From assembly GCA_019638795.1 (NCBI GenBank), contig JAHBTB010000006.1, positions 124,001 to 188,000 of the forward strand: a DNA stretch of 64,000 nt, written 5' to 3'. This DNA is from Fimbriimonadaceae bacterium. GTDB taxonomy: Bacteria > Armatimonadota > Fimbriimonadia > Fimbriimonadales > Fimbriimonadaceae. Shown here piece by piece: positions 1 to 64,000 of this stretch (positions within the stretch are counted from its first letter, which is position 1; every line of letters starts with the position of its first letter). Position numbers and translations under genes: made by a program. Below the pieces are notes generated by a model. It did not search any database. It had not been told where the DNA came from and saw only the letters and a program-made list of their open reading frames with translations.

Positions 1-731
1 ACGCCGAGATCAAGTTTAACGACGCTAAGCTTCCTCTGGGCTTGGACAACGTCCAGGAGTATTTCCCCAAATCCACGGTCACTTTCTCTCCCCTCGGCGA
101 GGTCTTGGCCACCGACGCGCCAGACAAGAAACTGCCCGTCCGCCTTCCGGGGCTCGACGTCAAGCGGTTGCCGGACATCTCGTTCTTGGCGCTCCAGTTT
201 CCTGCGGGGGGTGTGGCAACCGGAGACACTTGGAGCTTTGACAAGCCGTTCGGCGATTTCCCCGTGCACTACGAATGCACGGCGAAGAGTGTCGACGGCG
301 GCAAAGTCGAAGTCGACGTCAAGGTCAAGCAAGAGATGGCCTACGACGAGAACGAGTCCCTGGAGGTGGCCAAGGACCCTGCCGACGCGACCGCCCACGT
401 CAAGACCAACCTGGCTGGCGGTGGAACGGTGGTCTTTGACGCCACACGCGGTGTGGTCAGCTCGGTCTCGATGGACTCCGAGGCGGTGACCGTCGCCAAG
501 GACATCAAGTCGGGGGAGACCAAAGAACGCAAACTGAAGCAGAGCCTTCGCCTGGTCGAGAAGGGCAAGGGCCTGACCCAGGCCTCGGCGCCGCGCCAGA
601 AGACGTGGTGGGAGAACACCCAGACATGGGCCCAGACTCTGCTCCTCCGCGGGGCGGCGTACTGGAAGGCCCTGGAGATATGGGCCCGGACTGCCCTGAA
701 GGCGGCTCCCTGGGCCGGGCGCGGCTGGTAA
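1..731 (+). CDS. Unknown protein, C-terminal part (5' end outside window)
   Basis: The reading frame is open to the left edge, so this is the 3' part of a larger gene. The TTG at 42 is only the first possible internal start. No family is recognised. The visible part is beta-rich, with a segment FPAGGVATGDTWSF that resembles the 'P..vGd.W.y' pattern of the small exported proteins at 45.8-48.6 kb, followed by a VVFDATRGVVSS strand. The last 45 residues are a tail with seven tryptophans (for example KTWWEN, AAYWKALEIW) between basic and hydrophobic residues, which could be an amphipathic membrane-binding segment. The gene ends 9 nt before ligA on the same strand. An envelope-associated role is only an inference. 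Confidence 0.6.
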   Translation, partial: AEIKFNDAKLPLGLDNVQEYFPKSTVTFSPLGEVLATDAPDKKLPVRLPGLDVKRLPDISFLALQFPAGGVATGDTWSFDKPFGDFPVHYECTAKSVDGGKVEVDVKVKQEMAYDENESLEVAKDPADATAHVKTNLAGGGTVVFDATRGVVSSVSMDSEAVTVAKDIKSGETKERKLKQSLRLVEKGKGLTQASAPRQKTWWENTQTWAQTLLLRGAAYWKALEIWARTALKAAPWAGRGW

Positions 732-3610
<2,879 letters not shown>

Positions 3611-3719
3611 CGCCAGTTTTGTCAACCCTGACCCGTCATGAGGTTGTGGAGAGATTGCTGAACCTCCGTGTTTTGAACTCGTATTACCAGGGTAGCCCGG
3701 TGAAAAAATGAGGCGTTGG

Positions 3720-3735
3720 CCCCAGGGACCTGGGG
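3720..3735 (+). other. Perfect short hairpin in the leader of the 3D-domain gene
   Basis: CCCCAGG (3720-3726) and CCTGGGG (3729-3735) form a 7-bp inverted repeat with a 2-nt centre, in the 225-nt gap between the glycosylase and the cell-wall protein. No T-run follows, so it is not a classical terminator. It may be part of a structured 5' leader or an operator. The leader was compared by eye with c-di-AMP and c-di-GMP riboswitch consensus elements without a convincing match. Confidence 0.35.
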
Positions 3736-3835
3736 GTAGGTTTCGGGTGCGGTTGACGGGTGTTTCGGATCGTGATTGGGTAAAAGTCAGTGCCTCGCCC
3801 TGGTGGGCGGGCTCGGACGCAAGAGGGAAGACCAA

Positions 3836-5356
3836 ATGCGAGCATATGTCATAGCCGGGCTGGCCCTGGTCGCCGCCGCGGGGCTTGTCCCGCAGGCCGC
3901 GCAAGGCCAAGACCCCCAAAAGAAGCCGAACGAGCGCGTCGTCAAGACGGAAAAGTCGGTCAAGAAGATCCCATTTAAGGTCCGCTACGTGCCGGACCGC
4001 AACGTCGGGGCGGGCCGCATCGTGCCGGCCACCGATGCGAAAGAAGGCCGTGACGGCGAAGAGACCACGACGGTCACCAAAGAGTATGTCGACGGTAAGG
4101 TCGTCGCGACAAACACCCTCGTCGAGGTCACGACAAAGCCGGTCGACCTGGTGTTCAAGGTCGGAATGGAGGGCCACAACGCGGTCAGCCGCGGCTCCTA
4201 CACCCGTGGGAAGGTCCTCGACGTCGTCGCCACCGCCTACATGCCCAACGAAGGGCGGATGAACCCGGGCAGCAGCACTGCGACGGGTCGCCGCGCCGAG
4301 TTCGGGATCGTCGCCGTCGACCCCCGGGTCATCCCGTTGAACTCGATCCTCTTTGTGGAGGGCTATGGTCTGGCCATCGCCGCCGACACGGGAGGGGCGA
4401 TCAAGGGCAACCGGATCGACGTCTGCCTGTCGTCTCGGGCCGAGATGCGCGCCTGGGGACGCAAGAAAGTCCGCGTCCACGTCCTTCGCGAGGAAAAGAG
4501 GAAGCAGGCGGACAATGATGACGAGGTCGGCTTTGCGCCACTCCCGGTCATGGCGCTTGACGGCCAGGTCACCTTGGCGGCGCTCTACCAGGACCCTGAC
4601 GACGACCCCCACAGCCACGACCCCGCGAGCACGCCGGGCCTGACCGCCGAAGAGGCGGCCCGGGCAAAGGCAGGAGCCACCAAACCGAAGCCGCCGGCCG
4701 ACACGGGCTCGTCCAAACCGGCAAGGCCGGAGCGGCCAACGTCGACCAAAGCGAAGTTTCCCCGTGAGGCCACCGTCACGAAGACCGACGTCATCGTCCG
4801 GTCCAAGCCCACGACCGACTCGGACCGGGTCGACGTCGTCACCGAAGGCGACACCGTCACCCTGTGGGGAGACGTGCGTGGCTGGTTCCGCGTGAAGCTC
4901 GACAACGGCAAGGCGGGATACATCCGGGCGGACTTGCTCGGTGCGGCTTCCGGCTCGTCGGGCCGCAAGGTCAAGGTCACGGGCACCAACATCATCGTCC
5001 GTTCGGGTGCGTCGACCAGTTCGTCGAGGGTGGCGATGGTCAGCAGCGGAGACACGGTCACCGTCGTCGGCGAAAAGAACGGTTGGTACAAGGTCAAGAC
5101 TTCCGACGGTGAGACCGGCTACATCCGCGCCGACCTTTTGGGCGGCAAGAGCAGTTCGAGCAACACCATGACGGTGGTCAAGGACCAGGTGCTCGTGCGG
5201 TCAAAGCCTACGACCAAGTCGAGCCGGGTCGGCAACCTGAGCCAGGGTGAAAAGGTCGTGGTGTTGGGCAAGACCAACGGTTGGTACAAAATCAGGCTTG
5301 AATCTGGCAAGACCGGCTACGTCCGTGCCGACATGCTGGGTAGGTCAGGCCGCTGA
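3836..5356 (+). CDS. Secreted G5 / 3D-domain cell-wall protein with three SH3b repeats
   Basis: An exported protein probably acting on or binding peptidoglycan. The start at 3836 is chosen because GAGGGAAG lies 5 nt upstream and the first residues (MRAYVIAGLALVAAAGLV) form a signal peptide; an ATG further upstream would bury it. The order is a G5-like region (about 40-110, TTTVTKEYVDGKVV), a 3D domain (about 125-215) with the characteristic aspartates (VATAYMPNEG, VAVDPRVIPLNS, AADTGGAIKGNRIDVC), a Pro/Lys linker, then three SH3b repeats (about 310-370, 378-435, 443-500), each ending in GYIRADLLG or GYVRADMLG. This is the Rpf/YabE/YuiC-type architecture, in which 3D is a stationary-phase lytic barrel. 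Length 506 aa. Catalytic activity is inferred. Confidence 0.9.
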   Translation: MRAYVIAGLALVAAAGLVPQAAQGQDPQKKPNERVVKTEKSVKKIPFKVRYVPDRNVGAGRIVPATDAKEGRDGEETTTVTKEYVDGKVVATNTLVEVTTKPVDLVFKVGMEGHNAVSRGSYTRGKVLDVVATAYMPNEGRMNPGSSTATGRRAEFGIVAVDPRVIPLNSILFVEGYGLAIAADTGGAIKGNRIDVCLSSRAEMRAWGRKKVRVHVLREEKRKQADNDDEVGFAPLPVMALDGQVTLAALYQDPDDDPHSHDPASTPGLTAEEAARAKAGATKPKPPADTGSSKPARPERPTSTKAKFPREATVTKTDVIVRSKPTTDSDRVDVVTEGDTVTLWGDVRGWFRVKLDNGKAGYIRADLLGAASGSSGRKVKVTGTNIIVRSGASTSSSRVAMVSSGDTVTVVGEKNGWYKVKTSDGETGYIRADLLGGKSSSSNTMTVVKDQVLVRSKPTTKSSRVGNLSQGEKVVVLGKTNGWYKIRLESGKTGYVRADMLGRSGR

Positions 5357-5412
5357 TCGACGAGATAGTCACGCTCCGCCAATCGCTCACCGAACGCCTC
5401 CGGCGTCACGGT

Positions 5413-6171
5413 GTGCGTGCCGACAAGCGGTTCGGCCAGCACTTCCTTGTGTCGGAAAAGGTCGTCCGGGCCATTGTCGGCCAAGTGACCGGGTGTGCGT
5501 CGTCCCTCGAGGTCGGCCCCGGGCCCGGCGTCCTGACCGGCCCTCTCTGCGCTTCCTTGGGCCGCGTCTGCGCGGTCGAGGTTGACGAGACAGTCCTCCC
5601 TCCGCTCCGTGAAGCCGCCCCAGACGCGGAGATCATCGTCGGCGACGCCCTGCGCCTCGACTTGAGGGCCGTCCTGGAGGGCTTGCCCCGGCCGCGGGCC
5701 CTGGTCAGCAACATGCCGTACAACATCACCGGCCCCCTGTTGACGGCTTTTGCGGCCTGCCGCGACTCGTGGGACGTCGGAGTGCTGATGATGCAACGCG
5801 AGGTCGGCGTCCGTGTCATGGCCCCGGCAGGCGATTCCTCACGGGGGTCACTCTCGGTCTTTCTGCAAGCTCAGTTCGACATCACCACGGTCTGTCATGC
5901 CCCTCCTGGGGCGTTTTTGCCTCCGCCCAAGGTGGACAGCATCGTCTTGAAGTTCGTTCCGCGCCTTAAAGTCGACCTGGACCGGGCACCGACGTTCTTC
6001 GAGGTGGTGCGCCGGGGATTCGCCCACCCCCGAAAGACGTTGACGAACAACTTGGGCGACCGGGCGGCTTGGGCTCCGGTACTGGCCTCGGTCGGGCTGG
6101 CCGAGACCGTCCGCCCCCACCAACTCACCTTGGACCAGTGGGAGGAGCTCGCCGCCCATGGTCCCCGCTGA
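5413..6171 (+). CDS. rsmA: 16S rRNA (A1518/A1519-N6) dimethyltransferase RsmA/KsgA
   Basis: RsmA dimethylates two adenines near the 3' end of 16S rRNA late in 30S assembly, using S-adenosylmethionine. Motif I is EVGPGPGVLTG, the catalytic motif IV is NMPYNIT, and RFGQHFL is the family's N-terminal signature. The annotated start is GTG at 5413. In-frame codons upstream (LTERLRRHGVRADK) resemble the helix that precedes KRFGQ in other RsmA proteins, so the real start may be the CTG at 5353, which overlaps the previous gene's stop. It overlaps queG by 14 nt downstream. Function is secure; the start is not. Confidence 0.93.
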   Translation: MRADKRFGQHFLVSEKVVRAIVGQVTGCASSLEVGPGPGVLTGPLCASLGRVCAVEVDETVLPPLREAAPDAEIIVGDALRLDLRAVLEGLPRPRALVSNMPYNITGPLLTAFAACRDSWDVGVLMMQREVGVRVMAPAGDSSRGSLSVFLQAQFDITTVCHAPPGAFLPPPKVDSIVLKFVPRLKVDLDRAPTFFEVVRRGFAHPRKTLTNNLGDRAAWAPVLASVGLAETVRPHQLTLDQWEELAAHGPR

Positions 6172-7102
6172 CGGGCTCAAGGCGGAGGCCTTCCGGCTCG
6201 GCTTCACGTCAGTAGGCGTCTGCGCGCCGGACCCTCCCGAGTCCATGGGCCACTACCAAGCGTGGCTCGACGCGGGTCACCACGGAACGATGGAGTACAT
6301 GGCCCGCTCGGTGGCGATGCGGGGCGACCTCGAAACACTCCTTCCGGGGGTGAAGTCAGTGATATGCGTCGGACTGAACTACAACCAGCCGGTGACTCAT
6401 GAGGAGGGCCAGCCAAGGATCGCCCGGTACGCCTTGGGCCGCGACTATCACAAAGTCATGCGCGGCCGCCTCAAGCGCCTGGCCCAATGGATCAGCGACG
6501 GGCAGTCGGGGGTGGCCAGCCGGGCGTGCGTGGACAGCGCCCCGGTGATGGAGCGTGAGTACGCCCACCGCGCCGGGCTCGGGTGGTTTGGAAAGAACAC
6601 ATGCCTCATCGACAGCCGGACGGGCAGTTGGTTCTTCATCGGGACGCTGTTGACCACGGCGGAGTTCGAGCGTGACCGGCCGGCTGTCGGGGGTTGCGGG
6701 ACGTGCACGGCTTGTGTCGACGCCTGCCCGACCGGGGCGATCGTTCAGCTACAGGGGGCCTGGTCAGTGGACGCCCGACGTTGCATCAGCTACCTGACGA
6801 TCGAAGAGAAGAGTCCCGAACTCCAGGGCGACGTCTCCGGATGGACGGTGGGGTGCGACGTGTGCCAGGACGTCTGTCCATTCAACCAGCGACGCGACAG
6901 CCAGCCTGAGCGGGCGCCGTTCACTGGCGACGCTGACTTGACCGCGACGAGGGCCTGGCCTCCTCTGGAGAAGCTGATGTCCATCTCGTGGGAAGACTGG
7001 GACGTTCTGACGCGAGGATCGGCGGTCCGCCGGGTCGGCTGGGAGGGGTTACGTCGGAATGCGACCGCAAATCACGGCAGCCGCCGGCGGAAGAATGACT
7101 AG
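6158..7102 (+). CDS. queG: Epoxyqueuosine reductase QueG
   Basis: QueG performs the last step of queuosine synthesis, reducing epoxyqueuosine in tRNA with cobalamin and two [4Fe-4S] clusters. Seen here are CGTCTACVDACP and CDVCQDVCP, the two cluster-binding motifs, the upstream RACVDSAPVMEREYA segment with the conserved aspartate, and GLGWFGKNTCLI. The 314 residues are close to the usual length, lacking the HEAT-like C-terminal extension of some homologues. The start lies inside the end of rsmA, so translation is probably coupled. Both are RNA-modification genes. Confidence 0.95.
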   Translation: MVPADGLKAEAFRLGFTSVGVCAPDPPESMGHYQAWLDAGHHGTMEYMARSVAMRGDLETLLPGVKSVICVGLNYNQPVTHEEGQPRIARYALGRDYHKVMRGRLKRLAQWISDGQSGVASRACVDSAPVMEREYAHRAGLGWFGKNTCLIDSRTGSWFFIGTLLTTAEFERDRPAVGGCGTCTACVDACPTGAIVQLQGAWSVDARRCISYLTIEEKSPELQGDVSGWTVGCDVCQDVCPFNQRRDSQPERAPFTGDADLTATRAWPPLEKLMSISWEDWDVLTRGSAVRRVGWEGLRRNATANHGSRRRKND

Positions 7103-7112
7103 AATCTGAGCC

Positions 7113-7991
7113 ATGAGGAAGCGGGTCGTCGGCTACGCCTTTGTGGCCCCCGCAGTGGTCCACCTCGTGCTCTTCGCCTTGGTGCCGATCGCGTTCGCCC
7201 TCTATCTCTCGTTCTTCAATTGGGACCTGCTCCGCGACAAGAACCCCTTCGTCGGGCTGGGCAACTATGCCGACCTGGCGCAAGACAACGGTTTTTGGCG
7301 GGCGATGGGCAACTCGTTGCTCTACACGGCGGTCAGCGTGCCCCTCGGTCTGGTGGCGGCGTTGGGCATCGCGGTCTTGGTCGCCAAGCCGTTGCGGGGT
7401 CTGGCCTTCTTCCGGACGGTGTTCTACCTGCCGTCGGTGATGTCGCAGGTCGCCACTGCCATGGTGTGGATCTACATCCTGCTTCCCAAGACGGGGTTCG
7501 TCAACACTGTCCTAGGGTGGTTTGGGTTGCCCTCGGAAACCGACTTCCTCAACCAGGTCGGCTGGGCGATGGCCGCCCTTGTCTTCATGTCGGTGTGGAC
7601 CGGCCTTGGGCCGCGGATGGTGCTCTACCTGGCCGGGATCATGGGGATACCCGACTCGCTCTACGAGGCGGCCTCTCTGGACGGGGCGAGCAAGCGGAGG
7701 CAGTTTTGGGCGGTGACCTTGCCGATGCTGGCGCCCACCACCTTGTTCGTGACCGTCACCAGCACGATCGCGGCCATGCAAGTCTTTACGCCCGTCTACA
7801 TGATGACGAAGGGTGGGCCCCTGGACACGACCGACATGGTCGGCTACCACATCTACACGACCGCTTGGCGCGACTTCCACGTCGGGGAGGCGTCGGCGCA
7901 GTCGTTCGTGCTGTTGGCCGTTGTCATGGCGGTGTCGTGGTTCCAGTTCCGCCTGCAGCGAAGCCAACTGGAGGGTTACAGTGCAGCGTGA
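7113..7991 (+). CDS. Sugar ABC transporter permease, MalF/UgpA type
   Basis: An inner-membrane subunit of a carbohydrate uptake ABC transporter. Six hydrophobic segments are visible, and the cytoplasmic EAA loop is EAASLDGASKRRQFWAVTLP. At 292 aa it lacks the long periplasmic insert of Escherichia coli MalF, as is common for multiple-sugar permeases. It overlaps the second permease by 11 nt. No solute-binding protein or ATPase gene is adjacent, so the substrate cannot be inferred. The next gene cluster contains glycogen synthase, which is suggestive only. Confidence 0.92.
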   Translation: MRKRVVGYAFVAPAVVHLVLFALVPIAFALYLSFFNWDLLRDKNPFVGLGNYADLAQDNGFWRAMGNSLLYTAVSVPLGLVAALGIAVLVAKPLRGLAFFRTVFYLPSVMSQVATAMVWIYILLPKTGFVNTVLGWFGLPSETDFLNQVGWAMAALVFMSVWTGLGPRMVLYLAGIMGIPDSLYEAASLDGASKRRQFWAVTLPMLAPTTLFVTVTSTIAAMQVFTPVYMMTKGGPLDTTDMVGYHIYTTAWRDFHVGEASAQSFVLLAVVMAVSWFQFRLQRSQLEGYSAA

Positions 7992-8814
7992 GGGCCTGTT
8001 GTCCAAGGTGTCGGCCTATGTCGTCCTCGTCGCCGTCGCCCTGTTCCTCTTGATGCCGTTGGTGTGGATGGTCCTCGTTTCGTTCCATCCAAGCAACGCG
8101 CCGGTGCCCGACTTCGCCCACTTGTGGCCCAAGGAGTTCCACGGTGAGAACTACGCCCAAGTGGTCTTCAACAAGGAACTTCCGGTATGGCGGTTTGCCC
8201 TGAACTCGGTCACGGTCACGGCCGCCGTCGTGCTGGGCCAGCTCCTCGTCACCTCCATGGCGGCGTTCGGATTTGCCCGGCTGAAGTTCCCCGGCCGAGA
8301 CGTCCTTTTCGCCCTGTTCCTCGTCGCGATGATGTTTGCCGGGACGGTGACGCAAATCCCCGTCTACCTGATGGTGCGGGGCTTTGGTTGGCTCGACACC
8401 TACGCGGCCTTGATCGTGCCTGGTCTGTCGAGCTCCTTCAGTGTGTTCATGCTGCGCCAGTTTTTCGTCCAGATCCCCATGGAGTTGGACGAGGCGGCGC
8501 GGATGGACGGGGCGAACGAGTGGACGGTTTACTTCCGAGTCGTCCTTCCGCTCGCCAAGCCTGCCCTGGCGACGGCGGCGGCGTTTTGCTTTTTCGCCGT
8601 GTGGACGGATTTCTTCTGGCCGCTCTTGAGCACCAATTCAGTCAGGATGCGGACCCTTGAGGTCGGGCTTTCGGTCTTCAAGAACAGCTACGGCCAGCAG
8701 AACTGGCCCCTTCAGATGACCGCTGCCGTGGTCGCCTTGGCCCCCCTGGTCGTCGTGTTTCTGCTGACCCAAAAGGCGTTCGTGCGCGGCCTGACGGTCG
8801 GCTCGATCAAGTGA
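7981..8814 (+). CDS. Sugar ABC transporter permease, MalG/UgpE type
   Basis: Partner permease of the preceding gene. The GTG at 7981 is chosen because it gives the usual short cytoplasmic N-terminus and first membrane segment (YVVLVAVALFLLMPLVWMVL) and an 11-nt overlap with the upstream stop; the longer open frame upstream is out-of-frame shadow. The EAA loop is DEAARMDGANEWTVYFRVVLP. 277 aa, about six membrane segments. A strong hairpin begins at its stop codon, so this is the last gene of the transcript. Confidence 0.92.
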   Translation: MQREGLLSKVSAYVVLVAVALFLLMPLVWMVLVSFHPSNAPVPDFAHLWPKEFHGENYAQVVFNKELPVWRFALNSVTVTAAVVLGQLLVTSMAAFGFARLKFPGRDVLFALFLVAMMFAGTVTQIPVYLMVRGFGWLDTYAALIVPGLSSSFSVFMLRQFFVQIPMELDEAARMDGANEWTVYFRVVLPLAKPALATAAAFCFFAVWTDFFWPLLSTNSVRMRTLEVGLSVFKNSYGQQNWPLQMTAAVVALAPLVVVFLLTQKAFVRGLTVGSIK

Positions 8815-8847
8815 CCCCGCTTGGCCAAGTGCAGGCCAAGCGGGGTC
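8813..8847. terminator. Strong bidirectional hairpin between convergent permease and glgA genes
   Basis: Arms GACCCCGCTTGGCC (8813-8826) and GGCCAAGCGGGGTC (8834-8847) are perfectly complementary over 14 bp around a 7-nt loop. The hairpin starts within the stop codon of the MalG-type permease and lies 23 nt from the stop of glgA on the opposite strand, so it can serve both transcripts. No clear T-run follows. Confidence 0.7.
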
Positions 8848-8870
8848 GTCGCCTCACCAAATGGTGAGGT

Positions 8871-10319
8871 TCAAGACGCGGCGGCCTTCAGCCGACGGGC
8901 GTCGAGGGCGTGGTGGAACATCTTCACGTATTCCCGGGCGCTCTTGCCCCAACTGAAGTCCCCGGTCATCCCAGCGTGCACGATCTTCGACCAGCGGTCC
9001 CGGTCTTGGAAGGCCGCCACACACCGGCCGACCGCGTCGAGCAGCCCCCGGGTCGACCGCTCGTCAAAGACGAACCCGTTTTCGCCTTCGAAGACGGTGT
9101 CGGCAAGGCCGCCGGTGCGGCGGACCACCGGCACCGTCCCGTACCGCATTGCGATCATCTGGCCCAGCCCGCAGGGTTCGAAGCTGCTCGGCATAAGAAA
9201 GGCGTCGCAGCCGGAGTAGATCCGTTGGGCAAGGTCCACGTCGAACGCCTCGAAGAACTTGACGCGGCCCGGATAGGCGGCCTCAAGCCGGCGGAGTTCG
9301 GAGGCGGCCCAGGGGTCGCCGGTGCCGAGGACGACGAGGCCCGCCCCTTGGCCGAGGAAAGTCGGCGCCGCATCGACGATCAGGTCGAACCCCTTCTGGT
9401 TGCTCAGGCGGCTGACCACGCCCATGACCGGGAAGTCGCCACTGGTCTCAAGCCCCGCCTCCGCACAAAGAAGGCGGCGGCACTCCTGCTTGCCCGTGGT
9501 GTCGTCGGCCGAGTAGTGTGCCGCCGTTTTGGGGTCGGTCGCGGGATCAAAGACTTCGGTGTCGATGCCGTTGAGGATGCCGCTGAGGCGGCCCTCCTGG
9601 GCCAGCCAAGCCATCAAGCCTTCGAGACGGCACCCGTACTCGGGCGTCTGGATCTCCTGGGCGTAGTTCGGAGAAACCGTGTTGACCTGGTCGGCAAAGG
9701 CCGCTCCGGCCTTCAGGAAGTTCACGCCGCCATAGGTTTCCAACTGGTGCATGTTGAACAGGCTGCTGGGGACCCCGGCCGCGTCCATCGTGTCATAGCC
9801 GAACTCGCCTTGGTATGCCAGGTTGTGGACCGTGAAGGTGGACGCGACGCTGTCCCAGTCGCCCCGGCGGGTCTCCTTGACCAGCACGGGCAAGAACCCC
9901 ATGTGCCAGTCATGGGCGCTCACGACGTCGGGCAACCAGTCCGACTCCTGGCACATCTCGAGGGCGGCATGGCTGAAGAAGAGGTAGTCGTCCCGCTGGG
10001 GGGAGTACACGTCCTGGCTTCGTTGGACGCCGGCAAAGGCACCTTCGCCGTCGATGAGCCAGTGAGTCACACCGTCAAATGTCGCCTCCCAGCGGTCGGC
10101 ACGCACCAGCCGGTGGCCGTTGACCCGGACGAGGACTTCGGACTTGGTCTTGGTGAACCCCCACCGAGGGTCGTTGACGACCATGCCGTACGCAGGCATC
10201 GCGACGACAACATCATGGCCCAAGGCGGCAAGAGCCTTGGGGAGCGAACCGGCTACGTCGGCGAGCCCGCCGACTTTGGCGAACGGAGCGACTTCGGCAG
10301 AGCAGAACAGTACCTTCAT
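8871..10319 (-). CDS. glgA: Glycogen synthase GlgA (GT5)
   Basis: GlgA transfers glucose from ADP-glucose to a growing alpha-1,4-glucan. The start is placed at the ATG giving MKVLFCSAEVAPFAKVGGLADV, which carries the K-x-G-G nucleotide-sugar motif at residues 15-18; the open frame continues 35 codons upstream without family similarity. The C-terminal retaining GT-B motif is SSFEPCGLGQMIAMRYG followed by RRTGGLADTV. Length 482 aa is typical. It lies about 50 nt downstream of the thiolase on the same strand. No glgC or glgB is in the window. Confidence 0.95.
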   Translation of the reverse strand: MKVLFCSAEVAPFAKVGGLADVAGSLPKALAALGHDVVVAMPAYGMVVNDPRWGFTKTKSEVLVRVNGHRLVRADRWEATFDGVTHWLIDGEGAFAGVQRSQDVYSPQRDDYLFFSHAALEMCQESDWLPDVVSAHDWHMGFLPVLVKETRRGDWDSVASTFTVHNLAYQGEFGYDTMDAAGVPSSLFNMHQLETYGGVNFLKAGAAFADQVNTVSPNYAQEIQTPEYGCRLEGLMAWLAQEGRLSGILNGIDTEVFDPATDPKTAAHYSADDTTGKQECRRLLCAEAGLETSGDFPVMGVVSRLSNQKGFDLIVDAAPTFLGQGAGLVVLGTGDPWAASELRRLEAAYPGRVKFFEAFDVDLAQRIYSGCDAFLMPSSFEPCGLGQMIAMRYGTVPVVRRTGGLADTVFEGENGFVFDERSTRGLLDAVGRCVAAFQDRDRWSKIVHAGMTGDFSWGKSAREYVKMFHHALDARRLKAAAS

Positions 10320-10369
10320 CCTGGCGACCTGCTCTGTCTGTCGGCTTGGTGGCGTGGCACCGTCACCGG

Positions 10370-11554
10370 TCAAAGTGACAGAGCCTCGACCATCACGGCA
10401 GTGGCTTCGCCCCCTCCGATGCACGGGCTGGCGACGCCCAGCCCCCCGCCCCGACGGCGCAGTTCGTGGAGCAGCGTGAGCACAAGCCGTGCGCCCGTCA
10501 TGCCGATCGGGTGGCCCAGGGAGACGGCCCCGCCGTTCACATTGAGCTTGCTCTCGGGGATGCCGACCTCGCGCGCCACGACCATGGCCACGACCGCGAA
10601 CGCCTCGTTGACTTCAAAGAGGCTCACGTCCTCGGTCGTCTTCCCCGTCTTGGCCAAGACTTTCTTGATCGCCTCGGCGGGGGCAGTCGTGAACCACTCC
10701 GGCGCTTGGGCGTGCTGGGCGTAGGCGACGATCCTGCCAATGGGCTTGAGGCCGTGCTGCTGGACGGCCTCGCCCGAGGCCAAGACGAGGGCGGCCGCGC
10801 CGTCGTTGATGCTACTGGCGTTGCCCGCCGTGGTCACCCCGTCCTTGCCGAAGGCCGGGCGTAGGCCCGCCAGCTTGGCCGGGTCGCCTTTGGACGGCCC
10901 CTCGTCCTCACTGACGACGACCGGGTCGCCCCGGCGCTGCGGGACTTCGACGGCGACGATCTCGTCAGCGAACCGTCCCGCCGCCTGCGCCTCGCGGGCC
11001 CGGACCGTGCTCTGGGCGGCAAACCGGTCGAGTTCTTCGCGGGTGAATCCCTTTTCGCTGGCGCACAGGTCGCCACACGAACCCATGTGCATGTTGTTGT
11101 AGGGGTCCCAAAGGCCGTCGTGGACCATGGAGTCCACGACCTTGCCGTCACCCATCCGGTAGCCCGTCCGGGCCTGAGGGAGCAGGTAGGGGGCGTTGGA
11201 CATCGACTCCATGCCGCCGGCGACGACGATGTCGGCGTCCCCGCACTGGATTGTTTGGGCGGCCATCATCACGGTCTTCATCCCACTCCCGCACACCTTG
11301 TTGACGGTCGTGCAGGGCACGCTGTCGGGGACGCCGGCCCCCTTGCTGGCTTGCCGGGCCGGGGCCTGGCCGATACCGGCGCCGAGGACGTTGCCCATCA
11401 AGACTTCGTCGACCAGCTCGGGGGCGACGCCCGCCGACTGCAGGGCGGCGCGGATGGCGTACGAACCCAACTGAGGGGCGGTGAGGGAGGCAAGCGCGCC
11501 CTGGAACGCTCCGATCGGTGTCCTTTGTCCGGAGAGGACGAAGACTTCTCGCAT
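10370..11554 (-). CDS. Acetyl-CoA C-acetyltransferase (thiolase)
   Basis: Condenses two acetyl-CoA, or cleaves acetoacetyl-CoA. The acyl-enzyme cysteine is C88 in NKVCGSGMK, the catalytic histidine is in GHPIGMTGAR (about 350), and the second cysteine is in CIGGGEATA (about 380). At 394 aa it is the standard biosynthetic/degradative thiolase size, and SMSNAPY is present. It lies 9 nt after murJ and upstream of glgA in the same direction. No beta-oxidation or PHB genes adjoin it, so the pathway is not evident. Confidence 0.93.
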   Translation of the reverse strand: MREVFVLSGQRTPIGAFQGALASLTAPQLGSYAIRAALQSAGVAPELVDEVLMGNVLGAGIGQAPARQASKGAGVPDSVPCTTVNKVCGSGMKTVMMAAQTIQCGDADIVVAGGMESMSNAPYLLPQARTGYRMGDGKVVDSMVHDGLWDPYNNMHMGSCGDLCASEKGFTREELDRFAAQSTVRAREAQAAGRFADEIVAVEVPQRRGDPVVVSEDEGPSKGDPAKLAGLRPAFGKDGVTTAGNASSINDGAAALVLASGEAVQQHGLKPIGRIVAYAQHAQAPEWFTTAPAEAIKKVLAKTGKTTEDVSLFEVNEAFAVVAMVVAREVGIPESKLNVNGGAVSLGHPIGMTGARLVLTLLHELRRRGGGLGVASPCIGGGEATAVMVEALSL

Positions 11555-11563
11555 CGGTCGAGG

Positions 11564-13150
11564 TTACCCGTCGGCAGGTTCGGCGGCCCGACGCCGGAAG
11601 GCCCTGCCGAAGTAGGCGGTCTCCGGCATTTTCATGAGCTTGGACAGCAAATAGTAGATCCACGCGGCGACGACGAAGACGACGGCGAAGCATCCGAAGA
11701 GACCGGCCTTGTTGGCCAGCAGGGCGGTGTGGGAGAGCCCCTGGAACGCGAGGAACGCGAACCCGGCGAAGCCCAGGCAGGCGACCAAGGTCTGGCCGAC
11801 GCCCGTGGCCAGTAGGCGCAGGTCAAGAGGGCCGGCCGATTTGTTGATCGCCAAGGTCATGACAAAGGCCATGCCGAGGGCCGCGACCGACCCGGCGAGG
11901 GCGAGGCTGGAATAGGGAAGCCGGGCGGCCTGAAAGGCCAGGCACAAGGCGACGAAAACGACGGTCGTCACCGTGCCGATGACGATCGGCTTGACCGTCT
12001 GCTGGATCGAGAAGAACGCCCGCATGAGCACCGGATGGAGGCACCAGGCGGGGACGCCGATAGCAAAAAGCTGGAGGATCGGCACCATGCGGGCCGTGTC
12101 GGCGGGGGAGAACTTGCCGTGCTCCAGCAGGACGCGGATGATCGGCTCGGGAGCGGCGAGCATGAACGCGGCGACCGGCGCGGAAAGATAGAAGACCAAC
12201 CGCAGCGTGCGCGTGAGCTGGTCGCGGTAGGCCTGCATCCGGTCTTGGGCGAAGAACTGGCTGAGGGCAGGGAAGGCGGCGATGGCGAGAGACTGGCCGA
12301 ACATGCCCAGGGGGGCCTGCATGATCTGGTTCCCCGACGTGTAGGCGGCCACGACGCCTTCGGAGTCGTAGTTGTTGGCAAACTTGCTGAGGATCAGGAA
12401 AAAGACGCCGGGCAGCGAAAGCCCGAGCACAACCGGGAGCATCAAGCGGAAGACCTTCTGGACGTTTTCGTCCTTGAACCCGAATCGCCAGCGGAACCGT
12501 GAGCCCAGCTTGCGCATGACCATCCACGGGACCACGATGTTGCCGAGAAAAGCGCCGCCCAGTGCACCCCAACTCATCCCCGAGACGGCCGGCGTCGTGA
12601 ACATGGCCAAGACCCCGGCACCAAGGATGATGCCTAAATTGTAAATGTTAGGGCCCAATCCTGGTACAGAAAAGATTTGCCGGGCATAGAGGGTCCCCAT
12701 CATCAGTCCGCCGATGAAGAAGGCGTACTGGGCGGGGAGGACGATCCTGCTCATGTACACCGTCTCCGCCAAGAACGGCGTGTTGGGGGCGTACCAGCGG
12801 AAAAACGGCTCGGCGAGGAACCATCCGGCGAGGATGAAGACGGCGACCACGACGGTCATGATCGAGACGACGGCGCTGTAGACGTCCCATGCTTCGTCGT
12901 CCCGGCCCGTCGTGATCAGTTGGGTGAAGACCGGGATGAAGGCCGACGACAGCGCGCCTCCGGCGACCAGATAGAAGAGGAGGTCGGGGATGCGGAAGGA
13001 GTTGGAGTAGGCGTCGAGGACACCGGACGACTGTCCGAACCGGGCGTTGATGACGGCCTCACGGACGATGCCGAGCACCCGGCTGAGGAACAGGCTCGCC
13101 ATCATGATCCACCCTGCGCGGGCGACATTGGGCGTGGCGGCCTGGGCCAT
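11564..13150 (-). CDS. murJ: Lipid II flippase MurJ
   Basis: A MATE-like polytopic membrane protein of the MviN/MurJ family that flips the peptidoglycan precursor lipid II across the membrane. The N-terminal signature ARAGWIMMASLFLSRVLGIVRE with VINARFG, and the later QIMQAPLGMFGQSLAIAAFPALS and SAPVAAFML, are characteristic. 528 aa with about 14 hydrophobic helices. First gene of a murJ-thiolase-glgA run; a hairpin separates it from trx upstream. Confidence 0.95.
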   Translation of the reverse strand: MAQAATPNVARAGWIMMASLFLSRVLGIVREAVINARFGQSSGVLDAYSNSFRIPDLLFYLVAGGALSSAFIPVFTQLITTGRDDEAWDVYSAVVSIMTVVVAVFILAGWFLAEPFFRWYAPNTPFLAETVYMSRIVLPAQYAFFIGGLMMGTLYARQIFSVPGLGPNIYNLGIILGAGVLAMFTTPAVSGMSWGALGGAFLGNIVVPWMVMRKLGSRFRWRFGFKDENVQKVFRLMLPVVLGLSLPGVFFLILSKFANNYDSEGVVAAYTSGNQIMQAPLGMFGQSLAIAAFPALSQFFAQDRMQAYRDQLTRTLRLVFYLSAPVAAFMLAAPEPIIRVLLEHGKFSPADTARMVPILQLFAIGVPAWCLHPVLMRAFFSIQQTVKPIVIGTVTTVVFVALCLAFQAARLPYSSLALAGSVAALGMAFVMTLAINKSAGPLDLRLLATGVGQTLVACLGFAGFAFLAFQGLSHTALLANKAGLFGCFAVVFVVAAWIYYLLSKLMKMPETAYFGRAFRRRAAEPADG

Positions 13151-13177
13151 GTCCCGCTATTGTGGCCCGGACATGAT

Positions 13178-13214
13178 CAGGCCCCGTCGGCCAAAAGGGG
13201 CGCGACGGGGCCTG
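13178..13214 (-). terminator. Hairpin between trx and murJ
   Basis: CAGGCCCCGTC (13178-13188) and GACGGGGCCTG (13204-13214) form an 11-bp stem with a 15-nt loop, about 20 nt after the thioredoxin stop and before murJ. There is no clear T-run on the transcribed strand, so termination efficiency is uncertain, but the position fits a trx terminator. Confidence 0.5.
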
Positions 13215-13234
13215 TTACCCAACGGGACGGGGCC

Positions 13235-13558
13235 TTAGAGGTGCTTCTCGAAGAACGCTTTGATGTCGGCCTTGCTACCGGCACCCACCATCCGGTCGAC
13301 CTCTTGGCCGCCCTTGAAGACGACCAAGGCGGGGATGCTCATGATCGCGTACTTCTCGCCCAGCTCGCGCTCTTCGTCGACGTCGACCTTGACGACCTTG
13401 CCCCGGCCGGCGGTCTCCTCGGCGATCTCGGCGACAAAGGGCGCGATGCCCACGCACGGGCGGCACCAGGTCGCCCAGAAATCGACGAGGACGGGAACTT
13501 CAGAGTTGATGACTTCTTTCTCGAAGTCGGTGGTTTTGACGGCGAGGTTGGCTGCCAT
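13235..13558 (-). CDS. trxA: Thioredoxin
   Basis: A 107-aa cytoplasmic disulfide reductase with the thioredoxin fold. The redox motif is WCRPC rather than the common WCGPC, within VDFWATWCRPCVGIAP. The cis-proline loop IMSIPALVVFKGG and the C-terminal helix are normal. The start is the ATG at 13558 giving MAANLAVKTTDF, with AGGAAGAGA upstream; the frame extends 78 codons further without similarity. It is divergent from the Gly/Pro-rich exported protein gene across a 154-nt gap. Confidence 0.95.
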   Translation of the reverse strand: MAANLAVKTTDFEKEVINSEVPVLVDFWATWCRPCVGIAPFVAEIAEETAGRGKVVKVDVDEERELGEKYAIMSIPALVVFKGGQEVDRMVGAGSKADIKAFFEKHL

Positions 13559-13712
13559 GGTCGTGTCTCTTCCTACGTATCGACGGGAAGGTTCGTACCG
13601 CCGGGTATACCCGTGACGGGTCCTTTTGTGGGCCGATGGCCTGTAACCGTCCGGGGTCTGGCCGTCGTCTGAATCAACAGAGTTAGCGAAGGACCTTCGC
13701 GAGGGAATCACT

Positions 13713-14645
13713 TTGAAGAAATCGTTGGTTGTGACAGCCTTGGCAGCTGCGGTGGTGGGTACGGTCACCCTCGCAGTCGCCCAAGACTCCAAGAACTCGC
13801 CGCAGCCTCACTCCGGGCCGGCCGAGACGGGCCTGTTGGGAATCTCCCTGTATGACCCGGGCCTCAAGGTCATCAAGAAGTTCGGCTCACCTGACCAGAT
13901 CATCGGCTTGGCCACTTCGGGCCAGGCGGTCGGTGGCGCGCCGAGTGGCGGCGGAGCCCCGGGGCGAGGCGGCCCGGGAGCCGCTGGCGGCGGTGCCCCG
14001 TTCAAGGGTGGTGCGGGTGGACGAGGCGGTGCGCCGGCGTCTGTCGAAGCCGACTACGACCGTCCCGGACCTCTGGGTGCGTCGGTGATCGGGGACCCGT
14101 TCGGTGACGCGGACACCTTTTTGCAGGGCCGCCCGCCCGGAATGCCGGGCGTCCCCGCCGGGTTCGGCCCCCCGCCAGGCGCGGGCCAGGGCGGACCGAC
14201 CAGCGGTGGGCCGCCGAACGGCCAGTTCGGTGCCCCTCCGGGAGCCAACAAGGGCCGTGGTGGCGCGGCGGGCGGCGGAGCCCCGAGCCTCGGTGGCGGC
14301 GCCAGCAGTGGCGGCGCAGGCACCAGGGTCTTCTTCACCCGTTGGGTCTATAAGCGCGACAACAGCCGCTATGCGTTTGTGCTCGACAAGTTCAACCGCG
14401 TCGTGCAGATCGAAGCGATCGCCCTTTCAAACCCCAAGGTCAAGACCAAGCGGGGACTGGGCTTTGGCTCGACGTTCGCCCAGTTGATCCAAAAGCACAA
14501 CGCGCCGGACGGGTATGAGATCAGCGGCGACAGCCTCGTCGTCCGCTACCTCGTGCGCGACCACGTCGCGTTCCGCTTGTCGCGCATCACGCCGAACAAG
14601 CCGCAGCGGGTGACGGGCATCGTCGTCGCCGCCGGCAAGGCTTGA
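13713..14645 (+). CDS. Exported Gly/Pro-rich protein of unknown function
   Basis: No family is recognised. A TTG start with GAGGGA upstream gives a signal peptide (MKKSLVVTALAAAVVGTVTLAVA). A short folded segment follows (LLGISLYDPGLKVIKKFGSPDQIIGLA), then about 130 residues of low-complexity Gly/Ala/Pro sequence (about 70-205; GGG, GAP, GRGG and PPGA repeats), then a C-terminal folded region (about 208-310) with RVFFTRWVYKRDNSRYAFVLD and repeated beta-like strands. The layout suggests two halves of a beta domain separated by a flexible linker. The stop lies 9 nt before dnaG, so an exported protein may be co-transcribed with primase and sigma. An envelope location is inferred. Confidence 0.8.
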   Translation: MKKSLVVTALAAAVVGTVTLAVAQDSKNSPQPHSGPAETGLLGISLYDPGLKVIKKFGSPDQIIGLATSGQAVGGAPSGGGAPGRGGPGAAGGGAPFKGGAGGRGGAPASVEADYDRPGPLGASVIGDPFGDADTFLQGRPPGMPGVPAGFGPPPGAGQGGPTSGGPPNGQFGAPPGANKGRGGAAGGGAPSLGGGASSGGAGTRVFFTRWVYKRDNSRYAFVLDKFNRVVQIEAIALSNPKVKTKRGLGFGSTFAQLIQKHNAPDGYEISGDSLVVRYLVRDHVAFRLSRITPNKPQRVTGIVVAAGKA

Positions 14646-14654
14646 TCGCAGACC

Positions 14655-16400
14655 GTGGCCGACGATCTCTCTGAGATCCGAAGGCGGATCGACATTGTCG
14701 ACCTCGTCGGCCAGCGTGTCACCCTCAAGAAGGCGGGAAAAAACTGGAAGGGTCTCTGTCCGTTTCACAACGACAGAAACCCTTCCTTTAATGTTTCTCA
14801 GGAGCTCGGAAGGTACAACTGCTGGTCCTGCGGGGCCAAGGGCGACATCTTCAACTGGGTCATGGAGACCCAACAGGTTGATTTCGCCGAGGCGCTCCGC
14901 ATCCTTGCCAAGCAGGCGGGAGTCACCCTTTCGGGGCGCGGCGCACCCAAGGACAAGAGCCGTGACGACCGGCTCGACGCGGCCATGGTCGACGCCCAGA
15001 CCTTTTTTGTCAAGCAACTCCATGGCTCGGCCGAGGCACGTGCCTATGCCCAGGGACGGGGCCTCGCCGCTGAAGTGTTGGCCCACTGGGAGGTGGGCTA
15101 TGGCCCTGCCGACGGCGACCTGCTCGCCCGCCAGTTGCAAAAGCAGGGTCACCAACTCGCCGAATGCCGTGAGTTGTTCCTCGTCGACAAGGACGCGGGA
15201 GGCGGCTACTTCGACCGGTTCCGGGGCCGGCTCATGTTCCCCATCCGCGACGACCGGGGCCGGCTCGTCGCCTTTGGCGGCCGGACTTTGGGGGCAGGCG
15301 ACCCCAAGTACATCAACAGCAGCGACACCCCGCTCTACAGCAAAAGCCGCGTCCTCTATGGCCTCGACAAGGCCAAGCACGCGATGGCGAAATCGCGGGT
15401 GGGGGTCTTGGTCGAGGGGTACCTGGACGTCATCGCCTGCCACCGTGCGGGGGTGACCGAGGCCGTCGCCAGTCTGGGGACGGCCCTGGCCGACGACCAT
15501 GTCAAGTTCTTGAAGCGGTGGTGCGACCGGGTCGTCGTCCTCTATGACAGTGACGCGCCGGGGCAAAAAGCCGCGGAACGGGCGGCCGACCTCCTCCAAG
15601 CCGCCGGACTCGGCGTGAGGGTGGCGATGATGCCGCAGGGCGAAGACCCTGACACATTGCTGAAGACTCAAGGGCCGGCGGCGGTCGAGAAGGCGGTCGA
15701 GTCGGCCATGCCCGCCGTCGAGTTTCGGCTTTGGTTAGTCCGCCAGCGGTTCAATGTCCACGAAGACGACTTTTGGACGGCCGCCTACGCTGCCTTGGCC
15801 ACCGCGACTGACGAGCTGGAGATCGAGCGCTATGCCCACGAGCTCGGGGGGAGCTATCCGGGGACAAAGGACCGCCTCGCCGCGAAACAGGCGATCAAGC
15901 GCCAGGTTTCAAGACTGCGCCGACCCGTGGGACAAGAAACGGGCCGGCGCCGGGCCACGGGGCCGAGGGCACCGGGCACCGGCCTTTCCGGGCCCGAACA
16001 GGCGGTGTTTCTCGGCCTCTTGGGGCCGACGACGAAGAGCGAGGCATGGCACGCCCTGGCCGAACCCGACCTCTTTGTCACCGGAGCGGCCGAGGCGGCG
16101 GCCCAAGCCCTCCTGGCCGCCTTTCCGTCAGGCCCCCCAGAGGGACCCGCCGTCGACTGGGTGCCGTCCTTGCCCGACGGCCCGGCCCTCGAACTGATGT
16201 CGCAAATCTATATGGGCGAGTCTGCCCCCCTGACGGGGGCGGTGCTGGAAGACGCCTTGGCCTCGCTACGCAGCAAGCGCGAGGCGCGGGCCGCGCGGGA
16301 ACTCTTGGACCGCACGGGGGAGCCAGACGACCAGGCGTTGCGAGACTTTTTCGAGCGGATGCGCAAACTGAAGGACGTCCAAGAGCACCCCGAGGCTTGA
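14655..16400 (+). CDS. dnaG: DNA primase DnaG
   Basis: Synthesises RNA primers at the replication fork. The GTG start gives MADDLSEIRRRIDIVDLVGQ, the usual N-terminus. The CHC2 zinc finger is CPFHNDRNPSFNV then CWSCGAKGD (residues about 36-62). The Toprim catalytic core includes VLVEGYLDVIACHRAG, VASLGTALADDH and VVLYDSDAPGQKAA (about 250-305). The C-terminal helicase-binding region is present but divergent. 581 aa. It precedes the sigma factor, the classical macromolecular-synthesis arrangement, here without rpsU. Confidence 0.97.
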   Translation: MADDLSEIRRRIDIVDLVGQRVTLKKAGKNWKGLCPFHNDRNPSFNVSQELGRYNCWSCGAKGDIFNWVMETQQVDFAEALRILAKQAGVTLSGRGAPKDKSRDDRLDAAMVDAQTFFVKQLHGSAEARAYAQGRGLAAEVLAHWEVGYGPADGDLLARQLQKQGHQLAECRELFLVDKDAGGGYFDRFRGRLMFPIRDDRGRLVAFGGRTLGAGDPKYINSSDTPLYSKSRVLYGLDKAKHAMAKSRVGVLVEGYLDVIACHRAGVTEAVASLGTALADDHVKFLKRWCDRVVVLYDSDAPGQKAAERAADLLQAAGLGVRVAMMPQGEDPDTLLKTQGPAAVEKAVESAMPAVEFRLWLVRQRFNVHEDDFWTAAYAALATATDELEIERYAHELGGSYPGTKDRLAAKQAIKRQVSRLRRPVGQETGRRRATGPRAPGTGLSGPEQAVFLGLLGPTTKSEAWHALAEPDLFVTGAAEAAAQALLAAFPSGPPEGPAVDWVPSLPDGPALELMSQIYMGESAPLTGAVLEDALASLRSKREARAARELLDRTGEPDDQALRDFFERMRKLKDVQEHPEA

Positions 16401-16519
16401 CGCCACCCGCGGGCTCCCTCGGTGGATTTGACGAGTTCTTGATATATTTGACTGACTCACGAACAACTTCCAAAACCCGTTGTATCCTGGATTCGGGCCA
16501 CTGGGCCCAGGTGGTATTG

Positions 16520-17434
16520 GTGTTAGAAAACAAGGGAACAGCGAGCGCGAAACGCGCCGCCGAGCCCCCTGTCCCGGGCATTTTCGCCGATGACCGGGAA
16601 GTCGGAGACGTCACAAGGGGCCTCGACGACACAGTGCGGATGTGGTTGCAACGAATCGGCCAGATCCCACTCTTGACCGCAGAAAAGGAACGTGACTTGG
16701 CCCAAGGCGTGGCCGAAGGATCGCAGATGTGCCGGGCGATGCTCATCGAGGCGAACCTGAGGTTGGTCGTGAACATCGCGAAGAGGTTCGCGGGGCGCGG
16801 CGTCTCCTTACCCGATCTCATCCAGGAGGGCAACATCGGCCTGATGCGGGCGGTGGAGAAGTTCGACCACACGCGCGGCTTCCGGTTCAGCACGTACGCG
16901 ACGTGGTGGATCCGGCAGTCGGTCAGCCGGGCGGTCTATGACCAGGGGCGCACGATCCGTGTGCCTGTCCACGTCGCCGAGGGCATCAGCAAGGTGCTTA
17001 AGGTGCAGGGACAACTGGCCCAGGAACTGGGCCGGGAGCCTACCGACGAAGAGGTCGCGGTCAAGGCCGGCTTGGACTTGGAACGAGTCCGAGCGCTCGT
17101 GCAGGCGATTCCCGACGCGCTTTCCCTCGAAAGCCCGCTGGGAGAGCAGGAGGAGGGCAGTTTGGCCGACCTTGTCGGCGACCGGGGCGAGACGTTTGAA
17201 CTGGACTTTGACCGGCAGACCCTCGTGGACGCCTTGCAGGGTCTCGAGCCTCGGGAACGGGAGCTGATCATGCTGCGTTACGGGTTCAACGATGGGGTGC
17301 CCCACACCCTGGAGGACGTCGCCCGTCACCTGAACGTCACGCGCGAACGGGTCAGACAGATCGAGCAAAAGGGGCTGAAGAAACTGAAGTGCCCGACGGT
17401 CGCCGACGCCTTACGGGCCCGGCTGTGCGTGTAG
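16520..17434 (+). CDS. rpoD: Primary sigma-70 family RNA polymerase sigma factor
   Basis: Directs RNA polymerase to housekeeping promoters. Regions 1.2 to 4.2 are present: DTVRMWLQRIGQIPLLT (1.2), EANLRLVVNIAKRFAGRG and LPDLIQEGNIGLMRAVEKFD (2.1-2.2), RFSTYATWWIRQSVSRA (2.3-2.4), TIRVPVHV (3.0), LEPRERELIMLRYGF and TRERVRQIEQKGLKKLK (4.1-4.2). Region 1.1 is absent, giving a short 304-aa protein. GTG at 16520 is favoured because AGGTGGT lies 4 nt upstream; GTG 16511 and TTG 16517 are alternatives. The 3' end overlaps the convergent phosphatase gene by 24 nt. An alternative group 2 sigma is possible, but the dnaG neighbour argues for the primary one. Confidence 0.93.
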   Translation: MLENKGTASAKRAAEPPVPGIFADDREVGDVTRGLDDTVRMWLQRIGQIPLLTAEKERDLAQGVAEGSQMCRAMLIEANLRLVVNIAKRFAGRGVSLPDLIQEGNIGLMRAVEKFDHTRGFRFSTYATWWIRQSVSRAVYDQGRTIRVPVHVAEGISKVLKVQGQLAQELGREPTDEEVAVKAGLDLERVRALVQAIPDALSLESPLGEQEEGSLADLVGDRGETFELDFDRQTLVDALQGLEPRERELIMLRYGFNDGVPHTLEDVARHLNVTRERVRQIEQKGLKKLKCPTVADALRARLCV

Positions 17435-18178
17435 GCCGAACGGAAAATTGCTGTCGCGAGGGCCAAGGACAAACGGTTCGCACCGCTTGGGTTCGCACCA
17501 CTTGGCCTCGTCGAACTCAGTGCCGTCGAAGTGACGGATGTCAGCGCCAAGTTCGCGCAAGATGAGGATGCCTCCGGCCGCGTCGTACAAATTGACCCGG
17601 CCGGCGGTCATCGCCCGGATTGTCTGCATGGCGACAAAGGCCGCCTCGACGACGAACGCGCCGAGGTGACGGACTTTGCCGGGGAGCTTGGCCGGGAGCT
17701 TGCGGAGGTCGGTGTGCCCGAAAAGCTCCTCTGGCCGCACTGGGCCGGGTGGGACGGGCGGCAGTCTTTCACCGTTCTTGGTCGCTCCGCCGCCCTCCGC
17801 GGCAGAAAGGAAACACCCCAGGTCGGGCATGTCCAAACAACCGACCCGGAGCCGACCGCCGTGGAGAAAGGCGACGGTCACCCCCCACAAGGGCTGGCCA
17901 AAGCGGTAGTTCGACGTGCCGTCGATGGGGTCGAGCAACCAGAAGCCTTGGTCGGTCGGGGGAGAGAATCCAAACTCCTCACCCCAGAACCCCGCCCCCG
18001 GCGTCAGTTTGAGGAGTTCCTCGCGGTAGAAAGCCTCGACCTCGCGGTCACCGTTGGTGACGACGCTTCCGTCCGGCTTGATTTCCGGCACTAGTCGCTG
18101 GCGGGCTTGCAGGGCGATCTGCGAAGCATGTCGGGTAAGGGCCTCGGTCTCCTTTTGTAGCGCGTCCCAATCACCCAC
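17411..18178 (-). CDS. Inositol-monophosphatase family sugar phosphatase
   Basis: Mg-dependent phosphatase of the IMPase/FBPase/HisN superfamily. The metal-binding signatures are FWGEEFG, LLDPIDGTSNYRFG (the DPIDGT core) and the C-terminal NLYDAAGGILILRELGADI. 255 aa is typical. The natural substrate (myo-inositol-1-phosphate, histidinol phosphate, or 3'-phosphoadenosine nucleotides) cannot be told from sequence; no his genes are near. It ends inside the sigma factor gene. Confidence 0.9.
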   Translation of the reverse strand: MGDWDALQKETEALTRHASQIALQARQRLVPEIKPDGSVVTNGDREVEAFYREELLKLTPGAGFWGEEFGFSPPTDQGFWLLDPIDGTSNYRFGQPLWGVTVAFLHGGRLRVGCLDMPDLGCFLSAAEGGGATKNGERLPPVPPGPVRPEELFGHTDLRKLPAKLPGKVRHLGAFVVEAAFVAMQTIRAMTAGRVNLYDAAGGILILRELGADIRHFDGTEFDEAKWCEPKRCEPFVLGPRDSNFPFGLHAQPGP

Positions 18179-18270
18179 TCCCTAGATTATGGCCCTTGGG
18201 CCTGGTCCCCGGCCCGGCCTTGCACCGACAATGGTGAGGAGGTATCCTGCGTAGCTCACGTGGACGGCGG

Positions 18271-18363
<93 letters not shown>

Positions 18364-18426
18364 CAGACATCGCCCCGTCCCACCAGGGTTGAGTAGATCC
18401 CCTGGCTAAGTTCCTCGAAGGCCGTC

Positions 18427-19128
18427 CTACGGCGCGAACAGGGCGTCCGCGGCCATCACGCTTTGAGTCTCACCGTCAATGGAGCAGATGAGGCGGCCGT
18501 CCGGGCCGACGCCGATCGCCACCGCCCTTTCGCCGGTGGCAAGTTGGTAGACCTTTCCCGGAGTGTCGTCAAAGATGCGCCAGATCGGTTGGAGCACCGA
18601 CCAGTCAGTCGGTTCGGGCATCGAACGGACTGAGTCGAGGAGGCGTTGTAGGGCTTTGGCCGGGTCGACCGCGTGGCCGCGCTCAAGGGTGAGGCTTGTC
18701 GCCGTCTCGCGGAGGTCGCCGTTGAACTCTTCTTGGTTCAAGTTGACCCCGACGCCGACGACGGGCACCTTCTGACCCGCCGGGCTAGGAACAAGCTCGG
18801 TGAGGACTCCACCGACCTTTTTCTGTTTGATTGTCAAATCATTCGGCCAGCGAAGTTGAGTATGGAACGTCCCTGCCGCCGCGAGGGCGACCATCATCCC
18901 GACCAGCCACGGTTCAGGATGTCCGGCGTACTCGTGGAAGACAAAGCTGGCGGTCAGGGAGTCGTCGACGCCTGATTGCCACTCGCGCTGGAACCGCCCG
19001 CGCCCGCCGGTTTGGTGACGGGCCCAGACGACGGCCGTCCCCGTGTCGCCGTCCTTGATGAGTTGCTCAGCGATGTCTTGGGTCGATCCGACCACGGCGA
19101 GTTCCTGGACCCCACCGGGCAGCATCAT
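18427..19128 (-). CDS. birA: Biotin--[acetyl-CoA-carboxylase] ligase BirA (catalytic form)
   Basis: Attaches biotin to the carboxyl-carrier protein. The conserved biotin-adenylate loop is GGRGRFQREW, followed by LRWPNDLTIKQKKVGGVLTE with its conserved lysine, and VGVGVNLNQ. The 233-aa protein begins directly in the catalytic domain and lacks the N-terminal DNA-binding helix-turn-helix of bifunctional BirA, so it is not expected to repress the biotin operon. The start overlaps the nadC stop by 4 nt. Last gene of the 24.5-18.4 kb minus-strand run. Confidence 0.93.
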   Translation of the reverse strand: MMLPGGVQELAVVGSTQDIAEQLIKDGDTGTAVVWARHQTGGRGRFQREWQSGVDDSLTASFVFHEYAGHPEPWLVGMMVALAAAGTFHTQLRWPNDLTIKQKKVGGVLTELVPSPAGQKVPVVGVGVNLNQEEFNGDLRETATSLTLERGHAVDPAKALQRLLDSVRSMPEPTDWSVLQPIWRIFDDTPGKVYQLATGERAVAIGVGPDGRLICSIDGETQSVMAADALFAP

Positions 19129-19973
19129 GCGCCGAGGACCCCAAACTCAAGGTGGACAGACAGGGCCGGGGCGGAGTGGGTGAGGGCGCCGACGGAGACA
19201 AAATCCACGCCGGTCTCGCCGATGGCCCGGACGGTCTGCAAGGTGACGCCGCCGCTTGCCTCAAAGAGGGTCTTGCCCTTGTGCCGACGGACCGCTTCGG
19301 CCATGTCGGCAAGGGTCATGTTGTCCAGCATCACTATGTCGGCTCCGGAGGCGACTGCTTCGGCGACCATATCGAGGTCGGCGCACTCGACCTCGACCAT
19401 GGTTCCGGGGGAAAGCCCTGGGCGTACGGCCGCCAGCGCTGCGGCGATGGATCCGGCCGCCTGCAGGTGGTTGTCCTTCAACATCGCCATGTCGTAGAGC
19501 CCGACACGGTAGTTCGTGCCCCCGCCGCAACGCACGGCGTATTTTTCCATATGACGGAGCCCCGGGGTGGTCTTGCGGGTGTCCAGGAGACGGCAACCGG
19601 TGCCCGCCAAGGCCTCCACGTATCGCGAGGTCAGCGTGGCCACGCCGCCAAGGTGCATGAGGAAGTTGAGTGCGGTCCGCTCACGGGTCAGCAAGTGCCG
19701 GGCGTCGCCGTGTCCGCGCAGGAGGACCGTGCCAGGGCCGACGGTGTCGCCGTCGACCTGGAGGACCTCGACGTCGCCGGGGCCAAGGACGGCGGCCGCC
19801 GCCCCGATGCCACAGGCGACCCCTGGTTGTTGGACTTCGACGTACCAGTCCGCCGAGGTGCCGGGAGGGACGGCGGCCGCCGAAATGTCGCCGGTGCCGA
19901 TGTCTTCGGCGAGGGCTATTTCGACCAAGGTGCGCCAACCTTCTGGTTCGGGAAGCGACCAGCCGGAGGTCAT
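19125..19973 (-). CDS. nadC: Nicotinate-nucleotide diphosphorylase NadC
   Basis: Converts quinolinate and PRPP to nicotinate mononucleotide in NAD synthesis. Motifs: LAEDIGTGDIS near the N-terminus, RTALNFLMHLGGVATLTSRY, DTRKTTPGLR, YAVRCGGGTNYR, and the VEVEC strand. The ATG at 19973 is preferred because it overlaps the TGA of the upstream gene (ATGA) and matches the family length (282 aa). nadA and nadB are not nearby. Coupled to birA downstream, so two cofactor genes are paired. Confidence 0.95.
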   Translation of the reverse strand: MTSGWSLPEPEGWRTLVEIALAEDIGTGDISAAAVPPGTSADWYVEVQQPGVACGIGAAAAVLGPGDVEVLQVDGDTVGPGTVLLRGHGDARHLLTRERTALNFLMHLGGVATLTSRYVEALAGTGCRLLDTRKTTPGLRHMEKYAVRCGGGTNYRVGLYDMAMLKDNHLQAAGSIAAALAAVRPGLSPGTMVEVECADLDMVAEAVASGADIVMLDNMTLADMAEAVRRHKGKTLFEASGGVTLQTVRAIGETGVDFVSVGALTHSAPALSVHLEFGVLGA

Positions 19974-20461
19974 TCGTTGACCACGTCCACGCCGCACCGG
20001 GCGGCCAGCTCTTCGATCAAGGTGGAATAGGGGACTTCCATGCCGTTGCGCACCCAGCCTACCGGAACCTTGACGTGTCCGGCCAGCAAGTGGGCGACCG
20101 GCTTGATCGTGATGCTTCCGCCGTCGCTGACGACGACGAACTTGTCGTTGCCTTTGGCCACGATCTTTCTCACTTGGGCGTAGTCGACTTTGCTCCGGCG
20201 GACAATGTCGACGGCCTCGAAGCCGGTGTCGTGGAGGATGTACTCGGTCTGGCCCGCCTGGGCCTGGACAATGTCACCGGCGGCTCCCTTCGTCAGTTCG
20301 AAGGCGGCGCTGGCGGCGAGTTTCAGGCCCTGGACCACGCCCTGCTCGGTCGCCCGCTTGGCCACCTGGCCACCCTTGTGGAACCCGCTCCGCCGTGCGC
20401 TTCGGCTTTCCATGCCGAACCAATGGAGGATGTCGACGGGGCGATAAGAGGTCGTGGCCAT
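19970..20461 (-). CDS. Unknown 163-aa protein coupled to nadC
   Basis: No family is recognised. There is no signal peptide or membrane segment, so it is probably cytoplasmic. The N-terminal third is basic (ESRSARRSGFHKGGQVAKRA), the middle is alanine-rich and helical (LKLAASAAFELTKGAAGDIV), and the C-terminal half appears beta-rich (VDYAQVRKIVAKGNDKFVVV, GGSITIKPVAHLLAGHVKVP), somewhat like a small PH/GRAM-type barrel, which is a guess. It overlaps the nadC start by 4 nt and lies 50 nt downstream of mcsB. Context suggests a housekeeping role but does not specify it. Confidence 0.8.
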   Translation of the reverse strand: MATTSYRPVDILHWFGMESRSARRSGFHKGGQVAKRATEQGVVQGLKLAASAAFELTKGAAGDIVQAQAGQTEYILHDTGFEAVDIVRRSKVDYAQVRKIVAKGNDKFVVVSDGGSITIKPVAHLLAGHVKVPVGWVRNGMEVPYSTLIEELAARCGVDVVNE

Positions 20462-20511
20462 GGGCTAGCTCGATTATGGGTACGGAGTCCGCGAAAGGGA
20501 GGTTCTCACCA

Positions 20512-21543
20512 TTAGGCACTGACGGCCTCTTCGAGGCGCGACCGCAAAAAGGTGGCCCGATGGCGGTCGGCGGTCGCCGTGTCGGTGGTCCCGTGGACCT
20601 CCATGGTGGTCACCCAGCCGTCGACCACGCGGGGGGAGAAGTCAAAGCGGGGAAGTCCGGCGGAAGCGGCCCAACGCACCCACCCGAGCACGCGCAGGGC
20701 GTCGGCCAGTCCGATCGTGTTGGCGGTGATCGCGGCGTTGACCGCGTTGAGGGTCGTGTCGGCAAGGGAGAGGCGGCTGACTTCCCGGCGGGCCATCCGT
20801 TCCTCGTTCAGCAGGTATTCGCATGCCCCGGTGAACTCCGGGGGGGTGCCTCGGGTCGCGCTGACCTGGAAAAAGGCGCCGACCGCGCGGCTCGACTCAC
20901 CGTAGAGACCGCGGACGACGATCCCCCAGACCGTCAACGCCCGGACCACCGCACCAAGCTTCTTCGTGTGGGCAAGGCCGATGAGGTGGAAGAGGGCAGA
21001 TCGCCGTGTCCCTCCACCAAGGTTACTTGGTGATGTCGTCAGGGAACCAAAAGATACGGTGTCCATAAAGGCGAGGTTTTGGCTGAGGTGCTTGAGAATG
21101 ATCGCCGCCGACTGTTCGGCGTGGGGACCGGACCAACCCGCCGTGAGGGCTTGGAGTCGGACGTGGTCCTCTTCGTTGACCATCAACGAGACCGTCCTCC
21201 CTTCGTCCAGCAGGATGGTGCGGCCTAACCCTTTGTGATCGAACTCCGGGGAGATGAGTCGGCTTCCTAACAAAAAATCACGTTCTGCTTCGCTGAGCTT
21301 GCCGAGGGCGGTGAGTCGCGGGTCGCAGCCGGCGACTCCGGCGCGGACGGACGACTCCACGGCGCGGAGTTGGTCTCCGGTGCAGGCGTGGGGGAAGGGG
21401 TAGCCCCTTAGGTTGCGCGCGTGGCGCACCCGTGTGCTCAGGACGACGTCGACATGGGGGGCGTCCGGATGGAGCCAGGCGGGCGGAGGCATGCTCCGCA
21501 GCACCATCTTCTTCCAAGACTCGCTTTGCGGTTCACCCGCCAT
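20512..21543 (-). CDS. mcsB: McsB-like protein arginine kinase (atypical)
   Basis: ATP:guanido phosphotransferase family. McsB phosphorylates arginines on proteins, marking them for ClpCP in Firmicutes. Family landmarks are VVLSTRVRHARNLRGYPFP, VNEEDHVRLQ and RGLYGESSRAVGAFFQVS. The usual CPTNLGTGLRAS active-site loop reads SPSNLGGGTRRS, so the conserved cysteine is replaced by serine and the glutamate after GEGS is arginine. The ATG at 21543 lies 5 nt after the Tat-exported isomerase gene. No mcsA, ctsR or clpC is near. 343 aa, normal length. It may be a divergent kinase or a pArg-binding protein. Confidence 0.85.
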   Translation of the reverse strand: MAGEPQSESWKKMVLRSMPPPAWLHPDAPHVDVVLSTRVRHARNLRGYPFPHACTGDQLRAVESSVRAGVAGCDPRLTALGKLSEAERDFLLGSRLISPEFDHKGLGRTILLDEGRTVSLMVNEEDHVRLQALTAGWSGPHAEQSAAIILKHLSQNLAFMDTVSFGSLTTSPSNLGGGTRRSALFHLIGLAHTKKLGAVVRALTVWGIVVRGLYGESSRAVGAFFQVSATRGTPPEFTGACEYLLNEERMARREVSRLSLADTTLNAVNAAITANTIGLADALRVLGWVRWAASAGLPRFDFSPRVVDGWVTTMEVHGTTDTATADRHRATFLRSRLEEAVSA

Positions 21544-21548
21544 GGCCG

Positions 21549-22472
21549 TCACGCAAGGTCGCAGGCCCGGTAGGCGGCGATGACTTTTTGCTCGCCCTCC
21601 TTTCCGGGGACAGAGTTGCCGTGCTCCATGCCGAAGACGCCGGTATAGCCCTTGCCGGCGATATGGGCGAAAACGTTGCGGTAGTTCACTTCTCCAGTCC
21701 CCGGCTCGTTGCGGCCTGGGTTGTCCCCCACTTGGAAGTAGGCGATCTCGGAGTAGGCCAAGTCGACGTTGGGGATGAGGTTCCCTTCCTCGATCTGCAT
21801 ATGGTAGAGGTCCATCAGCACCTTGCAGCTGGGAGACCCGACCGCCTTGCAAATCATGTAGGCCTGAGGCGTTGTGTGCAGGAACAGTCCCGGGTGGTCG
21901 TGCCGGTGGTTGAGGGCTTCCAGCACCATGACAAGTCCGGCCGGCTCGCAGACCTCGGCCATCGCCTTGAGGCAGTCGACGACATTGGCGGTCTGGTAGT
22001 CGTGATGGAGCCGCAGGTCGTAGAGTCCGGGCACGACGGTGCACCACTTGGCGTTGACCCGGCGGGCAGTTTCCAGGGCCTTGCGCATCTCACCCTGAAG
22101 GAACGTCCAGGTGTCCTTGCCGCCGGTCGCATAAAGGGGCTTTCCCCATTCGGCGTGGGCGACAAAGACGCCCATGGTGATCCCGAGGTCACCCATCGCT
22201 TTGCCGATCCTCTCCTGCTCGGCAGGGGTCCGGCCCATCATGCCGTTGTCCTCCCAGCCGTGGAACCCCTGGTCGGCGGCGAACTTCAACTGGTCGACCG
22301 GATCGTCACCGGCATGGTGGCGGAACATCCCGAAGTGGGGGGAGAACTTGAGTTTGAACTTGGCGGCAGGCATCGTCATCGGCTCCGAAGCAAAGGCACG
22401 GCCGGTCGCCAGGCCGGCCGCAAGGAGCGGCGCGGCCTGGACGATCTGCCGACGGGTGGGGCGGAGGCTCAT
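21549..22472 (-). CDS. Tat-exported sugar isomerase/epimerase, hydroxypyruvate-isomerase-like TIM barrel
   Basis: AP-endonuclease-2-like TIM-barrel family. The N-terminus TRRQIVQAAPLLAAG is a twin-arginine signal, implying export folded. The core has metal-site style residues: VMVLEALNHRHDHP (Glu), KVLMDLYHMQIEEGN (Asp, His) and GVFGMEHGNS (Glu), as in hydroxypyruvate isomerase and related sugar epimerases. 307 aa. The start overlaps the stop of the Gfo/Idh gene by 4 nt, so the two are translationally coupled and probably act on the same sugar. The substrate is unknown. Confidence 0.88.
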   Translation of the reverse strand: MSLRPTRRQIVQAAPLLAAGLATGRAFASEPMTMPAAKFKLKFSPHFGMFRHHAGDDPVDQLKFAADQGFHGWEDNGMMGRTPAEQERIGKAMGDLGITMGVFVAHAEWGKPLYATGGKDTWTFLQGEMRKALETARRVNAKWCTVVPGLYDLRLHHDYQTANVVDCLKAMAEVCEPAGLVMVLEALNHRHDHPGLFLHTTPQAYMICKAVGSPSCKVLMDLYHMQIEEGNLIPNVDLAYSEIAYFQVGDNPGRNEPGTGEVNYRNVFAHIAGKGYTGVFGMEHGNSVPGKEGEQKVIAAYRACDLA

Positions 22473-23746
22473 TCCACCTGGTACTTGCCGGGCATCGCCA
22501 CGTCAGGCACGGGAAGCGGGCCCATCTTCAGGTCGGTCGGCATCGTGCTCTTGGTGCCCAGCGCCTGCTCCCAGGTGACGACTTGCCCGCTGTAGGCGGC
22601 CAAGCGCCCAAGGATCGCGGTGAGGACCGACTCGGCGACTTGTCGGCCTTCATTGAGCGGCTTGCCGTCCATGATCGACTTGACGAGGTCGGCGTGCTCC
22701 AGGACGTAGGGGTTGGGAAGCTTCTGCTTCGTGTCCCAGCGGTAGGGGCGTGCGCCGGTGATTTCGACCGGTGACTTGTTGAAGGCCTCCGAACTGCCGA
22801 CGCCCTTGGTGCCGTTGATCCGCTCGCTGACGTTGCTCGGCGTCCCGTCCTGCTGGCGGCAGTAGCTGTGCATCCGCGACCCGTCGGCAAAGGTGTATTC
22901 GACGGCGAAGTGGTCGTAAATGTGGCCGTAGGCGGGGTCGACCCGTGTCTGGCGCCCGCCGAGGGCGACGGCCTTGACCGGGTGGGCCTGCTTGGCCCAG
23001 AGGCACACGTCCAGGTTATGGATGTGCTGCTCGACGATGTGGTCGCCGCTGAGCCAGGTGAAGTAGAGCCAGTTGCGCAGTTGCCACTCCATGTCGCTCC
23101 AGCTGGCCTGTCTGGGGTGCATCCACAGGCCGCCCTGGTTCCAGTAACAGCTCATCTCAAGGATCTCGCCGATGTCGCCGTTGTGGATGCGCTTCATCAT
23201 CTCCTTGTAGCCAAGGTCGTGGCGACGCTGGGTGCCTGCAACGACGGCAAGGTTCTTGGCCTTCGCCTTTTCCGAGGCCTCGAAGACCTTGCGGATACCG
23301 TATCCGTCCACCGCCACCGGCTTCTCCATGAAGATGTGCTTACCGGCGTCGACGGCGGCTTCCAGGTGCCATGGTCGGAAACCGGGCGGGGTCGCGAGGA
23401 TGACGATGTCGCAGTCGGTCTTGAGCAGCTTCTGATAAGCGTCGAAGCCGGTGAACTTGTGGTCGTCGGCCACCTTCACCCGGTCCTTCATCGCCTCCTT
23501 CAGGTTGTTGTAGGAGCCCTCCAGTCGGTCGGGGAAGACGTCGGCCATCGCGTGGAGCACCGAGTTCGGGCTCGCGGTGAGGTGGTCGACGACGGCGCCG
23601 CTGCCGCGACCGCCGCAGCCGATGACGCCGATCTTGAACGTCGCTGCGCCGGGCGTCTCGGCGAACACCATGCTGGGGACAGTCAGGGCCGCACCAGTTG
23701 CGGCGGCAGTTTTCAACACTTCTCTACGGGTCAGGTCATGGGACAT
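22469..23746 (-). CDS. Tat-exported Gfo/Idh/MocA family oxidoreductase
   Basis: NAD(P)-dependent sugar oxidoreductase with a Tat signal (LTRREVLKTAAATGAALTVP), so it probably works outside the cytoplasm with a tightly held cofactor, as glucose-fructose oxidoreductase does. The Rossmann motif is KIGVIGCGGRGSG; EKPVAVDGYGI carries the conserved EKP lysine, and DHIVEQHIHNLDVCLW carries the catalytic-region histidine. 425 aa, of the long secreted type common in Planctomycetes and Armatimonadota. Coupled to the isomerase downstream; 27 nt below the SUMF1-like gene. Confidence 0.92.
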   Translation of the reverse strand: MSHDLTRREVLKTAAATGAALTVPSMVFAETPGAATFKIGVIGCGGRGSGAVVDHLTASPNSVLHAMADVFPDRLEGSYNNLKEAMKDRVKVADDHKFTGFDAYQKLLKTDCDIVILATPPGFRPWHLEAAVDAGKHIFMEKPVAVDGYGIRKVFEASEKAKAKNLAVVAGTQRRHDLGYKEMMKRIHNGDIGEILEMSCYWNQGGLWMHPRQASWSDMEWQLRNWLYFTWLSGDHIVEQHIHNLDVCLWAKQAHPVKAVALGGRQTRVDPAYGHIYDHFAVEYTFADGSRMHSYCRQQDGTPSNVSERINGTKGVGSSEAFNKSPVEITGARPYRWDTKQKLPNPYVLEHADLVKSIMDGKPLNEGRQVAESVLTAILGRLAAYSGQVVTWEQALGTKSTMPTDLKMGPLPVPDVAMPGKYQVE

Positions 23747-23773
23747 GGTCGTGATTCTTTCCGGATTGTCAGT

Positions 23774-24556
23774 CTAGTTCTTCGAGGGGGCCTCTTCGCA
23801 AACGAGCCGCATGCCGGGGAAGTCGGCGTCGCTGAGCCACCATTTGCTCTTGGGAATCTGCGGGTCGCGCTCCTGCCACTCGATCGTGTAGGGTTGGCGC
23901 GTCATGAAGTTGACGTCGGCGGCTGAGTCGCGGAACGAGCCGCCACAGACAATCTCGCGGCCGTCCGTCGTGTCGACCCACTCGGCCGCGTTACCGAAGA
24001 CGTCGTGGATGCCCCAGGCGTTGGGGGCCTTCTTGCCGACCGGGTGGGTCTTCTCGTTCGAGTTCTCGACAAACCAACCGACGTCCGTCATTTTGGCGGG
24101 CAACTTGTCTGAGCCTGCCTGGGCGAGGTAGACCCATTCGGCCTCGGTAGGCAGTCGGTACTTCCTCCCTGTCCGCTTGGACAGCCATTCGCAGAAAGTC
24201 TTGGCGGCGTTGTGGGTGACGCAGATCGCCGCGTACCCCGCGTGGCCGAACCCATAGTCAGGGGGCAGGTAGGGCTTGCTAGGGCGGGACTTGGCGTCCG
24301 TCCCGTTGGTCTGCTCCTCTTTGGTCAGGTCGAGACGGTAGGTCCAGATGTCGTACATGTCCCACGTGACTTCGGTTGTGCTGACCCACAGCGGCTTGAT
24401 TTCGTACTTCTTGCCGTCCACGGTGACGCTGCCGCCGGGGGTCTTGGCCATGTCAAAGGCAACGAGAGTGCCTGGTATCTTCTGTTGGGCCACTTCGACG
24501 CGCAGGGGCGCGTGGGTCGGGGTGGTGGCGAGGACGAGACCGAGGAGAATGTTCAT
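23774..24556 (-). CDS. Secreted SUMF1/formylglycine-generating-enzyme-like protein
   Basis: FGE-sulfatase fold: WVSTTEVTWDMYDIW, ICVTHNAAKTFCEWLSKRTG, YRLPTEAEWVYLAQAG, NAWGIHDVFGNAAEWVD and CGGSFRD are the family landmarks. An N-terminal hydrophobic stretch (MNILLGLVLATTPTHA) suggests export. The two copper-binding cysteines that follow GGSF in true formylglycine-generating enzymes are not seen (FRDSAADVNFMTRQ), so sulfatase activation is unlikely; a binding or structural role is more plausible. First gene of the run that includes the Gfo/Idh and isomerase genes. Its start codon overlaps the 5' end of the divergent apbE. Confidence 0.87.
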   Translation of the reverse strand: MNILLGLVLATTPTHAPLRVEVAQQKIPGTLVAFDMAKTPGGSVTVDGKKYEIKPLWVSTTEVTWDMYDIWTYRLDLTKEEQTNGTDAKSRPSKPYLPPDYGFGHAGYAAICVTHNAAKTFCEWLSKRTGRKYRLPTEAEWVYLAQAGSDKLPAKMTDVGWFVENSNEKTHPVGKKAPNAWGIHDVFGNAAEWVDTTDGREIVCGGSFRDSAADVNFMTRQPYTIEWQERDPQIPKSKWWLSDADFPGMRLVCEEAPSKN

Positions 24557-25460
24557 CGTTACGGCTGCCTTATTGTGGCCTTATTTGGCCCTTGGGGACT
24601 CGGGCGTCGAGCACCGGTACGCCCAGGTGCACATGGGCATGCGGGTGGACGTCACGGTCTACTCTGGTTCGACGGCCCAAGCTGACGCTGCGGCACGGGC
24701 GGCCTACCGGCGATTCGCTGAGATCGACGCGGTCTTTTCCGATTACCGGCAAGACAGCGAGGCGAAGAAATTGATGGCTCAAGCCGGCAAAGGGCCCCAG
24801 CCCGCCTCCGCGGACATGGTCCGCGTCCTCCGGATGGCCGAGCGTGTCAGCGAGGCGTCGGACGGGGCGTTCGACGTGACGGTCGGGCCGCTGACACAGC
24901 TTTGGCGGCAGTGTCGGAAGACACTACGGCTTCCCGACCCGGAGACCCTTGCGGCGGCGAGGGCCTTGGTCGGCTACAAGATGGTGCATGTCGGGGACCA
25001 CACCGTCACTCTCGACAAACCGGGGATGAAGCTGGACTTCGGCGGGGTGGCCAAGGGATACGCCTGTCAGGAAGCGCTGCGGGCGATGCGACGGGAGGGC
25101 GTCGACCAAGCCCTGGTCGTCGCCGGCGGCGACATGGCGATGGGCGACCCGCCGCCAGGCCAGAAGGGCTGGCGCGTGGAGATTGTCGGTCGGCCTGGAC
25201 ATGTGGAGCTGCGCAACTGCGCGGTGTCGACGTCAGGGTCGACCGAGCAGTTCGTCGAGATCGACGGCGAGCGGTACTCGCACATCGTCGACCCGCGCAC
25301 CGGCCTCGGCGTGCGGCACCGTACCCAGGCGACCGTGGTGGCCGACAGCGGCCTCACCTCCGACCCGCTCAGCAAAGTGGTCTGCCTGCTGGGGCGTGAG
25401 GCCGGCGGCAAGATCGTCCGTCGGTTCGGTGCACGGGCGTCGGCGGTCGAACGCAAGTAG
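24549..25460 (+). CDS. apbE: FAD:protein FMN transferase ApbE
   Basis: Attaches FMN covalently to threonine in partner flavoproteins at the cell surface. The signal-like N-terminus is MFIVTAALLWPYLALG. Core motifs: YAQVHMGMRVDVTVYS, SDGAFDVTVGPLTQLW, LDFGGVAKGYACQ, ALVVAGGDMAMG, CAVSTSGSTEQF, YSHIVDPRTG and the late TSDPLSKVV. 303 aa from the ATG at 24549, which has AGGAG close upstream; a TTG at 24573 is an alternative. If 24549 is right, the gene overlaps the divergent SUMF1-like gene by 8 nt. No NQR/RNF partner is in the window. Confidence 0.93.
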   Translation: MFIVTAALLWPYLALGDSGVEHRYAQVHMGMRVDVTVYSGSTAQADAAARAAYRRFAEIDAVFSDYRQDSEAKKLMAQAGKGPQPASADMVRVLRMAERVSEASDGAFDVTVGPLTQLWRQCRKTLRLPDPETLAAARALVGYKMVHVGDHTVTLDKPGMKLDFGGVAKGYACQEALRAMRREGVDQALVVAGGDMAMGDPPPGQKGWRVEIVGRPGHVELRNCAVSTSGSTEQFVEIDGERYSHIVDPRTGLGVRHRTQATVVADSGLTSDPLSKVVCLLGREAGGKIVRRFGARASAVERK

Positions 25461-25503
25461 CGGGTCCGCAACCCCGCCGGGGTAGCAGGCATAATGGACG
25501 GGT

Positions 25504-26214
25504 ATGAAGGCACCGATCTTCGCTCTAGCAGGGTGCGTGGCCGCCGCATTTCTGTTCGGTTGCGCCGAGAAGCCCGAGCCCGCGGCATCCGGCGAGACCA
25601 CCAAGCAACCCGAGGCGACCAAACCCGCCGAAGCCCCGAAACCCACCGAGGAGGCGACCGGCAAGCTCCCGACCGAACCGAAGGACGGAGAGGACGTCGC
25701 CGTCATCGACACCGACAAGGGCAAGATCGTCTTCATGTTCTATCCGCAAAAGGCGCCAAAGCACGTGGAGAACTTCAAGGAGCTCGCCAACGCCAAGTTC
25801 TACGACGGCGTCAGGTTCCACCGGTGCATGCCCGGCTTCATGATCCAGACCGGTGACCCCCTGAGCAAGGACACCGGCAAGTACGACATGTGGGGCACCG
25901 GCGGGAACATGGTCGACGGCAAAGAGAAGTTTGTGCCCGCCGAGTTCACCGACATCCACCACGCCCGCGGCATCGTGAGCATGGCCCGCGCGAACGACCC
26001 GAACTCGGCGAGCAGCCAGTTCTTCATCGTCACCGACAACGCTCCGACCCTTGACGGAAAGTACTCGGCGTTCGGATGGGTGGTCTCGGGCATGGACGTC
26101 GCCGACGCCATCGTCAAGACGGGGCCCTCCGACCCGAACGAGAACGGCAAGGTCAAGAAGGACGACGCGGTCACGGTCAAGTCAATCAGGATTGAGAAAT
26201 GGCCGGTCAAGTGA
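25504..26214 (+). CDS. Lipoprotein cyclophilin-type peptidyl-prolyl isomerase
   Basis: Extracytoplasmic prolyl isomerase. The lipobox ends FLFGC (C20), followed by a Glu/Pro/Thr-rich linker to about residue 60. The cyclophilin domain follows: VENFKELANAKFYDGVRFHRCMPGFMIQTGDP, GIVSMARANDPNSASSQFFI and YSAFGWVVSGMDVAD, including the catalytic FHR arginine and the SQFFI core. 236 aa. It overlaps the second cyclophilin by 16 nt and is very similar to it, so the two arose by tandem duplication. Confidence 0.94.
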   Translation: MKAPIFALAGCVAAAFLFGCAEKPEPAASGETTKQPEATKPAEAPKPTEEATGKLPTEPKDGEDVAVIDTDKGKIVFMFYPQKAPKHVENFKELANAKFYDGVRFHRCMPGFMIQTGDPLSKDTGKYDMWGTGGNMVDGKEKFVPAEFTDIHHARGIVSMARANDPNSASSQFFIVTDNAPTLDGKYSAFGWVVSGMDVADAIVKTGPSDPNENGKVKKDDAVTVKSIRIEKWPVK

Positions 26215-26819
26215 TCGCTCTCCTTCTCGCCGCCCTGGCTGTCGCGGCCATGGCGGGTGGGCCGTCGACGGACGAACCCAAGGACACCGACGAGGTGGCC
26301 GTGCTGGAGACGGCCAAAGGCAAGATCATCCTCGCCTTCAACCCGGAGTTCGCGCCAAACCACGTCGAGAACTTCAAGTCACTCGTCAAGGAGGGCTTCT
26401 ATGACGGCACCCGGTTCCACCGGTGTATCGCCGGGTTCATGGTCCAGGGAGGCGACCCGCAGACGAAGGATCTGGAGAAGGCGCGGATGTGGGGCACGGG
26501 CGGCAAGATGGTCGACGGCCAACAGCGCTACGTCAAGGCGGAGTTCTCCGGCTTCAAGCACACCCGCGGCGTCTTGAGCATGGCCCGGAGCAGCGACCCG
26601 GACTCGGCGAGCAGCCAGTTCTTCATCATGGTGAAGGACAGCCCGTTCCTCGACGGCAAGTATTCCGCGTTCGGCCATGTCGTCAAAGGCATGGAGGCAG
26701 TCGACGAGATCGTCAAGACGGGCGACGTCAATAACAACGGTGCGGTCAAGCCGTCCGAAGCCGTCGAGATCAAATCGGCCAAGCTCATGACTTGGGCCGA
26801 CGCCAAGAAGACCGGCTGA
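26199..26819 (+). CDS. Secreted cyclophilin-type peptidyl-prolyl isomerase, second copy
   Basis: A tandem paralogue of the preceding gene. The N-terminal segment VIALLLAALAVAAMAGG is a signal peptide without a lipobox cysteine, so this copy is probably soluble. Domain landmarks: FYDGTRFHRCIAGFMVQGGDP, GVLSMARSSDPDSASSQFFI and YSAFGHVVKGMEAVDEIV. 206 aa. Its start lies inside the end of the first copy, and both share a GTGGxMVDG insert between the catalytic arginine and the core. Confidence 0.94.
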   Translation: MAGQVIALLLAALAVAAMAGGPSTDEPKDTDEVAVLETAKGKIILAFNPEFAPNHVENFKSLVKEGFYDGTRFHRCIAGFMVQGGDPQTKDLEKARMWGTGGKMVDGQQRYVKAEFSGFKHTRGVLSMARSSDPDSASSQFFIMVKDSPFLDGKYSAFGHVVKGMEAVDEIVKTGDVNNNGAVKPSEAVEIKSAKLMTWADAKKTG

Positions 26820-26836
26820 GAAGCCCGACCGACAAG

Positions 26837-27298
26837 ATGGCAAGGGTCTGCCCGCGCTGCGCCAAGGAGAACCCGGACGACGCCCGGTTCTGCTCGAAGT
26901 GCGGGCTAGATTTTTCTCAAGTCGTTGAAACCGGCCCGACCACGGAGACGCGGTTCTGCCACTGGCACCCACGTGAGGCGACCAACCTGGCCTGTGGCCG
27001 TTGCGGACGCCCGGTGTGCACCAAGTGTGTCGTCCTCGGCCCGGCCGGCCCCAGGTGCCGCGAGTGCGCCCGCTCGAACGTCGCCGTCCGCCCTGCCGCC
27101 GTCCTCTACTCGCTGAGCCAGGGTCTGAAGGGGGTGCTCCGTCAAGGGCCCTACACAATCTGGATCTGGGTCGTCGTCGCCAGCATGCTCTTCGGCATGG
27201 TGCGCGGGTGCATGGGCCTGTTCGGGCGGGAAGGGCCCCAACGTCAACCCGCGTCAGAGCAGACCCAGAGCTTTAACGACCGCCCGTCCCGCGAGTAG
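26837..27298 (+). CDS. Zinc-ribbon / B-box-like membrane protein of unknown function
   Basis: A double-zinc small protein. The N-terminus MARVCPRCAKENPDDARFCSKCG is a zinc ribbon. A second cysteine/histidine block (CHWHPREATNLACGRCGRPVC, then CVVLGPAGPRCREC) is the B-box-like zinc-finger pattern found in front of rhomboid and other bacterial membrane proteins. One membrane segment (IWIWVVVASMLFGMV) lies near residue 120. The start is the ATG at 26837, with no stronger candidate. 153 aa. The 3' end overlaps the convergent CLC gene by 26 nt. Function is unknown. Confidence 0.85.
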   Translation: MARVCPRCAKENPDDARFCSKCGLDFSQVVETGPTTETRFCHWHPREATNLACGRCGRPVCTKCVVLGPAGPRCRECARSNVAVRPAAVLYSLSQGLKGVLRQGPYTIWIWVVVASMLFGMVRGCMGLFGREGPQRQPASEQTQSFNDRPSRE

Positions 27299-29084
27299 GC
27301 GGCCAACCGACCCGGATCGTCTTCTCCGCGCTGGTGTGGTCGTGCAGGATCGCCCGGTGGGCCTCCATGAGGTCCTTTTGCGACAAGATGCCGACAAGTT
27401 TGCCCTCGTGGTTGGTCACGGGTAGGCGACCGACTTCGTGGGCGGCCATCAGGTCGGCGGCGTCGCGCAGGGTGGCGTCTTCGCCGATCGCGATGGACGT
27501 TCCCCGGCTCAACTCCAGAAGGTTGGACTCGACGGGGAGCCGTTCGTCGGCGAGGTCGTGCCTGGTGATGAGGCCGACCACCGAGCCGGACCGGTCGACG
27601 ACGGGGTAGGCCCCGTGCTTGGCGCACGGGCCCAGCTGGGAAAGGGTCTCACGAGCCTCGGAGAGCGGTACCCAGGCGGGCAGCGAGACGACGTCCCTCG
27701 TGCAGGCATGGCCGACGGTGACGCTGGACATACGGTCCGCGACAAAGCCCTGGGGGACGTACACCCCGCGCTTGGTGATCTTCTCCGTCATGATCGTGTC
27801 CTTTGACAAGAGGAAGGACACGAGGTAGCTGACCGTACAGCAACAGAGCAGCGGCAGCAAGGCTTCGGGCCGTCCGGTGACTTCGAGGGCGAAGACGATC
27901 GAAGTCAGAAGGGCCCGCGACGCCCCACAGAACAGGGCGGCCATGCCGACCAAAGCGGCCAGCCGGGGGTCGATCCCCCACGCCACGCCGACGGTCGTGC
28001 CGGCAAACGCCCCAAGGCAACCGCCGATCGTCAAGAGGGGGGCCAGGGTGCCGCCCGATGTGCCGCTACCCAGGGACAGGGCCCAGGAGACCAGCTTGGC
28101 AAGGCACAGGGTGATGAGCACCGGGCCGACCAGGCGGCCGTTCAGGACGTCGCTGATGTTGGAGTAGCCGACGCCCAGCGTCCGCGGGGCAAAGATGCCG
28201 ACCACGCCGACGGCGAGGCCGCCGATGGCCGGCCACAGGGACCAGTGGAGGGGGAGGTGCTCAAACGCCGCCTCGACGCCATAGACGAGCTTGGTCACAC
28301 CGACGGCGGCGAGACCGACCACGAGTCCCAGGCCAAGATAGAAGATCATTTCCTCGCCGCCGATTTGGCCAAGGGCGGGCATCGCGAAGACGGCACCGGG
28401 AGGAAAGAGGATGGTGCGCATGGTCCCCGCCGCGACGCAGGCCAGGCCGACGGGCACGAGAGTGCGGGGTCGGAACTCGAACAAAAGGAGCTCGACGGCG
28501 AGGAGCAGGGCCGCGATGGGGGTGCCGAAGATGGCGGTCATACCGGCCGCCGCACCGGAGGCCAGCAGAGTCTTCCGCTCTAAGGCGGTGGTGTGAAGCA
28601 ACTGGCCGACGATAGAACCGAGGGCCCCGCCCGTCGCGATGATCGGGCCTTCGGCGCCGAACGGGCCACCGGTGCCGATCGCGACGGCGGCCGAGACCGG
28701 CTTCAGGATCGTCATTTTCGGCGGGATCCTGCTTTCGTTGGTCAGGACCTGCTCCATTGCCTCCGGGATGCCATGGCCGCAGATGGCCCGAGAGCCGAAC
28801 TTGGCCATCAGCCCGACGATCAGGCCGCCGATGACGGGGACGACGGGCAACAGATATCCGAGATGGTTGCCTGATGGGTCCGTGTTTTCCAGGGAAAACT
28901 TGCCGAAAAAGGCCAAGTTTGTGATGATGGCGATGAGGAGGACAAGAATTTTCGCCGTGCCCGCGGCGAGGAGGCCTACGAGGACCGCTGCGACTGACAC
29001 CAGGACGGTCCGAGGCTCAAAGTCACCCGTCCCGGTGGACCGGTACCACGGCGCCGCTTTGCCGTTAGAAGATTGATTCACCAA
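27273..29084 (-). CDS. CLC-family chloride channel/antiporter with tandem CBS domains
   Basis: Anion transporter of the CLC family. The three filter regions are GHGIPEAME (usually GSGIPE), GGPFGAEGPIIATGG (the gating glutamate is retained in AEGP) and SGTSGGTLAPLLTIGG. About 10-12 helices to residue 440, followed by two CBS domains (about 455-590: CTRDVVSLPAWVPLSEA, YPVVDRSGSVVGLITRHDL, LPVTNHEGKLVGILSQKDL), which usually bind adenine nucleotides. 603 aa. The GHG form is a known subclass; ion preference is not certain. No fluoride riboswitch is seen upstream. Confidence 0.92.
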   Translation of the reverse strand: MVNQSSNGKAAPWYRSTGTGDFEPRTVLVSVAAVLVGLLAAGTAKILVLLIAIITNLAFFGKFSLENTDPSGNHLGYLLPVVPVIGGLIVGLMAKFGSRAICGHGIPEAMEQVLTNESRIPPKMTILKPVSAAVAIGTGGPFGAEGPIIATGGALGSIVGQLLHTTALERKTLLASGAAAGMTAIFGTPIAALLLAVELLLFEFRPRTLVPVGLACVAAGTMRTILFPPGAVFAMPALGQIGGEEMIFYLGLGLVVGLAAVGVTKLVYGVEAAFEHLPLHWSLWPAIGGLAVGVVGIFAPRTLGVGYSNISDVLNGRLVGPVLITLCLAKLVSWALSLGSGTSGGTLAPLLTIGGCLGAFAGTTVGVAWGIDPRLAALVGMAALFCGASRALLTSIVFALEVTGRPEALLPLLCCCTVSYLVSFLLSKDTIMTEKITKRGVYVPQGFVADRMSSVTVGHACTRDVVSLPAWVPLSEARETLSQLGPCAKHGAYPVVDRSGSVVGLITRHDLADERLPVESNLLELSRGTSIAIGEDATLRDAADLMAAHEVGRLPVTNHEGKLVGILSQKDLMEAHRAILHDHTSAEKTIRVGWPPTRGTGGR

Positions 29085-29137
29085 TTCATTATGTGAATGT
29101 GGCGTGACCCCTATCGGGACAGGTCGCGCCAGGTGGC

Positions 29138-29584
29138 CTATCGGATCGGCTCGAGGAGCATCTCTTTCGTGTAGATAAAGTCCTCGCGCTCATAGTTGGC
29201 CAGTTCGAAATCCTTGCGGAGGACAATCGCCCCGGTCGGGCAGGCGTCTTGGCAATACCCGCAGAAGATGCAGCGGAGCATGTTGATCTCGTAGCGGTGG
29301 GAATAACGCTCGCCTGGCGAGAACCGGGCCTCGTCCGTGTTTTCGGCGGCCTCGACGTAGATGCACTTGGCCGGACATGCGCCCGCGCAGAGTGAACAGC
29401 CGATGCACCGCTCCAGACCAGAGTCGTACCGGGTCAGGACGTGACGCCAGCGGGTGCGCGGAAACTGCTCGCGCCGCTCTTCGGGGTATTGGACGGTGAC
29501 CTTTTCTTCCTTGAGCCGGCGTGCGGTGATGCCGAAGCCGGCGACGATCGGTTGGGCGACGTCGCGGAAGATGTCGAAGCTCAC
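29138..29584 (-). CDS. nuoI: NADH-quinone oxidoreductase subunit I
   Basis: Complex I subunit carrying clusters N6a and N6b. Two 4Fe-4S motifs are seen: [15 protein letters not shown] (near residues 60-74) and [16 protein letters not shown] (near 105-120). The GTG at 29584 is chosen because it overlaps the nuoB stop (GTGA) and gives the usual 148-aa length; the longer open frame is a shadow of nuoB. Only nuoB accompanies it. Confidence 0.95.
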
Positions 29585-30159
29585 GCCTTCACCTCGCCCA
29601 GTTCGCGGGGCTTGAGTTCCAGGATGGACATCGACTTGTTCGACTTCATGGCTTGGTGCTTGATCTTGTTTTGCAGTTTGATGACGGCATACATGAGGGC
29701 GTCGGGAGACGGCGGGCACCCGGGCACATAGATGTCGACCGGCACCACTTGGTCGGCACCTTGGACAATCGCGTAGTTGTTGTACACCCCGCCCGAGGAC
29801 GCGCAGGCGCCCATGCTGATCACCCACTTCGGGTCGGGCATCTGGTCGTAAATCTGGCGGAGCACCGGGGCCATCTTCTTGCTCAGCCGGCCCGCGATGA
29901 TCATCACGTCGGCCTGCCGCGGGGTCGCCCGGAACGCCTCGGAACCAAACCGGGCCAAGTCGAACCGCGAGGCGACCGTCGCCATCATCTCGATGGCACA
30001 GCAGGCCAAGCCGAACGTCAGCGGCCACAGGGCGTTGGCCCGGGCTTGGTTAAAGAGAGTGTCCAGGGTGGTGACGACGACCGCCCCGCCCTTTTCGGTG
30101 TCACCGATCACGGGGGTGCTGGAATCGTGCAGGACAAGGGTCTCGACGCGCTTGGGCAT
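29581..30159 (-). CDS. nuoB: NADH-quinone oxidoreductase subunit B
   Basis: Complex I subunit holding the terminal cluster N2. The tandem cysteines are in [11 protein letters not shown], the third is in [15 protein letters not shown] and the fourth in [13 protein letters not shown]. 192 aa, normal length. Coupled to nuoI by a 4-nt overlap. nuoA, nuoC, nuoD and the rest are absent on both sides (mfd is divergent upstream, CLC downstream), so the Nuo genes are dispersed in this genome. Confidence 0.96.
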
Positions 30160-30273
30160 GGCCTGCCCCTGATTCTATCCGATCCTCAGGCGTCTCATTG
30201 GCAAGGTCTGCCGTGGCGGTACTTCACTACGCCCCATTCCGGGGCCCGCTGACCCGCCATACTGGACGGCTAG

Positions 30274-33200
30274 ATGCGGTTAGAGACCGTGGTCCGGCGG
30301 ATCGCCGGACAAGACGCCTTGGCCCAAGTCGGTTCGGGGGAATCCCTGAAGGTGATGTGGACCTCGCTCTGCAGCGAGGCCCGTCCTGCCGTCGTGTCCG
30401 CTATTCTGTCTAATTTAGGCGGCCCAACCCTTATCATAGCAGCAAACTACGACCGAGCCCTCCAATGGCAGGCAAGGCTCGGCCTCTACGGCATTCCCCG
30501 CGACGAGATCCTTTTGTTGCCCAGCGGCCAGTCCGCCTTGTTCGAGGACTCCGCGCCCGAGACCGTCGCGCTCAGCGACCGGATCGGCGCCCTGCGCGCC
30601 CTTGCCCAAGGTGGCCGGTGCGTGGTGATCGCCACGCCTCAAGCCGCGTTGGAGCGCACGCTTCCACTCGAAGTTTTGCAAGACAGCTTCATTGAACTCA
30701 GCGTCGGATCGACCGCCGACGTCATGGGGGTGGTGGACGGCTTGGCCCAGATGGGCTACGAGCCCAGCGAGCCGGTGCGGGTGCCCGGACAGTACAGCCG
30801 GCGGGGCGGCATCATCGACGTCTTTGCCATGGGAGGTGACCGGCCCGTCCGGGTCGAGTTCTTCGACGACCAGGTGGAGAGCCTGCGCTACTTCGACCCC
30901 ATCAGCCAGCGCAGCCTGGCCGACGTGGAGCGGCTGGTCGTCGCGCCGAGCCGGGAGACCGTCTTGCCGACCGCGGGCTCGGGCATTGAGGAGATGGTCG
31001 AACGGGCGGTGGCGATGGAGGCGGCCGAGCTACCAGCCGAGGCGGCGCGCACCCTGGAAGACGCGGTCAGGGGTGATCTTCGCGCCATCCGCCAGCGCGT
31101 CCACTTCGACCGTCTCGACCTCTATCGCCCGCTCGTCCAGCCGGACTCTGGGTGCGCCGTGGACATTTTGGGCGACGACGGACTGCTTGTCCTGGACGAG
31201 CCGATCGAACTGGACGCGGTGGCGACCCGGGCGGAGGAAGAGTTGCGCGGTGCCCTTGAGGCCCGGACCAAGCGGGGCGAGATCCTCAAGGCGACGCCGA
31301 ACGACTATGTCGTCGGGGTCGAGCGGTTCGGCGGGGCACGCCGGGTCGTGGCCCTGAGTGGAATGGACGGGGCGCCGTCCTGGTGGGAGCAGGACGAGGT
31401 CCACGAATGGGGGGCACAGTCGTTGCAGCCGTACCGTGGTCAGGCCGTCGCCTTGACCCAAGCGCTCAAGAACTGGATTGACGAGGGTCTGACGGTCGTG
31501 CTGGCCACCGACCAGCCGATGCGCGCGAAGAGTGTGCTGGGCCAGGTCGAGATCTATCCCGTGGAACTCGACGAGGCCGACGACCCGTGGCGGCCCGGTG
31601 TCGTGATGACCGAAGGGAACCCCGCTGGCGGGTTCATTCTGCCCGGCCTCGGATTCGCCGTCTTGACCGACCACGAAGTTTTCGGTGTCGGTCGATTGAA
31701 GCTTGCCCAACGCAAGTTCAGCGACGGTGTCCCGGTGGCGACCGTCCTCGACCTCAAGCCTGGCGACTATGTCGTCCACATCAACTTCGGTATCGGCGTC
31801 TACCAGGGCCTCGTGCGCCGGGTTGTGGAGGGCGTCGAGAAGGAGTTCCTCCACATCGAGTACAAGGCTCCTGACCGCCTGTTTGTGCCGGCGGACCAGT
31901 TGGACCGGGTCCAGAAATACATGGCACCGGGCGACGCCGTCCCCAAGGTCAACCGGCTGACAGGAGGTGACTGGCAAAAGGCCGTGGGAAAAGCACGGTC
32001 AGAGGCCCGGGAATTCGCCCGTGACCTCATCAAGCTCTACGCCCAGCGCAAGGCCGTCGAACGGCCGAGCTACGGGCCGGACTCTCCGTGGCAGGTGGAG
32101 ATGGAGCAGACGTTCCCGTGGCAAGAGACCCCGAGCCAAATGTCGGCGATCAAGGACGTCAAGCGCGACCTGCAGACCGACTACCCGATGGACCGGCTTG
32201 TGTGCGGTGACGTCGGCTTCGGGAAGACCGAAGTCGCCGTGCGTGCCGCCTTCAAGGTGGCCCAAGCCGGGAGGCAGGTCGCCGTCCTGTGCCCGACCAC
32301 GATCCTGAGCGAGCAGCACTACCGCAACTTTACGGAGCGGCTGGCCGCGTTTCCGACCCGCCTCGCTCTGCTCAACCGGTTCACCCATGCCAAGGAACGA
32401 GCGAAGATCCTGCGCGATGTGGAGAAGGGCGAGGTCGACATCTTGCTCGGCACCCACGCCCTCCTCAGCGACGAGCTGAAATTCAAAGACTTGGGCATGT
32501 TGATCATCGACGAGGAGCAGAAGTTCGGGGTGAAGCACAAGGAGGCGCTGAAGCAGATGCGCGTCAACGTGGACGTCCTGAGCATGTCGGCCACGCCGAT
32601 CCCGCGGACTCTGAGCATGGCGATGATGAACATCCGCGAGATGAGCCTGATCAACGACCCCCCGCCGGGGCGGCTGCCGGTCAGAACCTTTGTGAGGCCT
32701 TACTCGGGAGAGGTGGTCCGCGAGGCACTCCTGCGCGAATTGGCCCGGGGCGGCCAAATCTACTATGTTTATAACCGTGTCGAGGGCATCTATCATATAG
32801 CCGAGAGGCTGCGCCAGTTGGTGCCGACAGCGACGATCGCAGTGGCCCACGGGCAGATGCACGAGAAGGAGTTGGAGCCGGTGATGGTCGGCTTCATCAA
32901 GGGCGAGATCGACATCCTTGTGTCGACCACGATCGTCGAGAACGGCCTGGACATCCCCAACGCCAACACGCTGATCGTCGACAATGCCGACTTTTTCGGC
33001 CTTTCCCAACTCTATCAATTGCGGGGGCGTGTCGGACGAAGCGACCGCCAAGCCTATGCCTATATGCTTTATCAGGGGGCGAAGAGTCTCACGGAAAACG
33101 CCACGGGCCGCCTGCAGGCTTTGGCTGAGTTCAGCCACTTAGGGAGTGGCTATTCGCTTGCCTACCGCGACTTGCAGATCCGTGGGGCGGGTGACATGCT

Positions 33201-33807
33201 CGGGGCGAAGCAGAGCGGACAGATGATGGCGGTCGGATACGACCTCTACACCCAACTGATCGAAAGCGAAGTCCAGTTTCTCAAGACCTATGCGGACGGT
33301 GACCCTGCCGACGCGTTGCTCGACCCCTTGGCCGGGCTTGAGCCATTGCCAAGCTTCGACCTTCCCGTCCGCGCCCTGATCCCGGAATCTTACGTGGACG
33401 ACCAAGGCCAACGGCTCTACTACTACCAAAAGTTGATGTCTTGCCGCGACGGTGCGCAACTCGAAGCGACTCGGGAGGAGATGGAAGACCGGTATGGCCA
33501 TATGCCTGCCGAAGTCCACGCCGCGGTCAAGGTCATGCGGTTACGGCTGGCCGCACGGGAATTGAAGATTGAGAAGGTCGATGGCAATCAAGGTCGCCTT
33601 GCCGTGACGTTCCGCGGTGGCCCACCGCATCCGCGTGTCGTACCCATAATGCAACAACGGCACCGTGAGGTTTACCTGAGTCAAGACCGGTTGATCTGGC
33701 CGTTTAGCACCGACGCGGTCACCGTCGCAGAGACATTGGTCACCGAACTCAAAGACATCAATGAGCTGCTCGAAAAGCAGCGCGAGAGCCTCTTGGCAAA
33801 CCGATAA
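30274..33807 (+). CDS. mfd: Transcription-repair coupling factor Mfd
   Basis: Removes stalled RNA polymerase and recruits UvrA. 1177 aa, the full family length. The UvrB-like N-terminal module contains RVPGQYSRRGGIIDVFAMG; the RNA polymerase interaction domain contains LKPGDYVVHINFGIGVYQGL; the translocase has Walker A CGDVGFGKTEVA, the helicase motif LGTHALLS, DEEQKFGVKHKE, SATPIPRTLSMAMM, STTIVENGLDIPNANTLI and the RGRVGRSDRQAYAYM motif, followed by a TRCF C-terminal domain. All motifs are intact. Divergent from nuoB across 114 nt. Confidence 0.98.
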   Translation: MRLETVVRRIAGQDALAQVGSGESLKVMWTSLCSEARPAVVSAILSNLGGPTLIIAANYDRALQWQARLGLYGIPRDEILLLPSGQSALFEDSAPETVALSDRIGALRALAQGGRCVVIATPQAALERTLPLEVLQDSFIELSVGSTADVMGVVDGLAQMGYEPSEPVRVPGQYSRRGGIIDVFAMGGDRPVRVEFFDDQVESLRYFDPISQRSLADVERLVVAPSRETVLPTAGSGIEEMVERAVAMEAAELPAEAARTLEDAVRGDLRAIRQRVHFDRLDLYRPLVQPDSGCAVDILGDDGLLVLDEPIELDAVATRAEEELRGALEARTKRGEILKATPNDYVVGVERFGGARRVVALSGMDGAPSWWEQDEVHEWGAQSLQPYRGQAVALTQALKNWIDEGLTVVLATDQPMRAKSVLGQVEIYPVELDEADDPWRPGVVMTEGNPAGGFILPGLGFAVLTDHEVFGVGRLKLAQRKFSDGVPVATVLDLKPGDYVVHINFGIGVYQGLVRRVVEGVEKEFLHIEYKAPDRLFVPADQLDRVQKYMAPGDAVPKVNRLTGGDWQKAVGKARSEAREFARDLIKLYAQRKAVERPSYGPDSPWQVEMEQTFPWQETPSQMSAIKDVKRDLQTDYPMDRLVCGDVGFGKTEVAVRAAFKVAQAGRQVAVLCPTTILSEQHYRNFTERLAAFPTRLALLNRFTHAKERAKILRDVEKGEVDILLGTHALLSDELKFKDLGMLIIDEEQKFGVKHKEALKQMRVNVDVLSMSATPIPRTLSMAMMNIREMSLINDPPPGRLPVRTFVRPYSGEVVREALLRELARGGQIYYVYNRVEGIYHIAERLRQLVPTATIAVAHGQMHEKELEPVMVGFIKGEIDILVSTTIVENGLDIPNANTLIVDNADFFGLSQLYQLRGRVGRSDRQAYAYMLYQGAKSLTENATGRLQALAEFSHLGSGYSLAYRDLQIRGAGDMLGAKQSGQMMAVGYDLYTQLIESEVQFLKTYADGDPADALLDPLAGLEPLPSFDLPVRALIPESYVDDQGQRLYYYQKLMSCRDGAQLEATREEMEDRYGHMPAEVHAAVKVMRLRLAARELKIEKVDGNQGRLAVTFRGGPPHPRVVPIMQQRHREVYLSQDRLIWPFSTDAVTVAETLVTELKDINELLEKQRESLLANR

Positions 33808-33912
33808 ACCCACAAGGACAATTACTGGTTATCGTGGGCATCAGGTAAACGGACTGGGCCCAAGTCTTCATTACTTCATCAATACTTGGTCTGTTTCGGC
33901 GACTCCCCGTCG

Positions 33913-33920
33913 AAAGGAGA
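33913..33920 (+). promoter_or_regulatory. Strong ribosome binding site fixing a GTG start
   Basis: AAAGGAGA ends 5 nt before GTG at 33926. It decides the start of the PEP-CTERM gene, since the open frame runs much further upstream into mfd. It is among the clearest Shine-Dalgarno sequences in the window, consistent with high expression of the exported product. Confidence 0.8.
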
Positions 33921-33925
33921 TTCTT

Positions 33926-34771
33926 GTGAATAAAAACACCCTTGTTGCCGCCTTGGCGGCTGTGATGATGACGACGATGGCCCACGCCTCGGACACGATC
34001 TATTCGAACGCCGCCGGTGGCGACGCGTTCACGAACGCCGGCTCGTCCGCCGCCAACCTCTTGCTGACCCACACCGGCTCTGCCGGCGAGGTCTTCACCT
34101 ACCGCGAGACCAAGAACAACGGCCTGGTCGGTGTGAACACGGTCAACCCACGCTCTGGCAACGGCTCCGTCCAGATCAAGCTCGACGGGACGCCGGGCGG
34201 CAAGTCCGAGATCGCCATGAGTGCCGACTTCTCCGGGGCCGGCGACAGCCTTGGCGTGCTCGGTGGCATCGACGAGTTGAGTTCGTTCAAGACCGACGCG
34301 CTGACCAACTCTTCGTCGGTCGCCGGACAGGCTCCGATTGTCCGCCTCGAGCTGTTCAGCTTCGATGACGGTGGTTCGTCGAGCTACGGCCAGCTCATTT
34401 ATGACACCAGCTGGGCGGGTAACGACCCGGCGTTCACGTTTGGTTCGTGGACGACCCTGGACTTCCTCGGCAACGCGAACGACTTCTACTTCCGTGGGAC
34501 AAGTGGGCTCGCCTCCCGCTATGGCGCGGCCGAGATGTCGCTCAGCCAGTGGCTGACCACGCTGAACGGCAAGGGCTACGGCGTTTTGAGCATGAACGCG
34601 GGCATGGGCACGGCGGACATGACCTACGACGGTGCCGTCGACAACTTTGGCCTCGGGTTCGGCGGTAACGACAAGGTCTACAACTTTGAATCCGTTCCGG
34701 AGCCGTTCTCCATGGTCGGTCTGGCGTCGGTCGGCCTTCTGGCCCTCCGCCGCAAGGCCAAGAAGGCGTAA
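33926..34771 (+). CDS. PEP-CTERM sorting-domain exported protein
   Basis: An exported protein with the C-terminal PEP-CTERM signal processed by exosortase. The start is the GTG behind AAAGGAGA. The N-terminal signal peptide is NKNTLVAALAAVMMTTMAHA. The body (about 25-255) is rich in Gly, Ser, Asn and Asp with no family recognised. The C-terminus is SVPEPFSMVGLASVGLLALR followed by RKAKKA, i.e. the VPEP motif, a membrane helix and a basic tail. 281 aa. No exosortase or PEP-CTERM biosynthesis gene is in the window. A rho-independent terminator follows. Probably a surface or matrix protein. Confidence 0.92.
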   Translation: MNKNTLVAALAAVMMTTMAHASDTIYSNAAGGDAFTNAGSSAANLLLTHTGSAGEVFTYRETKNNGLVGVNTVNPRSGNGSVQIKLDGTPGGKSEIAMSADFSGAGDSLGVLGGIDELSSFKTDALTNSSSVAGQAPIVRLELFSFDDGGSSSYGQLIYDTSWAGNDPAFTFGSWTTLDFLGNANDFYFRGTSGLASRYGAAEMSLSQWLTTLNGKGYGVLSMNAGMGTADMTYDGAVDNFGLGFGGNDKVYNFESVPEPFSMVGLASVGLLALRRKAKKA

Positions 34772-34804
34772 AGGTTCTCCAGCGGAGCGCCATCCATACG
34801 ACGA

Positions 34805-34843
34805 GGGCGGGCCCGGCATCGACCGGGCCCGTCCAATCTTTTT
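34805..34843 (+). terminator. Rho-independent terminator after the PEP-CTERM gene
   Basis: GGGCGGGCCCGG (34805-34816) pairs over 12 positions (one G-T) with CCGGGCCCGTCC (34823-34834) around a 6-nt loop, and AATCTTTTT follows. It is the best canonical terminator in the window and isolates the PEP-CTERM gene from the pseudopilin gene. Confidence 0.9.
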
Positions 34844-34893
34844 GTGCGCCCGGGATTGACCGTCCGGAATGAAGCGCCGATAATTGCCACAGG

Positions 34894-35646
34894 ATGGCGC
34901 GGAGGGCGTTTACCTTGGTCGAGTTGCTGGTCGTGATCGCGATCGTCGCGATCTTGGCGGCGTTCCTGTTCCCCGTGTTTGTCAGCGCGCGCAACGCCGC
35001 TTACCAGATGTCGGCCAGTCGGTCGTCGAAGGACGTCATGTCGGCAATGTCGCTCTACTTGGGAGACTGCGACGACGTGTTCCCCCTCGCCATGTACATG
35101 CAGCCGGACGGGTTGATGACGTGGTTTGGCAAGGGAAACCTGTCGGGCGACAGCAAGTTCGACACGACCAAAGGGGTTCTCAGCGCCTACATCAAGGGGC
35201 ACATGGGCGGTGACCACGCCCTGATGGCCAAGCCCTATCTGGGTGACGACGTCGGGCTTGGCTACAACTACGGCGTCATCGGCAGCGACTTTCACATCAC
35301 GGGCGACTACAGCCAGTTTCCCAATTGCAAGGGCGCGGCACGGGGCACCGAGCTCAGCGACCCCTCGCAGACCATCGTCCTCGCCACAAGTGCGTTCTAC
35401 AACGCCCGGTGGCTGACCGACGGCGACGGTCAGAAGTACCAGTTCAACTTCATCGACCCGCCGAGCGCTTGGCACGGCAACCCGAACGTGGACTTCCGTC
35501 ACATGGGCAAGTTGGTCGTGGACGAGTCGGCCCGGCAGGTCTCACCGACCGGTAACGCGATCGTGGCCAACGCAGACACCAGCGTCCGGGTGATGCCGGT
35601 GGGCGCGTTCAAAGAAGAGATGTTCTGGCGCCTGCGCCAGCCTTGA
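34894..35646 (+). CDS. Type II/IV pseudopilin-like protein (prepilin N-terminal methylation motif)
   Basis: The N-terminus RRAFTLVELLVVIAIVAILAAFLFPVF is a class III signal cleaved by prepilin peptidase before Phe, with the invariant Glu at mature position 5. The remaining about 220 residues contain SSKDVMSAMSLYLGDCDDVFP and a C-terminal DFRHMGKLVV segment, the pattern of the large DUF1559/H-X9-DG-like family abundant in Planctomycetes and Armatimonadota. It stands alone, without pilus assembly genes. Function in this group is unknown; a role in a surface or secretion pseudopilus is inferred. Confidence 0.9.
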   Translation: MARRAFTLVELLVVIAIVAILAAFLFPVFVSARNAAYQMSASRSSKDVMSAMSLYLGDCDDVFPLAMYMQPDGLMTWFGKGNLSGDSKFDTTKGVLSAYIKGHMGGDHALMAKPYLGDDVGLGYNYGVIGSDFHITGDYSQFPNCKGAARGTELSDPSQTIVLATSAFYNARWLTDGDGQKYQFNFIDPPSAWHGNPNVDFRHMGKLVVDESARQVSPTGNAIVANADTSVRVMPVGAFKEEMFWRLRQP

Positions 35647-35664
35647 CCGCCTGACCGGTCAAGG
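35641..35664 (+). terminator. Hairpin at the end of the pseudopilin gene
   Basis: CCTTGACCG (35641-35649) and CGGTCAAGG (35656-35664) form a 9-bp stem with a 6-nt loop overlapping the stop codon. A second hairpin, GCCGTC/GACGGC, lies at 35686-35704. Neither is followed by a T-run, so termination is uncertain. Confidence 0.4.
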
Positions 35665-35845
35665 TCGGCGAAGGCCCGCCATATTGCCGTCCCCGCAAGA
35701 CGGCCAGACCGGGAATGCCTCGAATAAGGACGCACGGAAGCGGGGGAACACCTGACCCCGAAGACACCGACGCCAGAGAGCCCCAAAAGAGAGGAGCAAG
35801 CCCGACACCTACTCCCGCTCCGTGCCGTCCTGAAAGGTGGCAGCT

Positions 35846-36133
35846 ATGGCATCCGAGCAGCAAGCCCGCCCCGCCGACGTCAACGAAATCCTGATGGAGA
35901 TGACCCAGTTCATGGCCACCCTGGCCTGGCAAAAAATGGGACTTCAACCGGACATGGTGACCGGAAAGATTGAGAAAGACATCCGCCAGGCAAAGTTGGC
36001 TGTGGACGTCGCCACGTCTCTGTCCAGCCACCTAGAAGCGCAACTCGACGACGACGACAAGCGCCAGATCCGGAACATGGTCAGTGACCTACGGATCAAC
36101 TACGTCCAGCAAGCCGGGGAGAGTGGGTCGTGA
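35846..36133 (+). CDS. DUF1844 domain protein
   Basis: A small cytoplasmic, helical protein of the DUF1844 family. The core VNEILMEMTQFMATLAWQKMGL and the later IRQAKLAVDVATSLSSHLEA and MVSDLRINYVQQ match the family pattern. The ATG at 35846 is favoured by AAAGG at a normal distance; GTG 35837 is an alternative. 95 aa. The gene overlaps the next by 4 nt (GTGA). Family members are often near translation or RNA genes, but the role is unknown. Confidence 0.85.
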   Translation: MASEQQARPADVNEILMEMTQFMATLAWQKMGLQPDMVTGKIEKDIRQAKLAVDVATSLSSHLEAQLDDDDKRQIRNMVSDLRINYVQQAGESGS

Positions 36134-36504
36134 ACCCGGCGACTTCCCATGCCGGGCAGCATGACCGGTTGGTCGCGTTCTTGTCCCAATATTCCGAACT
36201 TGTCGAGGTCATCCGTGACGCCGTCCACTACGGGCCGACGCCGAGCCTTGAAGGGCGGTACGCCGACTTGCGGGCCTGGTTGCAGGCCCACTACAGTGAC
36301 CTGCGTCCGCTGATCGACGCCCACTTGGCGCCGGCGGGTGACCCGACCGGCCTTGCCGGGGCCAGACTGGACCCGTTCGAGGGGGTGTGGGGGGTTCCGA
36401 CCCTGGACAACCTCGTCACGGTGCGCAGCGACCTGATGGCCAGGCTCGACTGGACGCGGCGGGCTGTCGAAGCGTCGGTGAGCGGGCCGCAACCCGTCCA
36501 CTAG
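36130..36504 (+). CDS. Unknown 124-aa protein coupled to DUF1844
   Basis: No family is recognised. Predicted soluble and mostly helical (DRLVAFLSQYSELVEVIRDA, LRAWLQAHYSDLRPLIDAHL), with a central loop (PAGDPTGLAGARLDPFEGV) and a final helix with RSDLMARLDWTRRAVEAS. The GTG start overlaps the DUF1844 stop, so the two are probably made together and may form a complex. 19 nt upstream of the GNAT gene. Confidence 0.75.
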   Translation: MNPATSHAGQHDRLVAFLSQYSELVEVIRDAVHYGPTPSLEGRYADLRAWLQAHYSDLRPLIDAHLAPAGDPTGLAGARLDPFEGVWGVPTLDNLVTVRSDLMARLDWTRRAVEASVSGPQPVH

Positions 36505-36523
36505 GGATGTAGAATGGGGCGCG

Positions 36524-37468
36524 ATGCGGCGCCCTTGGCACGATGTCGATTTCTCCGCGGTGGTCGCTTGTTGGCGGAGGTTCTATCCCGAGCGCTACTG
36601 GGTCGACGAAGAGTTGGTCCGCCGCCAGACCATCGACCACCCTCTGTTCGATTGGGGGGCTTCAAGTATCGAAGTGGAAGGGGACCGTGTCGTCGCCTTC
36701 CTCGCCGCCAAGCAGACGGCGGCGTCGCTTTTCAAAGGCCCGAACCCCGACCAAGCCCATATCAATGCGATGGGGTTCGACGACCCCGTCCGTATGGTCG
36801 ATCTGATGGCCTGGATGAAGTCCACTCTGCGCCAGCGCGGGGTCGGCCGTATCGCCTTCGGCTCGGACCACGGCCATTTCTTTCCCGGAGTGCCCGAAGA
36901 CTGCCCGCGCCTCGTGTCGTTCCTCGAGGTCGAAGGCTTTGACTTCTCGGGAGTGGCCTACGATGTCGAGCGGGACATGAAGGATTACGTCACCCCAGAC
37001 TGGGCGGTCGAGCCCTTGGCGAGACCGGACGTGCGTGTATCCCCTTGCGCACCGGAAGATGTCGAAGACTTGGACACCTTCCTCCTGCGCGAGTTCCCCG
37101 GGCGCTGGCGGTACGACGTCATGGCCAAGGCGGCGGTCGAGCCGCACGAGGTCCTGTTGTTGTGGGTCGGGGACTCGGTGGAAGGCATGGCCTACACCCA
37201 GAGCTGGGAGTCGGCCAAACCCAACTCTGGGTGCGTGTGGCGGCACGACTTGGGTGACAAGTTCGGCGGGCTCGGCCCGATCGGGGTCAGCCAGCGCGTC
37301 CGCGGCCAGAGGCTCGGGCACGCCCTTCTCGGGGCCGGGTTGACCCATCTTCGCGACCGAGGGGTCGAGCGTTGCCTCATCGACTGGACCGGCTTGCTCG
37401 ACTTCTATGGTGCCCACGGATTCGAGAAGGCACGCACCTATAACTACGCGTCGCTTGCCCTGGCCTGA
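36524..37468 (+). CDS. GNAT family N-acetyltransferase, double domain
   Basis: Two GNAT-like halves. The C-terminal half (about 170-314) has the acetyl-CoA loop GVSQRVRGQRLGHALLGAGL and FYGAHGFEKARTYNYASLAL. The N-terminal half (1-165) keeps the fold (VEGDRVVAFLAAKQTAAS, STLRQRGVGRIAFGS) with a less clear pantetheine loop, so it may be degenerate. 314 aa. It lies in the run leading to sucC (36-nt gap). The acceptor is unknown. Confidence 0.87.
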   Translation: MRRPWHDVDFSAVVACWRRFYPERYWVDEELVRRQTIDHPLFDWGASSIEVEGDRVVAFLAAKQTAASLFKGPNPDQAHINAMGFDDPVRMVDLMAWMKSTLRQRGVGRIAFGSDHGHFFPGVPEDCPRLVSFLEVEGFDFSGVAYDVERDMKDYVTPDWAVEPLARPDVRVSPCAPEDVEDLDTFLLREFPGRWRYDVMAKAAVEPHEVLLLWVGDSVEGMAYTQSWESAKPNSGCVWRHDLGDKFGGLGPIGVSQRVRGQRLGHALLGAGLTHLRDRGVERCLIDWTGLLDFYGAHGFEKARTYNYASLALA

Positions 37469-37504
37469 CCGACTTCGCCCGTCCCCGGTATCCTGTCGGG
37501 GCAC

Positions 37505-38656
37505 ATGAAGCTCCACGAGTACCAGTCCAAAGACCTCTTGGCCAAGTACGGCGTCCCTGTCCCCGGAGGACGCGTGACCAGCGACCCGACTGAGGCGACG
37601 GCGATCGCCCAAGAGTTCGGGGGCAAGGTCGTCGTGAAGGCGCAGGTGCTTATGGGCGGTCGCGGAAAGGCAGGCGGCGTCAAGCTCTTTGACGACGCGG
37701 CGGCGGCGGGGGCGTTCACGAAGGAACTGATCGGCAAGAAGCTCGTCAGCATCCAGAACCCGGCCGGCATGGTCGTCGAAAAGGTGCTGGTCGCCGAGCA
37801 GATCGACATTGCCGAGGAGTACTACCTCTCGGTCCTCCTTGACCGGGCGGTGCAAAAGCTGGTCGTCATGATCAGCAAAGAGGGTGGGATGGAGATCGAG
37901 GAGGTCGCCGCGACCAAGCCGGAGGCCATCGTCCGGCTTCACGTGGACCCGGCCTGGGGCTTGGCCGATTTCGAGGTGCGCGACGCGGTGCGCCGCGCCA
38001 ACATCCCCGCTCCGGCCCAGAGGCAGATGGTCGCGATGATCAAGGGCCTCGTCCGGGCATACATCGAGAGCGACGCCGACTTGGTGGAGATCAACCCGGT
38101 GGCCCTGACACCGGACGGCAAACTGATCGCCGCCGACGCCAAGGTCAGCATCGATGAGAACGCCCTCTACCGCCACGCCGAGTACGAAGAGACCAAAGAC
38201 GCCAGTGCTGAAGACCCCATCGAGGCCGAGGCGGCCCGCCGGGGCATCGCATACGTCCGGCTGCCGGGGGACATCGGCATCATCGGCAACGGCGCCGGCT
38301 TGGTCATGTGCTCGCTGGACGAGGTGACCAAGGCCGGCGGACGACCGGCGGACTTTTTGGACGTCGGAGGCGGGGCGCAGGCCGACCGGGTCAAAGCGTG
38401 TGTCGAACTCGTCCTTATGGACCCCGGCATCAAGGGCCTGTTGATCAACATTTTCGGCGGCATCACCCGGGGTGACCAAGTCGCCCAGGGCATCCTTGAC
38501 GCCCTTTCGGAACTGGACGTCAAGATCCCCGTGGTCGCCCGCGTCGAGGGCACTGGCGCCGACAAGGCGCTGAAGCTCCTTGAGCCCACCGACATCATTG
38601 GTGCGGCGACCATGCAGGAGGCGGCCGAAAAGGTCGTCGCCGCGGCGTACGCGTAG
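37505..38656 (+). CDS. sucC: Succinyl-CoA ligase, beta subunit
   Basis: The TCA-cycle enzyme subunit that binds nucleotide and part of CoA. It has an ATP-grasp N-terminal domain (MKLHEYQSKDLLAKYGVPVP, VVVKAQVLMGGRGKAGGVKL, EINPVALTPDGKLIAADAKV) and the C-terminal ligase-CoA domain (FLDVGGGAQADRVKACVELV, LINIFGGITRGDQVAQGIL, VVARVEGTGADKALKLL). 383 aa, normal length. The partner sucD is not adjacent; the next gene is an LD-carboxypeptidase, which is unusual. Confidence 0.97.
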   Translation: MKLHEYQSKDLLAKYGVPVPGGRVTSDPTEATAIAQEFGGKVVVKAQVLMGGRGKAGGVKLFDDAAAAGAFTKELIGKKLVSIQNPAGMVVEKVLVAEQIDIAEEYYLSVLLDRAVQKLVVMISKEGGMEIEEVAATKPEAIVRLHVDPAWGLADFEVRDAVRRANIPAPAQRQMVAMIKGLVRAYIESDADLVEINPVALTPDGKLIAADAKVSIDENALYRHAEYEETKDASAEDPIEAEAARRGIAYVRLPGDIGIIGNGAGLVMCSLDEVTKAGGRPADFLDVGGGAQADRVKACVELVLMDPGIKGLLINIFGGITRGDQVAQGILDALSELDVKIPVVARVEGTGADKALKLLEPTDIIGAATMQEAAEKVVAAAYA

Positions 38657-38689
38657 CCTCGCACCGGCCGGGCTCGTGCACAATGGGCC

Positions 38690-39715
38690 ATGGACTTGAG
38701 CAGGCGGGCGGTCTTGGCGGCAAGCCTGGCCGCCACCCCATTGGCGGCTTTGGCCTCGAAGGGGCCGAGGAAGCTGGTCCGCCCGCCCGCGCTCAAACCA
38801 GGTGACTCCGTGGCCTTGATCGCGCCGGCCTCGACCATGCCCGACGCGGCCGAGGTCGAGAGTGCCCGGCAGTTCGTCTTTTCATTAGGTTTCCGACCGG
38901 TCTTCGGCCTTCACGCGACCAAGACATGGGGGTACCTCGCGGGTACCGACGAAGAACGTGCGGCCGACCTGAACTGGGCGCTGCGGGACCCGTCAGTCGA
39001 CGGGATCATGTGCCTCCGGGGCGGGTACGGAGCGATGCGGTTCTTGCCGTCCATCGATTACGAGGCGGCGAGAGCCCACCCGAAGGTGTTTATCGGATAC
39101 AGTGACATCACCGCCCTCCTTGTCGCCATCACCCAAAAGGCAGGGGTCGTCACGTTCCACGGCCCGGTGGGCACATCGTCCGTCAGTGAATTCTCCACCA
39201 ATTGGATGATGCGCGCGCTTACTCAGCCAAGGCCCTTGGGAACATACACCCAGCCGGACCCTGCCAAGGCGGGGAAGGGTGATTTTGAATTGGTGACCGT
39301 GCACGGGGGCAAGGCGTCGGGCCCGCTTGTCGGCGGAAACCTCACCCTCCTGTCTTGTCTGATGGGCACGCCCTACGCCCCGGACATCGCGGGCAAGATC
39401 TTGTTCATCGAGGAGGTGCAGGAAGCTCCCTACCGGATCGACCGCATGCTGACGCAGATGTGGCTTTCCGGCGACCTTCAAAAGGTCCGCGGCGTCGCCT
39501 TGGGACAGTTCACCGACTGCGACTCACAGGAGCCCGGGTCATCCTGGAGAGTGAGGGATATCGTCGCCCTCCGCCTGAAGCCCTTGGGTGTCCCCGTCCT
39601 GTCGGGCCTGCCGATCGGCCATGTCAAGGACAAAATCACCTTGCCCCTGGGCGCCATGGCCCAACTTGACGCTGACGCCCAGACGCTGACTGTCCTCGAA
39701 CCTGCCGTCAGCTAA
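38690..39715 (+). CDS. Exported LD-carboxypeptidase (peptidase S66)
   Basis: Trims the terminal D-alanine from tetrapeptide stems of peptidoglycan during recycling or remodelling. Catalytic serine in FIGYSDITALL, glutamate in ILFIEEVQEAPYRIDRML and histidine in SGLPIGHVKDK. The N-terminus LSRRAVLAASLAATPLAALA is a Tat-like or Sec signal, so this form is exported, unlike cytoplasmic E. coli LdcA. 341 aa. The 3' end overlaps the convergent CBM9-like gene by 4 nt. Confidence 0.93.
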   Translation: MDLSRRAVLAASLAATPLAALASKGPRKLVRPPALKPGDSVALIAPASTMPDAAEVESARQFVFSLGFRPVFGLHATKTWGYLAGTDEERAADLNWALRDPSVDGIMCLRGGYGAMRFLPSIDYEAARAHPKVFIGYSDITALLVAITQKAGVVTFHGPVGTSSVSEFSTNWMMRALTQPRPLGTYTQPDPAKAGKGDFELVTVHGGKASGPLVGGNLTLLSCLMGTPYAPDIAGKILFIEEVQEAPYRIDRMLTQMWLSGDLQKVRGVALGQFTDCDSQEPGSSWRVRDIVALRLKPLGVPVLSGLPIGHVKDKITLPLGAMAQLDADAQTLTVLEPAVS

Positions 39716-40425
39716 TCGACAAAGGTGACGAACCCCCAGTGCTCGGGGAGGTGCATGTCGATGATGCCTTGGGGAGACCAGACCCAGTTGTCCTCGCGCA
39801 TATCGGGCTTCTTCACATACTTGCCGTCGACGATGTCGACCTGCCACTCGACACGGCTGAAATTGACGCGCCATGTGTCTCCACCATGTGGTGGAGTTGG
39901 CATGCCGCTCTGTTCCCGAAAGCAGTGCCAAGGAAAGGCGATCTCGACCCGCCAACCGGTGTCAATGTCGGTCGGGTTGTTGATGGTTCCGGCCACGTGG
40001 ACGGCCGAGGAGGCGTAAGACTCCCAACTGTTGTCGGCGCTGCCGCCGTTGCGGTATGTTTTGTCCAAATACAGGTCCCACGTCGTGTTCAGGGCGTTGA
40101 CCTCAAACTCAAAGTACCGCGCCCCGTCGCCGTCGGGGTCGATGAAGACCTCAAAGTCGTTGTCGTGGAAGATCACCGAGTCATGCAGGGTGAGGGTGCC
40201 CCAAACGTGGGGCTCTTCCATGGTCGCGGCGATGTAAAAGTAGTTGTCGTCCCATAACATCTTCGCCTGGGTGTGGAACCGGGGCAAGGGCTTCTTGTCA
40301 CCCTCGATGTCGACGAACGCGTCAGTCCATGCGGCCGCCGCCCAGGCGGGGTCGTCGATGCGACCGTTGACCTCGACTGGCTTGTAGGCCCGCCGGCACT
40401 CATATCGTTTGGGTGGTGTCAACAT
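39712..40425 (-). CDS. CBM9-like carbohydrate-binding protein
   Basis: Beta-sandwich of the carbohydrate-binding family 9/DOMON-like type: VEVNGRIDDPAWAAAAWTDAF at the N-terminus, MLWDDNYFYIAATMEEPHVW, FHDNDFEVFIDPDGDGARYF, and a C-terminal TWRVNFSRVEWQ are typical. 237 aa, no signal peptide, so probably cytoplasmic or exported by an unrecognised route. The start lies inside the end of the CtlX-like gene (7-nt overlap). It is last in the 49.7-39.7 kb unit. The ligand is unknown. Confidence 0.85.
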   Translation of the reverse strand: MLTPPKRYECRRAYKPVEVNGRIDDPAWAAAAWTDAFVDIEGDKKPLPRFHTQAKMLWDDNYFYIAATMEEPHVWGTLTLHDSVIFHDNDFEVFIDPDGDGARYFEFEVNALNTTWDLYLDKTYRNGGSADNSWESYASSAVHVAGTINNPTDIDTGWRVEIAFPWHCFREQSGMPTPPHGGDTWRVNFSRVEWQVDIVDGKYVKKPDMREDNWVWSPQGIIDMHLPEHWGFVTFVD

Positions 40426-41324
40426 CGCTCCTCTAAGAATATCTCACAAACCATGCACCGGATTCCGCCGCCGCCTTGCGACCAAATGGTGGGGAGTGGC
40501 GCACCGACCACGCGGGTGAAGAACGGCGAAAGTCGGCGACGCAAGGCGGCGTCGGCTTTGGGTGGTAGGGACCAGGAGCCGACAAGCATAGGCCCGTCAG
40601 ACCCTCTCACTTCAAGCACGTTGCCGCAAAACGCCCGGGCCTCTTGGTCGGATATCTCGACGATCTCGTGGCCGGTTTGCCTCAGTTGACTGGCCACACG
40701 CTCTCGGTCTGCTGGCTCAAGCCAGTCGGCGCATATGACGGCGCAATCTGTGCCGACCGACAGGCACACGTTGGTGTGATAGACCGCGACTCCGTCGCAA
40801 TTGGCTCGGAAGGGAACGAGTTCGTATTCCAACTCTCGGCACCATTCTCGGGCGACGCCGATGTCGGCACGCGAGCTCTCGCACATGTAGGCGAGACGGT
40901 TCACGCGGTCCAGGACCAGGCTGCCCGTGCCCTCTAGGGCGCGGCCTTCGTCCTCGTGACGGGTCAAATCGACCACACGGTTGACGGCAAAGGAAGAGTT
41001 TAGCCGGTCGATGATGTCCTCGCGCCGCTCGCGACGTCGGATCTGACTCAGCATAGGATAGACGACAACCGTGCCGTCCTCATGGGTTGTCAACCAATTG
41101 TTGGGAAAGACGGCGTCCGGCTTGACTGGAGTGGCGGTGTCGTCGACGACCACAAGCTTGACTCCGGCAGATTCAAGCTCTGCGACAGCGGCGTCGAACT
41201 CGGCGAGAGCATTGCTTGCTTTGCCGTTCTGGGTTTGGAATACGTTACTCGCGGCGGTCTCCGCGTTCCAACCGAACGAGGCCGGTCGGACCATGAGGAG
41301 CGTGTCAGTAGATTGACGAACCAT
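40419..41324 (-). CDS. CtlX-like arginine deiminase/amidinotransferase family hydrolase
   Basis: Guanidino-group-modifying enzyme fold. Landmarks: KPDAVFPNNWLTTHEDG (Asp/Asn), LEGTGSLVLDR, AVYHTNVCLSVG (catalytic His) and the nucleophile cysteine near the C-terminus in GGGIRCMVCEIF. This pattern matches the citrulline-utilisation hydrolase CtlX and dimethylargininase-like proteins. 301 aa. It sits 12 nt after a glycosyltransferase and overlaps the CBM9-like gene, a context unlike arginine catabolism. The substrate is uncertain. Confidence 0.88.
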   Translation of the reverse strand: MVRQSTDTLLMVRPASFGWNAETAASNVFQTQNGKASNALAEFDAAVAELESAGVKLVVVDDTATPVKPDAVFPNNWLTTHEDGTVVVYPMLSQIRRRERREDIIDRLNSSFAVNRVVDLTRHEDEGRALEGTGSLVLDRVNRLAYMCESSRADIGVAREWCRELEYELVPFRANCDGVAVYHTNVCLSVGTDCAVICADWLEPADRERVASQLRQTGHEIVEISDQEARAFCGNVLEVRGSDGPMLVGSWSLPPKADAALRRRLSPFFTRVVGAPLPTIWSQGGGGIRCMVCEIFLEERC

Positions 41325-41336
41325 AAGGTAAACGAA

Positions 41337-42455
41337 TTAACGGAGAAGCTCGCAGTAGCAGGACTCGTAGTCGGAGACCCACCGGTCGTAGGTGAAGCGC
41401 TCGGTGTTCTTGGTGCCGGCGGCGACCCATTCGTCGCGGTTTTGGAGGCGGGCAAGGACGGCCGGCACACCCGACTCCACATCAGCGGGGTCGACAAGGA
41501 CGGCGCTGTCTCCGGCGACTTCGCGCATTGGTTCCCGGTCGGACGTCACGACCGGGCACCCGCATGACTGGGCCTCGATGATCGGCAGGCCAAAGCCCTC
41601 GATGAACGATGGGAACAGAAGGGCGACGGCCCCGGAGTAGAGGGCCTCAACGGACTCCTTGGGCACCATGGAAAGGACGTGGACGTGCTGGTCCAGGCCC
41701 ATCTCGGCGATAACGGCCGCCGCGTCATCGTCAAGGTACTTGCTAAGAATGACAAGGCGAAGGTCGCCCAGACTTGGAGAACTTCGCAGGGCGCCGAATA
41801 TTTTGACAACCCCAGATTGGTTCTTGTATGGGCCCATTCCAATGTGGAAGACGTAGGGTGCCTCGGGTGGCACGCCATGGGACGTCAGGACGGCCTTAGT
41901 TTCCGTCGGCGTCCGCCGCACAAAGGTGCCGATCATCCCGTTCAGGATCTTACGGTGGTACTTTTTGTTTGGGACGAGGTTGTCGAGATCGATCCTCGTC
42001 TGCTCGCTGATCGAGACAAAGTTTGAGCACGCCCGCAGGCCGGACAAGATCATTTCCTGGAGCCGGTGGCCCGACTTCCCGATCTGCCAGGTGTCCAACT
42101 CGCCGAGGGCGACCCTGATGGCGAGAAGGTCGTGGATCGTGTACAGGTGGTTGAACTTGCTGACGACGGGGCCATAGAAGCCGTTCCCTTGGTCGATGAC
42201 GTGGACGAGGTCGTATTGGGAAGCGGTCTGGGCCAATTGTCGCGGGAACAAGACCATCTTGTCGATGTAGCCCGCCCACTTCGCCAGGCGGCCTAGCGGC
42301 CTTCGGTTGACCCGGGCCGTCGGGCGGACGACGTCGGCAGGCCACCCACGGTCGACGAGGCCGGCATGCAAGCCCTTTAGGTAGCCCTGCATGCTGAACT
42401 GGTGGTCGGGCTCGTAGTTACCGACCAAGAGGACCCGGTGTTTGGTGGTGCTCAC
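41337..42455 (-). CDS. Glycosyltransferase family 4
   Basis: A retaining GT-B transferase. The N-terminal domain shows NYEPDHQFSMQGYLKGLHAGL and DLVHVIDQGNGFYGP; the nucleotide-sugar side has YVFHIGMGPYKNQSGVVKIF, LLFPSFIEGFGLPIIEAQSCG (the E-x7-E type motif) and VVTSDREPMREVAGDSAVLV. 372 aa. The start overlaps the ftsK stop by 4 nt, so a glycosyltransferase is translationally coupled to a chromosome translocase. The acceptor is unknown; envelope glycan is likely. Confidence 0.9.
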   Translation of the reverse strand: MSTTKHRVLLVGNYEPDHQFSMQGYLKGLHAGLVDRGWPADVVRPTARVNRRPLGRLAKWAGYIDKMVLFPRQLAQTASQYDLVHVIDQGNGFYGPVVSKFNHLYTIHDLLAIRVALGELDTWQIGKSGHRLQEMILSGLRACSNFVSISEQTRIDLDNLVPNKKYHRKILNGMIGTFVRRTPTETKAVLTSHGVPPEAPYVFHIGMGPYKNQSGVVKIFGALRSSPSLGDLRLVILSKYLDDDAAAVIAEMGLDQHVHVLSMVPKESVEALYSGAVALLFPSFIEGFGLPIIEAQSCGCPVVTSDREPMREVAGDSAVLVDPADVESGVPAVLARLQNRDEWVAAGTKNTERFTYDRWVSDYESCYCELLR

Positions 42456-44695
42456 GCGTCAGGGTCTCCCGACCCTTCTCCCATTTCGGTCAGATAGGCG
42501 GTGTTCCCCAACAGCAGTTCTGCCCGTACTGGGTCGACCAAGACCTGGCGGGGCCGTGGTCCGTCGCGTTGTCCGACCACACCGCGCTCCTCCATCATGT
42601 CGAGCAACCGGCTCGCCCGTTGGAACCCGATCGAGAACTTACGTTGAATCATGGAGGTGGAGGCCTCGCCGCGCTCGACGACAAAGCGCACCGCCTGGGC
42701 CCAGAGGGGGTCGTCCTCTTGTTCGCGCATCTCGGCCTCCTTTTCCTCGATGACGATCTGGACCGGGTTCAACACGTAGTGGGGCTTTTCTTGCGCCCGC
42801 CAGAAGTCGCAGACGTCCTCGATCTCCTTTTCACTGACATAACACCCCTGGACACGGGTCGCTTTGGTGGCGTCGATGGGGAGGAAGAGCATGTCGCCCT
42901 TACCGATCAGCTTTTCTGCGCCAGCCTGGTCGAGGATGGTGCGCGAGTCGATCTGCGAGGACACGGCGAAGGCGATCCGCGACGAGATGTTGTTTTTGAT
43001 CGTGCCGGTGATGACGTCGACGCTCGGCCGCTGGGTGGCGATGACCAGGTGGATCCCGGTGGCGCGGGCCAGCTGGGCCAAGCGGCAGATGCTCGTCTCG
43101 ACCTCCGCGGCGGCCTGGATCATGAGGTCGGCCAACTCGTCGACGATCACGACGATGTAGCTGAGCTTTTCGTCGGGTCCAAACTTTGCGTTCCAACCGT
43201 CGATGTTGCGGACACCGGCCTCGCTGAACCGCTCGTAGCGGCGGTCCATCTCGCGCACGACCGCGCGGAGTACCCCCGGCGCTTCCTTGACGTCCTTCAC
43301 CACCGGGCACATCAAGTGGGGTAGCCCCTCGAAGAATGTCATCTCGACCCGTTTGGGGTCGATCATCACGAGGCGCAACTCCCGGGGGGAGAGGCGCAAG
43401 ATCAGGCTCATGATGATGGTGCCGAGGCAGATCGACTTGCCGCTGTTGGTCGCCCCACCGACGAGCAAGTGGGGCATCTTGGTCAGGTCGGTGTACTTGT
43501 GGGTGCCGCTGACGTCCTTGCCCAGGGCCACGGTCAGGCGGCTATTCTGGTCGTGGAACTCCAGGGTGTCCACCATTTCCCGGAGGGTCACCATCACCCG
43601 CTGGGCGTTCGGAACCTCGACACCGATGGCGCTTTTGCCCGGGATCGGGGCCTCCACGCGGACATGGCTTGCCGCCAAACCCATCGCGATGTTGTCGGCC
43701 AGAGCGGTGATCCGGTTGACCCGGATGCCGGGGCCCAGTTGGACCTCGTAGCGCGTGATCGTCGGGCCGTGGGCGACCTCGACGACGTTGGCCTCGATGT
43801 TGAACTGCTCCAGGGTGTCTTCCAGCACCTCGATGTTGCGCTGGATCTCCTTGGGGTCGCGCTTTGACTTGCCGCCGGGCTCGACGAGAAGACTCAGCGG
43901 CGGCAATTGGTAGCCGTCCCGGGGGGCGGGTGGATCAACCGCCAACTCGACCTGCTTGGTCGGCTCAGGGTCTTGGCGGAGTCCGTGCCGGCGGAGGGGT
44001 TTCTCTTCCGGGGCCTCCGGCTGTTCGGCGACCGACCCCTCCAGCATACGGACGGTGGCCCGTCGACGCGCCTCCTTCTGGTCTTCGTCGGGGAGGGCCT
44101 TCCTTTCGGGGTCAACGGCGGGCTTGGCGCGCAACTTGTCGATCGGCTTGCGTGCGGTGGCGGCCGCCCGGGCGACGAGCTCCCTGACCGGGTCCTCGAT
44201 GCAGAGCAACGCCCCGACAAGGAGCAAGACGGTGTTGCCGACCCAGTGGGCCGGGCCGAGCAGCGTGTGCATGGCCCATGCCGCGGAGCCACCGAGGTAG
44301 CCGCCTCCAGTCGCGAGGGCCTCAGGGTCGAAGAAGTCGCCGTTTGTGTCGCGGGCAAAGAAGGCGAGCAGGCCAAGGAAGACGAGGAGGGTGCCCCAGA
44401 AGACGCGCTGGTACTGGAACGCGGCCCGGCCCATGACCAAGCACCCCCCAGCGAAGCCGAGGACAAACGGCACGGCCCACGCGCCTTGCCCGAAAAAGGT
44501 CCGGAACGCACCGGTCACCGAGTCACCGACCAAGCCGCCGCGTCCCAAGACGAGGGTGACCAAGACGACGAGCCCGACGGCGACAAGCCCGATCCCGACG
44601 AACTCGGCACGACGATGGGTGGCGATGTTCGGCTTCCGCCGAGTCGCCGAGACATCGACGACCGCCTTGCGGCTCTTCAGCCCTTCCGTGGGCAT
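42452..44695 (-). CDS. ftsK: DNA translocase FtsK/SpoIIIE
   Basis: Septum-located DNA pump that clears chromosome ends at division. The N-terminal part (about 25-180) has about four membrane segments. A charged linker follows, then the motor: Walker A GGATNSGKS near residue 412, DPKRVEMTF, and Walker B VVIVDELADLM near 517, with ATQRPSVDVITGTIKNNISS. A gamma winged helix at the C-terminus (SMIQRKFSIGFQRASRLLD) would read KOPS-like sequences. 747 aa, the SpoIIIE size class. 24 nt after the RodA/FtsW gene. Confidence 0.96.
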   Translation of the reverse strand: MPTEGLKSRKAVVDVSATRRKPNIATHRRAEFVGIGLVAVGLVVLVTLVLGRGGLVGDSVTGAFRTFFGQGAWAVPFVLGFAGGCLVMGRAAFQYQRVFWGTLLVFLGLLAFFARDTNGDFFDPEALATGGGYLGGSAAWAMHTLLGPAHWVGNTVLLLVGALLCIEDPVRELVARAAATARKPIDKLRAKPAVDPERKALPDEDQKEARRRATVRMLEGSVAEQPEAPEEKPLRRHGLRQDPEPTKQVELAVDPPAPRDGYQLPPLSLLVEPGGKSKRDPKEIQRNIEVLEDTLEQFNIEANVVEVAHGPTITRYEVQLGPGIRVNRITALADNIAMGLAASHVRVEAPIPGKSAIGVEVPNAQRVMVTLREMVDTLEFHDQNSRLTVALGKDVSGTHKYTDLTKMPHLLVGGATNSGKSICLGTIIMSLILRLSPRELRLVMIDPKRVEMTFFEGLPHLMCPVVKDVKEAPGVLRAVVREMDRRYERFSEAGVRNIDGWNAKFGPDEKLSYIVVIVDELADLMIQAAAEVETSICRLAQLARATGIHLVIATQRPSVDVITGTIKNNISSRIAFAVSSQIDSRTILDQAGAEKLIGKGDMLFLPIDATKATRVQGCYVSEKEIEDVCDFWRAQEKPHYVLNPVQIVIEEKEAEMREQEDDPLWAQAVRFVVERGEASTSMIQRKFSIGFQRASRLLDMMEERGVVGQRDGPRPRQVLVDPVRAELLLGNTAYLTEMGEGSGDPDA

Positions 44696-44719
44696 AACTT
44701 CAACATTTTAGCATGGTGG

Positions 44720-45826
44720 TCAATGAAGCTGGTCGACGAGCCCGACGGACGCCATGCACGTCAGCAAGGCGGTCCCGCCGTTGCTGACAAAGGGGAGCCA
44801 GAGGCCGATGACCGGGCCGATGTTGAGGACCATCGCCAAGTTGACGACGGTGTGAAAGGCCAGGAAAGCGAGGAGACCCCCGGCGACGAGCCGCCCCATC
44901 GGCTCGCGGCACCGGAAGCCGGTGTCCCATAACCGATAGAAAAAGACCATGAAAACGCCTAAAACCACAACAGAACCGATGAGGCCCATCTCTTCGCCAA
45001 TGACGGAGAAGACAAAGTCGTTGTGCTGTTCAGGAATGTAGCGCCCCGCCTTTTGCTCGCCGCGGAGGTAACCGGTGCCGGTCACACCGCCCATTGCGAT
45101 CGCCTTGACCGACTGGGCCGCCTGCCAGCCCTTTCCCTGGGTGTCACTGGTACCTCGGAGGATCTTGCCAAAGAACTCGTCCAGTTTGCCTTTGTGGTAG
45201 TCGCTGAACGAGCCGCTGACCATCGCGACACCCAGCAGGGCGAGGACGCAGGCGATCGAGGCGCCGATATGTTGCCAAGGAACCCCTGCATAGAGCGCGA
45301 CGGCCAACCAGATGACCAACATGCAGGCCGCCCCGCCGTAGTGAGGTTGCAACATCAGCAGGACGACAAGCGGCGCGACGTGAAGGAACGAAAGGAAGAA
45401 CGTCTTGAGAGACTTCACCTCGTCCTGGCGGGCGGCGAAGAAGGTGGACAGAGTCAGGACCAGGAGGACTTTGGACAAGTCTCCTGGCTGAAACTGTATT
45501 GAACCGACCTCGATCCACCGCTGGGCGCCCTTTGCGGAGTGGCCTCCGGCAAGGACGGCGGCGAGGAGCAGGATGTTCAGGACATAGAGCCCCTTGGACG
45601 ACCACTGCCAAAACGACAACGGGATTCGGCGGAAGAGGTACCAGACGGCCACCCCCAACGCAGCGAAGACGCCCTGCCGGGCCGCGTTGTGAAATCCGGT
45701 CGCTTGGTCGATGCTGTGGATCGCGAGGATTCCGACGATGGTGAGGACTGCCGCCGACCCGACCAACCAGGGGTCGGCGAACCGACTCGGCTCCCGGCGG
45801 GTGATCGTGCCAAAGTCGGCCTGCAC
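44720..45826 (-). CDS. SEDS peptidoglycan glycosyltransferase (RodA/FtsW family)
   Basis: Polymerises lipid II in the membrane with a partner PBP. Family landmarks: SAKGAQRWIEVGSIQFQPGDLSK, PEQHNDFVFSVIGEEMGLIG (with the conserved Asp), and the C-terminal IGLWLPFVSNGGTALLTCMA. About ten membrane helices, 368 aa. The usual QPDLGTA loop is QPHYGGA here, a small deviation. RodA is slightly favoured over FtsW by length and spacing, but mreBCD, pbp and ftsZ genes are absent. 5 nt after the last small exported protein gene. Confidence 0.9.
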   Translation of the reverse strand: MQADFGTITRREPSRFADPWLVGSAAVLTIVGILAIHSIDQATGFHNAARQGVFAALGVAVWYLFRRIPLSFWQWSSKGLYVLNILLLAAVLAGGHSAKGAQRWIEVGSIQFQPGDLSKVLLVLTLSTFFAARQDEVKSLKTFFLSFLHVAPLVVLLMLQPHYGGAACMLVIWLAVALYAGVPWQHIGASIACVLALLGVAMVSGSFSDYHKGKLDEFFGKILRGTSDTQGKGWQAAQSVKAIAMGGVTGTGYLRGEQKAGRYIPEQHNDFVFSVIGEEMGLIGSVVVLGVFMVFFYRLWDTGFRCREPMGRLVAGGLLAFLAFHTVVNLAMVLNIGPVIGLWLPFVSNGGTALLTCMASVGLVDQLH

Positions 45827-45831
45827 GGGGT

Positions 45832-46509
45832 TCAGCCCTCCGTGGGCTTGTCGCTCACGGCCCGTGGCTCACGGGTGGAGTTCAAGCCAAACTCGCGCTT
45901 CACGATCCCCTTGCCTGGGTCGAACCAGAAGCGCAGGCGACGCTTGGACTTCTCGGGTGCCCCACCGTCGAAGCTCAACTGGACCTCCACCAGGTAGGTG
46001 TTAAAGTGGCCCGCGGTGATGTTCAGCTCTTCGCGCTTGGCTTTGATCTCGGCCTCGGCGGGATACGAGCCGTCGCCCATGCGGATCTTGCCGCTCCAAG
46101 TCCAGGGAGAATCGCTCTGGAGGGGGTAGTGCACCAGCGGCAACGGGGGGTCGTACTTCTCGGCCTCTGTGCCGACAAAGCGGAACCCAGACTTGTCGTA
46201 GGTGTAGGTCTCCGTGCTCGTGGTCTCACCGTCGACCATGAGTTTGAGGGTGACGGTGTCGCCGGTGTCTTCGGTCTTGACGTCCACGGGGACGACGGAC
46301 CCCTGGTAGATCAAGTTGCCTTTGGCAAACGAGGTCGCCTGGGGCTTCATCGTGTCGGCGGTCTGGGCGAGGGTCTCCACTTGCCCGGGAGCGCTGTTTT
46401 CCTCCGCCTTGGCTTTGGCGTTGTTGTACATCACGCACCCCGCCGTGATCACGACGGCGCAGGATGCGGTGACGAGGGCAGCGGCGGCTTTTCCCATGAC
46501 GATGCTCAT
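45832..46509 (-). CDS. Small lipoprotein of unknown function, array member 4
   Basis: No named family. N-terminal lipobox VVITAGC (Cys near 25). The body is beta-rich: IYQGSVVPVDVKTEDTGDTV, TETYTYDKSGFRFVG, then FNTYLVEVQLSF and the motif FWFDPGKGIVKREFG. Similar 'variable strand, then W/F-x-P-G-x-G-x-V-K' elements occur in the two genes upstream. 225 aa. It overlaps the upstream gene by 4 nt and is 5 nt before the RodA/FtsW gene. Confidence 0.8.
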   Translation of the reverse strand: MSIVMGKAAAALVTASCAVVITAGCVMYNNAKAKAEENSAPGQVETLAQTADTMKPQATSFAKGNLIYQGSVVPVDVKTEDTGDTVTLKLMVDGETTSTETYTYDKSGFRFVGTEAEKYDPPLPLVHYPLQSDSPWTWSGKIRMGDGSYPAEAEIKAKREELNITAGHFNTYLVEVQLSFDGGAPEKSKRRLRFWFDPGKGIVKREFGLNSTREPRAVSDKPTEG

Positions 46510-47150
46510 GCGTTTGTGTCGCCCATTGATACGAGCGTTCTCTTACTCGAATACTTCTCTTTGTTGACCGTCGTCGTCTGCTCCATCTCGACTAGGCCGA
46601 TTCCCTTGCCATAGACCGACCTTTGGACGGATTTGATGGGGGGCTCGCCGGCCGCGCCGTAGATGACGTCGAGGGTCACCTCGACGCAGTCCACGTCCTT
46701 ACCCAAGACCTTTCGCTTACCAATTGGCCGAGACGTGCCCTTCAGGACCATGTCGGCCACCGTCTTCATAAACTCCGTCTTACCGGCGAACTCCCAGGTG
46801 GTCCGCTTGTCATCGACCTTGAGCACCGGGTACTGGTACGTCGTGGCCTCGCGGACGACTTGGTCGTCGACTTCCTTCTTGATGTAACTCTTGAAGATGA
46901 CGAAGACGGTGTCGCCCTCCACCAAGTAAAAGGTGGGTTCGCTGGTCCGTCCATGCGAGACGGTCGTGAACGGCGCGACTTCTTTGTCAAGGAGTTTGGT
47001 CGGTTTGCCGACCTTGTCGGTGAAGACTTCCTGAGACCGCCCTGTCTTCTCGCTGTACGTCCACGTCGTCCCGGGGACAGTGGGGAAGTATGCCGCAGCA
47101 TCGCCGGCCACCAGCAAGGTGGACATCAGCGGAAGAAGGGCGGCCAGCAT
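46506..47150 (-). CDS. Small exported protein of unknown function, array member 3
   Basis: No named family. A signal peptide (MLAALLPLMSTLLVAGDAAA) without a clear lipobox. The body starts with YFPTVPGTTWTYSEK, an instance of the 'P..(x)G..W.Y' pattern, followed by VDCVEVTLDVIYG and SVYGKGIGLVEMEQTT, aligned with the 'G.G.V' motif of the neighbours. 214 aa. 7 nt after member 2 and overlapping member 4 by 4 nt, indicating coordinated translation. Confidence 0.8.
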   Translation of the reverse strand: MLAALLPLMSTLLVAGDAAAYFPTVPGTTWTYSEKTGRSQEVFTDKVGKPTKLLDKEVAPFTTVSHGRTSEPTFYLVEGDTVFVIFKSYIKKEVDDQVVREATTYQYPVLKVDDKRTTWEFAGKTEFMKTVADMVLKGTSRPIGKRKVLGKDVDCVEVTLDVIYGAAGEPPIKSVQRSVYGKGIGLVEMEQTTTVNKEKYSSKRTLVSMGDTNA

Positions 47151-47157
47151 CGGAGAC

Positions 47158-47886
47158 TTATCCCTGGGAGGTCAACTCGATCGTGCTCGTCCGGTCGCCG
47201 TCCTTGTCCTTGATGTTCAGGACCATTTTCACGACCCCGTAGCCGGGGGCGTACCAACTGGTGCCGTTGACACCGATCTTCTGGTCCTTGGTCAGGTTGC
47301 CGGTCGTTGTCGCGACGAAACAATCAAACTCGCCACCGGCCACCTTGATCTTTTCCTTGCGGACGACCTTGTTGGTCATGTCGATCTTGATGTCCTTGCC
47401 GTCCATGCCCTTCACGGTCTCGTGGCTCGGCCACGAGACGTCCACGGCGAGTTTGGCGGGCAGCGCCAGCATCGGCGGGTCGATCGTCGTGGCGGCGGCG
47501 AAGGTGGAGTAGACGCCGTCCGGTTTCAGGATGACTTCGTCGTCGCCAAGGATCGAAAGGTCACCGTCACGCTTGATCGTGAAGGTGGGGTTGCCGTCAT
47601 GCAGCCCCTTGTAGACCACCGACTGGGTGCCGGTCTTCTCGCCCAAGTTTGGCTGTTGGGTGAGTTTATAGGTCAGCGTCTTCTTGCAGTCCAAGCCGTA
47701 GTAGGTGTAGCCGTCGGTCTTCAGGTTCGCTGCGATGTCTTCGACCTTAGGGGTGGACGCGGGTGCTTCCGTCGCCGCGGTGGTCGCCGGCTTGTTGGTT
47801 TCCGGGTTCGGCGTGTTCGTGGCCGGCGGCTGGCAGCCGACCAAGCCGAACACCGCCAAAGACAGGGGGATCAGGCATTTGTTCAT
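47158..47886 (-). CDS. Small lipoprotein of unknown function, array member 2
   Basis: No named family. Lipobox GLVGC (C18), then a Thr/Pro/Glu linker to about residue 48. The body contains KKTLTYKLTQ, GGEFDCFVATTTG and WYAPGYGVVKMVLNIKD, the clearest form of the shared C-terminal motif. 242 aa. The gene lies 7 nt after member 1 and 7 nt before member 3. The recurring 'deposit strand, conserved W/Y-P-G-x-G' layout suggests all four are diverged copies of one domain. Confidence 0.82.
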   Translation of the reverse strand: MNKCLIPLSLAVFGLVGCQPPATNTPNPETNKPATTAATEAPASTPKVEDIAANLKTDGYTYYGLDCKKTLTYKLTQQPNLGEKTGTQSVVYKGLHDGNPTFTIKRDGDLSILGDDEVILKPDGVYSTFAAATTIDPPMLALPAKLAVDVSWPSHETVKGMDGKDIKIDMTNKVVRKEKIKVAGGEFDCFVATTTGNLTKDQKIGVNGTSWYAPGYGVVKMVLNIKDKDGDRTSTIELTSQG

Positions 47887-47893
47887 GGATCGA

Positions 47894-48604
47894 TCACTTA
47901 GCAGTATGACTCTTCAGGCGGAAGATTTCCTTTCCGTTGAAGTCCTTCGTCGAGGTCTGTTGGACAAACCGGGCGAGGCCGACCTTGGGGACAAACCAGA
48001 GGGTCGCGCTCGTCACGAAGTCTTGGCCCTTGTAGCTGAACTTTGTGTTGGATTCGACGGTGACCGCCTCCATGGGGCCCTCTTCCGTGTCGATCCGTTC
48101 GGTCCCGCGGCACTTGTTCTGCACCTTCTGGTCGACAACGTCGGCACCGGTGGTCGGGGCCGGGCCCTTGAGGTCTTGGTTGAACGTCTCACCGTCTTTG
48201 ACGGGGAACTTGCACAGCATCTGCGGCGGGGTGTACGCCGCTCTACGGTCGGTGCTGTTGATCTGATAGATACCGGACTTGTCGACTCTCCAGTCGCTGC
48301 TGTCCAGGTGTTTGGAGCCCTCCAGGATTTCCAGCGTCGCAATGGTCGCGTCACCCTCCTTGCGGCTCGCCGTGACCTTGAACGTCAGCTCTCGGGTGGC
48401 CGACCCGCCGTTCTGGGTGGATTGGACTTCGTAGACCCACTCGTTGCCGACGGACAACGGCCAGAGCTCGGCTTCGTTCCCGGGTGTCACCGTCATGTTC
48501 TTGACCTCGGGCGGCTTCTCGGGGACGTAGCCTCCGCCTCCTTGGGAGCATCCTCCCAGGGCGACGGCGGCGATGGCAATGAAGGGCAGACGGCGGTTGA
48601 TCAT
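47894..48604 (-). CDS. Small lipoprotein of unknown function, array member 1
   Basis: No named family. Lipobox ALGGC (C19) and a short linker, then AELWPLSVGNEWVYEVQ, the best copy of the shared N-terminal motif, followed by beta strands, MEAVTVESNTKFSY and TLWFVPKVGLARFVQQTS. 236 aa. The start overlaps the stop of the SecD-head-like gene by 4 nt. The 'yPLxxGN.W.Y' motif also occurs in DUF3108-like lipoproteins, a distant resemblance only. Confidence 0.82.
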   Translation of the reverse strand: MINRRLPFIAIAAVALGGCSQGGGGYVPEKPPEVKNMTVTPGNEAELWPLSVGNEWVYEVQSTQNGGSATRELTFKVTASRKEGDATIATLEILEGSKHLDSSDWRVDKSGIYQINSTDRRAAYTPPQMLCKFPVKDGETFNQDLKGPAPTTGADVVDQKVQNKCRGTERIDTEEGPMEAVTVESNTKFSYKGQDFVTSATLWFVPKVGLARFVQQTSTKDFNGKEIFRLKSHTAK

Positions 48605-49734
48605 GTTTTCTTGGTGTTCGGCAGGGAGTTGATGAAGTCGGCGGCTTCCTTCGCCAGGCTTTCATTGGGAAGCTGTTTGATGGTGATTTCGTTGGACGAG
48701 AGTTCCGTGTTGATCTTCGGCGCGGCGAGCGGTATCCCGTTGACGACGAACATCAGGTGGAACGCCTGGTGGCCATGACTGTACTTCCACAGGCGCATCC
48801 GGCCGTCGTCGGTCAGTTGGATAGTGAGGTCGGCGAAGGTTTTGCCGTCGTTGCTTTGGTAGGTGCGCACCGTGGCACCTTTCACCTGCTGGTCGTTGAG
48901 CAGCACCTTGGAAATCTTCAGGAGTTCCTGGGGCTTTTCCGCCCACGTCGCCGTCCGGGAGGCGCCGATCTTGGTGGCCAGGGCTTTGGCGACGTCCTCC
49001 CGAGGCGTCCGCTTTTCCATAAGCCCGATCGCGGCGTCCCGGTACCAGGCCGTGATCATCTCCGGCGGTGGGTTGAACTTCTCGTTGATGCGCTTCTGGA
49101 TGTCGGTGGCGAACTTGCTCATGTACGCCTCCTGGACCATCGCGGTCAACTCGGACTCTTTCCCTTCGAGCGGGACCCTCACCTTCACCGGGATGTCGAG
49201 GACGATGCCGTTGAGCAAGGTGCGTAGCCGCAAGGTGTCGGGCGGCGTCCCGTCGAGGCCGATGTGAAGGTCGCTCTCCAGGCGCTGGCGAAGGGCGGCG
49301 TCGCCCTTCAGGGCCTTGTCGATGTCCGCGGCCTTCCATTCGACCCTGGTGGCGGGCAAGTCGTCCTCGCGCAGGTCGTTCATCGCCATGACGAGGTAGC
49401 CGAGGTCCTTTTCGTCGCCGCGCAGAGAACCGAGAAACTCTTTGATGGGGATCCGGTGCAGCCCGCTGGCGTCCGATTCCATCGAACTCGACTTACCGGT
49501 GCCGTGATTGGTCACCTCGGCCAACTGGGCGACCTCGTTGGCCACGATGATCTTGTACCGGGAGCCCCCTTCAATGCCGACCAACGTGACGCTTCCCGGG
49601 GTGATCGGCGTCGGGTTGTACCCGTTGACCTGGACGTCGCCCCAAGCGCGCCACCCGTAATACACTCCTGCCGACAACAGGAGCGCCATGGTGACCACCT
49701 TCAACGAGGCCCGGGTCGAGGCATTGAGCTTCAT
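48601..49734 (-). CDS. Single-span membrane protein with a SecD-head-like C-terminal domain
   Basis: No confident family. One N-terminal membrane segment (VVTMALLLSAGVYYGW) is followed by about 350 extracytoplasmic residues. The last 85 (SNDGKTFADLTIQLTDDGRM, FVVNGIPLAAPKINTELSSN, EITIKQLPNESLAKEAADFI) resemble the first periplasmic head domain of SecD, with its 'v.dG.v.saP.i...i' and terminal helix, as judged by eye. The middle has NGIVLDIPVKVRV and RINEKFNPPPEMITAWYRDA. 377 aa. It lies downstream of the ABC exporter and overlaps the first lipoprotein gene by 4 nt. A periplasmic binding or chaperone role is inferred. Confidence 0.7.
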   Translation of the reverse strand: MKLNASTRASLKVVTMALLLSAGVYYGWRAWGDVQVNGYNPTPITPGSVTLVGIEGGSRYKIIVANEVAQLAEVTNHGTGKSSSMESDASGLHRIPIKEFLGSLRGDEKDLGYLVMAMNDLREDDLPATRVEWKAADIDKALKGDAALRQRLESDLHIGLDGTPPDTLRLRTLLNGIVLDIPVKVRVPLEGKESELTAMVQEAYMSKFATDIQKRINEKFNPPPEMITAWYRDAAIGLMEKRTPREDVAKALATKIGASRTATWAEKPQELLKISKVLLNDQQVKGATVRTYQSNDGKTFADLTIQLTDDGRMRLWKYSHGHQAFHLMFVVNGIPLAAPKINTELSSNEITIKQLPNESLAKEAADFINSLPNTKKT

Positions 49735-49801
49735 GATAGGGTGACGACCGTCACAAGAGCTAACGAGTGTACCGGCCCGGTCGGTTCCCCGCCTGGCCCG
49801 T

Positions 49802-51496
49802 TCAGTCCGTCGGGTTGAAGTTCCGGTAGGTCCGCCCGGCCCCGTAGAGGCAACCGGCGGTCAGGGCCGAGACGACCGGCATGACGACGATGGCGGCGAG
49901 CCAATAGTTGACCGTGGCGAGGAAGCCGTAGCCGATCGCCGACCCATAGATGACGAAGGTGAGACCCAATCCCTGGACCAGCCTCCTGAACGTGTTCTGG
50001 GCGGGGTCGGCCATGTCGGGAAGGAGGATCGCGAGGAACAGGGACGCGACCGACGCGAACGCGCACATCACCACCATGGTCAGCCACGTAGGGAGGACTG
50101 TCACCCAAAGGTGGGGGAGCCAGACACACATGCCGCAGAGGGAGACCAGGCCGACGACGGCGGCGGGCACGACCTTGCTGAACGCCTCGACAAAGATGAG
50201 CCGTCCCGTCTTGAGCGGGAGGGGCCGGAGCAGTTCGCCCTTCTTCAAGAACTCTCGGAACCCGACCTGGCTCTGGCCCGAGACGACCATCGGGCTCATG
50301 AGGAGCAAGACCGAAGGCAAGATCACGTAGAGCTTGGGTTCAGCCCGGCCAAGCGAACTGAGGAAGTAGGAGAGGTAGACGAACACGGCGGGCACAATCA
50401 ATGCCGCGAACAGCACACCACCGGCCGACCGGGAAAGAATGACGACCTCCTTCCACCAAAAGGCCATGTCGCCGGTGACCCGGAGCGAACTTAGCCACCC
50501 AATGTTCCGGGCCTTGAGCTTGCCCGACCGGGCCCGTTGCATGTTCACCTGCCCCTGGGCGTCCCCGGAGCGGCGGTTCTTGATCTCGGCACGGGTCACC
50601 GCGACTCGCGAGGCCACCTCATACACCTTGGGCGCGCGCCACAGCATCACGGCAAAACCCGAGACGGCCATCAGGACGAGAAAGGCGAAGCCCGCCACTG
50701 CGCCGCCCATGTCCTGGGTCAGAGGGAACGCACCGAACTTGATCGCGGCCACCGCAGGGTAGAGCACAAGCTGGACGTCGGGGGCCCGGGACAAGGCGAC
50801 GAGCCCCGCGCCGGGGTCGTCAGTCTTCAGGACCTGGGCGGCGCGATAGACCAGCACGGCCAGGTAGGCCAAGGCCCCCAACGAACAAGCCCAACTCGCC
50901 GCCGTCCGCAGTCGCATGGGGCGCTGGTCGCTCTCGGTCCACAGGAGGGCCGTCGCGTAGCGCCAAGCGGCCCAGGCCAGTTGCATCAGCAGGTAGGCCA
51001 GGGTCGCCGTCTTGAACGCGGTCGAGAGCGCGGCAAAGTCCAATTGCCCCATCCCCCCCGAGCGGGTGATCCTCGCAAAGGGCCGCGCGGCGAAGAGGAG
51101 CATCAACAGGGGCCAGAGGAGCCGGGCCAGGTAGCCCTTGGCGAAGTTCCACATCAAGTACAGCCGCGGGCTGATCGGAGTGGGGACAAGGACGTCGACC
51201 TCGGCCAGTTGGAACGTCATGGGGGCCTGGAACAGGGTCAGGAGCGTCGACCAACTGACGAAGCCCAGGAAGCAAAAGCCAAGGGTGACGAGCAGGTCGG
51301 CCGCCCCGGCCCCGACGTGGGGGGCGAACATGCCGACCGAACTTGGCCCGGTGGACACCCCGAGGAACACCCGGCTGAGCCACCACACCTGCATGGCGAC
51401 AAAGAAGACCGTCGCCAAGGCACGCACCGGCGTCTGGAACGACCGCCTGACCCCGTTGACGATGGAGCGCCTAGCGAGGAAGAGGAGGGGCTTCAT
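49802..51496 (-). CDS. ABC-type exporter permease, putative ABC exporter family
   Basis: A 564-aa polytopic membrane protein, the partner of the upstream ATPase. It has about ten to twelve hydrophobic segments, including AAWRYATALLW and VSGQSQVGFREFLKKGELL-type loops, matching the 'putative ABC exporter' family found with ABC-2 type ATPases. The start overlaps the ATPase stop by 26 nt. It ends 67 nt before the SecD-head-like gene, the largest gap in the block. The exported substrate is unknown. Confidence 0.85.
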   Translation of the reverse strand: MKPLLFLARRSIVNGVRRSFQTPVRALATVFFVAMQVWWLSRVFLGVSTGPSSVGMFAPHVGAGAADLLVTLGFCFLGFVSWSTLLTLFQAPMTFQLAEVDVLVPTPISPRLYLMWNFAKGYLARLLWPLLMLLFAARPFARITRSGGMGQLDFAALSTAFKTATLAYLLMQLAWAAWRYATALLWTESDQRPMRLRTAASWACSLGALAYLAVLVYRAAQVLKTDDPGAGLVALSRAPDVQLVLYPAVAAIKFGAFPLTQDMGGAVAGFAFLVLMAVSGFAVMLWRAPKVYEVASRVAVTRAEIKNRRSGDAQGQVNMQRARSGKLKARNIGWLSSLRVTGDMAFWWKEVVILSRSAGGVLFAALIVPAVFVYLSYFLSSLGRAEPKLYVILPSVLLLMSPMVVSGQSQVGFREFLKKGELLRPLPLKTGRLIFVEAFSKVVPAAVVGLVSLCGMCVWLPHLWVTVLPTWLTMVVMCAFASVASLFLAILLPDMADPAQNTFRRLVQGLGLTFVIYGSAIGYGFLATVNYWLAAIVVMPVVSALTAGCLYGAGRTYRNFNPTD

Positions 51497-52214
51497 GGGG
51501 CTGGGTCAAGGAAAGGAAGAGCTGTTCAAGGTCGGCCCCCTGCATCTGGCTGAGGTTGCGGAGTTCGTCGACGGTCCCCTGGGCGACCATCTTGCCTTTG
51601 CTCATGATGACGACCCGGTCGCACAGCTTTTCCGCGACGTCGAGCAGGTGGGTGGAGACGAGGTAGGAGCAGCCTTGCTCGCGACCCCGGGCCATCTCGG
51701 TCTTGAACTCGGCGACCCCGGCCGGGTCGACCCCGATGATCGGCTCGTCGAAGAGGAAGACGTTCGCGTCGTGGACCATCGCACAGGCGATGCTGAGCTT
51801 CTGCCGCATGCCCTTGCTGAGGGTCGCCACAAGTTCTTTGCGCTTGTCGGTCAGAGAGTATCGGGCCAACAGCCGGTCGATGTTCGACTCGTAGACGCTC
51901 AACGTGTCGAAGCACATCGCGACAAAGCGGATGTGCTCTTCCACGGTGAGGAGCTCGTACAGGTTGGGCACCTCGGGCACGAAGGCCAGTCCCCGCTTAG
52001 CCTTGGCCATTTCCGTCTGCATGTCGTGGCCGTTGACCCGGATGTGCCCGGACGTCGGCTCGAGGATCGTCGTGATGCACCGCATCAGGGTCGTCTTTCC
52101 CGCGCCGTTAGGGCCGAGCAGGCCGACGATCTCGCCAGGGCCGACGCTGAAACTGACGGAGTCCACCGCCCGTACGGTCTTGAAGACCTTGGTGACGCCG
52201 ACGACTTCCAGCAT
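51471..52214 (-). CDS. ABC transporter ATP-binding protein, exporter type
   Basis: Drives the adjacent permease. Walker A GLLGPNGAGKTTLM, signature LSKGMRQKLSIACAM (SKGMRQK in place of SGGQ, typical of ABC-2 exporters), Walker B NVFLFDEPIIGVDP and switch histidine in STHLLD. 247 aa from the ATG at 52214; ATG 52232 adds six residues and has AAAAGG upstream. Head-to-head with moxR, so the short 52233-52280 gap must hold both promoters. Confidence 0.94.
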   Translation of the reverse strand: MLEVVGVTKVFKTVRAVDSVSFSVGPGEIVGLLGPNGAGKTTLMRCITTILEPTSGHIRVNGHDMQTEMAKAKRGLAFVPEVPNLYELLTVEEHIRFVAMCFDTLSVYESNIDRLLARYSLTDKRKELVATLSKGMRQKLSIACAMVHDANVFLFDEPIIGVDPAGVAEFKTEMARGREQGCSYLVSTHLLDVAEKLCDRVVIMSKGKMVAQGTVDELRNLSQMQGADLEQLFLSLTQPHEAPPLPR

Positions 52215-52280
52215 GAGCCTGCTTTCTACCATCACGCGACCTTTTGCCACATGACTGGTCACGGGTACGATGCGCCCTTG

Positions 52281-53228
52281 ATGAGGGTTGCCGAAGCCGC
52301 CGAAAGGGTCTATGGCGAGGTCGGGAAGGCGGTGGTCGGACAGACCAGGGCCGTCGAACAGGCGCTGGTCGCCGTGCTCGCCGACGGCCATGTCCTCCTC
52401 GAAGGAGTCCCGGGGCTCGCCAAGACGTTGCTCGTGCGGTGCTTGGCCAAGGTCATGGACCTTGAGTTCAAACGCGTCCAGTTCACGCCGGACCTGATGC
52501 CGAGTGACGTGGTAGGCACCAACGTTTTTGACCCGCGCACCGCCGAGTTCTCGTTGCGGCAGGGCCCGATCTTCACCGCCGTCCTTCTGGCGGACGAGAT
52601 CAACCGAACCCCGCCAAAGACTCAAGCGGCGTTGCTGGAGGCGATGGAAGAGAGGCAGGCGACCATCGACGGCACGGCCTACCGCCTGCCGTTCCCGTTC
52701 CTCGTCTTTGCCACCCAGAACCCCGTCGAGTTCGAGGGGACATACCCCTTGCCCGAGGCCCAGCAAGACCGCTTCATGCTCAAGGTGGTCATGGAGTATC
52801 CGCCTGCCGGGGCCGAAATCGACGTGCTCCGCCGGTTCCACCAGGGCTTCCGCTCCCAAAGCCTCGACGCGGCCGGGTTGACCCCGGTCATCGACGAGGC
52901 CACACTCAAGGCGCTTCGGGCCGAGGTGTCCGCGGTGACCGTCGAAGACAAGATCCTCAGCTACATCTACGAGATCGTCAGCGCGACCCGGGCGAGCCAC
53001 GACATCCTCGTCGGAGCGTCGCCGCGTGCCGGCCTGGCCCTGGTCTCGTGTGGCAAGGCGGTCGCCGCCGTGCGGGGCCGCGACTTCGTGATCCCCGACG
53101 ACGTCAAGGAACTGGCCGTCCCGGTCTTGCGGCACCGCATCATGCTCCGCCCCGAGGCCGAGATCGAGGGCCTGCGGGTGGACGACGTCTTGCGCCACCT
53201 AGTCGACGCCCAGGCCGTCCCGCGGTAG
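52281..53228 (+). CDS. MoxR family AAA+ ATPase
   Basis: AAA+ chaperone-like ATPase. Landmarks: VVGQTRAVEQALVAVLADGH, Walker A LLEGVPGLAKTLL, FTPDLMPSDVVGTNVFD, Walker B ADEINRTPPKTQAALLEAME, sensor ATQNPVEFEGTYPLPEAQQD and GASPRAGLAL. 315 aa. ATG 52281 matches the family N-terminus; ATG 52251 is an alternative. The usual DUF58 and transglutaminase-like partners are absent; the next gene, after 3 nt, is a glycosyltransferase. Confidence 0.94.
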   Translation: MRVAEAAERVYGEVGKAVVGQTRAVEQALVAVLADGHVLLEGVPGLAKTLLVRCLAKVMDLEFKRVQFTPDLMPSDVVGTNVFDPRTAEFSLRQGPIFTAVLLADEINRTPPKTQAALLEAMEERQATIDGTAYRLPFPFLVFATQNPVEFEGTYPLPEAQQDRFMLKVVMEYPPAGAEIDVLRRFHQGFRSQSLDAAGLTPVIDEATLKALRAEVSAVTVEDKILSYIYEIVSATRASHDILVGASPRAGLALVSCGKAVAAVRGRDFVIPDDVKELAVPVLRHRIMLRPEAEIEGLRVDDVLRHLVDAQAVPR

Positions 53229-53231
53229 GTC

Positions 53232-54233
53232 ATGGTCCGCGTCCTTTCGCTACGGCGGCAACGGCTTGGTGGTATGGCCACCTTGAGCTCCGCGTTGGCC
53301 CTTGCCCTTGAACCGCACGACGTCGAAATGGTCGTCGACGACGCGGACACGTGGATACCGGACAAGACGGGGTTCGGCACCGACCGCCAGGTGAGCAAGC
53401 TTGTCCGCGACGCCGCCCGGGGGTTTGACCTTGTCCATGCCTGGGGGTACCGCACCGCCTGGGCCTGCAGCGAGGCGTTCGGGCTCAACTTTCCCTGGGT
53501 CTACACCGCATACGACTGGCCTAAAACCACAAGCTCCCAGCTGATCGACCGGATGAACACCGCCCGGGCCGGGCTGGTGCCCACCCGCGCCCTGAAAAAC
53601 TACCTCGACGACCACGACACGCTGAACCTGGAGTTGATCGACCCTGGCGTCGCCCCCCAGCACGTCGTCGAGACGAAGGAGGAGGCCCGCCGCCAGTTCG
53701 GGTTGCCGGAGGACCGACCCTTGGTCGCGGTGGTCGCCAAGTTTGACAAGGACTCGGGGATCGACGCCGTCGTCGCGGCGGTCCACGCGGTCGCCGACGA
53801 CCATCCCGACATCGCCCTTGTGGTCGCGGGGAGCGGGCCCGACGCCGACCTGGTGGAACGCATGCACGACGGCGGGCGCGTCTTCGTCGTGCCCGGCACC
53901 GTCGAGACACCCAAGCTCCTCCGCGCCGCCGACCTCTTGGTCGTCGCCAAGCGTCGTGCCGCCTTCAGCATGGTCGCTCTGGAGGCCATGGCCGTCGGCA
54001 CGCCCGTCTGCCTACGACGCCTGGGCGGGCTGCCCGACATGGGGGTGGAAGACCTCAGCATCGCCCTCTTCGACGACGACGAAGACCTGGCCGGCACTAT
54101 CAGCAGCTTGTTCAACGCGCCCCATTACCTGGAGTCCCTTGCCGACTCGGCCCGAACCCGGGCGACCGATTGGTACGGAATCGACGAGTCGGCCTACCGG
54201 CACTCCCGCCTGTACAAAGAAGTCCTTGGCTAG
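53232..54233 (+). CDS. Glycosyltransferase family 4
   Basis: A GT-B retaining transferase. N-terminal features: LGGMATLSSALALAL and FDLVHAWGYRTAWACSEAFG. The C-terminal donor site has PLVAVVAKFDKDSGID, LVVAGSGPDADLVERM and VVAKRRAAFSMVALEAMAVGTPVCL (F-x7-E motif). 333 aa. Only 3 nt after moxR, so the two are probably co-transcribed. The acceptor is unknown. A second GT4 gene (41.3 kb) and a GT2 gene (61.2 kb) lie elsewhere in the window. Confidence 0.88.
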   Translation: MVRVLSLRRQRLGGMATLSSALALALEPHDVEMVVDDADTWIPDKTGFGTDRQVSKLVRDAARGFDLVHAWGYRTAWACSEAFGLNFPWVYTAYDWPKTTSSQLIDRMNTARAGLVPTRALKNYLDDHDTLNLELIDPGVAPQHVVETKEEARRQFGLPEDRPLVAVVAKFDKDSGIDAVVAAVHAVADDHPDIALVVAGSGPDADLVERMHDGGRVFVVPGTVETPKLLRAADLLVVAKRRAAFSMVALEAMAVGTPVCLRRLGGLPDMGVEDLSIALFDDDEDLAGTISSLFNAPHYLESLADSARTRATDWYGIDESAYRHSRLYKEVLG

Positions 54234-54468
54234 GCTTTGGTCACTCGGCCCCGGTACCACGTCCGGGAACCACTGATCAATTTTTCAACGAAAAACGTCC
54301 CTCAACCGTGATTGTCGGGCCCCGTGGGAAGTCTAATAGAAGTGAGCGGGCACCACGGACGGTGGTAACGGAGGACGGGGTAGGGACGCCCCATCCGCTC
54401 CTTGAGCCCCCAGATTCCCGCAACACGGCTGGTGTGCGCCGTGTCTTCCCTGGCCGATTTTCAAGAGT

Positions 54469-54906
54469 GTGCTGGCAGTGGTAGTTTTCTTTTGCGCCCT
54501 CACCCTGGCCGACGGCCCCGCCCTGCAGATGGAGGCGGCCCGCCATTTGGGGGGTGTTTACACGCCCGACGTCACCGCGAAGGGCTATGTCCTGACGTCC
54601 GTGGAGAAGGGGGCAGACGACGGCCGGCCCGTCGTGCGCATGACCTATGTCAACCGGGCGCGGGCGGACAGTTTTGACCTCGTCGAGTACGTACCCATGC
54701 CGGGCAAGTCGCTCCAAGACGGTTGGAGCCGGGTGGTCGGTGTCAAGGCGGTCTCCGTGAACTCGATGCCGTCGGACACGTTAGTCCTCAGTCGCAAGAA
54801 AGGCGTCGACGTCGCGTTCCTTTCCGGCACATTCAGCCCGGGCACGGCGAACCGGCTTGTCGCCCGACTTGTCTGGCACAAGGTCACCCCCGCGGCTCAA
54901 ACTTGA
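54469..54906 (+). CDS. Small secreted protein of unknown function
   Basis: No family is recognised. The GTG at 54469 gives a signal-like [16 protein letters not shown]. The remaining 130 residues are beta-rich ([53 protein letters not shown]). The 235-nt gap upstream is AT-rich in part and may hold a promoter. 145 aa. The 3' end overlaps convergent msrB by 23 nt. Confidence 0.65.
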
Positions 54907-55279
54907 TGCTGACCGAGTTGATGCAGTAGCGCTGGCCCGTCGGCGTCTGCGGCGCGTCGGCGAAGACATGGCCGAGGTGACCGCCGCACGCCTTGCAGGT
55001 CACCTCGGTCCGGTGCATCCCGTGGCTGTCGTCCTCGTGGTAGTCGATCGCGCCGGCATGGCTGGCGAAGAAACTCGGCCAACCGCAGCCCGAATGGAAC
55101 TTCGTGCCGGATTCAAAGAGCACCGCGCCGCATCCGCGGCACACATAGGTGCCGTCGTCGGTCGTGTCCACATACTCGCCGCTGAAGGGCCGTTCCGTCC
55201 CCTTCTCGCGCAGGACATGGTATTCCTCGGGGGTCAGTTCGGCCCGCCAATCTTCTTCGGTCTTCCGGGTCTTGTCCAT
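54884..55279 (-). CDS. msrB: Peptide-methionine (R)-S-oxide reductase MsrB
   Basis: Repairs oxidised methionine. The catalytic cysteine is in [12 protein letters not shown] near the C-terminus; zinc ligands are YVCRGCG and [23 protein letters not shown] is characteristic. 131 aa, typical. It sits 14 nt after the superoxide dismutase gene on the same strand, forming a two-gene oxidative-defence unit. Confidence 0.96.
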
Positions 55280-55293
55280 CGGTGTCGCTCCGG

Positions 55294-55917
55294 TCAGGCC
55301 CTGACGAGGTAGGGAGCCAGGCGGGCGTTGACCGCGTCCCAGTCGATCACCTTGAGGTAGGCGTCGATGTATTTGCCCCGGGCGGACTGGAAGTCCAGGT
55401 AGTAGGCGTGTTCGTAGACGTCCATGGCGAGGACCAGCACGTTGTTCCAGGCAGGGAAGGTGTCCTGGGAGTCACCGATGTAGTTGAAGAGGCGGCGTTC
55501 GGCAAGGTCGTAGCCCATGTACGCCCAGCCTCGACCGGCCAGACCGGTCGCGACCCAGTCGTGCTTCCAGTGGTCGAAATTGCCGTAGCTCTGTTCGATC
55601 AGGCTGGCGACGGCACCGGTCGCCTCGCCGCCCTTGCCGCCGATCGAGTCGAAATACACCTCGTGGTTCCGATAGCCACCGTAGGCGAAGGCGTAGTTGA
55701 CCTTAAGCGACCGCATGACGCTGTACGTCTGGTTCGCTTTGGTCGGGTCCAAGTCCATCTCGTCGATGAGCTTTCGGAGCTCGTTCGTCTTGTTCGCGTA
55801 CCCCTTCCACAGCCCCAGGTGGGCGTCATGGGTCGCCTTGGAAATACCGACTGCGGCCGTCGTGTAGACCTTGTCGGGAAGCTTGGCGGGGACGGGGACG
55901 GCGTGGATTTCGTTCAT
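55294..55917 (-). CDS. Fe/Mn superoxide dismutase
   Basis: Converts superoxide to peroxide and oxygen. Metal ligands: His in [10 protein letters not shown], His in [10 protein letters not shown], and Asp and His in [14 protein letters not shown] (the usual DVWEHAYY has Tyr for Trp). The N-terminal region is shorter and less conserved than in E. coli enzymes. 207 aa from the ATG at 55917. No signal peptide, so cytoplasmic. The metal cannot be decided from sequence. Co-directional with msrB. Confidence 0.9.
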
Positions 55918-56042
55918 GTTGTGCCTCCTGCTGGGGTCTACCCCAGGGCGGTGGGGGAAAGCTGGAGAAAATCCCCGCACTGGACCGGAAAAACCGTCCT
56001 TTTGTTGTGCCCGCCCCCGGCCGATAGATGTAACCTACTCTC

Positions 56043-56516
56043 ATGCGCGAACGACTGTTGCATGCCCTCCACATGGGCCCTCGCGTCGTGGAGCGGTTGC
56101 TCCGCGTTTTTCCCACCGACCGACTGGACGAGCGCATTGACGCCGACCGGTTCACGGCCCGAGAAGTCGTCGCCCACCTGGCCGACTACGAGCAAACCGT
56201 GCTCGACCGGATCCGGGTCGCCAACCTGAAGCCGGGCGCCGCGGTGCCCGCCTACGACCCCGACAGCCGGTGCAACGAACACCACTTTGCCGACAAGGAA
56301 GTCTTCCATGAGGCCGAGGTCTACGAGTCCCGCCGGGAAATGACGTTGGACTATCTGCGTGACATGAGCGACGAAGACCTGAAGAAGACCTTTGTCAATT
56401 CGGTCGGCGACACGGTGACAGTCGAGTCCTATGTCGTGCTCGTCTTGGGCCACGACCTGGAGCATATCGAGCAGATGAGCTCGTATCTCGCGACCGAAGT
56501 CGCCACCATCGTCTGA
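56043..56516 (+). CDS. DinB-like four-helix protein
   Basis: DinB/DUF664-like metal-binding bundle, often thiol-transferase related. The three metal histidines appear in VVAHLADYE and the pair in LGHDLEHIEQM. 157 aa, the normal size. It stands alone between divergent sod and convergent eno. The biochemical function of this subgroup is not established. Confidence 0.88.
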   Translation: MRERLLHALHMGPRVVERLLRVFPTDRLDERIDADRFTAREVVAHLADYEQTVLDRIRVANLKPGAAVPAYDPDSRCNEHHFADKEVFHEAEVYESRREMTLDYLRDMSDEDLKKTFVNSVGDTVTVESYVVLVLGHDLEHIEQMSSYLATEVATIV

Positions 56517-56538
56517 CCGCACGTCGTCGCAAAGAAAT

Positions 56539-56570
56539 GGCTGCCTCCCCAATGGAGAGGCAGCCTTTGT
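56539..56570. terminator. Bidirectional terminator between DinB-like and eno genes
   Basis: GGCTGCCTC (56539-56547) and GAGGCAGCC (56557-56565) form a 9-bp stem around a 9-nt loop, followed on the + strand by TTTGT and on the - strand by ATTTCTTT. It sits between two convergent genes and probably ends both transcripts. Confidence 0.8.
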
Positions 56571-56587
56571 ATTGACTGTTGGTGGGC

Positions 56588-57889
<1,302 letters not shown>

Positions 57890-57966
57890 TTACGGGCAAA
57901 TGTTACTGGGAACCCGGCGGTGCCTGTCGGGCCTGGCGTATGCGGGTACGCTCCAGATCAACCGCG

Positions 57967-58677
57967 ATGCGCGAGAACTTTGTCCTCCACCGGTTGCACT
58001 CCCTGTCGGGGATCATCCCAGTCGGCTTCTACATGGTCCAGCACCTGACGCTGAACTCGTTCGCCCTCTTTGGGCCGGACCGGTTCAATGGGGTGATCGG
58101 GTTCTTCGCGTCGTTTCCGCCCCACATCTTGCTGGCGCTTGAAATCGGCGTGATCGCCATCCCATTGCTGTTCCACGCCGTCTATGGCCTCTTTATCGTC
58201 GCCAGGGCCGACCCGAACTACTCCCAGCCTGCGTACCGGTTCCGCGAGAACCGCTATTACACCTTGCAGCGCTGGTCGGGACTCGTCGCTTTCCTTTTCT
58301 TGTGCGCCCATGTCGCCACGACGACCCTTCGCGCCAAAGCCCAGGGGCACGAGGCGATCCGCTTCCATGCCATGGCCGATGCGATGGCGTGGCCCAACAA
58401 CCTCTATCTCGGGTTGGTGTTCTATCTGGTCGGCGTCGCGGCGTGTAGCTACCACTTGGCCTACGGCATCTGGAACTTCTGCATCCGGTGGGGCATCACG
58501 GTCAATCCGAAGTCGCAGGAGGCGACCGGCAAGTTTTCCGCCGGGGCGTTCGTCGTCCTCACCCTCCTGGGCTGGAGCGCGTTGGCCGGCTTCCTGAACC
58601 CGCAGTACAAGTCTGAGCAAACGGTGGTCGAGCGGGGTCCTGGGGTCAGCCAGGCTCAGGTCCATTACGTGCCGTAG
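57967..58677 (+). CDS. sdhC: Succinate dehydrogenase cytochrome b subunit
   Basis: Type B membrane anchor with five expected helices carrying heme. Landmarks: FVLHRLHSLSGIIPVGFYMVQH, LLFHAVYGLFIV, CAHVATTTLRAK and SYHLAYGIWNFCIRWGI, each with heme-ligand-type histidines. The ATG at 57967 starts exactly at MRENFVLHRLHS. 236 aa. sdhA and sdhB are not adjacent, which is unusual because sdhCAB normally forms one operon. The 3' end overlaps convergent rfbC by 13 nt. Confidence 0.92.
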   Translation: MRENFVLHRLHSLSGIIPVGFYMVQHLTLNSFALFGPDRFNGVIGFFASFPPHILLALEIGVIAIPLLFHAVYGLFIVARADPNYSQPAYRFRENRYYTLQRWSGLVAFLFLCAHVATTTLRAKAQGHEAIRFHAMADAMAWPNNLYLGLVFYLVGVAACSYHLAYGIWNFCIRWGITVNPKSQEATGKFSAGAFVVLTLLGWSALAGFLNPQYKSEQTVVERGPGVSQAQVHYVP

Positions 58678-59222
58678 ACAGGCGACCGGTCGGGGTTCAG
58701 GTCGCGGAGCCGGGGCAGGCGGGCGTCTTTGTCGCTGACCAAGACGTCCTTCAGCGGCCACTTGATCCCAAGGTCAGGGTCGTCCCAGGCGACACCGGCG
58801 TCGAATTCGGCGCGGTAGGGCGCGGTGCATTTGTAGGTGAACAGGGCGGGCCCCTTTGTCACGACGAAGCCGTGGGCAAACCCGGGGGGTACCCACAATT
58901 GGCGATGGTCTTCCGCGTCGAGTTCGACGCCGAACCACTGGCCGAAGGTCGGCGACCCCCGGCGGATGTCGACCGCGACGTCCCAGACCGCCCCTTCGAC
59001 GACGCTGACGAGCTTGCCCTGGGGCTCGGGCCACTGATAATGGAGACCCCGGAGCACCCCGGGCGCCGAGCGCGACATGTTGTCCTGTACCCAGGGGCCG
59101 GTGATCCCGTGTCCGCGATAGCGCGGTTCGTTAAAGGTCTCGAGAAAGTAGCCCCGTGCGTCACCGAAGACCCGTGGCTCGACGACCAGGACGCCGGCCA
59201 AGGGCGTCTCGACGACGTTCAA
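58665..59222 (-). CDS. rfbC: dTDP-4-dehydrorhamnose 3,5-epimerase RfbC
   Basis: Third step of dTDP-L-rhamnose synthesis. Landmarks: [14 protein letters not shown], the catalytic histidine in [44 protein letters not shown] and [12 protein letters not shown]. The TTG at 59222 is chosen because it overlaps the rfbA stop (TTGA) and gives the normal 185 aa. The last gene of the rfbB-rfbA-rfbC group. rfbD is not in the window, so it could instead feed a different dTDP-6-deoxysugar. Confidence 0.93.
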
Positions 59223-60094
59223 CCTGCCTCCTTGGCGACCCGGAGCAGATACTGTCCATAGGGGTTCTTGGCCATGGGCAGAGCCAGGGCCAGCAGCCGG
59301 TCGGTGTCGATCCAGCCCCGACGAAAGGCGATCTCTTCGGGGCAACAGACCATCTGGCCCTGCCGTTGTTCGATGGCGGCGACAAAGTTCGAGGCCTGGA
59401 GCATCGTGTCGTACGAGCCGGTGTCCAGCCAAGCGAATCCCCTCCCAAACGTCACCACGTCGAGGTCACCCTGCTCGAGGTACACCCGGTTCAAGTCGGT
59501 GATCTCCAGTTCACCCCGGGCCGACGGCTTCAGTTCCTTCGCGTGGCGGCAGACGTTGTGGTCATAAAAATAGAGTCCGGTGACGGCATAGTTGGACTTG
59601 GGTTGCGGTGGCTTTTCCTCCAGGGAGACGGCACGCCGCGCCGCGTCGAACTCGACGACGCCATACTGCTCCGGCTGGTCCACGTGATAGGCGAACACCG
59701 TCGCTCCGGACTCCTTGGCGTCGGCCCGGGCCAGGTGGTGGGTGAGGTCATGTCCGTAAAAGATGTTGTCGCCCAGGACAAGGGCGCTGGGGTCATTGCC
59801 GACAAACGCCTCGCCGATCAGAAACGCCTGGGCCAGTCCGCCGGGATGCGGCTGGACTTCGTAGCTGATGCGGACGCCCCACTGCGACCCGTCGGAAAGG
59901 AGACGCTGGAACGCGTCGTGGTCGTGGGGGGTGGTGATCACCAAGATGTCTTGGATCCCCGCGAGGAGCAGGACGCTCAAGGGGTAGTAGACCATCGGCT
60001 TGCTGTACACGGGGACGAGCTGTTTGCTGACCGCCCGGGTCATCGGGTACAGCCGGGTGCCGCTGCCGCCCGCGAGGACGATACCCTTACGCAT
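59219..60094 (-). CDS. rfbA: Glucose-1-phosphate thymidylyltransferase RfbA
   Basis: Makes dTDP-glucose. The N-terminal signature is [20 protein letters not shown] followed by [32 protein letters not shown] and [20 protein letters not shown] are family motifs. 291 aa, the usual size. It overlaps rfbB by 8 nt and rfbC by 4 nt, so the three genes are tightly coupled. Confidence 0.97.
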
Positions 60095-61151
60095 GGGCCT
60101 CGCTTCGGTGTCCGTAGTTGGCCTCGATCCACTCGCGGTAGCTGCCCGAACGGACGCTGGCGACCCAGTCCGGGTTATGGACGTACCACTTCACCGTCTC
60201 GCGGATGCCTTCCTCGAAGGTCGTGGCCGGTTCCCAACCAAGCTCGTCGCGGAGCTTTGTGGCGTCGATGGCGTAGCGCCAGTCGTGGCCGGGCCGGTCT
60301 TGCACGTAGGTGATCAACTGGTCCAGTCCGGCTTGGCCCGTTTCTTCGCCGACGATCTGGCAGATCGTTCGGACAACCTCGATGTTACTGCGCTCGCTGT
60401 TCCCGCCGACGTTGTAGGTCTCGCCTGACCGTCCGCGGTGGGCGACCTCCCAGATCGCCCGGCAATGGTCGCCGACGTAAAGCCAGTCACGGACGTTCCT
60501 GCCCGTGCCGTACACCGGGATCGGCTTCCCCTCGACGCAGTTCAGCGTGACCAGGGGAATCAGTTTCTCGGGGTACTGGAACGGCCCGTAGTTGTTGCTG
60601 CAGTTTGTGACCCTGATATCAAGGCCGTAGGTGTGGCCGTAGGCGTGGACCAGGTGGTCGCTGGCCGCCTTGGTCGCACTGTAGGGGCTGCTCGGGTCAT
60701 AGGGGGTCGTCTCCTTAAAGGCGCCGTCGTCACCCAGTGACCCGTACACCTCGTCGGTGCTGACGTGGTGGAAGACCCGCCCCGCTTTCTCGCCACCCCA
60801 GACCACCCGGCAGGTTTCCAGCAGGTTGAAGGTGCCGACGACGTTGGTCTCGACAAAGTCGCGGGGGCCTTTGATGCTCCGGTCGACGTGGGTCTCGGCG
60901 GCCAAGTGGACGACGAGCGTCGGCTGGTGTTCGTCGACCACGCGCAGGAGGCCGTCAAAGTCGCGCAGGTCTTGGTGGACAAAGACATAGTTGGCGCGAG
61001 ACGCTGCCTTGTGGACGTTGAGCGGGTTTGCCGCGTAACCCAGGTTGTCCAGGTTGACGAACCGGCAGTCGGGGAACGCCCCGGTCGCCCAGTTGAGAAA
61101 GTTTGACCCGATGAACCCACATCCGCCGGTCACCAACACTGTCTGATTCAT
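60087..61151 (-). CDS. rfbB: dTDP-glucose 4,6-dehydratase RfbB
   Basis: Second step of dTDP-rhamnose synthesis, an extended short-chain dehydrogenase. NAD motif [10 protein letters not shown], catalytic region [12 protein letters not shown] and [15 protein letters not shown] (the YxxxK pair), then [15 protein letters not shown] and [13 protein letters not shown]. The start is ATG 61151 (354 aa) or ATG 61169 (360 aa), which overlaps the end of the glycosyltransferase gene by 8 nt; neither has a strong ribosome site. Confidence 0.96.
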
Positions 61152-61161
61152 CTTGTTCGTC

Positions 61162-62178
61162 TCACTCATTCCAATGGGAAACCGTTGGCGCGGGCAGTTT
61201 GTGGCGAGGGACCAGGTCCATGGCCAAGGCCATGAGCCGGCTCTTGAGCGAGGTCTTCTGCTGGTCGGTGGGCAGCGGCTCACCGATCTCACCCAGTTTC
61301 TCCTTCACCGCGGCCAAGACCGCGTCCGCGCGGTCGGACTTGCCTGCGGAACGGAGCTTGCGTTCGTTGTCCAGCATCCGCTTGGCATGGACGCGATACC
61401 CCTCGCGACGCAGCCGGTCGACGTCCAGATCCGGCCAAACGGCCTGGGCCCTCGTCAGGCTGTCGTCGATGGGCAAGAAGTGCTCGGCCATCCACTGGTC
61501 GATCTCGTACTTGTCGAGGATCGACCGCGAAGTCATTGTTTCGTGGTACCGGTAGGCCGTCAGCGGCTCGTCCACGTAGCGCATGTCTCCCTGCATCACG
61601 ACACGAAGGAGGAGCACCCAGTCTTGGGCCGTCTTGAGGGGGAGCGCGTCGAAACCGCCCGCGTCCCGAACGGCTTGCGTCCGGTAGAGGAGGGAAGGTG
61701 ACCTGAACTGGTAAGTCGAGACATTGGCCTCGAAGACCGCCCGGCCCGTCCTTCTCCAGTCAGGCTTGCGAGGCCACGGGGCGCGGACACGGTCTTGCGA
61801 GTCCATGCGGGCGCACCGCACGGCCACGACGGCAAGGCCGGGATCTTCTTTCAACATCGCCGCCGTCCGCTCCAAAAAGGCCGGGTAGCAGTAGTCGTCG
61901 CCGTCGGTCCGGTAAAGGAACTCTCCAGTCGCCGCGTCGATGGCCCGTTGGTTGGTCTTGGAGATATGGAGGTTCTGCTCGTTGCGCAGCACCTTGACAC
62001 GCGGGTCGTGCTTCGTCAGCCGGAGCAACTCTTCGTAGCTCCCGTCAGTGCTGCAGTCGTCGACGATCGTCCACTCCCAGTCCTGGAGGGTCTGGTTGAG
62101 GATCGACTCCACCCGCCGTGGCAAGTACGGCTTCTGGTTGTACACAGCAGTCGCGACGGAGACGATCGGCGGCATCAT
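61162..62178 (-). CDS. Glycosyltransferase family 2
   Basis: An inverting GT-A transferase. Motifs: PIVSVATAVYNQKPYLPRRV, TIVDDCSTDGSYEEL, the DxD-type LYRTDGDDYCYPAFLERT, and a downstream catalytic-region Asp in LKTAQDWVLLLRV. The ATG ATG pair at 62178-62173 with GAGGGA just upstream sets the start; the longer frame is spurious. 338 aa. Directly upstream of rfbB, so it probably transfers the sugar made by the rfb enzymes to a surface glycan. Confidence 0.92.
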   Translation of the reverse strand: MMPPIVSVATAVYNQKPYLPRRVESILNQTLQDWEWTIVDDCSTDGSYEELLRLTKHDPRVKVLRNEQNLHISKTNQRAIDAATGEFLYRTDGDDYCYPAFLERTAAMLKEDPGLAVVAVRCARMDSQDRVRAPWPRKPDWRRTGRAVFEANVSTYQFRSPSLLYRTQAVRDAGGFDALPLKTAQDWVLLLRVVMQGDMRYVDEPLTAYRYHETMTSRSILDKYEIDQWMAEHFLPIDDSLTRAQAVWPDLDVDRLRREGYRVHAKRMLDNERKLRSAGKSDRADAVLAAVKEKLGEIGEPLPTDQQKTSLKSRLMALAMDLVPRHKLPAPTVSHWNE

Positions 62179-62219
62179 TCCCTCAAGTCGGCCCGTCGGC
62201 CTTGCAACTTCAGTTACCG

Positions 62220-64000
62220 TCAGGCCATGGTCGTCTGGATCGCCGTGACGACGTCCGCGACGCTCGGGAGGGCGGCGTACTCGTAAATGGGGTTGTATCC
62301 GATGTGCACGTCGTCTCGGCTGACGACCTGCGGCGCCGAATAGAGGTAGGAGAACCACTCGGGCTTTCCAATGATCTGGGACACCAGCGTGTGGGCGAAG
62401 CCACACGTCTTGGTGTCTTCCTGGACCACGACTAATCGACCGGTCTTCGACAGGGATCCGGCGACCATTTCGTAGTCGCACGGCACGATGCTCCTCAGGT
62501 CGATGATTTCGACATTCACCTCGCCGGCCAGTTGGTCGGCGGCTGCCTGGGCGATTTCAATCGTGTTGGCCCAAGCGACGACGGTCACGTCCGCACCCTC
62601 TCGCACCAGGCGGGCGGAACCAAACGGCACCGGCTCGACCTCGGTCACGTCCATGCGCTTGCGGAAGATGTGCTTGGGGACAAGGATGAAGCACGGGTCG
62701 TCGCTGTGGACGGCGGTCCAGAACAGCCCCGCCGCGTCGGCCGGCGTGCTCGGGACCGCGACCTTGATGCCGGGGACGTGGGCCAAAAAGGCCTCGTTGG
62801 CCTGGCTGTGCCAGAGCGAACCACCGGGAAGGTACGCGCCATACGGTGTGTAGACGACCATAGGCGTCTTCCAGTCCCCGAAAGTGCGCCACCGAAGGGT
62901 GCTGATGTTGGTCAGCAACTGGTTCCAGCCAGGGGCCATGAAATCGACGAACTGGATCTCAAAGACCGGCTTGTAACCGTAGGAACTCAGCCCGACCGCC
63001 ACGCCCAAAATCGTCGCTTCGGCGAGCGGCGAGTTATAGACTTGCTTCGGATAGGCGTCTGACAACGATTTCGTCAGGCCGAAGACGCCGCCCTTGGGGT
63101 CCTCGATGTCTTCGCCGAACATGATGACGCCGGGGTCGTCGGCCAACGCCTTGTGCATCGTCTTGTTGATGGCCTCGACCATCGTCTGGGGGCCGGCCTC
63201 GATAGGCGGGCGCTCGACCTTGTCCTCGTCACCCCAGCAGTGGGCAAACACTTCTTCGGCTTTGGGGTCGGCGTCCTTCTCGGCCCGGATGTAGTCCTCG
63301 TCGACTTCGGTGGCCACCCTGGCCTGCATGGCGTCGAACTCCGCCATCGTCAGCTTGCCGTCGCTGACCAGTTCGTCACGGAGCAACGTGATCGGGTCTC
63401 GGGCGGCCATGGCGTCGATCTCCTCTTGTGGCCGGTACACCCGGTGGTCGTCCGAACTGGTGTGGCTGCTCAGGCGGTCGATGTCGAACCAGATTAACGT
63501 CGGGCCCTCGCCAGACCTTGCCTTGCGGACGGCCTCGGCACCCGCTTTGTCGACCAAATCGACGTGCCGCCCGTCGACCTTGACAAGGCGCTCCTGGCTG
63601 ATGACACCGCCGAAGTTAAGCGGCATGAACTGTTCGGTCGGCGTGCTGATGCCGTACTTGTTGTCCTCGATCGCCAGGATGAGGGGGAGGTTTTCCTGGA
63701 CGGCAAACGCCCAGGCCTCGTAAAACTCGCCTTGGCGCATCGCGGCGTCGCCGACGGTGGCGAGCACGACGCTGTCCTTGCCGTCGAGCTTCATGCCCCA
63801 TGCCGTGCCGGCGGCGGGGATCAGCCCACCCCCGGTCGGGGTGCAGACGCTCATGACGTTGTGCTTGCGGCTGCTGTAGTGGCCGGGCATCTGTCGACCG
63901 CCGCTGCTACTCGCGCGTTTGGCAAAGTAGGCGAGGGCCAACTCGTAGTTGGTGAGCCCGCGGGCGAGCATCAGGGCGCGGTCGCGGTAATAGGGGTACA
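62220..64000 (-). CDS. 2-oxoacid dehydrogenase E1, fused alpha/beta subunits (N-terminus outside window)
   Basis: Thiamine-diphosphate dehydrogenase of the branched-chain or pyruvate type. The frame is open to the right edge (YPYYRDRALMLARG), so the N-terminus is missing. The alpha half (to about residue 240 of the visible part) has the TPP motif GDAAMRQGEFYEAWAF ending IEDNKYGIS and RKHNVMSVCTPTGGG. The beta half begins near TMVEAINKTMHKALADDPGV with FGEDIEDPKGGVFGLT, VYNSPLAEATILGVAVGLSS, and the C-terminal transketolase domain (VTVVAWANTIEIAQAAADQL, IIDLRSIVPCDYEM). Fusion of alpha and beta in one chain is known in several phyla. The substrate is unresolved. Confidence 0.92.
   Translation of the reverse strand, partial: YPYYRDRALMLARGLTNYELALAYFAKRASSSGGRQMPGHYSSRKHNVMSVCTPTGGGLIPAAGTAWGMKLDGKDSVVLATVGDAAMRQGEFYEAWAFAVQENLPLILAIEDNKYGISTPTEQFMPLNFGGVISQERLVKVDGRHVDLVDKAGAEAVRKARSGEGPTLIWFDIDRLSSHTSSDDHRVYRPQEEIDAMAARDPITLLRDELVSDGKLTMAEFDAMQARVATEVDEDYIRAEKDADPKAEEVFAHCWGDEDKVERPPIEAGPQTMVEAINKTMHKALADDPGVIMFGEDIEDPKGGVFGLTKSLSDAYPKQVYNSPLAEATILGVAVGLSSYGYKPVFEIQFVDFMAPGWNQLLTNISTLRWRTFGDWKTPMVVYTPYGAYLPGGSLWHSQANEAFLAHVPGIKVAVPSTPADAAGLFWTAVHSDDPCFILVPKHIFRKRMDVTEVEPVPFGSARLVREGADVTVVAWANTIEIAQAAADQLAGEVNVEIIDLRSIVPCDYEMVAGSLSKTGRLVVVQEDTKTCGFAHTLVSQIIGKPEWFSYLYSAPQVVSRDDVHIGYNPIYEYAALPSVADVVTAIQTTMA

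Follow-up and report, generated by a model that had tools for sequence, protein, structure and literature searches.

A composite ten-gene run with a SecD-head-like, YmcC-fold and RodA core in a Fimbriimonadia genome

Layout of the run

The window, a 64,000-nt stretch of a genome from the Armatimonadota, class Fimbriimonadia, contains a run of ten minus-strand genes leading from SecDh (49734) to a CBM9-like protein (39712) (Table 1). All ten lie where the first-pass annotation had placed them, and the packing is as tight as it had described, with no gap above 24 nt and four overlaps of 4, 4, 4 and 7 nt (the junctions, 5' to 3', are -4, 7, 7, -4, 5, 24, -4, 12 and -7 nt). Genes for an ABC permease and an ABC ATPase precede the run on the same strand across a 67-nt gap, making a directon of 12 genes. 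The 5' boundary drawn for the run is nevertheless sensible, since this gap contains the best promoter candidate.

Table 1. Features of the directon, in the order of transcription (window coordinates)
Feature	Position	Strand	Evidence or remark
ABCa, ABC transporter ATPase	51471..52214	-	PF00005 119.9 bits; 26-nt overlap with permease gene
ABCp, ABC exporter permease	49802..51496	-	PF16962 93.6 bits, cut-off 29.7
P1, promoter-like element GGTACACT	49766..49773	-	31 nt before SecDh start
SecDh	48601..49734	-	N-terminal membrane helix, large insert, C-terminal SecD-P1-head-like domain
lp1, DUF3108-like lipoprotein	47894..48604	-	paralog of lp2 and lp3
lp2, DUF3108-like lipoprotein, YmcC fold	47158..47886	-	PF21347 36 bits, cut-off 27
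lp3, exported DUF3108-like protein without lipobox	46506..47150	-	hhalign to lp1 E 1.7e-19
lp4, DUF3108-like lipoprotein	45832..46509	-	hhalign to lp2 E 3.1e-15, 127 columns
RodA, SEDS peptidoglycan glycosyltransferase	44720..45826	-	PF01098 (FTSW_RODA_SPOVE) 263.7 bits, cut-off 26.4
P2, -10-like TAAAAT	44705..44710	-	RodA-FtsK gap, 9 nt before FtsK start
FtsK DNA translocase	42452..44695	-	PF01580, PF17854, PF09397 over cut-off
GT4 glycosyltransferase	41337..42455	-	PF00534 69.6 bits
DDAH/CtlX-like guanidino-group hydrolase (predicted)	40419..41324	-	PF19420 (DDAH_eukar) 262.6 bits
CBM9-like protein	39712..40425	-	PF06452 (CBM9_1) 48.9 bits

How unusual is such packing? With gaps of up to 25 nt allowed, no other tight run in the window exceeds four genes. 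However, of the window's 62 pairs of adjacent genes, half are tightly spaced and run the same way, and when the 62 junction states were shuffled 20,000 times, 3.3% of the shuffles gave a run of at least ten, so tightness alone is only modestly unusual. It could be supposed that functionally unrelated neighbours have simply been packed together in a compact genome. This is very unlikely for the run as a whole, because the order from SecDh through the lp genes to RodA survives across the family though SecDh identity falls to about 30%. For the core, chance packing is refuted; the refutation does not extend to the three tail genes.

The core and its attachment to RodA

The names given in the first-pass annotation to FtsK, the SEDS protein, the GT4 transferase and the CBM9 protein are borne out by Pfam matches. 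The SecD-head-like label for SecDh is carried by fold, the sequence match being weak (15.7 bits, cut-off 27). In the AlphaFold model (pLDDT 90.1), the predicted head matches the SecDF structures 5xan and 3aqo with Z 10.9 over 127-131 residues; SecDF entries score 10.9, 10.9, 10.8 and 10.7, and the next unrelated row 5.2. Likeness to SecD and SecDF lies in this predicted P1-head fold of the C-terminal domain, whereas SecDh has one membrane helix in place of the SecD transmembrane domain, plus a large insert. A full SecD subunit was considered and rejected: SecDh scores 15.2 of 244.4 bits with TIGR01129, SecD is a multi-TM protein, and a second hydrophobic stretch is absent from 26 of 28 SecDh members. 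Distant SecD-head matches in other Armatimonadota (L103-L107) were likewise rejected as members of the module, being single-domain proteins of about 204 aa without lp genes (4/5 inspected); a radical-SAM gene adjoins in three of the four inspected.

The "small exported proteins" of the first-pass annotation number four and belong to one family. Judged by sequence and predicted fold, lp1-lp4 are exported paralogs with a DUF3108/YmcC fold, and three are predicted lipoproteins. For lp2, membership is given by Pfam and by the fold of the predicted model (pLDDT 90.0), which matches 4fvs (Z 13.5, rmsd 4.0 over 180) and 3fzx (Z 13.4); the others are joined to it by hhalign, lp1 scoring 18 of 27 bits with DUF3108, below the cut-off, and lp3 and lp4 giving no DUF3108 Pfam match. 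A lipobox-like motif is present in 23/26 aligned lp1 members, 0/22 of lp3 and 17/24 of lp4. One or two lp genes are missing in G009, G010, G015, G019, G021 and G024.

The YmcC fold, the lipoprotein character and the tandem exported-protein operon are shared with GfcB/YmcC of the E. coli group 4 capsule operon. Here, on the other hand, there are four paralogs, no capsule genes were recognised in the unit, and the predicted fold matches 2in5 only modestly (Z 9.8). GfcB, GfcC and GfcD are described as an outer-membrane complex in PMC8592465.

RodA aligns to E. coli RodA (8tj3) at E 3.1e-47 with the PE-H-DF motif retained: PEQHNDF aligns with PERHTDF, and the conserved Asp of the PExHxDF loop, which has a catalytic role, is present. 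TIGR02210 is the best NCBIfam model, at 284.9 bits under a cut-off of 336.7. The mrdA-mrdB (PBP2-RodA) pair is the elongation operon of E. coli. Like it, the run places RodA inside an envelope operon, in a genome that also encodes a PBP2-type PBP and MreC; unlike it, the PBP2-type PBP (C11) and MreC (C9) are unlinked, and RodA sits with SecDh and the DUF3108-like proteins. No PBP2 gene lies beside rodA, the PBP_dimer genes being at C11:73635 and C1:77186 and none on C6. The other SEDS gene (C1:69580) is 6.5 kb from the class B PBP at C1:77186.

The synteny comparison that the first-pass annotation had suggested bears out the SecDh-to-RodA order throughout the family (f1). Neighbourhoods were counted from a six-frame HMM and tblastn search, as a simple gene caller missed genes (e.g. 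at L074, L078, L079 and L085). The core is followed by RodA in 23 of 25 family genomes, and the remaining two (G014, G022) are cut at contig ends. Of 46 GTDB loci in another set, which overlaps the first, 40 have RodA next and four are cut; the other two, both sister-family loci, have MoxR instead. Within the core, most genomes have junctions of only a few nt. Among resolved core-bearing genomes of the sister families (f3/f5), RodA is adjacent in none of six. SecDh and lp1 are both missing from all seven f2 genomes, all of which have RodA, and in f5 RodA lies apart from the core; RodA is thus not dependent on the core. SecDh and the lp genes also exist without an adjacent RodA, so their original role may be independent.

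These sister families, which carry the module without RodA, are consistent with a different reading, in which SecDh and the lp proteins transport lipoproteins or lipids in a Lol-like manner with the upstream ABC exporter, RodA being a passenger. The YmcC fold weakly resembles LolA (Z about 7), a resemblance noted for GfcB too (PMC8592465); the LolA family was undetected at E 0.001 in 30 of 41 genomes, the window genome included, and no LolA match was found among lp1-lp4 or in the window genome (G000). Of 23 family genomes, 14 have the ABC pair ahead of SecDh, and two more are cut there. In the remaining seven and in the four uncut f5 genomes, however, the pair is not next to the module; the permease is an ABC_export family protein, and a promoter-like element separates the pair from SecDh. 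Such a route seems unlikely, and it was set aside as the main reading because a Z of about 7 to LolA is of the size that common arrangements give, and many of the genomes have no LolA.

FtsK, the tail and the transcripts

FtsK has its ATPase, alpha and gamma domains all over cut-off and an N-terminal 4TM region slightly below it (21.4 bits, cut-off 23.1); the genome has no second FtsK match at E 1e-30. Eight of 23 family genomes have FtsK immediately behind RodA. The earlier remark that chromosome segregation, wall synthesis and a guanidino hydrolase are not normally together therefore fails for RodA and FtsK, but stands in the case of the hydrolase and the CBM9 protein, which have joined the run in the genus alone and show no such linkage in other genomes.

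Both genus members have the tail genes behind FtsK, whereas the six other genomes with a RodA-FtsK neighbourhood do not; outside the genus the tail genes are nowhere linked. GT4 adjoins FtsK only in G000 and its congener G001, where the CBM9-like protein is 81% identical and in the same place, the core-tail link in G001 running only via an ftsK whose two parts lie at the ends of two contigs. Like the CtlX/DDAH hydrolases, the predicted hydrolase matches PF19420 over its full length (positions 1-291 of 291) and has CtlX (NF046062) as its best NCBIfam model; it differs in scoring 314.6 bits, under the equivalog cut-off of 334, and in its place behind FtsK, found only in the genus. It gave no match to PDB sequences at E 0.001, occurs in 16 of 41 genomes, and has no common neighbour among the 14 relatives inspected. 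The CBM9-like protein matches the xylanase CBM9 1i82 at E 0.0042, and inspection by eye revealed no signal peptide.

The run has two promoter-like elements, one ahead of SecDh and one ahead of FtsK. A sigma-70 consensus scan of the 67-nt gap found no promoter, and TTG/TTGA...TAnnnT upstream of SecDh is at shuffle level, so P1 is defined by its -10-like part alone. GGTAnAMT precedes SecDh in 44 of 75 cases against a shuffle mean of 2.3, with 0-1 at lp1-lp4, RodA and FtsK. Of 65 distinct SecDh upstreams, 39 have the form GGTA[N][AT][ACT]T; the 26 in which it was not found include some that belong to the distant L103-L107 proteins. The P1 site is the single occurrence of GGAACN8-10GGTANAMT in the genome. 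Of 45 distinct FtsK upstreams, 29 contain TATA[AC]T (1.5 on average in shuffles), and it never occurs upstream of RodA or lp1-lp4.

The co-linearity of the ten genes is real and partly old, but the first proposal, that they are probably one transcript, is weakened by the -10-like element before FtsK. A single-promoter operon acting as a functional unit for growth and division would fit the nine successive tight junctions and the same gene order in G001. Terminator-like sites number 16 against a shuffle mean of 10.1 (sd 3.4), none convincing between the genes, so read-through from the SecDh promoter is possible. Such an operon is nonetheless doubtful: FtsK has its own -10-like element here and in most relatives, which makes two overlapping transcripts likelier than one, and the tail genes are unlinked outside the genus.

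The ftsK leaders of many relatives have an ANGGAN-loop hairpin that resembles a CsrA site; such a leader is absent from the window. CsrA is present in all 41 genomes. When 19 of the 20 FtsK upstream loci were compared with Rfam, no match rose above chance level (E 3 and above), and no paper on CsrA and ftsK in Armatimonadota was found in the open-licence literature.

Layers of unequal age

The run is a composite of three layers: the core to RodA, FtsK, and the GT4-hydrolase-CBM9 tail. The core is marked by gene order, paralogy, predicted folds, family-wide RodA attachment and a conserved promoter-like element. We consider it somewhat better than an even chance (roughly 0.55), from sequence and models, that it is an envelope module tied to RodA-driven wall elongation, to which FtsK and the tail were added later.

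Why would RodA be attached to such a module? SecDh would be anchored in the inner membrane and face the periplasm, on the inner-membrane side of the envelope, and the lipoproteins would presumably sit at the outer membrane, together forming a trans-envelope complex. This complex, working alongside the separately encoded PBP2 and MreC, could tune or guide RodA-driven elongation, and co-transcription may hold the amounts of the core proteins and RodA matched. FtsK would then have been placed behind RodA with its own promoter kept, and GT4, the hydrolase and the CBM9 protein would have joined behind FtsK within the genus, probably co-transcribed with it and sharing no common pathway. The likeliest transcripts would run from P1 over SecDh to RodA, with partial read-on, and from P2 over FtsK to CBM9.

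More tentatively, and by analogy, SecDh and the four YmcC-fold proteins might be a dedicated trans-envelope partner of RodA that activates or steers elongation in the manner of LpoA/LpoB, with an operon-specific promoter. In E. coli, LpoA and LpoB act on class A PBPs, and the way in which outer-membrane factors reach the elongation machinery is understood mainly for Proteobacteria.

The run illustrates that layers of unequal age can stack up into one long, tidy operon, and that tight spacing by itself is not to be taken as a single pathway. No paper on the SecDh-lp-RodA module was found among open-licence papers. The SecD-head and YmcC-fold partners of RodA in this conserved operon supply five named candidates in a phylum whose cell biology has scarcely been studied, and Fimbriimonas ginsengisoli, described as a cultured, rod-shaped member of the class (PMC4072686), is a possible test organism for them. 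A second copy of the module occurs in G001, on C64, and may be a duplication or contamination.

Composition, gene order and conservation of the unit

The first-pass annotation had described ten tightly packed genes on one strand, a description that is borne out: from the gene of a single-TM protein with a SecD-P1-head-like domain (SecDh) to that of a CBM9 protein, every junction is 24 nt or less (-4, 7, 7, -4, 5, 24, -4, 12 and -7 nt). A 67-nt gap separates the run from a co-directional ABC permease and ATPase upstream. No tight run in the window is longer; when the junctions of the window were shuffled, 3.3% of the trials gave a run of equal length. Other genes noted in the window are listed below. 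A Peptidase_S66 gene also lies close behind RodA in some genomes of sister family f5 (L047, L049, L051, L052).

Coordinates of the ten-gene run, its promoter-like element and other genes of the window
Feature	Position	Strand	Remark
Ten-gene run	49734-39712	-	SecDh to CBM9 gene
Promoter-like element GGTA[N][AT][ACT]T	49766-49773	-	sole intergenic one among 6 matches in 64 kb
LD-carboxypeptidase (Peptidase_S66)	38690-39715	+	convergent with CBM9 gene, 4-nt overlap at its end
MoxR AAA ATPase	52281-53228	+	divergent to the run
GT4 glycosyltransferase	53232-54233	+	divergent to the run
Cyclophilin-type peptidyl-prolyl isomerase	25537-26214	+	tandem, overlapping the next
Cyclophilin-type peptidyl-prolyl isomerase	26199-26819	+	tandem, overlapping the previous

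Forty-one genomes (the window's own, one congener, 23 others of its family, f1, and 16 of the order) were searched with SecDh, RodA, FtsK, GT4, the hydrolase and the CBM9 protein, and regions around SecDh or RodA were mapped by six-frame HMMs (SecDh, lp1-lp4) and tblastn. The annotation had treated all ten genes as one unit, and synteny upholds the front of it. SecDh, then the lp genes for exported DUF3108/YmcC-fold proteins, then RodA, occur in 23 of 25 f1 genomes, window included, the remaining two (G014, G022) stopping at a contig edge. The rear is confined to the genus: GT4, the DDAH/CtlX-like hydrolase and CBM9 are found behind FtsK in just two genomes, the window's own (G000) and the congener's (G001), and in the latter the link crosses an ftsK divided between two contig ends. 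Since the hydrolase had no neighbour common to the 14 fetched relatives, these tail genes look like later additions. FtsK itself lies directly behind RodA in 8/23 f1 genomes (G000, G001, G004, G005, G010, G013, G018, G020), about 1.0-1.5 kb behind it in two (G016, G017) and divergent, upstream, in one (G011); outside f1, the two are on separate contigs or 488 kb apart in 16/16 genomes, many of them fragmented.

In a second set, 46 loci taken from titled genome records and overlapping with the first, RodA follows in 40, four end at contig ends and two sister-family loci have MoxR instead. Six f3/f5 genomes (a count without G027, G038 and G040) carry SecDh and lp genes with no RodA adjacent; in one of them, G032, RodA lies 2.9 kb behind MoxR; neither SecDh nor lp1 was found in any of the 7 f2 genomes searched. 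A MoxR gene adjoins the module in 12/23 f1 (window included) and 4/5 f5 genomes, in f5 downstream and in the same direction, and the ABC pair lies upstream of the module in 14/23 f1 genomes (window included; 2/23 end upstream of SecDh). The congener assembly holds a second, diverged copy, ABCa-ABCp-SecDh-lp2-lp3-lp4-RodA (L019, G001:C64:1000-15000), with 48% identity to the window SecDh; this copy may be a duplication or contamination. Other Armatimonadota (L103-L107) encode a membrane-anchored SecD-head-like protein of ~204 aa, mostly adjoining a radical-SAM gene and without lp genes.

Predicted folds and a proposed working

SecDh combines an N-terminal helix with a C-terminal domain, which in the predicted model resembles the P1 head of SecDF (Z 10.9 over 127-131 aligned residues at rmsd 4.2); the next unrelated entry scores Z 5.2. 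SecDh does not qualify as a SecD subunit. By profile comparison lp1-lp4 form one family (lp1-lp2 E 1.7e-21, lp1-lp3 1.7e-19, lp2-lp4 3.1e-15, lp2-lp3 1.2e-12), and lp2 scores 36 bits against DUF3108_like (cut-off 27). Its predicted model (pLDDT 90.0) resembles two Bacteroidota YmcC-like structures, 4fvs (Z 13.5; 180 aligned residues at rmsd 4.0) and 3fzx (Z 13.4; 178 at rmsd 4.1), as well as E. coli YmcC (2in5, Z 9.8). Most lp1, lp2 and lp4 members carry a lipobox; lp3 lacks one. The SEDS protein is by sequence nearest to RodA. The other SEDS gene of the genome has a class B PBP gene at a distance of 6.5 kb; MreC and a further class B PBP are encoded on other contigs.

In the proposed arrangement, SecDh together with lp1-lp4 would bridge the periplasm from inner to outer membrane and might act with RodA on elongation. 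According to PMC8592465, GfcB, a YmcC-fold lipoprotein with a predicted outer-membrane location, binds both an outer-membrane barrel and a partner in the periplasm, so that a complex of tandem YmcC-fold proteins would be reasonable by analogy. Unlike the GfcB system, the window locus encodes no partner barrel.

Promoter-like elements and the ftsK leader

GGTA[N][AT][ACT]T precedes SecDh at 44/75 loci (shuffle mean 2.3, maximum 8), a count that includes repeats of the same genome from two collections, and in 39/65 distinct upstreams. Elsewhere, with repeats likewise included, it is nearly absent (lp1 1/65, lp2 0/69, lp3 0/52, lp4 0/64, RodA 0/67, FtsK 0/28), and the longer form GGAACN8-10GGTANAMT has a single match in the whole 2.7 Mb genome. 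FtsK has a different element, TATA[AC]T, in 29/45 distinct upstreams (shuffle mean 1.5), with no occurrence upstream of SecDh, lp1-lp4 or RodA in the same comparison. The hexamer 9 nt ahead of the FtsK start is TAAAAT in the window and TAGACT in the congener; TAnAAT is enriched between the window's genes (3/5 intergenic, 0.2 expected). Given TATA[AC]T in relatives and the -10-like TAAAAT in the window, FtsK probably has its own transcription start, and the window's ftsK message is probably nearly leaderless, the predicted start being close to the start codon.

After the -10 element or, if no such element was recognised, within the final 70 nt, 25/45 distinct FtsK upstreams carry ANGGAN. Pairing between its flanks reaches 88.8% of five positions, whereas 1000 sets with re-dealt 3' arms averaged 68.6% and peaked at 78.4%; the better of two loop sizes was used for observed and re-dealt sets, and the sequences are related, so the figure is not a probability. 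The hairpin, with ANGGAN as its loop, sits downstream of the -10 element and ahead of the ftsK start, and its stem varies in sequence with pairing kept; in L116, L117, L112, L080, L081 and L121-L123 the motif is 12-32 nt before the start. ANGGAN was not found at that leader position in the window, the congener and 18 other sequences of the 45, one of which (L029) has a GGA-loop hairpin further upstream. The hairpin shape resembles that of CsrA binding sites, and CsrA was found in 41/41 genomes searched. Post-transcriptional control of ftsK in Fimbriimonadia via a candidate CsrA site is possible. Members of the genus have the short RodA-FtsK gap in place of this leader, and so any such CsrA-like control would have been lost there.

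Follow-up and report, generated by a model that had tools for sequence, protein, structure and literature searches.

A tandem set of DUF3108-like exported proteins with a SecDF-P1-like partner, encoded beside RodA in Fimbriimonadaceae

What might four small exported proteins do when their genes stand in a row between a SecD-head-like protein and a SEDS polymerase? In the 64,000-nucleotide stretch of a Fimbriimonadaceae genome analysed here (the window), the genes run on the minus strand in the order ABC exporter permease, S (the SecD-head-like protein), D, C, B, A, RodA, and FtsK. S and D overlap by 4 nt, as do B and A, while D and C are separated by 7 nt, C and B by 7 nt, and A and RodA by 5 nt. 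The original prediction of four adjacent exported-protein genes was correct in all coordinates, sizes, and junctions. The 4-nt overlaps and 5–7 nt gaps suggest that the genes from S to RodA are translationally coupled. A search for sigma-70 promoters found three (0.9 ± 1.1 expected), with none before S on its strand. Comparison of the window with a congener indicates purifying selection on all genes of the locus (dN/dS 0.16–0.27 at dS > 1), including RodA (0.16).

Homology, export signals, and fold of the four array proteins

The array encodes exported proteins of 225 aa (A, 45832..46509), 214 aa (B, 46506..47150), 242 aa (C, 47158..47886), and 236 aa (D, 47894..48604), all on the minus strand. 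Orthologues were gathered from Fimbriimonadaceae loci mapped in larger regions, with open reading frames in relatives called from stop to stop, and those of A, B, C, and D were aligned separately after removal of the signal regions. When these alignments were compared with hhalign, the mature regions of all four proved mutually homologous, with probabilities of 94–99% and E values of 1.7e-7 to 1.6e-15; for A, B, and D against C, mature-region comparison gave E values of 1e-10 to 1e-14. Reversed sequences gave E ≥0.057, and five unrelated control families of the same loci (S, ABC ATPase, MoxR, PPIase, and GT) gave E ≥0.0035. This bears out the earlier proposal that a single domain had been duplicated repeatedly.

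Lipoboxes, scored with a simple pattern instead of a trained predictor, are found in 39/40 orthologues of C, 40/41 of D, and 28/39 of A, but in 0/24 of B, so that B appears to be exported but unlipidated. At least three of the proteins had been proposed to carry lipoboxes, which holds for C, D, and, in most orthologues, A, but not for B. Of two sequence motifs noticed by eye, the C-terminal W/F-x-P-x-x-G-x-V/A is kept in all four orthologue sets, whereas the N-terminal P..xG..W.Y is conserved in B and D and not in A and C.

The C-terminal motif is a signature of DUF3108-like proteins: a common WY-x-P-x-x-G-x-V motif occurs in DUF3108_like (PF21347), in DUF3108 (PF11306), and in the solved proteins 4fvs (YEWYSPNVGLVR) and 3fzx, both of which are reached through it by the C and D profiles. 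The four proteins had been described as having no named family. Comparison of the four with one another and with Pfam, as had been advised, shows this to be wrong for C, which exceeds the PF21347 gathering cut-off (36 vs 27 bits), while D scores 18 bits, under the 27-bit cut-off, and the Pfam scan gave no PF21347 match for A or B. By that cut-off, C is a member and A, B, and D fall below it.

Structure models cover D and S. The D model (pLDDT 91) is all beta, and its top PDB matches are 3fzx and 4fvs (Foldseek E 9.5e-8 and 8.4e-7, TM 0.53–0.58), followed by YmcC/GfcB (2in5; E 2e-4, with a weak TM of 0.33–0.41). DUF3108 proteins have the YmcC fold (PMC4364669), which places the domain in the known DUF3108-like/YmcC-GfcB fold family. 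YmcC/GfcB, encoded in the E. coli group 4 capsule operon, is like the array a beta-fold exported lipoprotein specified by overlapping genes in an envelope operon; GfcB forms homodimers and has a KD near 100 nM for GfcC (PMC8592465). The likeness is one of fold only, since Pfam scans of A–D gave no match to the GfcB/YjbF family, and no gfcC-, gfcD-, or etk/etp-like genes were found among the scanned neighbours (ABC exporter, RodA, FtsK, MoxR, PPIase, and GT).

Two further features of the window were noted. A weak array-like match at 25495-26211 is a cyclophilin and was discarded, and a dimethylarginine dimethylaminohydrolase-like protein (DDAH_eukar, 263 bits) is encoded at 40419-41324.

The SecDF-P1-like protein S and its insert

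S (48601..49734, minus strand, 377 aa) had been called SecD-head-like, and its AlphaFold model (pLDDT 90.4) agrees, with one N-terminal helix (residues 5-38) and a periplasmic body that matches nothing in the PDB significantly except SecDF P1; the top eight Foldseek matches are all SecDF. S is therefore a single-pass, stand-alone SecDF-P1-like protein. Its profile scores are low, with a Pfam SecDF_P1_head match below threshold and 15 bits against the TIGR01129 SecD equivalog-domain model (cut-off 244). S resembles SecD P1 in having the P1 fold with base and head, but unlike SecDF it has a single N-terminal helix, no RND membrane domain, and an extra insert of ~155 residues. A role as the organism's SecD can be ruled out, because a complete SecDF fusion (327 bits) is encoded on another contig (G000:C4).

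The fold of S nonetheless raises the idea that S and the lipoproteins help to release or mature proteins leaving SecYEG, whether linked to RodA or not, and PPIase genes recur nearby. Against this stand the complete SecDF fusion elsewhere in the genome, the missing RND transmembrane part, and the occurrence of S among unrelated genes outside the array-bearing families, and we regard such an export-helper function as very improbable.

The insert (residues ~112-266, 48937..49401, minus strand) lies between the N-terminal part of S and the head, and a profile of it identifies it in every complete array-bearing S (families f1, f2, and f4) and in 0/27 array-less S proteins; two f1 fragments at contig ends were left unscored. 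The P1-head-like C-terminal part (residues ~268-372, 48619..48933, minus strand) is also conserved in several further families of the phylum, where S relatives are mostly shorter proteins beside unrelated genes. Because the insert tracks the presence of the array, it is likely to be a dock for the array proteins, although the array-bearing families appear to group together and the correlation thus amounts to few independent events, about one gain and one joint loss.

Conservation of the locus and its link to RodA

The set of S, array, and RodA is retained by nearly every sequenced member of Fimbriimonadaceae. In each of the 51 family loci examined, which come from ~30 genera, an uninterrupted run of genes on one strand leads from S through two to four array genes to RodA. 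Counted at the S-RodA locus, there are four array genes in 26 loci, three in 17, and two in eight, but never one; B is missing from 18/51. The two-gene arrays retain varying pairs (DC/CD, DA, or CB). At least two paralogues are thus always kept, yet the pair differs, and partly interchangeable subunits would be expected from such a pattern. In a tree of the array proteins, all A sequences form one clade (support 100), as do all C sequences (99), with B and D nearly so. Each of these clades includes sequences of a sister family (f2), so the duplications predate the split of these families, and a recent local duplication of the array is ruled out.

S and the array are intact in two sister families, but there the array is followed by MoxR, PPIase, GT, or carboxypeptidase genes. 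In f2 the order is S-D-C-B-A and RodA does not adjoin it, lying 3.7 kb downstream in one genome. An array beside SEDS genes in relatives is accordingly the rule within the family (51/51 loci) and does not extend to its sisters. Since these keep S and the array without an adjacent RodA, S and the array are the unit to which RodA joined later, probably in a single event.

Across 84,980 species genomes scanned, S was found only in loci titled Armatimonadota or unnamed bacteria, plus one archaeon-titled contig (L091, Methanoregulaceae archaeon SJ84). The latter carries a complete bacterial ABC-S-D-C-B-A-RodA locus and is probably a mislabelled or contaminated metagenome-assembled genome. Outside the array-bearing families, the neighbours of S are MqnA, HisA, or aminotransferase genes, which rules out the S-array-RodA set as a phylum-wide unit. 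The window's genus includes one genome (G044, Armatimonadetes bacterium SZAS-4) in which the whole locus occurs twice in divergent form, each time with a RodA of its own (L036 and L194; D-C-B-A on contig C46 and C-B-A on contig C64), which may reflect duplication, transfer, or a mixed assembly.

DUF3108-like proteins also occur in multiples elsewhere in the phylum. Tandem gene pairs lie away from S and RodA (L268:9289-10963 and L270:8103-9472), one of them near Lgt (prolipoprotein diacylglyceryl transferase) and a UvrD helicase, and a 946-aa protein (L271:8621-11458) resembles a fused array, its single chain having at least two DUF3108_like domains. These pairs and the fusion, being away from RodA, rule out DUF3108 arrays as RodA-specific.

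Beyond the core, flanking genes vary among family loci, with the ABC exporter, MoxR, FtsK, and glycosyltransferase present, absent, or inverted. In the window the flanks are the FtsK/SpoIIIE DNA translocase (42452..44695), a frequent downstream neighbour, and the ABC exporter permease (PF16962; 49802..51496), a frequent upstream one outside the invariant core, both on the minus strand. The exporter precedes S in most family loci, is missing there in several, and is mostly not beside S in f2.

The exporter is pertinent to the reading of the YmcC-fold proteins as LolA/LolB-like carriers that would be loaded by S and the ABC exporter and would take a hydrophobic component across the periplasm. 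D weakly matches LolB, LolA-like proteins, and nitrobindin barrels in Foldseek, and GfcB has been reported to be similar to LolA (PMC8592465), but the LolA-type matches of D fall short of significance (E about 0.01 or worse) and the exporter is often absent from beside S, as in most of f2. The genome (G000) encodes a BamA-type Omp85 and has no match to LolA (PF03548) anywhere, array included, nor do its relatives have one above cut-off, so an unrecognised carrier may sort lipoproteins here. Array-less genomes, however, also have no LolA match, and there is therefore no pattern to support the array as a LolA replacement; on balance a carrier relay seems unlikely.

The polymerase itself (44720..45826, minus strand; PF01098, 264 bits), predicted as a RodA/FtsW protein, is the genome's only RodA: a two-clade tree of SEDS proteins, of which the genome has two, groups the array-linked one with RodA and the other, encoded on contig C1, with FtsW. 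Against TIGR02210 it scores 285 bits, under the 336.7-bit cut-off, while three RodAs from the same order that are unlinked or array-less score 306 and 313, also below it, and 364, which passes. Its (H/Q)x-D-F motif reads HNDF, and the Asp, the catalytic residue in E. coli RodA, is kept in all aligned sequences. The loop before this Asp is GTG, GVG, or GSG in most array-linked RodAs and GKG in some array-less relatives; E. coli-type RodA has GKG.

RodA has known accessory factors (PBP2, MreC, and RagB of B. subtilis) that are likewise encoded or act next to it (PMC12457691). In the present genome PBP2 and MreC are encoded on other contigs, unlike the array. Each of the 17 genomes tested encodes MreC and PBP-dimer proteins at other sites, which rules out the array as a stand-in for missing elongasome parts.

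Two related 1.5-Mb genomes (G059 and G060), nested in Fimbriimonadaceae by the RodA tree, have no S and no array, though RodA, FtsW, MreC, and PBP2 are present; this genus of reduced genomes has lost S and the array together, as would fit parts of one complex, and kept RodA. The module is therefore not required for RodA as such.

S and the array might thus form a complex with no functional relation to RodA, the transcript being shared because both are needed in growth and the gene order being ancestral. The genus that retains RodA without the module fits this account, as do the restriction of RodA adjacency to one family, probably by a single event, and the other genes that follow the array in sister families. 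RodA, however, adjoins the array in 51/51 loci while other neighbours have been lost repeatedly, and the spacing in the window is of a few nucleotides. We consider hitch-hiking of this kind possible but doubtful.

A candidate envelope complex made with RodA

The explanation we favour, though with only an even chance in our judgement, is that S and A–D form one S-anchored heteromeric complex of YmcC-fold proteins that serves growth of the envelope and is made with RodA. S would sit in the inner membrane with its SecD-P1-like domain in the periplasm and the extra domain as a dock for the array. C, D, and usually A would be lipid-anchored and B free in the periplasm, all with the DUF3108-like/YmcC beta fold, and they would assemble at least as a pair, much as E. 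coli GfcB dimerises either with itself or with GfcC. The analysis shows the homology and fold class of the proteins, their export signals, the contiguity and ancient duplication of the genes, and the co-occurrence of insert and array; from these we infer that the proteins assemble physically, that they dock on the insert, and that their function is coupled to RodA.

In Fimbriimonadaceae, S and the array genes would have been fused into the rodA transcript, so that the complex is made in step with RodA and might work at or close to the elongation machinery of RodA. A link this tight, unbroken throughout one family, suggests that the complex is produced, and perhaps also acts, in time with elongation of the cell wall. 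The earlier proposal that the module regulates or scaffolds SEDS activity describes a possible role, one that would not be indispensable given the genus that lost the module and kept RodA; as the link to RodA probably has a single origin and RodA in that genus does without the module, direct regulation of RodA is a tentative reading. A more specific version, in which S docks the YmcC-fold lipoproteins through its insert as an elongasome-coupled periplasmic relay that ties wall synthesis by RodA to the supply of an envelope component at the outer membrane, strikes us as rather improbable.

As an undescribed envelope module, the locus is conserved and, in the DUF3108 literature found, no such combination of tandem genes, SecD-P1-like anchor, and RodA is described, but its fold family was already known. 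DUF3108-like/YmcC-fold lipoproteins are known from crystal structures, without an assigned function. An ancient and always multi-copy set of them that has a membrane partner of its own and a constant position beside RodA offers a testable context for that function, and in this little-studied, BamA-carrying phylum the module is a candidate for an added, lineage-specific control of the main polymerase of cell-wall elongation.
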